This document shows, in pieces, positions 1-39,144 of a stretch of DNA of 39,144 nt. The notes beneath the pieces are model-generated. The model had not been told where the DNA came from. It did not search any database and worked only from the letters and a program-made list of their open reading frames with translations. The position numbers and the translations under genes are program-made. This stretch comes from a virus: the IMG/VR virus record IMGVR_UViG_3300033153_011062, positions 1 through 39,144 of that record. The stretch is one strand, 5' to 3'. The stretch's first letter is position 1, and every line of letters begins with the position of its first letter.

Positions 1-122
1 CGGTGCATATCCTGCATGTAGTGACTGAAGTCATCCATGTCGCCTAACCCCAGTCTTATCAGGGTCGCTATTAACCCGTGTACCGCGTGGTTATCGCTCA
101 TACGTATTTCGTCATCACTCAT
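1..122 (-). CDS. Mini-protein of the LGLA array, member A (3' end outside window)
   Basis: Read on the - strand from ATG at 122-120, the frame stays open to the left edge for 40 codons, so the gene is cut there. The visible protein carries the core seen in its neighbours: VHGLIATLIRLGLGDMDDF, a hydrophobic helix, then LGLG, then an acidic turn. An AGGG ribosome site (132-135) lies nine bases before the ATG. The start overlaps the end of the upstream gene by eight bases (ATGAGTGA), an arrangement repeated at 912-919. Function unknown. The repeated core and the ribosome site make it credible despite its size. Confidence 0.6.
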   Translation of the reverse strand, partial: MSDDEIRMSDNHAVHGLIATLIRLGLGDMDDFSHYMQDMH

Positions 123-333
123 TGCGCTTTTCCCTGTATATTCTATATAGTTCCAGATATAACTCCAACGGCGCACCCTTATTAGCTAACCCTAACTTCA
201 TGAGCGTTACCGCTACTCGGTAGGCGACTAACCTACCGAGATCTTTATCACGTACTGGCTTATCTTCGCTTTGCCGCTGTCCGCAAGTCCCGCCACGATC
301 CGAACCTGAAGTATTTTCCAACGTCTTTGTCAT
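115..333 (-). CDS. Mini-protein of the LGLA array, member B
   Basis: A 72-aa frame whose second half holds the array core (LVAYRVAVTLMKLGLANKG, about residues 34-53), followed by a Leu/Tyr/Arg-rich helix. The first 30 residues are Gly/Ser/Arg-rich and overlap the end of member C by 74 bases in another frame. No ATG, GTG or TTG lies in frame between codon 5 (TTG at 321) and the core, so an overlap of about 60-74 bases cannot be avoided if both genes are real. A GGGG-type site precedes the ATG. The N-terminus is uncertain; the core-bearing part is more secure. Function unknown. Confidence 0.6.
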   Translation of the reverse strand: MTKTLENTSGSDRGGTCGQRQSEDKPVRDKDLGRLVAYRVAVTLMKLGLANKGAPLELYLELYRIYREKRNE

Positions 334-433
334 CTGCTAACCCCACTATCCACAACGCACACGCGAAGTATTCATAGTACCTCATATCAACCACTGTATT
401 CAAGTGATTACTATCCATCGGTATTCTTGCCAT
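260..433 (-). CDS. Mini-protein of the LGLA array, member C
   Basis: A 57-aa frame starting at ATG 433-431 with GGAG (443-446) nine bases upstream, and a good promoter-like pair just before it (463-491). The core is YEYFACALWIVGLADDKDV (about residues 21-39), clearly related to members D, E and F. The C-terminal tail is basic (Trp-Arg-Asp-Leu-Arg...Lys-Arg-Arg) and overlaps the start of member B. Probably the first gene of a short transcription unit covering C, B and A. Function unknown. Confidence 0.6.
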   Translation of the reverse strand: MARIPMDSNHLNTVVDMRYYEYFACALWIVGLADDKDVGKYFRFGSWRDLRTAAKRR

Positions 434-462
434 TTTTCTTCACTCCACATCTCTACGTCGCT

Positions 463-491
463 GTTATAACGTCACTATGATTTTCACTCAA
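463..491 (-). promoter_or_regulatory. Sigma-70-like promoter for members C-B-A
   Basis: Reading on the - strand there is TTGAGT (491-486), a 17-base spacer, and TATAAC (468-463). Match to the -35 consensus is 4/6 and to the -10 consensus 5/6, at optimal spacing. The predicted transcript would start near 455 and give a leader of about 20 bases containing the GGAG site of member C. It falls in the only clear gap of the array (434-499). Confidence 0.5.
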
Positions 492-499
492 TGTTCTAG

Positions 500-637
500 T
501 CATTTTCGTTCGACCTCGCTTGTATATAACGTAGTTGAGTTTACGTCGTCCCCCGACGATAGGCCCAATCTATACAAGCACCAGATGAACGCATCCGTTG
601 TTTTCCAATCTTTTATCGTGTTGAGAATTTGCGACAT
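500..637 (-). CDS. Mini-protein of the LGLA array, member D
   Basis: A 45-aa frame starting at ATG 637-635. GGAG (646-649) lies eight bases upstream, and this site sits inside the end of member E. The core is TTDAFIWCLYRLGLSSGDDV (residues 13-32). The TTDAF lead-in is shared with member G, so D and G may form a subgroup. The tail is short and polar and ends in Glu-Arg-Lys. Too short for default gene callers. The ribosome site and shared core support it. Function unknown. Confidence 0.6.
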   Translation of the reverse strand: MSQILNTIKDWKTTDAFIWCLYRLGLSSGDDVNSTTLYTSEVERK

Positions 638-765
638 GGTCTCTTCTCCATTGCGGTTGCTTTAATTATAGTGATAAGGTTCACGACGTCTTCGTCAGTA
701 GCCAAGCCAAGGATATGAAGAGCCACAACGAATTTATTACATATTCCCGTTTCGCGGGCACTCAT
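613..765 (-). CDS. Mini-protein of the LGLA array, member E
   Basis: A 50-aa frame starting at ATG 765-763, four bases after the stop of member F. There is no good ribosome site of its own, so it is probably translated by coupling to F. The core is CNKFVVALHILGLATDEDV (residues 9-27). NKFV is shared with F and, as NKVV, with H. The tail is basic (Lys-Arg-Pro-Cys-Arg-Lys) and overlaps member D by 25 bases, including the ribosome site of D. Function unknown. Confidence 0.6.
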   Translation of the reverse strand: MSARETGICNKFVVALHILGLATDEDVVNLITIIKATAMEKRPCRKFSTR

Positions 766-769
766 GTTT

Positions 770-919
770 TTATAAGATATAGTCATCTATAGCCATGCTA
801 AAATTAACATAAAGTTGGAGGCGTACTTCTTCATCTGCTAATCCCAACTTAATTAGTACATATACGAATTTATTAATATGTGATCGTGCAGTCGGCGACA
901 ATGATGTATACTTACTCAT
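770..919 (-). CDS. Mini-protein of the LGLA array, member F
   Basis: A 49-aa frame starting at ATG 919-917. GAGG (927-930) lies seven bases upstream. The core is INKFVYVLIKLGLADEEV (residues 15-32), the cleanest example of the family pattern, followed by a second amphipathic segment and an acidic end. Its start overlaps the stop of member G by eight bases (ATGAGTAA), matching the B/A junction. Function unknown. Confidence 0.65.
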   Translation of the reverse strand: MSKYTSLSPTARSHINKFVYVLIKLGLADEEVRLQLYVNFSMAIDDYIL

Positions 920-1058
920 CTTTAAACCTCAATAAACAATCCGTAAGATCTTTCCAGAATTTATAATTGTCTTCTTCTTTAATAAAAAGGCTTAATCGCT
1001 CCAGTGTTCTTATAAAGTTGCATATATAAAACGCATCGGTTGTATCTATGTTAGTCAA
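912..1058 (-). CDS. Mini-protein of the LGLA array, member G (TTG start)
   Basis: A 48-aa frame with no ATG. The upstream limit is a TAG, and the best start is TTG (1058-1056), with AGAGG (1067-1071) eight bases upstream. The TTG overlaps the TGA of member H as TTGA, a typical stop/start coupling. The protein begins with Thr-Asn-Ile-Asp, then TTDAFYICNFIRTLERLSLF. The lead-in matches member D, but the LGL motif is degenerate (Leu-Ser-Leu). The rest is charged and aromatic. It is probably a diverged member. Function unknown. Confidence 0.5.
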   Translation of the reverse strand: MTNIDTTDAFYICNFIRTLERLSLFIKEEDNYKFWKDLTDCLLRFKDE

Positions 1059-1228
1059 AGATTTAGCCTCTCTATACGTCGCTTCATAAATCTAGTAAAT
1101 AGGGCTTTCGGATTCTCACTACAAATAGAGGCTAGATCATCTTGATCTACTAGATCTAACGCCCCCAGGGCTTGTAAGAACTTTACGACTTTATTAGAAA
1201 ACTTAGTGATGGTATTTTGTTTTTTCAT
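1055..1228 (-). CDS. Mini-protein of the LGLA array, member H
   Basis: A 57-aa frame starting at ATG 1228-1226. The core is SNKVVKFLQALGALDLVDQDDL (residues 11-32), related to E and F but with three extra residues inside the LGL segment. The C-terminal third is basic (Arg-Phe-Met-Lys-Arg-Arg-Ile-Glu-Arg). There is no ribosome site, but a TATAAT box ends only six bases before the ATG, so the message could be leaderless. Function unknown. Confidence 0.55.
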   Translation of the reverse strand: MKKQNTITKFSNKVVKFLQALGALDLVDQDDLASICSENPKALFTRFMKRRIERLNL

Positions 1229-1234
1229 AGATAT

Positions 1235-1240
1235 ATTATA
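1235..1240 (-). promoter_or_regulatory. Candidate -10 box before member H
   Basis: TATAAT on the - strand (plus-strand ATTATA), six bases before the ATG of member H. No convincing -35 is visible at 16-18 bases. If active, transcription would begin at or next to the start codon. It could drive H, G, F, E and D as one unit. Confidence 0.35.
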
Positions 1241-1251
1241 CTGAGGATAGA

Positions 1252-1356
1252 TTATGCTAAGTCTAATAGACGGAGGGTATTTATGAATTTTATCATTATT
1301 AATTCACGCTTCATTAGCGCTAGTTCTTTGGCCATTTTAGCATTAGATATGTTCAC
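1252..1356 (-). CDS. Possible truncated member of the LGLA array, member I
   Basis: A 34-aa frame limited upstream by TAA. The likely start is GTG (1356-1354) or an internal ATG eight codons in; neither has a good ribosome site. It ends in MIKFINTLRLLDLA, which matches the core of E and F up to the LGLA position and then stops. It may be a short member or the decayed remnant of one. A + strand frame over the same bases (1283-1414) has a strong GGAGG site before its ATG and cannot be ruled out. Low confidence. Confidence 0.3.
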   Translation of the reverse strand: MNISNAKMAKELALMKRELIMIKFINTLRLLDLA

Positions 1357-1452
1357 TTATTTCTCACTTACATTTTCACTCTACAGCCCGGGGGCCCTTT
1401 TTGAAAAACCCTAACTTCACATCATAGAATAGCTAAGGGGCCTCGGCCGTCT

Positions 1453-1659
1453 TCAAAGGTCATCTAATAAAATAGTATTCGCTATCTTATCTAGAGCCAA
1501 GTTCAATCGTTCGGGCGGAGATGGTCTGTACTTCTTTGTTTTTAGGAATTCAGGGAGACAGTCGTGCTTAAAGGGACATTGGATACATAATCCTGCTGAG
1601 AGGCAGTCTCCCTCGAGATCTATGATCTTTTCTAAAATTTGTATCTCTTTATCATCCAT
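1453..1659 (-). CDS. Small Cys4 protein, probable metal-binding mini-protein
   Basis: A 68-aa protein starting at ATG 1659-1657. It has a Glu/Ile-rich helix, then four cysteines spaced C-x5-C-x2-C-x5-C (residues 19-34), a basic Pro-containing segment, and a C-terminal Leu-rich helix. Four closely spaced Cys in such a small protein suggest a bound zinc ion, though no family is recognised with certainty. It lacks the LGLA core and so is separate from its neighbours. It is divergent from the tail operon. There is no clear ribosome site; the leader is A/T-rich. The stretch to its 3' side (1357-1452) holds no gene I can support. Confidence 0.6.
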   Translation of the reverse strand: MDDKEIQILEKIIDLEGDCLSAGLCIQCPFKHDCLPEFLKTKKYRPSPPERLNLALDKIANTILLDDL

Positions 1660-1708
1660 TGTATTTATGTTATACTATAAGGTATAATTAACTCTAAGGA
1701 GATAGTTC
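1660..1708. promoter_or_regulatory. Divergent control region between accessory and tail modules
   Basis: This 49-base A/T-rich gap separates the leftward Cys4 gene from the rightward structural operon. On the + strand it holds GGTATAAT (1681-1688) and the ribosome site TAAGGAGAT (1695-1703) of the gene starting at 1709. On the - strand TATAGT/TATAAC-like boxes lie near 1671-1678. No clear -35 is visible on either side. Promoters are inferred from position and the -10 match only. Confidence 0.45.
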
Positions 1709-2578
1709 ATGGGTTCTAATAGTAATGATGACAGCTGTAAGTACGATGGAAACACACCTACGGGTTCCGGTTTCAATGGTGGAGGTACAGCTGGAAGTGG
1801 CGATGGCTTGACATACCCCACATCTCCAAAATCATATCCTAGCAATATGCCGGTATTCATACCGGACCCTAGTCTCAAAGGTCAATCCTTTGACCAACTG
1901 ATTCAGAATAGGGGAGTTAGGTTCATACACAAGATGTCAGCTCCTTGTCCTAATATGCGTGCACTTCATGATAATAGTCATAATCCAAATTGCCCTATCT
2001 GCGACGGTAATGGGATGATGTATTACAAAGAGCAAGAGATTTACGGCATATTCTATAGTAACTCTTTAGAGAAGAACTTTGAGCAGCAAGGGATCTGGGA
2101 AGTAGGTACAGCAGTAGTTACACTCCCAACGAAGTACCCAGATGGCACACAAGCCGAATTCAATACATTCGACCAATTAATTATTCCTGATTTTACAGTT
2201 AGACTTTGGGAATTAAAAGAATACGAACCTAGACCAAATGGTCAGCAAATGAGATACCCCATCAAAACTATAGATTACATAGCTTCTGTAGTAAGCAACG
2301 TCCTTGTACCGTACGTAGATGGCGTTGACTATAATATAGTAGATGGGAAGATATTCTGGATTGCAGGTAGAGAACCTAGTTACGATAACATTAATGATAG
2401 GGGTGACGTTTTTGTAGTTGTCTACTTTGCTCACCCTGTGTACAATATACTACAACACATGCGCGAATTAAGGATTACACAAGAACTACAAGGTGGAAGT
2501 AAAGTCCCAGTACGTCTTCCACAGCAAGTGCTTGTTAAAAGAGACTTTTTATTTAATAGTCCAGAGCAAGAAGCATAA
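1709..2578 (+). CDS. Neck/head-completion-like structural protein with CxxCxGxG motif
   Basis: A 289-aa protein and the first gene of the rightward structural operon. The first 45 residues are Gly/Ser/Asn/Pro-rich and look disordered. A cysteine cluster follows (Cys80, Cys95, Cys98; the last two as CPICDGNG), resembling a zinc ribbon of the DnaJ CxxCxGxG type. The remaining 180 residues look like a beta-rich virion domain. I do not recognise the family with certainty. Its place ahead of the tail-completion genes suggests a neck or connector role. The start is secure: AAGGAG (1696-1701) lies seven bases before ATG. Confidence 0.7.
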   Translation: MGSNSNDDSCKYDGNTPTGSGFNGGGTAGSGDGLTYPTSPKSYPSNMPVFIPDPSLKGQSFDQLIQNRGVRFIHKMSAPCPNMRALHDNSHNPNCPICDGNGMMYYKEQEIYGIFYSNSLEKNFEQQGIWEVGTAVVTLPTKYPDGTQAEFNTFDQLIIPDFTVRLWELKEYEPRPNGQQMRYPIKTIDYIASVVSNVLVPYVDGVDYNIVDGKIFWIAGREPSYDNINDRGDVFVVVYFAHPVYNILQHMRELRITQELQGGSKVPVRLPQQVLVKRDFLFNSPEQEA

Positions 2579-2630
2579 CCAGTTCTTGAGTTATAATATA
2601 GATGTAATCCGTAAGATCTTGGAGAAATTA

Positions 2631-4193
2631 ATGCCAAAAGCGGTAAGTAAGAAACAATATAGATACATGATGGCGATAGTACACGGCAAGGACAAAGGTA
2701 AAACCTCTGCCCGTGGCGATAGAGTACCTGCATCTGTAGCTGGAAAATACGCCTCTGGTGGTTCCGACTCATCAGCCCCTGAAAGCAAAGGTAAAGAGCA
2801 TGAAGGTGGGAAATGGGGAGAAAAAGGTCACGCAAAAGCTAAAACGAAAACAAACAAAGATAAACTAGAACGCAAGAAGAAAAAAGCACACTTAAGAAAA
2901 GCTTTAGAGAAATACATCATCGAACAAAAGCGCCAAGGTGCTGGGTGTTTAGTTATTAACTCAGATGGTCACATACTTTTAGGTAAGAGATCCGATAACG
3001 GAATGTGGGCTACTCCAGGTGGACACGTAGATCCAGGTGAGAATTTTGAGGAAGCAGCAAGACGAGAGCTCAGAGAAGAAGCCGGGATTGTTGCTAAAGA
3101 CTGTGTTGAATTGAATTCAGGTATGTATCGAGGTTACGATACGAAGCAATTCATGGTTACTAGTTATAGAGGCAAGTTAAAGGGTAACGGAGAGATGTTA
3201 GGTCTCCAATTCTTTGATCCTTATAATATACCTTGGAGCGAACTGACTGACTATACTCGTGATGCATTATGTGTTGCTATTAAAGAGAAGTTAAGTAAAT
3301 CCAAGAAGTTAAAAGATATGGTGGCTTACGAAGAGTTAGAAAAGAACATCATTAGGTCAGGTAGTGCACCGCACAACACGGTTTATGAGGTTACGCATGG
3401 CGATGCGCTTCGTCTTATTGGCAACGGGACATTTAGAATGTTGCGTGATGCAGTAAAAGATATGGGAGACGAAGATTTCCGCGAACTCAAAGTAGACGAC
3501 TATACTCTACACATCAGAAGGCATGTAAGTGATGTCTACTCTGGGAGAATCACTGATGGCTTGAAACAAGTCCATCAATTCACTAACAAGTCACTCCCTG
3601 CTGTCTCAGCAGAACTAATGAGTGTATTTGAATGGTATCTCCCAGAAGATGAGAAAGAATTAGAGATTGTAGACGAAGCTGATTTAGATGGTGGTGTAAT
3701 TGAAGGTGGTTTAGGTGAACTGATCGATAATTACAAAAGACACAACATTGTCAATATCTACACTGAGATGGAGAACATCAGAGAAGAACTGCGACATGGC
3801 ATGACTGTTGATATACAACAAGTCGAACAGAGAATGATGAAGTTATTCGATAGATTAGAAAGTACCCTTCTTACTGTAGTAGATAAGCATAATGTGCTCA
3901 ATAGCGACGCAGGGGAATCAGTAGATGTCCTTGAGAGTAAACTAATGCAGCTTCAAGAGAGAATTGAGCAGATGAGTAAGCAACCAGTCACTGTTAGTGC
4001 TTATTCTAGTTCACCATCTGATGACCAAAAAGTCCACTCAGAATTTTATCCATATCTCACCCGTCCTAGCGTTTCTATTTCCCCAGACGGACATATTAAA
4101 ATATCATTTGATTCTGACTGGACACACATGGAAAGAGATAACTTTCTCCAAGATATGAAAGCACGTGCTGTTAAAAAGCAAACGGCTAAGTAA
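2631..4193 (+). CDS. Nudix hydrolase domain protein with long C-terminal helical extension
   Basis: I place the start at ATG 2631, six bases after GGAG (2621-2624). An in-frame ATG at 2493 would overlap the previous gene by 86 bases. This gives 520 aa. Residues 1-105 are basic, beginning MPKAVSKKQYRYMMAI. Residues 131-153 hold a complete Nudix box (Gly, five residues, Glu, seven residues, Arg-Glu, then Arg-Glu-Glu-x-Gly-Ile), so the Mg-binding glutamates are present. Nudix enzymes cleave nucleoside diphosphates linked to another group. The last 280 residues are unrecognised and include a likely coiled coil near 380-440. Substrate unknown. Its place inside a tail operon is odd. Confidence 0.8.
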   Translation: MPKAVSKKQYRYMMAIVHGKDKGKTSARGDRVPASVAGKYASGGSDSSAPESKGKEHEGGKWGEKGHAKAKTKTNKDKLERKKKKAHLRKALEKYIIEQKRQGAGCLVINSDGHILLGKRSDNGMWATPGGHVDPGENFEEAARRELREEAGIVAKDCVELNSGMYRGYDTKQFMVTSYRGKLKGNGEMLGLQFFDPYNIPWSELTDYTRDALCVAIKEKLSKSKKLKDMVAYEELEKNIIRSGSAPHNTVYEVTHGDALRLIGNGTFRMLRDAVKDMGDEDFRELKVDDYTLHIRRHVSDVYSGRITDGLKQVHQFTNKSLPAVSAELMSVFEWYLPEDEKELEIVDEADLDGGVIEGGLGELIDNYKRHNIVNIYTEMENIREELRHGMTVDIQQVEQRMMKLFDRLESTLLTVVDKHNVLNSDAGESVDVLESKLMQLQERIEQMSKQPVTVSAYSSSPSDDQKVHSEFYPYLTRPSVSISPDGHIKISFDSDWTHMERDNFLQDMKARAVKKQTAK

Positions 4194-4930
4194 TGATAAA
4201 TCCAGATGCTGAAATAAATGGACTAAGATCATACCTTAGTCAACGCAACTGGCTGCAAAGTGAAGTCGAGGACATACTAGGTCTAGCGCTAAATGATATT
4301 AATGAAATCATACTTGACATAGTATCTACAGCTGTAGCAGACGCTACAGATTATGCTATTGAGCTAGGTGCAGAAGAATTCATAGAAGATATGGATATTA
4401 TTGAAGTAGGTGGAGCTTTTATGATCTCCACTGTGTCTGGTAAAACAGACTATTCCATACCAGAACGCAAGATGCTTCACGATCTTCTTAAGAATGCAAA
4501 GATATCTGAAGATGGTCATAGATATAAAGTAATACCAATAGGCAGCACAGAAACTAAGCGTCAACCTCGCGATATTTTTAGCGTAATGAGGCAGAGAGAT
4601 TCGGTGATACAAGAAGCAAGAAGTGCATTAAATAGTCAAGCTTTAGAGAGCAGATCTGCTAGAGCTCAAACCATGGCTAGTCGTTTCAGAAGTATTATCA
4701 ATAGTAAATTGACTGCACAAGTTAGTCCAGGGACAATAGAAGCTAAAGCTAAAGTTAAACCTGAATTTAGAACAGTTTCTGATAAGCAAGACGAGAATAC
4801 TCAGTGGGTACTACCGGCAAAAGAGATGGATTTAACTGGGTATTTAATGGATGCGAATAAAGGAATTCAAGAGAGTATTCGCTCTTCTGTTTTATTTATA
4901 ATAGAGAGTTATGAGAGGGAGTTTGAGTAA
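4193..4930 (+). CDS. Putative neck / tail-completion structural protein
   Basis: A 245-aa protein starting in a TAATG overlap with the Nudix gene, so it is probably coupled to it. The N-terminal 70 residues are acidic and helical. The middle is mixed, with an Arg/Ser/Ala-rich helix near 140-170, and a helical C-terminus ends in Glu-Phe-Glu. No catalytic motif is visible and I do not recognise the family by sequence. It lies between the first structural gene and a tail-terminator-like gene and overlaps both neighbours, which points to a neck or head-tail joining part. Confidence 0.6.
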   Translation: MINPDAEINGLRSYLSQRNWLQSEVEDILGLALNDINEIILDIVSTAVADATDYAIELGAEEFIEDMDIIEVGGAFMISTVSGKTDYSIPERKMLHDLLKNAKISEDGHRYKVIPIGSTETKRQPRDIFSVMRQRDSVIQEARSALNSQALESRSARAQTMASRFRSIINSKLTAQVSPGTIEAKAKVKPEFRTVSDKQDENTQWVLPAKEMDLTGYLMDANKGIQESIRSSVLFIIESYEREFE

Positions 4931-5577
4931 TGTCACATGTCATGCCACAAGTCTCACTACAAAGAGTTATTCAAGAGGGTGTCAGAATACTAAAAGATAA
5001 TCCTGATGTCCTTGATAATATTTTTCAATACTATAAGTGTCCTGGTATGGATTCTGACTATGGTCAGTCATATATAGATGAGATAAAGACATGGTTCGTC
5101 AAGACTAAGATCCCCGTAGTTCAGGCATGGTCTTACAATCCAGAGCAAGTTCCTCAGATAACCATTAAATTGGCTACTGAGCAGGAAGACGAGACTAAGT
5201 CCGCCATCGGTGACCATTTCGGTATGGGTGAAGATAGCGAAATTGGTGTAGCACCTTTTATCGTATCACTAGACATTACTATGCGTACATCTAGAAATGG
5301 TGATCAAGCTTTGTGGCTATACTATATCGTAAACTATATCCTTTTTAAGAGAAAAAGAAGAGCAGAAGAATTAGGTTTACAATTACATACGTTTAGCGCA
5401 ACAGATTACAGTAGAAACAACGCTAAATTAGCTGATAATGTTTGGGAGCGATATATACGCTTTAGAGCAATAGTGCAGAATTTTTGGGATGCTGAGGATT
5501 ACTTAGATATTGGAAGCGTTGATATAGACTTAGATGCTTCTAGCGAACCTGGCGATGTAAAAGTCGATTTAGGGTAA
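4930..5577 (+). CDS. Tail terminator / tail-completion-like protein
   Basis: A 215-aa protein coupled by TAATG to the previous gene. An N-terminal helix (IQEGVRILKDNPDVLDNIF) leads into an alpha/beta core with Pro-Gln-Ile-Thr-Ile-Lys-Leu-Ala-Thr and a later Ile-Val-Ser-Leu-Asp-Ile-Thr strand. This is the kind of layout seen in terminator proteins that cap the tail tube and sheath. The acidic end (Asp-Ile-Asp-Leu-Asp) is typical of small virion adaptors. Position before the sheath gene fits. The family call is inferred from layout and context, not from a diagnostic motif. Confidence 0.6.
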   Translation: MSHVMPQVSLQRVIQEGVRILKDNPDVLDNIFQYYKCPGMDSDYGQSYIDEIKTWFVKTKIPVVQAWSYNPEQVPQITIKLATEQEDETKSAIGDHFGMGEDSEIGVAPFIVSLDITMRTSRNGDQALWLYYIVNYILFKRKRRAEELGLQLHTFSATDYSRNNAKLADNVWERYIRFRAIVQNFWDAEDYLDIGSVDIDLDASSEPGDVKVDLG

Positions 5578-5608
5578 ACCATACGTTACTATATAACAAG
5601 GAGATATT

Positions 5609-5899
5609 ATGTCAGAAAACACACAAATTGATCTTGAGCTTCACAATAAGATGAAGACCATGGAAACAGCAAAAAGAGAAGAATCTCTTAAGGATGCTAA
5701 AGTCACTATTATTACTCAGGGATCTGATGATAATACAATTGACTTCGACACTTGGTGGATGGATATAAACCGAAGAGTCACCTTAAAGCCGTGGATAAAA
5801 GAGATTATCAAAGCTGATTTTAACAGTAGAGGCTTAGATAAAGAAGAGCCTATCGAACGTTATGATGAAACTTTAAGGCTATTTGGTTTTAAGTTCTAA
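5609..5899 (+). CDS. Small conserved-looking tail-region protein
   Basis: A 96-aa protein with a strong ribosome site (AAGGAG, 5598-5603). The first 35 residues are charged and helical. The rest contains a Trp-rich segment (DFDTWWMDINRRVTL), a lysine-rich helix, and ends in LRLFGFKF. No enzyme motif is present. It lies alone between the terminator-like gene and the sheath gene, with gaps of 31 and 64 bases. Function unknown; probably a virion assembly factor or minor tail part. Confidence 0.6.
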   Translation: MSENTQIDLELHNKMKTMETAKREESLKDAKVTIITQGSDDNTIDFDTWWMDINRRVTLKPWIKEIIKADFNSRGLDKEEPIERYDETLRLFGFKF

Positions 5900-5910
5900 C
5901 TTAAAGCATC

Positions 5911-5919
5911 TGCTATAAT
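5911..5919 (+). promoter_or_regulatory. Extended -10 promoter for the sheath gene
   Basis: TGCTATAAT is a perfect extended -10 element (TGn then TATAAT) in the 64-base gap before the sheath gene. No good -35 is visible, which is normal for extended -10 promoters. The leader would be about 40 bases and contains the AGGAGG ribosome site at 5949-5954. Confidence 0.5.
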
Positions 5920-5963
5920 ATATATGCTTAACACACTACACACACACTAGGAGGCCACAACAC

Positions 5964-8168
5964 ATGGCAATTAATGTAAGTTTTAATGGCGCAACGATTT
6001 TTAAACCTGGCGCTTATTCAAAAACAGATATCGACTTAGGCGGCGCGTTCCCAATTGGACCTGCTGGACTTATTGCAGTAATTGGCGAAGCTGATGCTGG
6101 AAAACCCGGCGCTCAAGAAGTCAACATTGCAGCTAACAGATTCGGTGGAGATCAACTGATCACTATCCGTAACAAATATAGAAGCGGACCAATTGTTGAT
6201 TCAGCTTCATTCTTGTTTGCACCTGCTGCGGACGCAGCAATTCCAGGTGGAGCACAAACTGTCTGGTTTTATAAGACAAATGCTTCAACTCAAGCTTCTT
6301 TAGCTTTAGCTAATTCCTTCGGAACAGTTAAGTCTGGTGAGTGGGGAATCGGAGGAAACAGATTAACATATAAATCAGTCCTTATTGGTGAAACAGCAGC
6401 AACAGTTGCTGGTGCAGCATTTGATGAAGCTACTGCTGGTACTGCTACTGAAACCTGGGATCTTTATGAGAACGGTGTCAAGAACACCTTTACTGTTCCT
6501 GCTGGTGGACTTGTAGATAATGCAACTACTATAACAATCATGGCAGACGATGCTAACTGGTCTGGTACTGCACCTGCTGAAGCTGTTATTACTGTTGGCG
6601 GCGTAGATAATGCTACAACTATCAGTATTACAATGGTTGCTGATTTAGCTGCAAACCAAAATGGTTGGGGACGTAGTTTTGAAACAGTCGAAGGAGCTGG
6701 TACTGCTCTTGCAGATATGGGATTAACTGAAGCCATGTCAACTGCTTCTGTCGAGCCTAGCGCAACTATCGTATTAAATCAAAAACGTGATCTTAATGTT
6801 GAAGAAGATACATTAGGTTCAGCGATCGTTCTAGAAATTGGACGTGATACATCTGGCGTAGGGATAAATACAGCTGAAGTCGAAATAACAGCTACAGAAA
6901 TCCTTTTAAAAGAAAATGGAATAACTGCACATACTTTCTTGAAAGATTCTTATGCAATCCTTCAAGATATAGTTGATGAAATCAGCCTCACTGTTTACGC
7001 AGGATGGTCTGTTGCCTTATCTGATCCGCTGTACGCCCAGTTGTCACCTTCTGTCTTAGACGAAGTTAGCACCGGCGCGATGTCTGGCGGTGGAAATAGT
7101 CCTGCTAGGATCAAGAAGGATGCTTATGATGTTGCTGTATTTTTCGCACTGTCTTCATTAGCAACTATCGAAGATCAATCTAAAGTTGGTTTACCAGATG
7201 CTAGAGCTGAAGAGCCTCTTGCAGGTGGTGTACGTGGTGCAACTAATATGACTGACGTCTTAGCTGCTTTAGACAAGTTTCAAAAATTCCATGTGAATTC
7301 AATCTTACCTCTCTTTTCAAGAGACAGTAGTGATGATATTGCAGATGGACTAACTGATTCAGGATCAAGTTACACTATCGCTGGTATTCATCAAGCAATA
7401 AAAACGCATATCTCCCTCATGAAGACAACTAAAAAACGCTCTGAGCGTCAAGGTTATCTTTCAATGAAGGCAAGTTATGCAGACTGTAAAGCTCAATCAG
7501 CTATCTTATCAGATGGAAGAATGCAGCTTACAATTCAAGATATCAGACAGACTGATTCACAGGGAACAATCAAGTGGTTCCAGCCTTGGGCATTAGCTTG
7601 CTTAGTTGCTGGATCTCGAGCCGGTGCACCGATTGGTGAGCCATTAACGTTCAAGTTCCTTAATAACTCTGGTATCCGACAAACTGGACAACCAATGTCT
7701 ACAGCTGAAGAAAATATCACTATCGACTTTGATCCGGATTTGCAAACAGACGATGCAATCCAAGCCGGTCTTACTTTCATGGAAGCAGCACAAACTGGTG
7801 GCTTCAGAATAGTAGTAGATAATACTACTTATGGACGAGATGGTAACTGGGTGTGGAATCGTGGAAACGTCATCTATGCAGCAGATATAGTTGCTTTCAA
7901 CTTTAGATCTAGTCTTGAGAGTAGATTCATTGGACGTAAGAACACTGTCACTGCTACAGACGTTGTAGCGTATGCCTCTAGTATCTTAAATACTTTCTTA
8001 GCACAAGGTATTACAGTTTCAACTGGTGATGCTCCTCAAGGATTTAAGCAGCTTACTGCTAGAATCGAAGGAAGTACAATCAAAGTTAGTTGTGTAATTA
8101 AACTTGTCGAAGGTATCGACTTTGTGTTAGCTGATATTACAGTTCAAAGGGCAACCTCTGAAGCATAA
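5964..8168 (+). CDS. Contractile tail sheath protein
   Basis: A 734-aa protein with the features of myovirus sheath subunits. The N-terminal arm opens with Phe-Lys-Pro-Gly-Ala-Tyr-Ser and is followed by a Gly-rich segment. The conserved C-terminal domain (about residues 470-734) includes RNT-like strands, Trp-Val-Trp-Asn-Arg-Gly and the closing Val-Lys-Leu-Val-Glu-Gly-Ile-Asp-Phe-Val. The sheath surrounds the tube and contracts on infection. Residues 140-240 form a Thr/Ala-rich beta segment with internal similarity (VDNATTITI and VDNATTISI), probably a surface insertion. ATG 5964 is supported by AGGAGG nine bases upstream. The gene has its own promoter-like box and a strong terminator behind it. 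Confidence 0.93.
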   Translation: MAINVSFNGATIFKPGAYSKTDIDLGGAFPIGPAGLIAVIGEADAGKPGAQEVNIAANRFGGDQLITIRNKYRSGPIVDSASFLFAPAADAAIPGGAQTVWFYKTNASTQASLALANSFGTVKSGEWGIGGNRLTYKSVLIGETAATVAGAAFDEATAGTATETWDLYENGVKNTFTVPAGGLVDNATTITIMADDANWSGTAPAEAVITVGGVDNATTISITMVADLAANQNGWGRSFETVEGAGTALADMGLTEAMSTASVEPSATIVLNQKRDLNVEEDTLGSAIVLEIGRDTSGVGINTAEVEITATEILLKENGITAHTFLKDSYAILQDIVDEISLTVYAGWSVALSDPLYAQLSPSVLDEVSTGAMSGGGNSPARIKKDAYDVAVFFALSSLATIEDQSKVGLPDARAEEPLAGGVRGATNMTDVLAALDKFQKFHVNSILPLFSRDSSDDIADGLTDSGSSYTIAGIHQAIKTHISLMKTTKKRSERQGYLSMKASYADCKAQSAILSDGRMQLTIQDIRQTDSQGTIKWFQPWALACLVAGSRAGAPIGEPLTFKFLNNSGIRQTGQPMSTAEENITIDFDPDLQTDDAIQAGLTFMEAAQTGGFRIVVDNTTYGRDGNWVWNRGNVIYAADIVAFNFRSSLESRFIGRKNTVTATDVVAYASSILNTFLAQGITVSTGDAPQGFKQLTARIEGSTIKVSCVIKLVEGIDFVLADITVQRATSEA

Positions 8169-8192
8169 TACGAGTAGAAGTTAAGCATATTT

Positions 8193-8221
8193 AAGTCTGG
8201 CCGTAAAAAGCCAGACTTTTT
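8193..8221 (+). terminator. Rho-independent terminator after the sheath gene
   Basis: A nine-base-pair stem, AAGTCTGGC (8193-8201) with GCCAGACTT (8210-8218), an eight-base loop, and a T run to 8221. It begins 25 bases after the sheath stop codon. It should end or reduce transcription before the tube genes, which have their own promoter-like box just downstream. Confidence 0.85.
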
Positions 8222-8232
8222 ACTTATTTACG

Positions 8233-8241
8233 TGATATTAT
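8233..8241 (+). promoter_or_regulatory. Extended -10 promoter for the tube genes
   Basis: TGATATTAT, an extended -10 (TGn then TATTAT) beginning 12 bases after the T run of the terminator. No clear -35. The leader would be about 60 bases and ends with AAGGAG (8299-8304), six bases before the ATG at 8311. The terminator-then-promoter order suggests that tube transcription is reset independently of the sheath. Confidence 0.45.
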
Positions 8242-8310
8242 ATAGAAGAGTCATATAGGCTCAAAAATTCTAGGTAAGAGGAACCGAACCTCACTTTCAA
8301 GGAGATTAAG

Positions 8311-8865
8311 ATGGCAAAACTAGGTAATGCTTTTATAACTGGAGCTAACGCAAAGATTGTAATCGACAATGTGACAATGGCATACTGTTCAGACGTCAGT
8401 TATAATATCAATGTTCAGACGATTCCAGTGGAAACAATGGGCAAGTATGAAGTTCATGCAAACGAACCTGTAGCATATTCTGTTAATGGTGGTTTTAGTA
8501 TTGTCCGTTACACAAACAATGCAGCTGCAATTGTTGATGCTGCTAACGTTGAAACAACTCCTCAAAACATGAGTGCTGCGGGAAATGGTGCCAAGAGTAC
8601 TACACTCGGAGAGCATCTCGATCCAAGAAAAATTCTTGCATCTGGTACTTTCGATGTTGAGATTCATGAAAAAAGAGACGCTGATGGTGGTACCTATGCA
8701 GTCTTTTTAGTACAAGATTGTCGTTTAACTAGTCGAGGCATGACACTAAATAAACGCGGTGTTATGGTTGATAACTATGCATTCGTTGGTATCTTAGCTG
8801 GCGATAAAGATGGCGAAGCTAGCGATGATGTAAGTAATAGCTCAATGGGCGATGACTTAACATAA
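8311..8865 (+). CDS. Tail tube protein, copy 1
   Basis: A 184-aa protein of the size usual for myovirus tube subunits. The N-terminal block (GANAKIVIDNVTMAY, then SYNINVQTIPVETMGKYEV) and a beta strand with Ser-Val-Asn-Gly are shared with the next two genes. The middle has a short Ala/Asn-rich loop, and the C-terminus is acidic. Tube subunits form the hexameric rings through which DNA passes. Of the three tandem paralogues this is the simplest, so it is my best guess for the major tube protein. Confidence 0.8.
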   Translation: MAKLGNAFITGANAKIVIDNVTMAYCSDVSYNINVQTIPVETMGKYEVHANEPVAYSVNGGFSIVRYTNNAAAIVDAANVETTPQNMSAAGNGAKSTTLGEHLDPRKILASGTFDVEIHEKRDADGGTYAVFLVQDCRLTSRGMTLNKRGVMVDNYAFVGILAGDKDGEASDDVSNSSMGDDLT

Positions 8866-8907
8866 TCTAATACTTAATTAGGAATATTATTAATATAAGG
8901 TAAAAAT

Positions 8908-9600
8908 ATGGCAAACATAAAACCATTTTTTCTTACTGGCGCTAACGCTAAAATCATATTAAATAATAAGTCCGTGGCATTCGCCACGGACATTTCTTAT
9001 TCTATTACTGTCCGTCATGCTACTCCCAGAGTACTTGGTAGATTTGAAGTAGAAACAGTGCAACCGTTATCGTATGACGTAGAAGGCACACTAACTATTA
9101 TTAAATATGCTAGAGGCATGAAAGATCATATGAGTACTCATGAATCTAGTGCACCTGTGAATGTCGATCAACTTGGTAATGGCTTGGGTAGTTTCGCCGC
9201 GGGACAAGGAGCACTAACTAGTGCATTAGGCCTACCTTCTGGTGGACAATTTGATGGTGGTACAGCAGACAATTTCAATCCTTCTAGGATGTTTCAATCT
9301 AAAATGTTTGATATAGAGATAAGACAAAAGATCCCACCAAAAACAAGTAACCTACCTCAAGTCCTTCAAGGTTTAAAGGCAGTAGGTGCTGCTCTCAATG
9401 ATGGTTTAGTGCCAGATGGTCTTAACGATACAAACGACACTAATATCTTAATTAGACTTAGAGATTGTCGTTTTTCCCGTCTAGATTTTAAACTTAGTAA
9501 AAGAGGCCTTCCACTTGTAACTATGCAGTTTAAAGCTCGCTATGTGGACGATGATACATCTATTGCTGGAAAATCTGGCGTTGGACAGGAGTTTAGTTAA
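8908..9600 (+). CDS. Tail tube-like protein, copy 2
   Basis: A 230-aa paralogue of the preceding gene. It shares GANAKIILNNKSVAFATDIS, the strand after it, and the Asp-Cys-Arg strand near the C-terminus (RLRDCRFSRLDFKLSKRG, compared with VQDCRLTSRGMTLNKRG). It carries about 45 extra residues in the middle, rich in Gly, Asn and Asp. It may be a minor tube ring or tube-initiator protein. A perfect hairpin lies within its first 30 codons. The ribosome site is weak (TAAGG), so it may be made at a lower level than copy 1. Confidence 0.72.
   Translation: MANIKPFFLTGANAKIILNNKSVAFATDISYSITVRHATPRVLGRFEVETVQPLSYDVEGTLTIIKYARGMKDHMSTHESSAPVNVDQLGNGLGSFAAGQGALTSALGLPSGGQFDGGTADNFNPSRMFQSKMFDIEIRQKIPPKTSNLPQVLQGLKAVGAALNDGLVPDGLNDTNDTNILIRLRDCRFSRLDFKLSKRGLPLVTMQFKARYVDDDTSIAGKSGVGQEFS
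8970..8991 (+). other. Perfect intragenic hairpin early in tube copy 2
   Basis: GTCCGTGGC (8970-8978) pairs perfectly with GCCACGGAC (8983-8991) across a four-base loop ATTC. It is G/C-rich in an A/T-rich genome and starts 62 bases after the ATG. It is not followed by a T run, so it is not a standard terminator. It could slow ribosomes or protect the message. Confidence 0.6.
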
Positions 9601-10214
9601 TGGCTGTTATAGATAATGCAATTACTGAAGCAGGAACCTTAACTGGTGCTATTGGAAATGCGGCAGATAGCTTATTAAATAGTGCAGTTGGAGCTGTATC
9701 ACCTTTTAATAATTTTGGTAGATACCTAACTGGCTCTAGAGCTGTCATTAAGATAAATGATAACCTATTTGGATTTGCCTTCGGGGTTACTTTTAACATA
9801 CAAACCACGGCAATAGAAATCAATACGATTGATGACTGGACACCGTATGAATTAGCTCCAGCACGTATCTCAGTTAATGGAACACTAAGTATGTTCCATA
9901 TACCTGGAAAAAGTCCTACAAAAGAATTAATACAAGCAAATGTATTATCATTCTTATTCCACAAATATGTCACTATATCCATAAGTGACCAGACTACCGG
10001 TCAAAGAATCTTTGAAACTCGGAAAGCCATTATAACTAATAGAAAGCAAACTATCCAAGCAGGTGAGCTTTCTACTATAGAGTTAGAGTGGAAAGCTGTT
10101 GGTTTTATCGATGATATTGCACCATTCTATCCTAAAGATAAAGATGGTGAGGAGAGCGGCACGTCACTAGACGGGTTAGGTGCAGGAGCATTAGCAGCGT
10201 TTAATGCTATATAA
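9600..10214 (+). CDS. Tail tube-like protein, copy 3 (possible tube initiator)
   Basis: A 204-aa protein starting in a TAATG overlap with copy 2. About 40 residues of Ala/Gly-rich helix precede the tube-like core (GSRAVIKINDNLFGFAFGVTF, cut here after Phe). That core lines up with the start of copies 1 and 2, and a matching Ser-Val-Asn-Gly strand follows. It diverges more than the other two and lacks the Asp-Cys-Arg strand. In T4 the tube and its initiators share one fold; by analogy this copy may cap or start the tube. That role is inference. Confidence 0.65.
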   Translation: MAVIDNAITEAGTLTGAIGNAADSLLNSAVGAVSPFNNFGRYLTGSRAVIKINDNLFGFAFGVTFNIQTTAIEINTIDDWTPYELAPARISVNGTLSMFHIPGKSPTKELIQANVLSFLFHKYVTISISDQTTGQRIFETRKAIITNRKQTIQAGELSTIELEWKAVGFIDDIAPFYPKDKDGEESGTSLDGLGAGALAAFNAI

Positions 10215-10242
10215 AATTAAAGTAAAACAATAGCCTTTATCG

Positions 10243-10271
10243 GGTATAATCTTCCTGTACTTATAAAGGAG
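10243..10271 (+). promoter_or_regulatory. -10 box and ribosome site before the chaperone gene
   Basis: GGTATAAT (10243-10250) lies in the 62-base gap after the tube genes, with AAGGAG (10266-10271) five bases before the GTG start at 10277. The same GGTATAAT word occurs before the genes starting at 1709 and 29759. No clear -35. Confidence 0.42.
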
Positions 10272-10276
10272 AGATT

Positions 10277-10702
10277 GTGTACGATTTACTACCGAAAAAT
10301 GAAAAAAGCTTTGATATTGATATTGTTGGAGAAAACACTGGATATCAATATCAAGGTCAATTTACAGTATCATGTATTCTTGACATGGCGGGTAAGCATT
10401 CGCTAGAGTTAGAAAAAACACGACTCATGGCTGACTATGCCAATCCATCTCCCGGACTATTCGGTATCGCAACCTCTTTAGCAACTATACGTGTTAAATC
10501 TATAAAAACACCAGCATGGTGGAAAAACGCAGATGATGGTAGTAAAATAAGAGACGAAAATCTAATCTTTGCTGTTTATGATAAGTGTAACGAAATGGAA
10601 AAAGAATGGCGCAACGATCTAAAGGAATCATCAGAAAAGGCAGAGAAAGAGACCCCGTCGACGTCAGAGAAGACAGAAAAAGAAGAAAAGAAAGCAGAGT
10701 AG
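10277..10702 (+). CDS. Tail assembly chaperone, upstream part (G-like)
   Basis: A 141-aa protein starting at GTG 10277 with AAGGAG five bases before it. The compact alpha/beta body (residues 1-110) is followed by a very Lys/Glu/Ser/Thr-rich tail. The position directly before the tape measure, the size, and the overlap with a second frame in the -1 register are the signature of the gpG/gpGT chaperone pairs of tailed phages. These coat the tape measure while the tube is built around it. The pair is recognised by context and layout, not by a strong family motif. Confidence 0.75.
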   Translation: MYDLLPKNEKSFDIDIVGENTGYQYQGQFTVSCILDMAGKHSLELEKTRLMADYANPSPGLFGIATSLATIRVKSIKTPAWWKNADDGSKIRDENLIFAVYDKCNEMEKEWRNDLKESSEKAEKETPSTSEKTEKEEKKAE

Positions 10703-11196
10703 TCCGTAAGACACTATTCGAACAGATAAATGCAATCGCTCGACGAGATGCCAGATTAGAGATAGGTGATAAGAAGAATCACCTTTTTCTAACTAATTGG
10801 TGGTGTCGTCAATATAATCGCCCCCTAAAAGACCCCCTATTAAATCAATATACTATAGAAGAACTAGCATATGAGTTTTTCCTCATCAATGAAATAGCTA
10901 TATATAAAGATGAGCTTATCAATGAAGAAACTGATAGAATAGAAGAGGCTATAGAGCAAGAAGGCATGGATTGGGCTGACCAAATGGAAGCCGAAGAAGA
11001 AGCCGAAGAAAAGGCTCTTGCTAAGAAATTAGCAGATAAGGCTGAAGCTGCAAAGAAAGCTAAAGAAGAGGCAGGTGATCCATTAAGAGATCCTGATCAA
11101 GTAAAGTGGATGGAAGAAGAGATTAAGAAGAGTAAATCTGTCTTCGGTGATGATTTTGGGGAAGACGTTAGTTTAGATTTTGAAAGTGATGATTAA
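10606..11196 (+). CDS. Tail assembly chaperone, downstream part (T-like), probably made by -1 frameshift
   Basis: This frame is -1 relative to the upstream chaperone and is open from 10591. An ATG exists at 10606 without a good ribosome site. The first 35 residues from it are an Arg/Lys-rich shadow of the other frame. The convincing protein starts near VRKTLFEQINAIARRDARLE, continues with a Trp-Trp and YNRPLKDPLLNQYTIEELAYEF block typical of T-type domains, and ends in a long Glu/Lys/Ala coiled segment. It is most likely produced as a fusion with the upstream protein (about 300 aa in all). Confidence 0.72.
   Translation: MAQRSKGIIRKGRERDPVDVREDRKRRKESRVVRKTLFEQINAIARRDARLEIGDKKNHLFLTNWWCRQYNRPLKDPLLNQYTIEELAYEFFLINEIAIYKDELINEETDRIEEAIEQEGMDWADQMEAEEEAEEKALAKKLADKAEAAKKAKEEAGDPLRDPDQVKWMEEEIKKSKSVFGDDFGEDVSLDFESDD
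10675..10693 (+). other. Candidate -1 programmed frameshift zone
   Basis: An A-rich stretch near the end of the upstream chaperone reads GAA AAA GAA GAA AAG AAA in that frame. The -1 frame is open from 10591 onward and continues into the second chaperone domain. Possible slip points are A AAA (10678-10681) and A AAG (10687-10690). No perfect X XXY YYZ heptamer is present, and no obvious downstream hairpin is seen, so the exact site is uncertain. Confidence 0.4.
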
Positions 11197-14100
11197 TGAG
11201 TAATTTTGGCGATATAAAAGATAAAGGAATCGCATCTAGGAGGGGTGATGAGCTTCGCCGTGCTAGAAGCGAACGGATGGAAACTAAAACCGTAGGCGAA
11301 ATGCGTTTCGCTGATCAACTAGATAAAAACGCGACTGCTATTAGTGAAATGTTGAGCGGCGCTCGGAGCCGCCTAAACGAATCTCTAGAAGAATACGCCA
11401 GACTAGGTAAAGAGAGTGATAATCTAGTAAAAGTATTAGCTAGTCTAAAAAAAGAAAGAGCAAATAAAGCAAATAAAGCATTAGTATCTTCCACAGTGAC
11501 AGCTCTCAACGACAGAGCTCAAACTTCAGATATCACTGGCGTTTCAAGATCTGCTCATAACATAGGTGCTTCTCTATCTATGGCAAGAAGCACTTCTACT
11601 TTCCAACTAGAGCAACAAGCAGAAATAGCCAGAACTCAATTAGACGCACAGAGACCTTACCTTATAGAATCAGCACATGATATGGGCAGTGATGATAGTC
11701 GTGTTAGCAAAATAGGTAGATCTAACAACGAAACACTATGGAGAGAAAGAGGCGAATTAGTAAACCGAGCTGGTCTTGCTGATGCAGCGCTTGGTGCTCA
11801 GAAGAAATTAGGCATTGATGCTGGATCTCGTTTTTTCAATGCTCATGATGCCATGAAGCAAGTTGCGGTGGATCAGGAAAAGCAGGGTATTAAAGAGGAT
11901 GTCGCAGCTGGACGAGTAGGCAGTGCTGAAGATGTACAAACAAGAATAAACGATACTGCAGATGCGATGATAACCGCTTTTGAAAAACTCAGTGAAGCAA
12001 CTGCTTCCAATGCTGATGAAGCTGGAAAATTAGGTGAAGAATTTGATGCTTTAAATGCTAAATACAAAAAAGAAAGAACTACCCAAAAAGAAATGAATAA
12101 AGCGGGTGGTGGTGCTGGTGGAAATGATGTAAGTGCTGGTGGGATGCTTAGTGATGCTGGAGCGATAATACAAGGTGGAGCTCAGATCTATAAAAACCAC
12201 TATATCACTTCCGAGATGGAACAGACGCAGAACCAGATAGGTTATGCACAAATGTCTAATAAAAGATTTTCTGATGTATATGGTGCAGCTGATGGTGACA
12301 TGGGTGCATTACGTCGTGTAATGAGTAACCAATATTCTGATCAACAAGAGCGCGGACAAGAATACTATAGTAGAACTCAAAAGGGCAAAATAACCGAAGC
12401 GGCAGGTCAAGGTACTTCACTTCTTGGTTCCATCTCAGATTCTGCTACGGACCTAGGCGAACATCTTAAGTCAGTGTATGATGGCTTTGGTGTTGCAACA
12501 CCTCTCGCAAAAGGACTACAAGTTGGTGCAAAAGCCACACCATTAACCGTACAGACAGATCAAACTGTAACAGATATACTTAAGGGGAACTCAGCTGGCC
12601 GAGCAAAGATAGCGGCACATCAACAATATGGGGGATTAAAAGACGAAGAGTTTAAGGTTCGTGATTTTGCTGTTGGCAATAGTATGGATTACTATAAGCA
12701 ATTAGGTCTTGCTACGCGTGGCTTTGGCATGTCCAGTGCTTCTAAGAATAAAGCTGTCTTTGTTGGCGACGGTCGAGATCAAATAGCTGACAATGTAGAT
12801 ACAGCACTAAGTGGCACCTATGGAAGCAAAGTAGGTGTACTAAACGAAAGCGGCTCTAGAGTTATTGATGGTATTGGTGAAAAACATTCCAGTATAGAAG
12901 GAGACTATCTTCAAAGCAAAGTTAATCCTGAAGCACTAAAAAAACTAATAGATAAATTACCGGAAAGTCAAAGGTCACAATTCGCTGCAGTTGCTGATAA
13001 ATATAGCAAACCACAACCTTTAACGGGTTTACCTGGGAAACACCCAAGTCCAATGCACCAACTAGTTGAAGGCGACAAAACAACTTATGTGACACAAGGG
13101 ACTTCCGGAGGCGGTGGTAATCGAGAAGAAATAGTTTCTGAAATGCTAAAAGGGAGTACGCTTAGCGAATTATCCGATCAAGCGGGTATCGGCATGAAAG
13201 CTATACCTGGTTTAATTGCTGGCTTTAAAGGAACAATGGGTCGAGAAACCGGCGGCATAAAAACTGAATTAACTAGAGCTGGATTGGCAGCTAAAACTGG
13301 TGGATTTGATTCTCCAGAGCAATATATTCAAGCACGTGGTTCAATGGCTAGTGTTGGTGGTGGATCTGCTGAATTAGAAAAGATAATGAAAAGAGCTTTT
13401 GCTGAAGGTATGGATTCCTCTAAGAGTATCATGGAGATGGTTGGAGCAGTTCAGCAATTAAACCAGACTTCTGCTGGAGTTGGTATTGAGGCCACTGGTG
13501 CTAGCTCTCTTAAATTAGGTAGAGGCGTTAGTGCTCTTCGTAAATCTGGTGTCAGTAAGAGAATGGCAATAGGCGCTGCTGCGAACGCATCTGCAGCTAT
13601 AAAAGACTTTAGTACTAGTGGTGACTTAGATCTCACAAATGTAATGGAATTCAAAGAGCTCAAGGATGACTTTGGAGATGCAGAGTTATGGGAATTAGAA
13701 GCCATGGCTACAATGTCCCATACAGAGGTCACAGAGATGCATTCCCTGTATAAAAAGGGAGACAAAGAATCCATAGCAAAAGCAAAAGCGATAGCTCGAA
13801 AAAGAGGCGTCGGCCTGCAGATAAACACTGAAATTGATGCTAAAAATCTATTAGATACAAAAGTTAGAAAATCAACCAGAAAAGGTCTAGGTTTTGGTTA
13901 TGGCCCAGGACTCAGACAATCAATTGAGAAGAAAAATGTAGCTGGCGAAGAAATTACTGATGAAAAAGAAATTAACTTCGCTAACGCCCGATGGAATGCC
14001 ACAGCAGGAGCTGGTGTATCTGGCGAGGCTGGAAATGCACAACTGCGAACGGGCTTTACTCCTGACGAAAAAGATATTTCAAATAAAGTCGGCGGGGCTA

Positions 14101-16100
14101 AAGTTGGTGCTGTAGAAAAATTCATCGATGCACCAGCAGTCCGTGACGCAAAACTATTCAATGATAGTGTGAAGATGTTAGCGAAGGCCGCTCAGAGCTT
14201 AGAAGGACTAGCTATAGCTAGTAAAGAGGTTGCTAAAGCAACAGACGCTGAAGCAGCCTTCGAAGATGCTAAAGGTGCATCTACCAATAAGCAAGAGCCA
14301 ACAGAGCAATTTAGTAAAGATACAGCACCCCTTAAAAAAGTCTTATCAGACTTTAATACTGACATGACAAGGATACTCAAGTTAACAACAAATCCAGTAG
14401 CTACAGCTTTAATTTGGAACTATGTCGATAGAATTAATATAGACGGTGCTACAGACCCGAATAAAGTAGAAGAAAAGGTAATAATAAATACTGTTTCTCT
14501 CAGATCCATGACGACTAGTAAAAGTAAATCTTCACCTGTTGGATCGTTTGAATTAAGATTGGCTCCAACTTTTAACTGGATAACTAGAATCACGGTAGGT
14601 AGCTGGTGTGTATTAAATATGTCACCAACACAGAACATATCTGCAATATCTAGTGATAATGTAGATGGTGTTGATAAATATACCTTTAAGATGTTGGGGA
14701 GAATAGAATCTGTAAGGGTGTCTGTAAGTGTAGATCAAAATACTGGGGCACGCAGTACAGAATATATAGTGCAAGGTGAAGACTGGGGTAGTGTTTTTAA
14801 TACTAAGCTCTATATCGACCCCATTGCTAGAAATAATAACTTAGAAAAAGCCCCGGCAGTTGGTCATGCTGCCAGAATGTCATTAGAGAAAATGGTTACG
14901 AGTTGGGCCCAAAAAGATCAATCTCTGCCAACTTCACAAGATGTACTAGTGGGATTAATTGCTCTGTGGGGGAACCCACTCGCACTTGTTGAGGATAGTA
15001 TTTCAGGACAAACACCAGATTTAATCCTATCTTCTCAAGCACAGTTTAAAATACCCAAAGAGGTCGCAGCGTATATGGGGTTTGAAGATAGTAATGGTGA
15101 TCTAACTACAAATATAGCTAGCGTGATACGATTAGTGGGTGGGGTGCTTAAAGGATATGATAATTATGGTGGTGACCCACTAGATGCTTTCGGATTTGCT
15201 GATCCTAATAGTCTTTATGGTATGCATACTTTCTGGCAAGTATTAATGGATAACTGCAATTCAACACTTAATGAGTTAATAGCCGAAATTAGATTCGATA
15301 GTTCTGTATCTAGCACATTAGCCCTATATAGAAGAATCAAACCCTTCATAACAAGGGAATCTTTTAAAAATGAAGACATATCGCATCTAGTGTCGCGGTT
15401 CTCTGATGTAAAAAAGACAACTATACCCGTGGGAGAAGTACTAAACATAAATGCTGGGACAAATTGGAGAGATAAAATTAATTTCGTTGAAATCCAATCT
15501 CAGCCTAACTTAAATCTTACTACTTTCAATGTTGCAATTAAAACAGATTCTCAAACTAAGGATGTTAAGGCTTTTGAGAGAGATGGATTTAAGCCCCTTA
15601 TAGAAAAAGTTCTTTATACTCCGTATAAGGATGGTTTACCACAGCCTTTTGATGCAACCAAATGGAAGTTCTTATTGAGAGAGTGGTACTTTAATACACA
15701 CAATATGCTAAATGGCACAGTGACTTTCATAGGGAGATCAGAGTATATTGCTGTAGGTGACAATATAGAAATTGACTCTAGTGTTTTTGGTGCAGCACCT
15801 TTTAATGATTTACAGAGCACTCATAACGCCGATAACTTTGATACTTTTTTACTTGCTCATGTAGAGAATATTTCCCATCAATTTACAGTGGGTGATAATG
15901 GTGAGCGTTCTTTTTTTACAACAGTGCAATTCTCTAGAGGCATTATCGCTGATTTTAATGGTTATCCTTTAGATGAAACTGGATCGGCATTAGACGGAAG
16001 CGCTGAGACGCTTACTGGTAATGCGGAAAAAAATACTCACAGCACATTTGGCTGGTCTGGTGAAAGTGACCCAGATAAACAAAAGCTTAAGGGGAATTAA
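11196..16100 (+). CDS. Tape measure protein fused to a baseplate hub-like domain
   Basis: A 1634-aa protein coupled by TAATG to the chaperone frame. Residues 1-1060 are long, Ala/Gly/Ser/Lys-rich and mainly helical, as in tape measure proteins that fill the tube and set tail length. From about residue 1065 the composition changes to a beta-rich domain (SFELRLAPTFNWI, then ITVGSWCVLNM, then strands to about 1600) that looks like the gp27/gpD hub family, which forms the centre of the baseplate. The next gene is the spike, which normally binds the hub. No peptidoglycan hydrolase motif is evident. The two-part reading is inferred from composition and order; both parts lie in one uninterrupted frame. 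Confidence 0.78.
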   Translation: MSNFGDIKDKGIASRRGDELRRARSERMETKTVGEMRFADQLDKNATAISEMLSGARSRLNESLEEYARLGKESDNLVKVLASLKKERANKANKALVSSTVTALNDRAQTSDITGVSRSAHNIGASLSMARSTSTFQLEQQAEIARTQLDAQRPYLIESAHDMGSDDSRVSKIGRSNNETLWRERGELVNRAGLADAALGAQKKLGIDAGSRFFNAHDAMKQVAVDQEKQGIKEDVAAGRVGSAEDVQTRINDTADAMITAFEKLSEATASNADEAGKLGEEFDALNAKYKKERTTQKEMNKAGGGAGGNDVSAGGMLSDAGAIIQGGAQIYKNHYITSEMEQTQNQIGYAQMSNKRFSDVYGAADGDMGALRRVMSNQYSDQQERGQEYYSRTQKGKITEAAGQGTSLLGSISDSATDLGEHLKSVYDGFGVATPLAKGLQVGAKATPLTVQTDQTVTDILKGNSAGRAKIAAHQQYGGLKDEEFKVRDFAVGNSMDYYKQLGLATRGFGMSSASKNKAVFVGDGRDQIADNVDTALSGTYGSKVGVLNESGSRVIDGIGEKHSSIEGDYLQSKVNPEALKKLIDKLPESQRSQFAAVADKYSKPQPLTGLPGKHPSPMHQLVEGDKTTYVTQGTSGGGGNREEIVSEMLKGSTLSELSDQAGIGMKAIPGLIAGFKGTMGRETGGIKTELTRAGLAAKTGGFDSPEQYIQARGSMASVGGGSAELEKIMKRAFAEGMDSSKSIMEMVGAVQQLNQTSAGVGIEATGASSLKLGRGVSALRKSGVSKRMAIGAAANASAAIKDFSTSGDLDLTNVMEFKELKDDFGDAELWELEAMATMSHTEVTEMHSLYKKGDKESIAKAKAIARKRGVGLQINTEIDAKNLLDTKVRKSTRKGLGFGYGPGLRQSIEKKNVAGEEITDEKEINFANARWNATAGAGVSGEAGNAQLRTGFTPDEKDISNKVGGAKVGAVEKFIDAPAVRDAKLFNDSVKMLAKAAQSLEGLAIASKEVAKATDAEAAFEDAKGASTNKQEPTEQFSKDTAPLKKVLSDFNTDMTRILKLTTNPVATALIWNYVDRINIDGATDPNKVEEKVIINTVSLRSMTTSKSKSSPVGSFELRLAPTFNWITRITVGSWCVLNMSPTQNISAISSDNVDGVDKYTFKMLGRIESVRVSVSVDQNTGARSTEYIVQGEDWGSVFNTKLYIDPIARNNNLEKAPAVGHAARMSLEKMVTSWAQKDQSLPTSQDVLVGLIALWGNPLALVEDSISGQTPDLILSSQAQFKIPKEVAAYMGFEDSNGDLTTNIASVIRLVGGVLKGYDNYGGDPLDAFGFADPNSLYGMHTFWQVLMDNCNSTLNELIAEIRFDSSVSSTLALYRRIKPFITRESFKNEDISHLVSRFSDVKKTTIPVGEVLNINAGTNWRDKINFVEIQSQPNLNLTTFNVAIKTDSQTKDVKAFERDGFKPLIEKVLYTPYKDGLPQPFDATKWKFLLREWYFNTHNMLNGTVTFIGRSEYIAVGDNIEIDSSVFGAAPFNDLQSTHNADNFDTFLLAHVENISHQFTVGDNGERSFFTTVQFSRGIIADFNGYPLDETGSALDGSAETLTGNAEKNTHSTFGWSGESDPDKQKLKGN

Positions 16101-17131
16101 TGACTAGTGATTATATAGTTCAAGATAGCTCTCTTTTTAAAGATGATGAATCTTATAAAGTTAAAGATTTTAAAGATAATTCTATACGCGTGGGTATAGT
16201 TAGGAGCTCTATAGAAGTAGATGAGATAGGGACCAAGTATCTTGTAGAAGTCTATGTAGACGGAAACCAAGTTCCTTGTTCATGTGTTCCTTTAAGTAGA
16301 TTCAATAGCCCGTATAACTTTGAAGAAATAAGATTGAAGCCATGGCTAAGAGGATCTGCAGCATCAGGTCGGCTTGATCCAGGTACAGCTAGCGTTTATA
16401 ACCTGCGTGATGGTGAAACAGTAGTAGTTGCTTTTTTAGATGGCACTGCTAGAGAAGGTGTGATACTTGGTTCTATTAAACACCCAGTTAGAGACACAGT
16501 AACAGAAGAAGAGACACTAGCATATCATTCTGTATACAACGGAGTAGAGACAACTATAGATACAGAGGGCGCGTATAAGGTTACTTTCCAAGGATCTCCT
16601 TTGAACGATGCTGAAGAAGTGGCACCTGGAACACAGGAACCGACTGAAGTAGAATATGATGAAGATATAGCTGGATCTTTTTATAGCTTCGACACTACCG
16701 GTAGTTTCACTATTGATTGCGGGAACGATGAAGGACCAAACTCTATCAAGATCTTAAAGGATCCAGGTGGTGGATCTCTAATAATTGAATCAGGTGCAAA
16801 TATCATCAATATAGCGGGTAGTTCATCAGAAGGTGAATTATCAGTAACAACAGGTATCCTCAGTATAGAGACATCTGAGATAAGCATGGTGGCTGAGAAA
16901 ACCTTTAAAGTCGAGGCAACTCAAGACGTCTCTATTAAGGGGTTAACTGTAGCCCTTGGTAACGACACCATAGAATTAGTGGACGGATTGCTCCAGATAA
17001 TAGATGCCATTGGCCAGATTACGGTCACAAGCCCTGTGGGAACATGTACCCCAATAATGGCATCTCCTCAATGGGGTAGTGGCGTTGTCCCATTAATTAC
17101 TCAACTAAATACGTTAAAGGGCTCGCTATAA
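16100..17131 (+). CDS. Baseplate central spike protein (gp5/gpV-like, no lysozyme)
   Basis: A 343-aa protein starting in a TAATG overlap with the hub fusion. Residues 25-130 look like the OB-fold of spike proteins (VGIVRSSIEVDEIGTKYLVE, then a Leu-Lys-Pro-Trp segment and DGETVVVAFLDG). Residues 190-290 are repetitive short beta strands suited to a trimeric beta-helix needle. A Cys/Pro segment sits near the C-terminus. There is no lysozyme insertion like that of T4 gp5. It should form the membrane-piercing tip. Confidence 0.8.
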   Translation: MTSDYIVQDSSLFKDDESYKVKDFKDNSIRVGIVRSSIEVDEIGTKYLVEVYVDGNQVPCSCVPLSRFNSPYNFEEIRLKPWLRGSAASGRLDPGTASVYNLRDGETVVVAFLDGTAREGVILGSIKHPVRDTVTEEETLAYHSVYNGVETTIDTEGAYKVTFQGSPLNDAEEVAPGTQEPTEVEYDEDIAGSFYSFDTTGSFTIDCGNDEGPNSIKILKDPGGGSLIIESGANIINIAGSSSEGELSVTTGILSIETSEISMVAEKTFKVEATQDVSIKGLTVALGNDTIELVDGLLQIIDAIGQITVTSPVGTCTPIMASPQWGSGVVPLITQLNTLKGSL

Positions 17132-17153
17132 TTGAGTGCTTTTGTTATATAAT
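17127..17153 (+). promoter_or_regulatory. Two TATAAT boxes before the baseplate genes
   Basis: TATAAT occurs at 17127-17132, overlapping the spike stop codon, and at 17148-17153 in the 42-base gap. Neither has a convincing -35. AAAGGAG (17161-17167) follows, six bases before the ATG at 17174. Either box could be a late promoter; A/T-richness makes chance matches possible. Confidence 0.3.
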
Positions 17154-17173
17154 TATAACTAAAGGAGTTTGAA

Positions 17174-18010
17174 ATGTCCACTAATGATAAGCCTGCATAC
17201 GAAATAAAGGAAGAAAACTGGTATAGATCATTACCTTATGGTTTTCACTTTAAAAACCGTAATGCTAAAGGTGACGATTTCGACTTAAATAGTAAGACTT
17301 TCTATTTACCTATACTACCATCTAATCTTAATGTTACTACTCATTTTGCAACTAATATAGTTACTACGCTATTTGGGGTAGTAGAAGAGCATTCTGAGAT
17401 ACGATATTATGATATTGAGATAGCTGGCACTACAGGTATTGCGCCTCGCTGGGTAGAGGCTAGACAACATGGTGATTCAGTAAAAGGTGTCATATCCCCT
17501 GGTAGAACTAGTGAAGACGTTGCCCCTGTTACCTTAGGCGGTTTTCTACCAGAAGTAACTAACACCTTAAATCAAATAAAAAAACTAGCATCTGATCCCA
17601 CTGCTCCACCTGATTACAAGACGGGTGTAAATGTAAAGAAAACAGGATATATAGCTTTTCACAACTTCTATCTTTTTCTATTAGCATATAAAAAAGACGC
17701 AGCAGGTTTATCTAGTCTAGGGAACAAAGCTAGATCTCATCATCCTCTATCTTTCTTAAACTATAAAGATGGACTAAAATATGATGTTGCAATACAATCT
17801 TTCACTTTAACTCGATCTGCAGAAAATCCAATGCTATATAACTATAGCATTAAGATGCGTGGCTATAATTTAAGAAGTGTAAATAGAAAAGAAGCTTCAC
17901 AGAATCAGAAAGATAAATTAGGATTAGGCGATATAAAAGGTCAGTCTCTATTTTCTTCAATAACCAGTGTAGTAGGTAATGCTGCAACACTGCTAGGCGG
18001 TATTTTATAA
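17174..18010 (+). CDS. Baseplate / distal tail protein
   Basis: A 278-aa protein with a strong ribosome site. The beta-rich N-terminal half contains FYLPILPSNLNVTTHFATNI, then GVVEEHSEIRYYDIEIAGTTG, a pattern I associate with tail-end proteins that sit next to the hub. The middle has an aromatic-rich segment (FHNFYLFLLAYKK), and the C-terminus is polar with a Gly/Ala-rich end. A gp48/gp54-like or distal tail role fits its place between the spike and the wedge protein. The family is not certain. Confidence 0.6.
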   Translation: MSTNDKPAYEIKEENWYRSLPYGFHFKNRNAKGDDFDLNSKTFYLPILPSNLNVTTHFATNIVTTLFGVVEEHSEIRYYDIEIAGTTGIAPRWVEARQHGDSVKGVISPGRTSEDVAPVTLGGFLPEVTNTLNQIKKLASDPTAPPDYKTGVNVKKTGYIAFHNFYLFLLAYKKDAAGLSSLGNKARSHHPLSFLNYKDGLKYDVAIQSFTLTRSAENPMLYNYSIKMRGYNLRSVNRKEASQNQKDKLGLGDIKGQSLFSSITSVVGNAATLLGGIL

Positions 18011-19596
18011 TGTCAGTAAAATTAGATACGGCTTTTAGCTCTCTATCGGAACTAAAAATGTGGTTTAAAAACCAATCGGGTTCAGCTATGACATTAGCTG
18101 ACGTAAGTGATTTAATATCACTTCGCTGGTTGTATTTTAAAGACAATTGGGAATTCATGAAAGAAGACCTGATAAAAAAAGCAGATTACTATGAATTCCC
18201 AGATTTACTCATTGCTCAAATAGATAAGCTTTCATCCTTTATAGAGCGACAAAGAAATAGTAAAAATAAAGCAATTAACCCCTTCAGCAAGAGCTCTATC
18301 CTTACTGACTATTATACTGTATGGGAAAACCTAGAGATAACAGCAATCCCTGTCACACGGCAAGAATCTAATATTATTGCAGCAAGGACCAATAATATTT
18401 CCAGGTTTACAAAAACAGATTTTTTACGGATCAGAGGAGATTTAGCTGCAGCTAGAGATGAAATAGCGGACACAATCGGCTTATCAGATGAGCAATACAA
18501 TATGTCCTACAATAGAAGTCCTATAGGGCAACTACGTGGAGCTAGGATATCGGATATAACTGATATGCAAACGCTATATGCAGGAATATCTTCTGTAGAT
18601 TATATTCTAGCAAATATAACATCATTAGACACCATGAAAGTAGATCCATTTTTATTAGCTCGATCTAATGCAGATAATCCTGCGATAGATATCTTACAAG
18701 GTAAATCAGGCAATTTAGTAAAAATGAACTACGGAGATAGTCTTCAAGATCTGGCAACTAGGTATCTAAATGATCCTGATAAATGGCTAGACATATCGAT
18801 CGCCAATGGTTTAAAGGCCCCTTATATAGACGAAGTGGGTAGGGTTGTCCCTATAATCTCAAACGGTAATGGTAATCAACTCAACATGTCATCGAAAGAT
18901 GAAGATGGTAAGAAGAATGTAGATAAATTCTATATAAATCAACCTGTTTTTATAAAATCAGACGCTACTACCTCGCCTGAGCAGAGAACAATAATAAACA
19001 TCAAAGTTGTACCTATTTCTGGTGAGATAATACTGGAACTGAATGGAGCGACAGATCTTGGTAAATACACTACTGTAGATAACGCACATGTGAGAGTCTA
19101 TAAGCAGAACACCATAAACTCTCAGTTTCTTGTCCTGATCCCTAGTGAGCAACCACTGCCTCAAGAAAAAATAGGCACAGAGGCATTCTTCCTAAGTTCA
19201 CTCACAGAAGACGAGAAGAACTCTGGTGTAGATTTTGCTGTAGATGGTGACATGGATATCATCTTTACACCAACTAATGACTTACAGTTGAGCTTCGGCT
19301 TATCTAATGCAGTACAAGCAGTTCAATTCAAGATATTAAGCGAAAGAGGTCAATCCCCTAGGCACCCTAATTACGGTTTATCTTCAGTGGCTGGTTTAAA
19401 AAGCGAAGACCCAGGTACAATAAAGCAGATACTAGTCAACAGCATAAATGATATAATTAATGCTGATAGTAGATTTAGTAGAGTAGAAACACTAAACGTT
19501 ACTCAAGACAATTCTATAATGCAGATAAGACTATCTGTGAGAATGGCAGGAACTGGAACAGTCGTACCCATAAGCTTTAGCGTAAATACAGGTTAG
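18010..19596 (+). CDS. Baseplate wedge protein with LysM-like and gp25-like domains
   Basis: A 528-aa protein coupled by TAATG to the previous gene. The N-terminal 230 residues are helical and unrecognised. Residues 236-277 resemble a LysM motif (YGDSLQDLATRYLNDPDKWL, then Ile-Ala-Asn-Gly-Leu). From about 413 to the end it resembles gp25-like wedge proteins (a Leu-Ser-Phe-Gly-Leu-Ser-Asn-Ala motif, then Arg-Gly-Gln-Ser-Pro-Arg-His-Pro, and a beta strand end). gp25-type domains sit at the sheath-baseplate joint where contraction starts. The LysM-like part may bind neighbouring baseplate proteins rather than peptidoglycan. Confidence 0.78.
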   Translation: MSVKLDTAFSSLSELKMWFKNQSGSAMTLADVSDLISLRWLYFKDNWEFMKEDLIKKADYYEFPDLLIAQIDKLSSFIERQRNSKNKAINPFSKSSILTDYYTVWENLEITAIPVTRQESNIIAARTNNISRFTKTDFLRIRGDLAAARDEIADTIGLSDEQYNMSYNRSPIGQLRGARISDITDMQTLYAGISSVDYILANITSLDTMKVDPFLLARSNADNPAIDILQGKSGNLVKMNYGDSLQDLATRYLNDPDKWLDISIANGLKAPYIDEVGRVVPIISNGNGNQLNMSSKDEDGKKNVDKFYINQPVFIKSDATTSPEQRTIINIKVVPISGEIILELNGATDLGKYTTVDNAHVRVYKQNTINSQFLVLIPSEQPLPQEKIGTEAFFLSSLTEDEKNSGVDFAVDGDMDIIFTPTNDLQLSFGLSNAVQAVQFKILSERGQSPRHPNYGLSSVAGLKSEDPGTIKQILVNSINDIINADSRFSRVETLNVTQDNSIMQIRLSVRMAGTGTVVPISFSVNTG

Positions 19597-19601
19597 TAAA
19601 T

Positions 19602-22600
19602 ATGGCAGTAGAAATAAAGAGTTACAATCAGATCCTAGGCAGCATGATTCGTAAGATCATTGCTGATACACCACTAAATGACATAAATACCGGCTCTACG
19701 CTCATGACGCTCCTTGAGGCAGCTGCTCAAGTTGACTTTGAGAATAATGCTTCTATACTTAACGTATTAGAACTGTTGAGTGTAGACGCTATAAAAAACA
19801 ATGACTTAGACGCTAGAGCTGCTGATTTTGGATTATCTAGGGTTCCAGCTAGAAGAGCTACTGGTTTTATTGATATTGGCGACTCCAGTATCGAGAAGAG
19901 AAGTACTGGTCTCTATCAAGTAAAACCAGCACCTATTGCTGGCTCAACACAACTTTTTGTGAACAATGCTACAGATTGGACTCAAACCGGTGAGATATTC
20001 ATCGGCAGAGGGACAACTAACTTTGAAGGACCAATTAGCTATACATCTATTGCTGATAATGGTTCATTTTTTACAATAAACCTCGCATCATCTCTGCAGA
20101 AAGATCATCTTGTATCTGAGACAGTAATTGATGCACAAGGGACATCTAATCGTCTGATTTCTGCTGGAACACTAGTCCAGATTCCTGCTAACAATATTAA
20201 CCCAGTTACAGAGTATAGAATCATCCGCGATGCTGTTATAGCTTCTGGTGAAGACCTTGTACAGGGAGTAGAAGTCGCTGCTATAGTCGCGGGCACTAAT
20301 AGTAATGCAGGAATAAATACTATTGTACAATTTAGTTCTGTACCATTTCCTGGTGTAACAGCAACTAACACTACCGCATTTACAAATGGTACGAATGTTG
20401 AAACTGATGATGATTTAAGAGAAAGAGTCAAGTCTTATTCTAATACATTAGCTCGAGGTACAGAGGCAGCAATTCTCGCTTCTGTAATTGGAGTATCTGA
20501 TCCAGATGATGGCAAGCAAGTTGCATCAGCTATTATAACTGAGCCACCAAAAATAGGCGACCCATCAATACTATACATTGACGATGGTGGCGGATTTGAA
20601 CCATCTTTTATCGGACAGTCAGTTGATGTATTATTAAACTCAGCAAATGGTAGCGAAGAGTTCCTACAATTAGCTAATTTTCCACTACCTAGACCACAAG
20701 CTATTAATGCAATCAATGGGCCTTTTGAATTAACTGATCAAATGGAGTTACGAGTAGTAGTTGATGGGATAGAAGAGAATATTATTTTCACTTCTGACCA
20801 GTTCTCTAATATTGCTGCCTCTACTAACGCAGAAATCATTATCGCAATCAATAGTCAATCAGTTGGCTTCAAGGCTACTTTTACAGAAAACTCATCTAGA
20901 ATGTTATTGTTCCCATTGGATCACACAGTGGAAACAATTCAGGTATCTGCTATTAAGTCAACTGATGATTCTAGCTTATTCGCCAATAACATTCTGAAGT
21001 TCCCTACCAATGAATTTTCCTATATTCGTCTTTATCAAAACAGTACTTTATTGACAGAGAAAGAAAGATCGGCAACACTATTAACTAATCCTTTTGCTAC
21101 ATGGAATATAACAGATGAAGGCAGTTTAGTCATATCTGTAGATAACACACCAGCACAAGATAGAGCATTCTCCGAACCTGATTTCGGTGGTACTCCTTTT
21201 ATAGCACTAACAATTGATGACTGGGTAGCAGTAATTAATCAAAAATATGCGGGAATAACAGCAACTGCTACATCCAGCGGTCGAGTGCAGATCGTATCTA
21301 ATAAAGAGGGGTCAGATTCTTCTTTAGAAATACTAGGTGGTTCATACTTTAATAAGCTCTTCTCTAATCAAGAAACACTATCTGGTGGTACAAATTCTGA
21401 CTTTGAACTGAACAGACAAAATGGAAACATAAGGATACTTAGAGACATTGAAATCGGTGACTCTATCACTACTGGTATTGAAGATGCAAAAGGTGCTATC
21501 TACTCATCTGAAACACCGTCTGGTTCATACGATTTATCTATCGACTCAAGTGGTCGAACTTCTCAAATGGTAATGCTTGCTGATTCTGATAAAGTATCTA
21601 TCCGTGTCAATTCCGGTCTAGCTGTAGGTAATATTGTCACCCTCACAGACGAGGGAAGCAATGTAATGAGGTTGACTTCTGATTCTGCTACATCGTTCTC
21701 AGCAATGATGCCAGAAGATTATATCTATATAGCATATAGAGGCGTAACTAGTCCTTGGATTGATGAAGCTAATACCGGCTTATTCAAGATTATTGCCAAA
21801 GGCGAACATATAAATGTAGGCACTGACACCTATGTAGAAGTCAAGAACATATCTATTGTTCCTGGTGTACACACTGTTGAAGCCGGCGAAGATATACAAG
21901 CTTTTAGAGCAGGTACATATCCACAACTATGGAAGAGCTCTTTTGTTCCAGTTCCTGCTTCAGTACAGATTCAAGACCTGGTTAATTCTTTCAATGATAA
22001 CCTCGTTAATATAAAGAATTCTGTCTTTAAAACAAACAGCATGAAACTAACATCAACTACTGAAGATGATGGTTCAATATCTACACCTATCGGTTCTGGA
22101 AATATCTTATCTCTTTTTGAATTATTAGAGAATCAAGAAGGAACACTCGGCTTCATAGCTACTAGAACACCTGAAAAAGATTTTCCATCTTTCTTTAAAT
22201 ATACACAGCCTACCTCTGAGGACGCAGAAGGCGTAACTGGTAAAGATGTCTGGTTGGATAGAGTCCAATATACAGATATTAAGGGAGCTTTCACAAGCGA
22301 CGCGGCACCTGGTGAAGTAGGTGTTGACACGTACAGTGAAGAACTAGAATCCACTGGGATTCTTACATCTGCTATTCTAAACTATACAGATGTAGTGAAT
22401 TTTTTAGACGGTGCAAATAAAGGACATTATCGTAACATTAGAGACTATCTAACTGGTGATAAAATAGGTACGCAGCATGCATTACCTAGAACGATAATGA
22501 ATACTATAGCAAATGATAGATTTAATCTGATGCACCCTGCAGCTATATCCCCTGAAGATAGTATTGTTTTTATCTTAGATCAAGACTCTATTGCTAAAAC

Positions 22601-25600
22601 AATAGACATAAGAATGTCTAGAACAGGCCAGATTAATAGTGATTTTCCTCCAACAACTTTTTCATTCTCAGCTAATGATGCAGACAATGAACCAGGTATT
22701 ACTTTTGGTAATCTACAAGTCTGGGGTAAACTAGCTAACAATACAGAATTCGAAGATTATGCAGTATGGTTTAAAGCAAGAAACTGGTATGTCGACGGCG
22801 GTGCTGGTAACGGCGGTGGAGCTTTCATAGTTAGATCTGAAGAATTCGGTCCACATGGTGAAGCTATAAGGTTTCAAATAGAACACCCAACACTTCCAGA
22901 TACTGGGAATACTATTACACATGGTAATAATCCAGATTTCACTTTGGCAACATACAAATTTGGATCTGGCGCTAAGAGGCCTATAGGTTTAGTAGATGGA
23001 GATAGCTTTACTGTTTCCAATCCAGGTAGCAATGTATATCGTTACACTTTTAATAATTCTCCAGCATTTGCTTCAGTATCACCTAATGATGTTATAAGTA
23101 TATTAAATAATTCTGGGGTCTCTACTAGCAATCAAGGACAGTTTAGTGTTATTGCCGTAGATGATTCATTAAAAACAATAGATGTATATAATCCTAATGG
23201 AGCAGTAACTCCAGCTGGAAACCCCGAAGTTACCACTATAGACACTATCGATGATATTGTTGGTTCTCCAACTGTTAGTGTCGTTTCTAATATTGCAGCA
23301 GCAACTGGATTAGATGGTGAATTCTTTACTATAAATGATGCTGCTGGTGCAGTAGCTATATACTATAATGTAGGTACTCCAAATCCTGGACCAGGTGTAC
23401 TTGGTGTAAGCCGTGTAATAGAAGTGGTATTAGGTGGAGCAGAAGTAGCAGGTACAGTAGCACTATTAACGTCTGGTGTAATTACTGCAGATAGCGAGTT
23501 TTCTGGTTTAGCTGCAGGTAGTGCTGTTACAATCACTAATGTAGACAATGGTACATTGGCTGTTTCTGCAGATGGTTCAACACCTACTGGATTCACGTTC
23601 TCTGGCACAATCGGAGTAGCAGATACTACTATAGATGGTACATACTTTACTCTACAAGATCAAGATGGAAGCGTTGCTTTCTGGTACGATCTTTCCGGTA
23701 CAACTCCGGAGCCACTACATGGTGCAGATAGAGCAATTGAAATAATGACTGTAAATTTTGGCGACACTGCTAGCACTATTGCAACTAAATCTGCAGTATT
23801 AATAGTTGCAGATCCAAAGTTCGCTTCTGCACTAGTAGTCAGTAATCAAATCACTGTGACTGACACCAATAACGGTGCACGAATAGCATCTTCTGCAGGT
23901 ACAACTGGATTCACTATTGCTGAAAGTATTGCTGGTATTGACGATGTTATAGAAGTAATGAGCGCAGTCGAGTTAATAAGTATTTTCCCATTAACAGGCA
24001 CAAGTGTCGCAGATATAGTTTCAAAGATATCTGAAAGTCCAATTTTAATAGCGGCTGAGGTTGATGGAACAAACGATATCCTAAAAGCAACAAGAGAAAA
24101 CGTATATACTCCAGCTGGTCCTGGAGACTTTAGTGCTTCACTAGCATATAACCATAATCCTGTCTCTGGATCAGGAGAAAATACTTGGATTAGACTATAT
24201 GATAGTATGGGGTGGGTTAAGATTTTTGAAAATACAAATCCACAGTTTGCATTAAAAAATGAATTAGTATTACAAGGTGCGGCACCGAGTGCTTATGCTA
24301 TGGATACAGCCCCTAATAACGATGGTAGTACTGGAGAATACTTCAAACTAGTACCAACTACATTAACTAATACTCTACATCACTTTACACAAAAAGCGCT
24401 ATCACAGTTACCTATTGTTGCAGATGTTGAAATAGCTGAAAATATCAGAAAGATTCAAGTCAAGTCTAAACTATTAGGCTCTCAAGGAGCAATAGAGGTT
24501 GTTGGCGGTAATGCTAATAATATTGATTTTAGTATCTTTGGTGAAGCACAAATTGCACCAGGAACTGAATCTGGTTCAGACTTCTTACAGGTTAAGACAA
24601 GAGCTTTTCCAGTAACCCTAACCAAGGGGACATTAGTCAGAGTTGAGAATACTCAACCGGCAAAAAGACTATCAAGATTATCAGATAGTGATACAATAGA
24701 CATTGTTAAAGGAACAGGGAATAATACAGAGTATCTCTGGAATCCTAAAGATACTAAATTGAGTAGTTTAGTTAAATTCTCAATAACAGACATATCTTCC
24801 TTATATGGTAGAGCAGCAGATACAGTTTGGAGATGGCAACACAATGATAGTGGATCATTCTTCAATATCCTAGATCTAACGTTAGGTACTACAACTGCTC
24901 CACCTGATGATGAAAACGCAGATGGTACAGGTGATGCAGCAAATTTAGTAATTGATCTAATAGAAGCTGGAACTGTAACTGAAGCACAAAACTTTAGACT
25001 AACTGTTACTGAGACACCAGTGCAGGCTGATTATTTTACTTTTAGAAGTGCTAATCCCACTCTTGCTACTTTTGCTGTATGGTTTAATGTTACCGATGGC
25101 GGAGGAGCTGGAGATGTTCCTACAGGCACTACATATGATACAGCAATTAACCAAATCCAAGTAGATATACTAAGTACTGACTCTGAAGATAGTATTGTTT
25201 CTAAGATGGCTGCTGTCTTAAACGTCAATGTGCCATTCTTAAGTGAATTCGAAGGAATACAAGAAGAGGGTGCTAATCTAGACGATATAGTTCCTGGTGA
25301 CCTACTTAATGCTTATGGCACTTTTACTTCAGATTGGAATTCAGGTAATAAAGTTCATGCATCTGGTGATGGCGACATTGGTGGCTTTCCGATAATAGCA
25401 GCGGATTCAATTAGCAGATGGATTGACGTAGTCAACCCAGATGGCGTTGCAATGGCAATTGAAAAAGCAATCGGCAGTGGTACAGTAGAGATTACACCAA
25501 CACCTGTTATCAAATGGAATTTAAAGCATGCAGCTAAGACAGCTGTCGTTCAAGCTGTAAAACTTGGAACCACAATAACAGTAACAACTGTTGATCAGCA

Positions 25601-27116
25601 TAGATTACGAGAACTTGATATTTTCACTATCGAATTAAATGGTCTAGCTCAATCTGCCACAGTAGATACAGTAATCGATACATCTAATTTTACTTTTACA
25701 GACTCAACGGGGTTACCAGATGAAACATACCCAAATGGTTTTGTAATAGCTGATGCTAAAACACCTACTAGATACCGAATCGAATCTCTCGGCTTCAATA
25801 ACCTATATAGGTTAGCTTGGGCTGAAGGTGATGAACCTCTTTTTGTAGATTGTGGCGTAGCGATAGATGACTCCATGTCAATACAAGGGGACACATTTGG
25901 GAGCAATAACTCAGGTATTTTTAGAGTACTTGGCGTTGATAATCGTAGTGTAATTTTTGAAAATGAAATTGCAAGTGAAGAACTAAATACATACTTCTCG
26001 TTTAACGATGTGGGGTTACTCGCTAATTGGACTTCCAGTTTAGATACTGTTGCAGGCCTAAGTGGAACCTTCACTAATGTAACTGCAGGCGATTGGGTTA
26101 AAAAACCTGAAGATGAAGATACTGAATACCGGCAAGTCGTAGACCTATTAGATGATAATAACCTACCAGTAGGTGCAGCACTAGCAACTAGATTACAGTT
26201 AGGCGCTAACTATAAAGGCACTACATCTAGCAGTCTCGGTATTAGCTATGATCAAAACACGGATGTAGGTAAAGGTAAAGTTTTACAGAATATTGCAGAC
26301 GTACAATTTTATGAAGGTGATTCAGTTCAAATTAGCGATAATATTGTTATCGATAATATCGCAAATGATGACTGGTTCAGCTCAGTTAACTCTGGTACTT
26401 TCAACATTGTACAGTTTGGAACAGATGGTCAGACTTTAAGACCTTTTGTTAGGGTTGAAAATAGCCCTGGACAAACACAAGTAGGTAGAAAACTAGACGT
26501 CGCACCATTAGGTTTCTTTATCCTTGAGGGGACAGATTATATCTACAAGAGTATCCGTCAAGTTACACACACTGTTATAGATAGTTTTAATCCTGATAGG
26601 CGATCTGTCTACTTAACTCCGTCTACTAAAGCACCAAAAATGACCAATACTAGCGGCACTAAAATTACGCCTATAGGTAAAATAGGATACTCTACTGATG
26701 TAACTGTTGGGATAGATGGCTATACTTATTACACTGGGCTACTTAGAACAGTACAAAGGATCATCGATGGATATGAGCCAGAATCTACTACTTATCCAGG
26801 TAGAAGAGCGGTAGGTGGTGCAATTGAAATACTCCCTCCTCTAATTAGCAGAGTAAATATGTCTCTTGAAGTTACTACTAATGAAGGTATAAACTTAAAT
26901 GAGATAAGTAATGATATAAAGACAGCAGCTATAAAATACATAGATGGTCTCGGTGTTGGTGAAGATGTTATCCTATCTGAGATAACTGTAGCCATCATGG
27001 ATATTACAGGTGTTGCTGCTATTACCTTTAATGATCCAGATCCAAGTATTGAGCGAATATCTATAGCAGATAATGAAAAAGCTTTTATAGAACCAGACGA
27101 TATCAGCGTAGCATAA
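19602..27116 (+). CDS. Giant baseplate J-like wedge protein
   Basis: A 2504-aa protein starting five bases after the previous stop. The N-terminus (residues 1-320) reads as baseplate J: helical start, Arg-Ala-Ala-Asp-Phe-Gly, and the block ETDDDLRERVKSYSNTLARG. The last 140 residues match the J C-terminus (a Ser-Arg-Val-Asn-Met-Ser-Leu-Glu strand, then a helix with Gly-Val-Gly-Glu-Asp-Val). J family members are usually a few hundred to about 700 residues, so some 1,900-2,000 residues are inserted between the conserved ends. The insertion holds repeated beta domains, such as those near residues 530-590, 1233-1446, 1626 and 1801-1886. The protein joins wedges around the hub; the insert probably projects from the baseplate. 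Confidence 0.85.
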   Translation: MAVEIKSYNQILGSMIRKIIADTPLNDINTGSTLMTLLEAAAQVDFENNASILNVLELLSVDAIKNNDLDARAADFGLSRVPARRATGFIDIGDSSIEKRSTGLYQVKPAPIAGSTQLFVNNATDWTQTGEIFIGRGTTNFEGPISYTSIADNGSFFTINLASSLQKDHLVSETVIDAQGTSNRLISAGTLVQIPANNINPVTEYRIIRDAVIASGEDLVQGVEVAAIVAGTNSNAGINTIVQFSSVPFPGVTATNTTAFTNGTNVETDDDLRERVKSYSNTLARGTEAAILASVIGVSDPDDGKQVASAIITEPPKIGDPSILYIDDGGGFEPSFIGQSVDVLLNSANGSEEFLQLANFPLPRPQAINAINGPFELTDQMELRVVVDGIEENIIFTSDQFSNIAASTNAEIIIAINSQSVGFKATFTENSSRMLLFPLDHTVETIQVSAIKSTDDSSLFANNILKFPTNEFSYIRLYQNSTLLTEKERSATLLTNPFATWNITDEGSLVISVDNTPAQDRAFSEPDFGGTPFIALTIDDWVAVINQKYAGITATATSSGRVQIVSNKEGSDSSLEILGGSYFNKLFSNQETLSGGTNSDFELNRQNGNIRILRDIEIGDSITTGIEDAKGAIYSSETPSGSYDLSIDSSGRTSQMVMLADSDKVSIRVNSGLAVGNIVTLTDEGSNVMRLTSDSATSFSAMMPEDYIYIAYRGVTSPWIDEANTGLFKIIAKGEHINVGTDTYVEVKNISIVPGVHTVEAGEDIQAFRAGTYPQLWKSSFVPVPASVQIQDLVNSFNDNLVNIKNSVFKTNSMKLTSTTEDDGSISTPIGSGNILSLFELLENQEGTLGFIATRTPEKDFPSFFKYTQPTSEDAEGVTGKDVWLDRVQYTDIKGAFTSDAAPGEVGVDTYSEELESTGILTSAILNYTDVVNFLDGANKGHYRNIRDYLTGDKIGTQHALPRTIMNTIANDRFNLMHPAAISPEDSIVFILDQDSIAKTIDIRMSRTGQINSDFPPTTFSFSANDADNEPGITFGNLQVWGKLANNTEFEDYAVWFKARNWYVDGGAGNGGGAFIVRSEEFGPHGEAIRFQIEHPTLPDTGNTITHGNNPDFTLATYKFGSGAKRPIGLVDGDSFTVSNPGSNVYRYTFNNSPAFASVSPNDVISILNNSGVSTSNQGQFSVIAVDDSLKTIDVYNPNGAVTPAGNPEVTTIDTIDDIVGSPTVSVVSNIAAATGLDGEFFTINDAAGAVAIYYNVGTPNPGPGVLGVSRVIEVVLGGAEVAGTVALLTSGVITADSEFSGLAAGSAVTITNVDNGTLAVSADGSTPTGFTFSGTIGVADTTIDGTYFTLQDQDGSVAFWYDLSGTTPEPLHGADRAIEIMTVNFGDTASTIATKSAVLIVADPKFASALVVSNQITVTDTNNGARIASSAGTTGFTIAESIAGIDDVIEVMSAVELISIFPLTGTSVADIVSKISESPILIAAEVDGTNDILKATRENVYTPAGPGDFSASLAYNHNPVSGSGENTWIRLYDSMGWVKIFENTNPQFALKNELVLQGAAPSAYAMDTAPNNDGSTGEYFKLVPTTLTNTLHHFTQKALSQLPIVADVEIAENIRKIQVKSKLLGSQGAIEVVGGNANNIDFSIFGEAQIAPGTESGSDFLQVKTRAFPVTLTKGTLVRVENTQPAKRLSRLSDSDTIDIVKGTGNNTEYLWNPKDTKLSSLVKFSITDISSLYGRAADTVWRWQHNDSGSFFNILDLTLGTTTAPPDDENADGTGDAANLVIDLIEAGTVTEAQNFRLTVTETPVQADYFTFRSANPTLATFAVWFNVTDGGGAGDVPTGTTYDTAINQIQVDILSTDSEDSIVSKMAAVLNVNVPFLSEFEGIQEEGANLDDIVPGDLLNAYGTFTSDWNSGNKVHASGDGDIGGFPIIAADSISRWIDVVNPDGVAMAIEKAIGSGTVEITPTPVIKWNLKHAAKTAVVQAVKLGTTITVTTVDQHRLRELDIFTIELNGLAQSATVDTVIDTSNFTFTDSTGLPDETYPNGFVIADAKTPTRYRIESLGFNNLYRLAWAEGDEPLFVDCGVAIDDSMSIQGDTFGSNNSGIFRVLGVDNRSVIFENEIASEELNTYFSFNDVGLLANWTSSLDTVAGLSGTFTNVTAGDWVKKPEDEDTEYRQVVDLLDDNNLPVGAALATRLQLGANYKGTTSSSLGISYDQNTDVGKGKVLQNIADVQFYEGDSVQISDNIVIDNIANDDWFSSVNSGTFNIVQFGTDGQTLRPFVRVENSPGQTQVGRKLDVAPLGFFILEGTDYIYKSIRQVTHTVIDSFNPDRRSVYLTPSTKAPKMTNTSGTKITPIGKIGYSTDVTVGIDGYTYYTGLLRTVQRIIDGYEPESTTYPGRRAVGGAIEILPPLISRVNMSLEVTTNEGINLNEISNDIKTAAIKYIDGLGVGEDVILSEITVAIMDITGVAAITFNDPDPSIERISIADNEKAFIEPDDISVA

Positions 27117-27123
27117 GGTTGCC

Positions 27124-29652
27124 ATGGCAAACAATAAAACAAAAGTAGATCGAATACACGATCAAATGCCTAAATTTTTTAGGACTAGAGTGAACCCTAA
27201 TTGGAACGCTCTTATTGATAGTTTGGGCAGCTCTGATCAAAAATTAGCAGATCTAGTAGAAGAAGTAAAGAAGCAATTTTTCATTAAAACAGCAGAAAGA
27301 CCATATATAGACAGATTAGGTGCGAACTTCCAAGTCTCTAGGCCAAAAGGAATTGGCATGGATGATTCAGCATTTCGTACCTATATTCCTGTTTTAGCAT
27401 ACCAACCTAAGCAAGTAAAATTAGTATTAGACCTATTATTAGATATCTTCTTTTTTAAGGAGTCAACTACTTCTTTCACACAATCTGAAAATTCTGAATT
27501 ATACAATCTAGTTGATGGATGGGATCTCCAGTACGTAGTTGACGGCTCTAAAAAAGAAAGTATCTTTTTTGAAGCTAGTGATTTTACTGACATCAATAAT
27601 GCAACTGCTGACGAGATTGCAGGAGCAATAAATAGAAAAGCCCTACATAGTTTTGCTATTGTATTCGATGATAGAATACTTAAGCGTAAATTTATACGTA
27701 TTTTTACTAATACAATCGGCTCAAAGGGATCTATAGAGATTGTTGGCGGTAGAGCTAATTTGCAATTTAGATTTGTCGGCTTTAACAATGATGCTGGAGC
27801 CGGTAACAATACAGTGTGGAATATCACCAAGATCGGTGATACTGTAACATTTGAACACATTGGGGGGACATCTCCAAACTTAGATAAAGTTGTAGCTGGT
27901 AATGTAGTCATTATCGATATACCTGGAAATGAGGGATCATTTCTTATTACAGAGGTAGATGCTGGAGCTGGTACTTTTACTTTTACAAATCTTTTTGGCA
28001 CTGAAGCTGTACATGACCATGCTGCATCACCAAATACTGCTGTAAATTTTATGGCTCTTGAAAAATCAGTCATATTCACTAACAGCAATCGTGCCGTTGT
28101 CTGGGAAGTATCACCTGGTGAAATTATTGTTGAAATACCGGCATCACCGCCAGTAGTAAAACGTGATCTTAAGGGAAGTGCCCATATCAATGGGATAACA
28201 GATACTATAATAAATAGGATTAGCCCTACAGAATTAGAACTAAATATTGCTGATGAGTGGCCACTTTTAGGTGGACAATTTGTCATTAAGCGAACTGACG
28301 AAATTATCACTAGGATCTTAACTGATACTGAAGACGAGATCGTCTCTAATACATTAGAAACACGATTTGACAAGTCACAAGCGTACAGTTATACACTTAA
28401 ATCTGGCAATACCTTGACGGGTATAGTGCCAGATTTACCTATTTTAGCAGATGTATTTGAACATGATATTGTTACTGTAGAAAAACAAGCCAATCATCGT
28501 GCATTGGTTACTACAGCTACATCACATAATTTTAAAATAAATGAAGAAGTCAGGATACAGAATACTAATTCTAATACAGCCACTAAAAGCGTACGTGTTG
28601 ATATTAATCTCTCTGATACAAGTACTGATGTAGCTGCAAAAATAGCTATCAGAGTAGATGATCAAATTGATTTCAATGCTACTAGCCTAGGCTCAATAGT
28701 CGAAATCACTAATTCAGCAAATGGCACTGCTACAGATGCGGTAGATATAGATAGCGGTGTAGCTATTGCTGTAACACAGCAGGGGACATTGGTATTACCA
28801 GAAATTACCCAAATAGGTGCTGATGGCGGCTCGATGTATGATGTTGCCGGTGATGGATTACGCTTTGAAGTAAGTAATGCTAATGATGTTACTCGTTACC
28901 ATATCTGGATCAATGTATTAGATGGTGTAAACTCACCACAGGTTAATCCTGGTCTAGATGATGGCATCGATGGTACTTTTACAATAACAGAGATAGTATC
29001 TGCAACACAATTTGCTTATATATCTCCGGGTGAACTAGGTACTAAGATTGGTGGCATAGCTAGAGTCGAACGGATAGAAATGGCCAACTCTGGTTCCACT
29101 GCTTTTCTCACCAGTGCTCAACTAGATACAGGTATATTGGGTCCTAATATATGGGACACTAACGCTGCATTTGTACTTTCATCGGTAACCACTAAAACTA
29201 CCGACGAGATCAAAGCAGGTAATAATGTTAGAACATTAAATATATTACCTATCAATGACGTTCCAGATGAAGAAGGGTATGTTGTTTTTGGATTTGGTAC
29301 AGAAAACGAAGAAGGACCAGTGCGGTACTTTTTTAAACCAACAGAATCTTCTATGCAATTAGATCCCGCATATGTCTTCCAGAGTAATCATGATATTGGT
29401 GAGAGTATAACAGTGATTAGGAGACGTGGAGCTCACGTAATCAGCGGCACTGGTAAAGAGTATTCACTCTATATAACAGATCCAGCCGTTGCTAGAGAGG
29501 TTCTGCAGGAGCTACTTAGACAGACAAAATCTGTGGGAATCTTCATAGAGTTCCTAATTAGATTTCCTGAACAATTATATGCCACACTCGATGTCTATCG
29601 CAGTGATAGAGATGGCTTATATCCCGTAGATCAGAGTGAAAATACAGAATAA
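27124..29652 (+). CDS. Baseplate wedge protein, tail protein I-like
   Basis: An 842-aa protein starting at ATG 27124, with TAAGG overlapping the stop of the J gene. Residues 1-110 (RIHDQMPKFFRTRVNPNW, then DRLGANFQVSRPKG) match the general look of gpI/gp7-type wedge proteins that follow J in many myophages. The rest is beta-rich and contains modules also present in its neighbours: a GSKGSIEIVGG segment near residue 205 and a His-Asn-Phe-Lys-Ile-Asn-Glu-Glu module near 460. It should link J to the fibres encoded next. The wedge role is mainly inferred from gene order and the N-terminus. Confidence 0.72.
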   Translation: MANNKTKVDRIHDQMPKFFRTRVNPNWNALIDSLGSSDQKLADLVEEVKKQFFIKTAERPYIDRLGANFQVSRPKGIGMDDSAFRTYIPVLAYQPKQVKLVLDLLLDIFFFKESTTSFTQSENSELYNLVDGWDLQYVVDGSKKESIFFEASDFTDINNATADEIAGAINRKALHSFAIVFDDRILKRKFIRIFTNTIGSKGSIEIVGGRANLQFRFVGFNNDAGAGNNTVWNITKIGDTVTFEHIGGTSPNLDKVVAGNVVIIDIPGNEGSFLITEVDAGAGTFTFTNLFGTEAVHDHAASPNTAVNFMALEKSVIFTNSNRAVVWEVSPGEIIVEIPASPPVVKRDLKGSAHINGITDTIINRISPTELELNIADEWPLLGGQFVIKRTDEIITRILTDTEDEIVSNTLETRFDKSQAYSYTLKSGNTLTGIVPDLPILADVFEHDIVTVEKQANHRALVTTATSHNFKINEEVRIQNTNSNTATKSVRVDINLSDTSTDVAAKIAIRVDDQIDFNATSLGSIVEITNSANGTATDAVDIDSGVAIAVTQQGTLVLPEITQIGADGGSMYDVAGDGLRFEVSNANDVTRYHIWINVLDGVNSPQVNPGLDDGIDGTFTITEIVSATQFAYISPGELGTKIGGIARVERIEMANSGSTAFLTSAQLDTGILGPNIWDTNAAFVLSSVTTKTTDEIKAGNNVRTLNILPINDVPDEEGYVVFGFGTENEEGPVRYFFKPTESSMQLDPAYVFQSNHDIGESITVIRRRGAHVISGTGKEYSLYITDPAVAREVLQELLRQTKSVGIFIEFLIRFPEQLYATLDVYRSDRDGLYPVDQSENTE

Positions 29653-29676
29653 TAGCGGTAAACTAGCGCTGTTTGC

Positions 29677-29732
29677 GGTATAATTTAAAGTGAAGACAGT
29701 TACTTGACATATAGTGATTTTATTACAATAAA
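29677..29732 (+). promoter_or_regulatory. Promoter candidates before the first fibre gene
   Basis: The 106-base gap holds GGTATAAT (29677-29684), matching the boxes before 1709 and 10277. It also holds a perfect TTGACA (29704-29709), followed after 17 bases by AATAAA (29727-29732), a 4/6 match to the -10. Either could serve the fibre gene starting at 29759. Confidence 0.45.
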
Positions 29733-29758
29733 GAGTAATAAGACGCAGGAGGTATACC

Positions 29759-32700
29759 ATCGCAGTATTAGGACGACTATTATTAGGGTCAGCAGAACGA
29801 TTAGATCTCCCGGATCTACTCTCAATCGACTCATTTGCTGCTGCTGATTTCAAATACTTAATTCAAAGTTTTATTGGTGCAGATAAGCCCCTTATTTTAA
29901 AAGGGTTTGAAGTAATTCAGCCCCAAGATGCTATAGGTACTGAGAATATCTCCGTACGAGTAGCTGATTCAGTAGCCTACTACCCATCTTCTGGAGCAGG
30001 CTCTTTCTACTATGGTCTTCCAGAAGGAACAGCAGGCACAGAAGCTCTTGTTCCAGAATTAAGAAAAAATGCAACTAACTACGTATATCTAACCCTTACA
30101 ACATTTGATACTGCTCGTGATAGTAGAGCCTTTTGGGATCCAGATCAAAATGGTGGTGAGGGTGGAGAATTCAGTCAAGATGTCAATACTGAGACGGTAT
30201 TATCTGTAGAGATAAATGTTTCAGTTTCTACTTTTCCAGAAGGTACTATACCTATTGCTAAAGTAGTAGTAGGCCCTTCAGTAATCGATTCTATTCAAGA
30301 TTGTAGAGACATGATGTTCCGCCTTGGAACTGGTGGTGCTAATCCTGATCCTTTCAATAACTATAGTTTTAAAGATGACCCTAGTGCAGAATATGCTAGA
30401 TCTGAGCCACCATCAACACTTACATCTCCATTAAATCCTAATCCATTTGAGGGTGGTGATAAAAACATATCTACTCTAAATGAGTGGATGAGTGTTGTAA
30501 TGACCAGGATAAAAGAGCTGTCTGGTGATACATACTGGTACTCAGAAGAAGGACTAGGTGGTACTGCTCCTAATATAAGTGATACATGGCATGATACATT
30601 AGGCTCGTCGCTGATGTCTAAAGGAGAGTTCTCTCACGATGAACTAATCGGCGGTCAAGTTACTTGGAATGAGAACATACGCTATAATAATCTTACTGAT
30701 CCTAGAAGTATTATTATAAGACCGTCTACCATTAATTTGACAGACGAAAGTATTGCATACATTGAGCTAATTAGAGATGCAGAATTAAACACTACTAGTA
30801 CACCTGCTATATGGCTAACTGGTAGCAGTATCGTAAGTGGCGTAGTTGGTTCTTTTGAGAATCTAACTAAAGGTGACTGGATTAAGAAAAAATCAGATGA
30901 TCACCCTTTATATTTAAGAGCAGAAGAATTTTATGCAGGTACGACTGGACCAGGGTCTGGACTTACTTCACCAGCATTAGCCAAATCAGTAAAGCTAAGT
31001 GCAAATTATGCTGGCACGTCTAGTACTGAAATAGGCGACTACACAAAAGGCGAATACCTACAAACAGATATTGTTATAGCAGATAGAGATGATCCAGCGA
31101 CACATGAGATTGGTGGCAACTTCTATTGGTTAAGTTACCGTTCTGATGTCCTATTAGGACTAGAGTCTATCACACCTACTCAATTAGTAATTGACATTAC
31201 TCAAGCAGATGGTGTCAAGGCTAGAGTAACATCAGTAGGTCACGGATTAATAGACCTAGATAGAATAACTATAACTTCTGGTGGATATGCAGATACATAT
31301 CAAGTAGAAGTAGAAGATGATGATAATTTCTTTATTAATACATCTACTACCGGTGATGAGCCAGGGCAAAATGCTTTCTATGCCATTGTTGAATCAAGAG
31401 CAGTAGAAACAGATTATGGTTTCCAATTAGAGAGTGCAAACCATACAGCTAGAGCTAACCAGCGCGTCTTCATTGAAAACACCGCTTCACTTTATGATGG
31501 TTCATATCTTGTCAATCCTAGATCAGATACTACCTTCCAAATAGCATATGATGCATTGACTCCCGATCCTAGTGATCCTGTGACAGGAAACGTTAGGGTA
31601 ATTAAGGTTAATGTTAAAACTGAGTTCGGTGTTGTTAAAATTATCCAAGGTGAATCAATTGATATCGGCGATGCTGATACTCAAAATATACTTACTTATG
31701 TAGGCATGGAATCATTAGCACAAACTGTACCAGTGTATTCAACCCCAGATGGCTACAACGCATTAGACGGTCACCATAATTATAACTCTGATATAAACGA
31801 TAACTTAACCACAAGAGCATCTAAGCTTACCTCTATGATGGCTGACCGTGTTCAAGAGCGTGGATTTAGTTTACGCGGACGTGTTAATGTTACTTCCGTA
31901 ACAAATGGTTTAAATCAAGATATCTCGGCTAATGGAACACTAACACTACATAAACCTAGTAGCCCTGAACAAGTAATAGATTTAACTGTTAGTCTTCCAG
32001 CTAACAGTGTAGCTATTGCCAACATAGATAGAGATGGTAACTCAGCTATATCTTTAACAGTAGATAGCATTGGTAATAATTCTCTTCTTAGTGAAAATAA
32101 GATTATAATGTTTTATCGCTTCGGTGATACTACAGTACATACATGGGAAGACAATACTATAGTGCCTTCTGGTCATCTTAATCTTGGCTTACCAGAAGAT
32201 TCATCTAATAGAAATATTATAGTTTACAATCCAGGTCAAATCAAACTAGATCCACTTACAGGAGTACTTGATCTAGTAGTTAGAGAAAGTAAAGAAACTA
32301 CACTTATCACTGCATTGAGTGGTGCCGTAACACCTCAATCAAGTTGGTTCACTTTCAATGCTGCACTTGATGCAACTGAATATTATGTCTGGTATGACAT
32401 TAATGCAGGTGGAACTGATCCAGCGATTGTTGGTAAAACTGCTATTCCAGTTGCCATTCTTCCTGGTGACTCTGCAGATGATGTAGCATTAGCTACTGAG
32501 ACAGCTATAGCAACTATTGCAGTAGCTGACGTAACTGCGTCGCTCATTGGATCAGAAGTTACTATTACAAATCTATTAATAGGTGATGCTACTAAAGCAG
32601 CAGATGGCGGAAGCACTGGATTTAGTATCAGCATCTTATGCAGTGGAAATGATCCAGATATTGAATTAATAATTCCAGGATCCAGTAATAATATAGTTGA

Positions 32701-35059
32701 TGTAGATGTGATAAATGGTCTAGGAACTTTAGTTATTCCTGATGGCTCAGCTGCCTGGGTCAGAGTAAACCGCTATGCAGTTAAAACTTTTAATACAATA
32801 CTTACTACTGACGTACCTGATACAGATGTTAATGGTGCTATCTACGTAACCAGTATACAAGACGTGCCAGTAGATCAAGATGTTTTTGTTATTTGGACTA
32901 GAATACAAGATAGCATGGTTGAGTCAAATAAAGCTCAACATCCTGATGGCAATGTGTATGAAGAATACTTAGACGTTGTCTCTAGTCCTGCCGCAAATCT
33001 ATATGAAATAACAGGTCCTATTCCTTCTGGCACAGAACTTCAACTTCCACCAGATAGTAGAGATGACGGGCGCATACAAGAGTATGTAATTGGCGCTGGT
33101 CAATTAAAGATATTCTTGAGAGGTCAGTTTCTACGTAATGGTGTTGATTGGGAAGAAATTGGAGAACCTGGATGTCTATCATCTAAAATTAAGATCTTAC
33201 AAAAACTAGAGATAAGTGATAGCTTGTTCTGGAGAATAGATTCATTAGGTGCTGTATACTTTGCATCAGATGGTGTAATGCCTTCATTGCAAGATTCATA
33301 TGACGGTGGGCGTTTCATTAATATCGTCACTGGTCAGCCAATCGTTATTACTGGTGCATCTGGTAAACTAATGTCTATCCAGGGTGATCTAGATGTAACA
33401 GGGGTTATTGATCCAAAAGGAATCACATTTGACCTGCAAGCATCTACACCTTTTATAAGTCAAAGTGGTATATGGTTTAATACATTTGATGAAATGGTAA
33501 TAGAAACCATTGCAGCTAATTCAGCCTTAACAACAAAAGCTGGCAACTTAATATTAAAAAGTGCAACTAATAAAGTTCAAACAGCTGCTGTCTTAGAACT
33601 AGGCGATTACTTAGACATGAATAGCCACTTGCTAACAGACCTCACTGGTCCTGTTACTTTAGGCGTAGACCTAAGCTTAAACGACAACCTACTACTTGGT
33701 GGCACTGGAGACTTACTCCTAGGTGACAATATTGACGTGAATGGTAATCATTTAGTCGATGGTGGCACATTATTACTACATATATCTGGCACTAATAGCG
33801 TATACGCAGGACTTGGAGCAGGTAATCTTACTGCAACTGGTTCTTCTAATACAGGTATTGGTGATCTTGCATTACAAGTAATCGCTGCAGGTAATAATAA
33901 TACAGCTACAGGCGGAAGTGCATTACAAGAATTAATATCAGGATCTAGTAATACAGCTTTAGGTCAAGGATCTTTAGTTGCTGAAACATCTGGTTCCTCT
34001 AATACAGCAGTTGGCTATAGCGCACTTGCTACTCAAGATGGTTCTAGTGATAATACAGCATTAGGTGATTTAGCTGGTAACAGTATCTCATCAGGTAGTA
34101 ATTCACTATTTCTTGGATCTGGATCAGATACTAGCAGTCCTCTATTAGATAATCAAATAGCAATTGGTTATAATGCCATAGTTGATGCAGCTAATAAGAT
34201 GAGAATTGGTAACGATAGTCTCACCACTGTTGAATTTGCACCAGGAACAACATTGCAAGCTCCTTCTGGTAATCTTAGTATTGATACTCCTAGTACTTTA
34301 GCTTTATCAAGTGATATAAATATCACAATCACAAGTCTCTTAGTATCTCTTGTAGGTGCAGCAGAGACCAGTTCTACACTATCTGTCGGTGGTGTATTGA
34401 GTATGAATAATAATCTTATATCTAATGTTGCAACACCAGTTGCCGCTACAGATGCCGCGAGAAAGAAAGAAGTAGATGATTTAGAGAGTCTTATTGATAC
34501 TGGCTTTATAAGAGCTGATGGTACAAATGCAATGGCTGCAACTCTAGATATGGATAGCAATATCATCTCTAATGTTACAACACCTGTCGCTACTTCTGAC
34601 GCTGCTACAAAAGGCTATGTTGATGGTCTAGAAACAACTATCAATAGTGAGTTCTTAAGACTAGATGGTACCAAGACAATGGCTGCGATTTTCAACATGG
34701 GAACTAATAGAATAATCAATGTAGTTAATCCTACAAATACACAAGATGCTGCTACAAAAAGTTATGTTGATGTACGTACTAGTTCTTATCTTACTAATAT
34801 ATATGCGGCTGATAAGACTTTAATATATGATAACGATCAAGTTGCTTTAGTTAGTGGAACTACCACTATCACATTACCTACGGCACTATTTAACGGCGGT
34901 AGATTCTTTATAATTAAGAAAACAGACGTAATTGGAACAAATATAATAATTGATTGCTTTGGATCAGAAACAATTGATGGAGCAGTTACTCAGACTTTAA
35001 CTCAGCAAAACGAATCAATAATGGTTATCTCAGATGACGTAAATTGGAACATTATATAA
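29759..35059 (+). CDS. Long tail fibre protein with apparent ATC start codon
   Basis: A 1766-aa protein if read from ATC 29759, six bases after a perfect AGGAGG (29747-29752). No ATG, GTG or TTG lies in frame until ATG 30311, 184 codons later. Those 184 codons encode a normal-looking, uninterrupted N-terminus ([Met]AVLGRLLLGSAERLDLPDL), so I take ATC as the start. The middle has beta modules shared with the J protein (about residues 368-444, 486-540, 857-961). Residues 1348-1484 hold repeated Ser-Asn-Thr-Ala-x-Gly units as in beta-roll adhesins and fibres. Residues 1543-1675 hold three fibre repeats ending Asp-Ala-Ala-Thr-Lys-x-Tyr-Val-Asp. The last 80 residues form a tip domain. Confidence 0.82.
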   Translation: MAVLGRLLLGSAERLDLPDLLSIDSFAAADFKYLIQSFIGADKPLILKGFEVIQPQDAIGTENISVRVADSVAYYPSSGAGSFYYGLPEGTAGTEALVPELRKNATNYVYLTLTTFDTARDSRAFWDPDQNGGEGGEFSQDVNTETVLSVEINVSVSTFPEGTIPIAKVVVGPSVIDSIQDCRDMMFRLGTGGANPDPFNNYSFKDDPSAEYARSEPPSTLTSPLNPNPFEGGDKNISTLNEWMSVVMTRIKELSGDTYWYSEEGLGGTAPNISDTWHDTLGSSLMSKGEFSHDELIGGQVTWNENIRYNNLTDPRSIIIRPSTINLTDESIAYIELIRDAELNTTSTPAIWLTGSSIVSGVVGSFENLTKGDWIKKKSDDHPLYLRAEEFYAGTTGPGSGLTSPALAKSVKLSANYAGTSSTEIGDYTKGEYLQTDIVIADRDDPATHEIGGNFYWLSYRSDVLLGLESITPTQLVIDITQADGVKARVTSVGHGLIDLDRITITSGGYADTYQVEVEDDDNFFINTSTTGDEPGQNAFYAIVESRAVETDYGFQLESANHTARANQRVFIENTASLYDGSYLVNPRSDTTFQIAYDALTPDPSDPVTGNVRVIKVNVKTEFGVVKIIQGESIDIGDADTQNILTYVGMESLAQTVPVYSTPDGYNALDGHHNYNSDINDNLTTRASKLTSMMADRVQERGFSLRGRVNVTSVTNGLNQDISANGTLTLHKPSSPEQVIDLTVSLPANSVAIANIDRDGNSAISLTVDSIGNNSLLSENKIIMFYRFGDTTVHTWEDNTIVPSGHLNLGLPEDSSNRNIIVYNPGQIKLDPLTGVLDLVVRESKETTLITALSGAVTPQSSWFTFNAALDATEYYVWYDINAGGTDPAIVGKTAIPVAILPGDSADDVALATETAIATIAVADVTASLIGSEVTITNLLIGDATKAADGGSTGFSISILCSGNDPDIELIIPGSSNNIVDVDVINGLGTLVIPDGSAAWVRVNRYAVKTFNTILTTDVPDTDVNGAIYVTSIQDVPVDQDVFVIWTRIQDSMVESNKAQHPDGNVYEEYLDVVSSPAANLYEITGPIPSGTELQLPPDSRDDGRIQEYVIGAGQLKIFLRGQFLRNGVDWEEIGEPGCLSSKIKILQKLEISDSLFWRIDSLGAVYFASDGVMPSLQDSYDGGRFINIVTGQPIVITGASGKLMSIQGDLDVTGVIDPKGITFDLQASTPFISQSGIWFNTFDEMVIETIAANSALTTKAGNLILKSATNKVQTAAVLELGDYLDMNSHLLTDLTGPVTLGVDLSLNDNLLLGGTGDLLLGDNIDVNGNHLVDGGTLLLHISGTNSVYAGLGAGNLTATGSSNTGIGDLALQVIAAGNNNTATGGSALQELISGSSNTALGQGSLVAETSGSSNTAVGYSALATQDGSSDNTALGDLAGNSISSGSNSLFLGSGSDTSSPLLDNQIAIGYNAIVDAANKMRIGNDSLTTVEFAPGTTLQAPSGNLSIDTPSTLALSSDINITITSLLVSLVGAAETSSTLSVGGVLSMNNNLISNVATPVAATDAARKKEVDDLESLIDTGFIRADGTNAMAATLDMDSNIISNVTTPVATSDAATKGYVDGLETTINSEFLRLDGTKTMAAIFNMGTNRIINVVNPTNTQDAATKSYVDVRTSSYLTNIYAADKTLIYDNDQVALVSGTTTITLPTALFNGGRFFIIKKTDVIGTNIIIDCFGSETIDGAVTQTLTQQNESIMVISDDVNWNII

Positions 35060-35092
35060 GCGATAGCTTACATATTCTAAGGGGAATACATA

Positions 35093-38000
35093 ATGTCTTA
35101 TGGAAGTAAAAATCCTAAATTAAACAGCTTAGCAGTAGGCGGTGCAAGAGATGCATCAACTGTTGCTGATTTTAATTCAACAGACAAAGGCCTAGGCATA
35201 CCTACTTTAACAGAAGTACAAAGAGATGCTATAACAACACCTAAGCCAGGCTTACTCGTATTTAATACAGATACTGAATCACTAAATGTATTTGGCGGAA
35301 TCGCATGGGGTGCTGCGGGTGGAAGCGGAGGAGAAGTTAAGGTAGATCTAGTTGATGTTACTTTAACCACTTTACCTTCTCTCACAGGTACTCTAATTGA
35401 TTCATCGACTGTAGTTGACGGAGACAAGGTTCTTTTTACTAACTTAGTTACGGGGAACAATAGAGTATACTTAGCTACCGTAGTTGGTTTAAATGTTACA
35501 TGGGCAGTTCAACCTATATTTAATGGTCAAGAAGATCCTTCGCAAGCTGATGCGATTAGAGTAACTAGGGGCCTTGTATATACTTTGACTCAATTTTTAT
35601 TCTATAGCTCAAGTTGGTTATGGACTATGGTAAATGTTAAAGAGAAAAAAATTGGATCAACAACGGAGAGATGGGAGAAAATCTACGTTGATAATATCCA
35701 AACAAGTAGTGATCTTTATTTTATTACTAACGATACTACTGCTATAACTATTAATTCAAGTCAAGACGTAACAATGGCTGCTGATTTAAATATAATTAGT
35801 GGTGATTTAAATGTAACTAATGGTATTACTAGTACTCAATCAGGTCCTGATCTTTATGGTACCCCTTATATTGATTCATCCAGCACAACAGGTGGCAGTC
35901 TCGCTACTGTCCCACAGATAGATGCCTGGGGTCAAACTTTTACAGTTGTAACCGAAGGCGCTTTAACTAGTGTAGATTTACATTTAGGCGTTGGTGACGC
36001 TACTACGGGGAACCTTAAAGTAGATCTTTATGCTGTTGATGGTGGAGGGTTGCCTACCGGTACTATTATTATATCTAGTAGTTTAGTCGCTGTAAGTACT
36101 GTAACATCAACTGCCTATTATACCTTTAGTTTTTCTAATGCAATCGTACTAGAGACTGGAGTTAAATATTTTGCTGTATTAGATTCTACCGATCTCAATG
36201 GCACTATTAAGCAGGGGCGCTCTAATTCTAATCCATACGCCGGTGGGAATATGATTCTCACTAATGGTACTGGTTATAATGGTGACGGTAGTGATACTTG
36301 GTCTTCGTTTAGCAGCCACGATTTAAACTTTAAAACCAATCTTAGTCCTTTAACTTTAGGGACTCCAAATATTAAACTAAATGCAGCTACTTCCGGCACC
36401 ATTAGTTTAATCGTGCCGCCTACAGTAACTGATTACATTTTAAAACTACCTGCTGCTCAAGGTGCAGTAGATGAAGTTCTTAAAAATGATGGTTCTGGTA
36501 ATTTAAGTTGGGAAACACCTGCTACTGCTACTACTAGCCCTCTCCAAGACGTATATGAAAATGGTAATACTATTGCCACAGATAACACTAATGGTGATCT
36601 ATTAATAAATGGTACTGAAAAAGTGGAAATAGCTACTGACGGTGGATTAGATGTAACCGTAGGTGACTTAAACGTAACTACAGGCACTACTGGTACTCAA
36701 GCGAGTATTGACGTCTACAGTGCACCTTACCTTGATTCATCTAGCCCGGAAAGCATCAGTGCCCCTAGTGAAATAACTGCTGGGTGGTCATACGGTCAAT
36801 CCTTTACAACTGTAACTGAAGGTGTCTTAACTAGTGTAGAATTCAAATTATCTTCTCTAGGAGGGGCTACTGGTGATCTCAAAGTAGATCTTTATGCTAC
36901 CGACGGTGGTGGAGCACCTACCGGCACTATCATAGAATCTAGTGACCCGGTTGATGTAAGCACAGTAAGTGGTGCTTATAGTACTTTCACTTTTTCTAAT
37001 ACAACTGCGTTAGTAGCTGGCACTAAGTATTTTGCTGCGATTGATCAAACTAGCCTTATCGGTGGCGTAGTTCATATCTATTACACTACAGGCAACACAT
37101 ATACTGATGGTGATATGCGTTGGTCCAACCCTTATGATGGTGATGGTTTAGATTCTTGGACAATTATAAATGGCTGGGATTTGAACTTCAAAGCAAACTT
37201 AAGTATTTTTACCCCAGGCAAACCTAACATTAAACTAAATGCAGCTACTTCCGGCACTTTAGATTTAACAGCTAATGCAACCACTACCGACTATGGTTTG
37301 ACTTTCCCAGCTATACAGGGAGCTAATGATGAATTCCTTAAAAATGACGGTTTAGGTAATCTAAGCTGGGCAACAGAAACCCTACAAACTATTACACTAA
37401 CAGGTGGAGTTACTGGTTCAGGAACTGGGTCATTTGCAGCTACCGTAATCACTAATGCTAACTTAACTGGAGATGTCACATCAGTAGGTAACGCAACTAC
37501 TTTAGGAACAGTCTTGATAAGTAAAGGTGGTACCGGTCAAACTACAGCTCAAACTAGCTTTGATGCTTTAAATCCTATGACTACTTCTGGAGATATTCTT
37601 TATGGTGGAGCTAGTGGTACTGGTACTAGATTAGCTAAAGGTACAGATACTCAAGTATTAACTTTAGCAGCTGGCATACCTACTTGGGCAGCACCAGCAG
37701 GCGGCACTTTACAAAATTCCTATGACTCAGGGGCTGAAATAATAACTGACTCAGGTCAAGGTGATTTAATTATCTCTGGTACTGAGAAAATGCTGATATC
37801 AGCTGATGGTGGATTAAATGTAACTGGTGGAATTACTAAAGTCCACTCTACCCCCCTTATAATAGACGATGTTATTTTCTCTTCTTTCTTGGGGAATAGC
37901 AATCAATCTTTAAGTGATGTAGGCGCTTCTGCAGGACAAACTTTTACAGCTACAGCTAATGGGACAGTTAAAGAAGTTAAAATGAGTTTAGTTAATTTTG

Positions 38001-39144
38001 CAGGAGCAACAGGAACTATTACTGCTGAACTCTATGATGTGTCTGGTGGTATCCCTACGGGCGGCATCTTAGATACATCAGCAGCAATAGATGTTACAAC
38101 TCTACCTTCTGGATTTCCTCCTGCAGATACTTCTTTTATTTTTAATGATACTGCTAGTCTGATTGACGGAAATCAATATGCAGTAGTAATCAATGTCGGC
38201 TCCATGACTGGATCTTCTGTGGCTTTAAGAGATGATACAAATTCTTACGACGGTGGAACTATACTTACTACCACTAATAATGGAAGCACTTGGGCAACTA
38301 ATGCAGGAAGAGATTTAAACACAGAAGTCATTATATCAAAAAGTATTCAGACACCTGGTTTAGAAATATACGGTCTAGCTTCGGGTTCTGTTAGTTTGAC
38401 ATCAGATCCCGAAGATAAGTTATACATTGCAACAGGTAATGGACTAGATATTACCGGTGGAACAGTATCTACTAGCTTAATAGTTAACAGTGACACTTCT
38501 GCAGAAGGAACTGTAGATTCAGGCAATACAACTACTGGGACTTTCCCCGACAATTCTTTCGGTCAACCTTTTATCCCCGCTTTTACAGGGACATTAAATG
38601 AAATAACTGTAAGATTTGGTGACTTCGGTGGAGGAGGTACTGTATTCCTCGATGTATATTTAGCAGATGGTGGTCATTTGCCAACGGGCCCTATCTTAGC
38701 CACTAGTTCAACTATTGATATCTCAATTACATTATTAGATAATCACATATTTTATTTTACTGGAGGGAATTCTATAGAACTAACTGGAAGTACAGAATAT
38801 GTATTCGTATTTAACGGAGTAGATGCTACAGGACAATTACAGCCTAGAAGAGGATCTACAGGTGCACAAACCTCTGACGGTTATATAACTACAGCAAATA
38901 CTGGATCTACTTGGACCTACCAGAGCTCTTGGGCCATGATGTATGACATACCATTAGAAATTGTTAAACCTAATCTATTACTTAATGGAGCAGTATCTGG
39001 GGGTGTTTCACTGTCAGCAGCTGGAACTGTTACTGATTATTCTCTAACTCTACCTGCTGCTCAAGGTGCAGTAGATGAAGTTCTTAAAAATGATGGTTCT
39101 GGTAATTTAAGTTGGGGAACAGTGGCTACTTCGTTACAAGATAT
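35093..39144 (+). CDS. Modular tail fibre / adhesin protein (3' end outside window)
   Basis: Open from ATG 35093 to the right edge (1350 codons, no stop); AAGGGG (35079-35084) precedes the ATG. The N-terminus has the fibre opening GLGIPTLTEVQRDAITTPKP, then a Gly-Leu-Leu-Val-Phe-Asn-Thr-Asp-Thr block. Four beta-sandwich modules follow (about 35886-36200, 36763-37060, 37870-38200, 38545-38825). Each has Gly-Gln-x-Phe, a Tyr/Asp-Leu-Tyr strand and Pro-Thr-Gly, resembling choice-of-anchor or carbohydrate-binding domains. Between them lie cassettes ending in VLKNDGSGNLSW or a variant, and one GGTGQTTAQT fibre repeat. Probably a host-binding fibre. Confidence 0.8.
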   Translation, partial: MSYGSKNPKLNSLAVGGARDASTVADFNSTDKGLGIPTLTEVQRDAITTPKPGLLVFNTDTESLNVFGGIAWGAAGGSGGEVKVDLVDVTLTTLPSLTGTLIDSSTVVDGDKVLFTNLVTGNNRVYLATVVGLNVTWAVQPIFNGQEDPSQADAIRVTRGLVYTLTQFLFYSSSWLWTMVNVKEKKIGSTTERWEKIYVDNIQTSSDLYFITNDTTAITINSSQDVTMAADLNIISGDLNVTNGITSTQSGPDLYGTPYIDSSSTTGGSLATVPQIDAWGQTFTVVTEGALTSVDLHLGVGDATTGNLKVDLYAVDGGGLPTGTIIISSSLVAVSTVTSTAYYTFSFSNAIVLETGVKYFAVLDSTDLNGTIKQGRSNSNPYAGGNMILTNGTGYNGDGSDTWSSFSSHDLNFKTNLSPLTLGTPNIKLNAATSGTISLIVPPTVTDYILKLPAAQGAVDEVLKNDGSGNLSWETPATATTSPLQDVYENGNTIATDNTNGDLLINGTEKVEIATDGGLDVTVGDLNVTTGTTGTQASIDVYSAPYLDSSSPESISAPSEITAGWSYGQSFTTVTEGVLTSVEFKLSSLGGATGDLKVDLYATDGGGAPTGTIIESSDPVDVSTVSGAYSTFTFSNTTALVAGTKYFAAIDQTSLIGGVVHIYYTTGNTYTDGDMRWSNPYDGDGLDSWTIINGWDLNFKANLSIFTPGKPNIKLNAATSGTLDLTANATTTDYGLTFPAIQGANDEFLKNDGLGNLSWATETLQTITLTGGVTGSGTGSFAATVITNANLTGDVTSVGNATTLGTVLISKGGTGQTTAQTSFDALNPMTTSGDILYGGASGTGTRLAKGTDTQVLTLAAGIPTWAAPAGGTLQNSYDSGAEIITDSGQGDLIISGTEKMLISADGGLNVTGGITKVHSTPLIIDDVIFSSFLGNSNQSLSDVGASAGQTFTATANGTVKEVKMSLVNFAGATGTITAELYDVSGGIPTGGILDTSAAIDVTTLPSGFPPADTSFIFNDTASLIDGNQYAVVINVGSMTGSSVALRDDTNSYDGGTILTTTNNGSTWATNAGRDLNTEVIISKSIQTPGLEIYGLASGSVSLTSDPEDKLYIATGNGLDITGGTVSTSLIVNSDTSAEGTVDSGNTTTGTFPDNSFGQPFIPAFTGTLNEITVRFGDFGGGGTVFLDVYLADGGHLPTGPILATSSTIDISITLLDNHIFYFTGGNSIELTGSTEYVFVFNGVDATGQLQPRRGSTGAQTSDGYITTANTGSTWTYQSSWAMMYDIPLEIVKPNLLLNGAVSGGVSLSAAGTVTDYSLTLPAAQGAVDEVLKNDGSGNLSWGTVATSLQD
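36371..36399 (+). repeat. 29-base exact direct repeat, copy 1
   Basis: Identical to 37229-37257. It codes for the start of the linker cassette (Ile-Lys-Leu-Asn-Ala-Ala-Thr-Ser-Gly-Thr) after the first beta-sandwich module of the last fibre gene. The two copies are 858 bases apart, a multiple of three. Confidence 0.85.
36446..36512 (+). repeat. 67-base exact direct repeat, copy 1
   Basis: Identical over 67 bases to 39050-39116, coding for Leu-Pro-Ala-Ala-Gln-Gly through Asn-Leu-Ser-Trp in the linker cassette. The copies are 2604 bases apart and in the same frame. Confidence 0.9.
37229..37257 (+). repeat. 29-base exact direct repeat, copy 2
   Basis: Second copy of 36371-36399, after the second beta-sandwich module. 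The cassette diverges quickly beyond it. Confidence 0.85.
39050..39116 (+). repeat. 67-base exact direct repeat, copy 2
   Basis: Second copy of 36446-36512, close to the right edge and after the fourth beta-sandwich module. The following codons (Ser-Leu-Gln-Asp) show that a further cassette begins where the window ends. Confidence 0.9.

Follow-up and report, generated by a model that had tools for sequence, protein, structure and literature searches.

The Gol peptide, which activates the defence protease Lit, is part of the intact major capsid protein of phage T4 and not the product of a separate gene. As with Gol/Lit, host defence by CapRel (PMC9712102) or Thoeris (PMC11312562) depends on sensing the capsid, either as a stretch or as the protein. 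The tail tube is sensed by DSR2, and the small phage protein DSAD1 blocks this sensor by competing for the tube site (PMC11087589). Virion assembly is the point of action of Tab, the prophage tail assembly blocker (PMC10884400); this is a single prophage gene with its own inhibitor that targets the tape measure protein, and no virion pieces are known from it. Early host-takeover clusters of the SPO1 type consist of many small adjacent phage genes. The known clusters of this kind contain mostly unrelated genes.

The locus examined here also consists of small adjacent genes, but these form one paralogous family, and in related phages some of its members are chimaeras with virion proteins. DSAD1-type inhibitors likewise set a small phage protein against a virion protein (the tail tube) at the sensor, but DSAD1 is a single gene without shared core or array. 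We found no description of such arrays, or of array-decoys, in the open-access literature. We state with high confidence that the family and its arrays exist, that the arrays bear signs of translation, and that the relatives contain both purifying selection on family members and fusions of the core with virion proteins.

The window, that is, the whole 39,144-base stretch analysed, is a complete environmental virus record with a virion module from a contractile-tailed phage. This module comprises a neck protein (phrog_1004), a sheath (phrog_279), three tube-like proteins (phrog_3776), baseplate proteins (phrog_6, phrog_975 and phrog_1160) and a Nudix-domain protein. Among cultured phages, the nearest one found was Myxococcus phage Mx1, whose sheath is 31% identical. 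The features next to the array and in the module that matter here are the following.

1453-1659, minus strand: small Cys-rich gene (EGDC..CxxCPF..C), on the array strand and adjoining the array; without PHROG match
1709-2578, plus strand: virion (neck/head) structural protein, phrog_1004; anchor for locating the arrays of relatives
5964-8168, plus strand: tail sheath, phrog_279; residues 1-19 of its homologues recur in array genes of other phages
8311-10214, plus strand: three tail-tube-like paralogues, phrog_3776; the N-terminal hairpin of the family recurs in array genes of other phages
19602-27116, plus strand: baseplate wedge-like protein, phrog_6; family residues 8-59 recur in L067 4912-5214
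30311-35059, plus strand: large fam43 protein downstream of the baseplate genes; no PHROG match

The Nudix domain lies in a large neighbour of the neck gene (2493-4193), and the same region of Mx1 holds a gene annotated as NUDIX hydrolase. The Cys-rich protein (EGDC...CxxCPF...C) matched no family. It is conserved throughout the clade, with one or two gene copies lying between the array and the neck gene, for example at these positions.

L005 9425-9947: Cys-rich gene
L067 7368-7886, minus strand: Cys-rich gene

Nine minus-strand frames between positions 1 and 1356 of the window align on one core, F-h-x-x-L-x-x-L-G/S/D-L. Nine is a minimum count, since frame A runs off the contig, which ends inside the array; the array may extend past this end.

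3-122, minus strand: array gene A (MSDDEIRMSDNHAVHGLIATLIRLGLGDMDDFSHYMQDMH...), off the contig edge; likely start ATG 122, overlapping the end of gene B
115-333, minus strand: array gene B (core VAVTLMKLGLANKG); start uncertain, as the sole canonical start falls within gene C
260-433, minus strand: array gene C (core FACALWIVGLADDKDV)
500-637, minus strand: array gene D (core FIWCLYRLGLSSGDDV)
613-765, minus strand: array gene E (core FVVALHILGLATDEDV); likely start ATG 765
770-919, minus strand: array gene F (core FVYVLIKLGLADEEV); GAGG 5' of the ATG, start overlapping the end of gene G
912-1058, minus strand: array gene G (core FIRTLERLSLFIKEED); TTG start, four-base overlap with the stop of H (TTGA)
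1055-1228, minus strand: array gene H (core FLQALGALDLVDQDDL)
1252-1335, minus strand: array gene I, the shortest (core FINTLRLLDLA is the protein end); likely start ATG 1335, GTG 1356 possible

With their likely starts, genes A, E and I are shorter than the longest frames. Starts and stops in this array interlock, with H and G sharing TTGA and with overlaps at G/F and B/A, as in translationally coupled operons. At 216-240, within the array, lies a nine-pair inverted repeat, CTCGGTAGG-CGACTAA-CCTACCGAG, which is terminator-like on the plus strand.

Because the core was first noticed in the window frames, we scored these with a profile built without window sequence. This position-specific profile used 18 seeds from other phages and was trained on other phages alone. 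Of the 240 window ORFs, it placed the nine frames at ranks 1-9 with scores of 24.1 to 8.6, ahead of the following ORF at 6.6, and comparison with their own shuffles gave p = 0.00025 to 0.013, which confirms the original prediction of tandem paralogous minus-strand genes with a shared core. Of the pattern originally described, the acidic turn ending in D/E-V/L is peculiar to the window phage. Several codon sets encode LGL in the window cores, so conservation is at the protein level. A DNA-level element was considered as an explanation and dropped; core codons vary freely and Rfam gave no match.

Relatives were collected from IMG/VR, along with two MAG contigs, by anchoring on the neck protein. 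Tandem rows of tiny core-bearing genes lie upstream of the neck gene, on either strand, in L003, L005, L011, L015, L019, L021, L023, L030, L042, L069, L070, L091 and others. The iterated profile, which was trained only on upstream matches, matched 307 of the 3,130 small ORFs on the upstream side of the neck gene and 6 of the 3,989 on the downstream side, the latter being about the number predicted from the 0.2% shuffle threshold; the fairest count is that of the first iteration, which preceded this training, with 129 matches upstream and 7 downstream. The array of L070 has 33 members; in L042 the eye counts about 24 and the profile 19. The arrays of relatives contain runs of 9-29 intact genes on a single strand. 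At a stringent cut-off, the six full phage sequences hold 6 to 30 core-bearing ORFs per genome, in a main array and scattered, and some of these genes sit far from the virion module.

Members are mostly 35-100 residues long, and many of them fall under the usual gene-size cut-offs, as had been anticipated. The family-wide core reads F/L-L-x-L-L-x-K-L-G-[VIL]-[IK]-S, and one lineage has the variant F-L-x-F-L-x-K-T-G-N-x-A-A. The predicted opposition of array and virion module is found in the window and in L005; in L003, L011, L023 and L042 the array runs with the module, and L030, L012 and L070 have both orientations. The nine window frames belong to a large family of mini-proteins that is encoded in tight operons across a clade of contractile-tailed phages. 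The possibility that the core was taken from a large phage protein was rejected, since 649 long ORFs of these loci gave noise-level matches alone; in the six genomes every core match above the shuffle maximum (17.1) is an ORF of at most 195 residues.

The A4 profile did not find the family in Mx1, the nearest cultured phage. Two phage contigs of the clade lie in Bacteroidota MAG bins, L091 (LNEN01000305.1, Cytophagales) and L090 (JALHRR010000086.1, Saprospiraceae), and among the sampled genomes of the MAG's phylum the family occurs only in that one MAG which contributed a phage contig of the clade. This binning is a possible, unproven hint at the host; Mx1 infects Myxococcus. Beyond the arrays, these phages encode a protein of 160-200 residues with the motif ...SNWxRKDxRxNG...KNPGSRAGxGD..., often in two copies per phage.

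L003 5590-6111 and 7192-7671: SNWxRKDxRxNG protein
L005 3523-4029 and 4817-5428: SNWxRKDxRxNG protein
L006 4131-4616 and 5881-6372: SNWxRKDxRxNG protein
L067 3043-3723: SNWxRKDxRxNG protein

The exact four-base overlap is by far the commonest spacing in the arrays (39 of 238 adjacent gene pairs), and an ATG with a Shine-Dalgarno-like motif was found for 93 of 285 array ORFs as compared with 9.8% of control ORFs. In all listed orthologous pairs pN is smaller than pS; this is a family-level test on members from relatives, with the nine window genes outside it. The closest pairs, which are least biased by the picking of pairs on protein similarity, have omega values of 0.03 to 0.3. Since four-base overlaps, extra ribosome-binding motifs and pN below pS coincide, we take the array frames to be coding. 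By this sequence-level measure, the substitution ratios show purifying selection on family members in the relatives. The original prediction of repeated duplication under selection is borne out by the arrays of relatives and by these orthologues, and two of the checks that had been set in advance, conservation of the frames in related phages and the ratio of synonymous to non-synonymous change, came out in its favour. The members are short and highly divergent, as decaying duplicates without function would be, but selection, coupled overlaps and the long single-strand runs of intact genes make this explanation scarcely credible.

AlphaFold2 predicts two helices for gene F (49 residues; alignment of 32 sequences) at residues 9-24 and 30-48, with a core pLDDT of about 93 and a pTM of 0.48. 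This model is consistent with a helical hairpin. The second helix is not universal, as gene I and many L070 members stop at the core. A Foldseek search of the PDB with the 49-residue model of gene F gave no match. SHOCT and MshEN-like hairpins, the latter from the N-terminus of type II secretion ATPases, are built as helix, G-h-I-S/T turn and helix, and resemble the core. SHOCT (PF09851) was not matched by 32 members at E ≤ 1, by 132 members at E ≤ 0.05, or by three queries close to the consensus at E ≤ 10. The MshEN / T2SSE N-terminal domain gave no Pfam match, and by inspection the c-di-GMP motif R-L-G-x-x-[LVI] is absent from the core consensus; a profile search of the PDB returned a weak match to XpsE (E = 0.011). 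Readings of the core as SHOCT, MshEN or a classical helix-turn-helix were rejected or unsupported.

PHROGs v4 contains no family common to the members; the tail-tube family phrog_3776 weakly matches two of them (best E = 0.017), as expected of chimaeras with tube pieces. PADLOC-DB gave isolated weak matches only, to one member each (best E = 0.0028). The core lies outside every Pfam, PHROGs, PADLOC and PDB family tried, and judging by these searches we regard both the family and its chimaeric architecture as new. The original prediction had recognised no described family, and neither Pfam nor PHROGs has one that covers the core.

About 20 of the roughly 300 members consist of the core and a short piece of a virion protein, all of them in phages other than that of the window. 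The pieces represent capsid residues 41-85, 121-165 and 202-267, the N-terminus of the tail tube, sheath residues 1-19 and baseplate wedge residues 8-59. They were first seen in a conserved group of members (L012, L015, L016, L030, L091 and others) that end in a capsid-internal stretch; this stretch recurs inside a capsid protein of about 488 residues from the same phages, whose family includes the annotated capsid gene of Mx1. To score such pieces, small ORFs were searched with profiles of 104 protein families. Each family was represented in three or more of the seven sequences used for this, namely the window and six full genomes. Reversed decoys reached at most 12.0 bits. Above this value, the only families that core-bearing ORFs matched were those of capsid, tube, sheath, baseplate wedge and fam43. 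In the nine window members, no virion piece rose above noise.

The clearest case is L067, where consecutive genes join the variant core F-L-x-F-L-x-K-T-G-N-x-A-A to varied virion pieces, in the order capsid 41-71, capsid 121-165, tube N-terminus, wedge 8-59, fam43 123-139 (a stretch of about 15 residues, in gene 4513-4701) and capsid 202-265. Against the best reversed decoy of 12.0 bits, L030 5960 scored 27-29 bits for capsid 47-82 and L005 7480 scored 22.5-23.4 bits for its tube piece. Sheath residues 1-19 begin members in L019 and L015 and, more weakly, in L006 and L005. The orthologous group with the capsid piece, from about ten phages, matched the capsid with an hhalign probability of 75.9 (runner-up of the 104 families: 11.8); for the other 16 of 17 orthologous groups, this group-level comparison gave no match to a large phage protein. 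In G003 (L131-L139), a gene with core and capsid piece (67078-67374) sits off the main array, some 3 kb upstream of the gene for the capsid protein. An AlphaFold2 model of a member with a capsid piece was of low confidence (pLDDT 69, pTM 0.32) and was left unused. In L070 (1541-4029, plus strand), a subfamily has an N-terminal DGxxxLxY pattern and the core as its C-terminus, ending KLGV-stop; the idea that these members are all tube mimics was dropped (hhalign probability 0.1).

The original prediction had proposed early host takeover or counter-defence as the role of the array. Small, divergent, operonic genes are typical of phage early regions, most members have no recognisable virion piece, and core-bearing genes are also scattered over the genomes. 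All this would suit a set of helical hairpins whose differing surfaces bind host proteins, the virion pieces being side products of fusion. Chance fusions, however, would not favour virion proteins, and all pieces above decoy level derive from virion or tail-module proteins, so that we consider host-takeover peptides rather improbable. With the virion pieces in the relatives, counter-defence decoys or interference with assembly become more specific possibilities.

For ten tube and sheath pieces, on average 48% of the proteins of other phages outscored the phage's own (n = 10), which is the chance level; the sample is small, the pieces are short, and arrays could have moved between phages. L070 2647 scored 36 against its own tube and 68-78 against the tubes of other phages, while the capsid piece of L030 5960 was about equally similar to its own capsid and to others (90 versus 93). 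That pieces do not track the proteins of their own phage weakens the simplest decoy model, and likewise recent capture from the phage's own genes. Since decoys would be expected to track self, this counts against the sensor-decoy reading, as do the small share of members with a recognisable piece and the absence of such pieces from the window members.

The same result suits interference with a rival phage or satellite, in which the pieces would act as dominant-negative subunits, built into the capsid, tube, sheath or baseplate that a co-infecting rival is assembling, and the shared helix would block the next subunit or recruit another factor. The source proteins self-assemble, the pieces include the termini of tube and sheath, and a block of virion assembly has a precedent in Tab (PMC10884400). 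Capsid pieces about equally like the phage's own capsid would nonetheless be expected to poison its own assembly unless timed or resisted, and the conservation of the capsid-piece group across about ten phages would be surprising in a weapon aimed at rivals that change; we regard interference as unlikely, though by no means far-fetched. Alternatively, the pieces could bind the growing structure of the phage itself as caps, timers or docking tags, with the helix as a joint or as virion cargo. Main arrays adjoin the virion module clade-wide and some members are strongly conserved, but the number, order and content of members vary widely among phages, unlike assembly genes, some core-bearing genes are likewise distant from the virion module, and the pieces do not follow the phage's own proteins. 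A role as regulators or parts of own assembly appears quite improbable.

Overall, we favour, tentatively and with somewhat less than even confidence, a shared scaffold whose variable baits would compete for the partners of virion proteins. The scaffold or adaptor would be the common module, in which a hydrophobic helix closes with L-G and, as a rule, leads on to a second helix. The variable part would be the bait, in some members a short piece of a virion protein, and would fill a site on the partner that is otherwise bound by the intact virion protein. Competition for a partner is proposed because some baits correspond to parts that are in use or exposed in the intact virion protein. Newly made virion proteins have two known kinds of partner, defence sensors such as CapRel, Thoeris and DSR2, and other subunits of the virion. 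We infer the scaffold role, the competitive binding, the sensor as partner and the same action by the window members, and by extension from the chimaeras we include members without a piece, the nine of the window among them. The most likely partner would be a host defence sensor of newly made virion proteins, and the array would then be a set of decoys against several sensors. We know of no sensor of sheath or baseplate. This sensor-decoy mechanism is possible but somewhat doubtful; we slightly favour decoys over interference with rival phages, which the self-tracking result keeps close.

At the protein level, the arrays may thus represent a repertoire in which virion pieces on a shared helical adaptor form a reshuffled library against virion-sensing immunity or rival phages, a reading that we find plausible without holding it to be probable. 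If true, phages would possess a modular library of mini-proteins, many of them below gene-calling cut-offs, that mimics several virion proteins at once. Such a library would add a new type of weapon to counter-defence or to competition between phages, and would provide ready bait sequences for seeking host sensors of capsid, tube, sheath and baseplate. Whatever the mechanism, hundreds of overlooked genes under selection that share one core in a clade of environmental phages call for an explanation.
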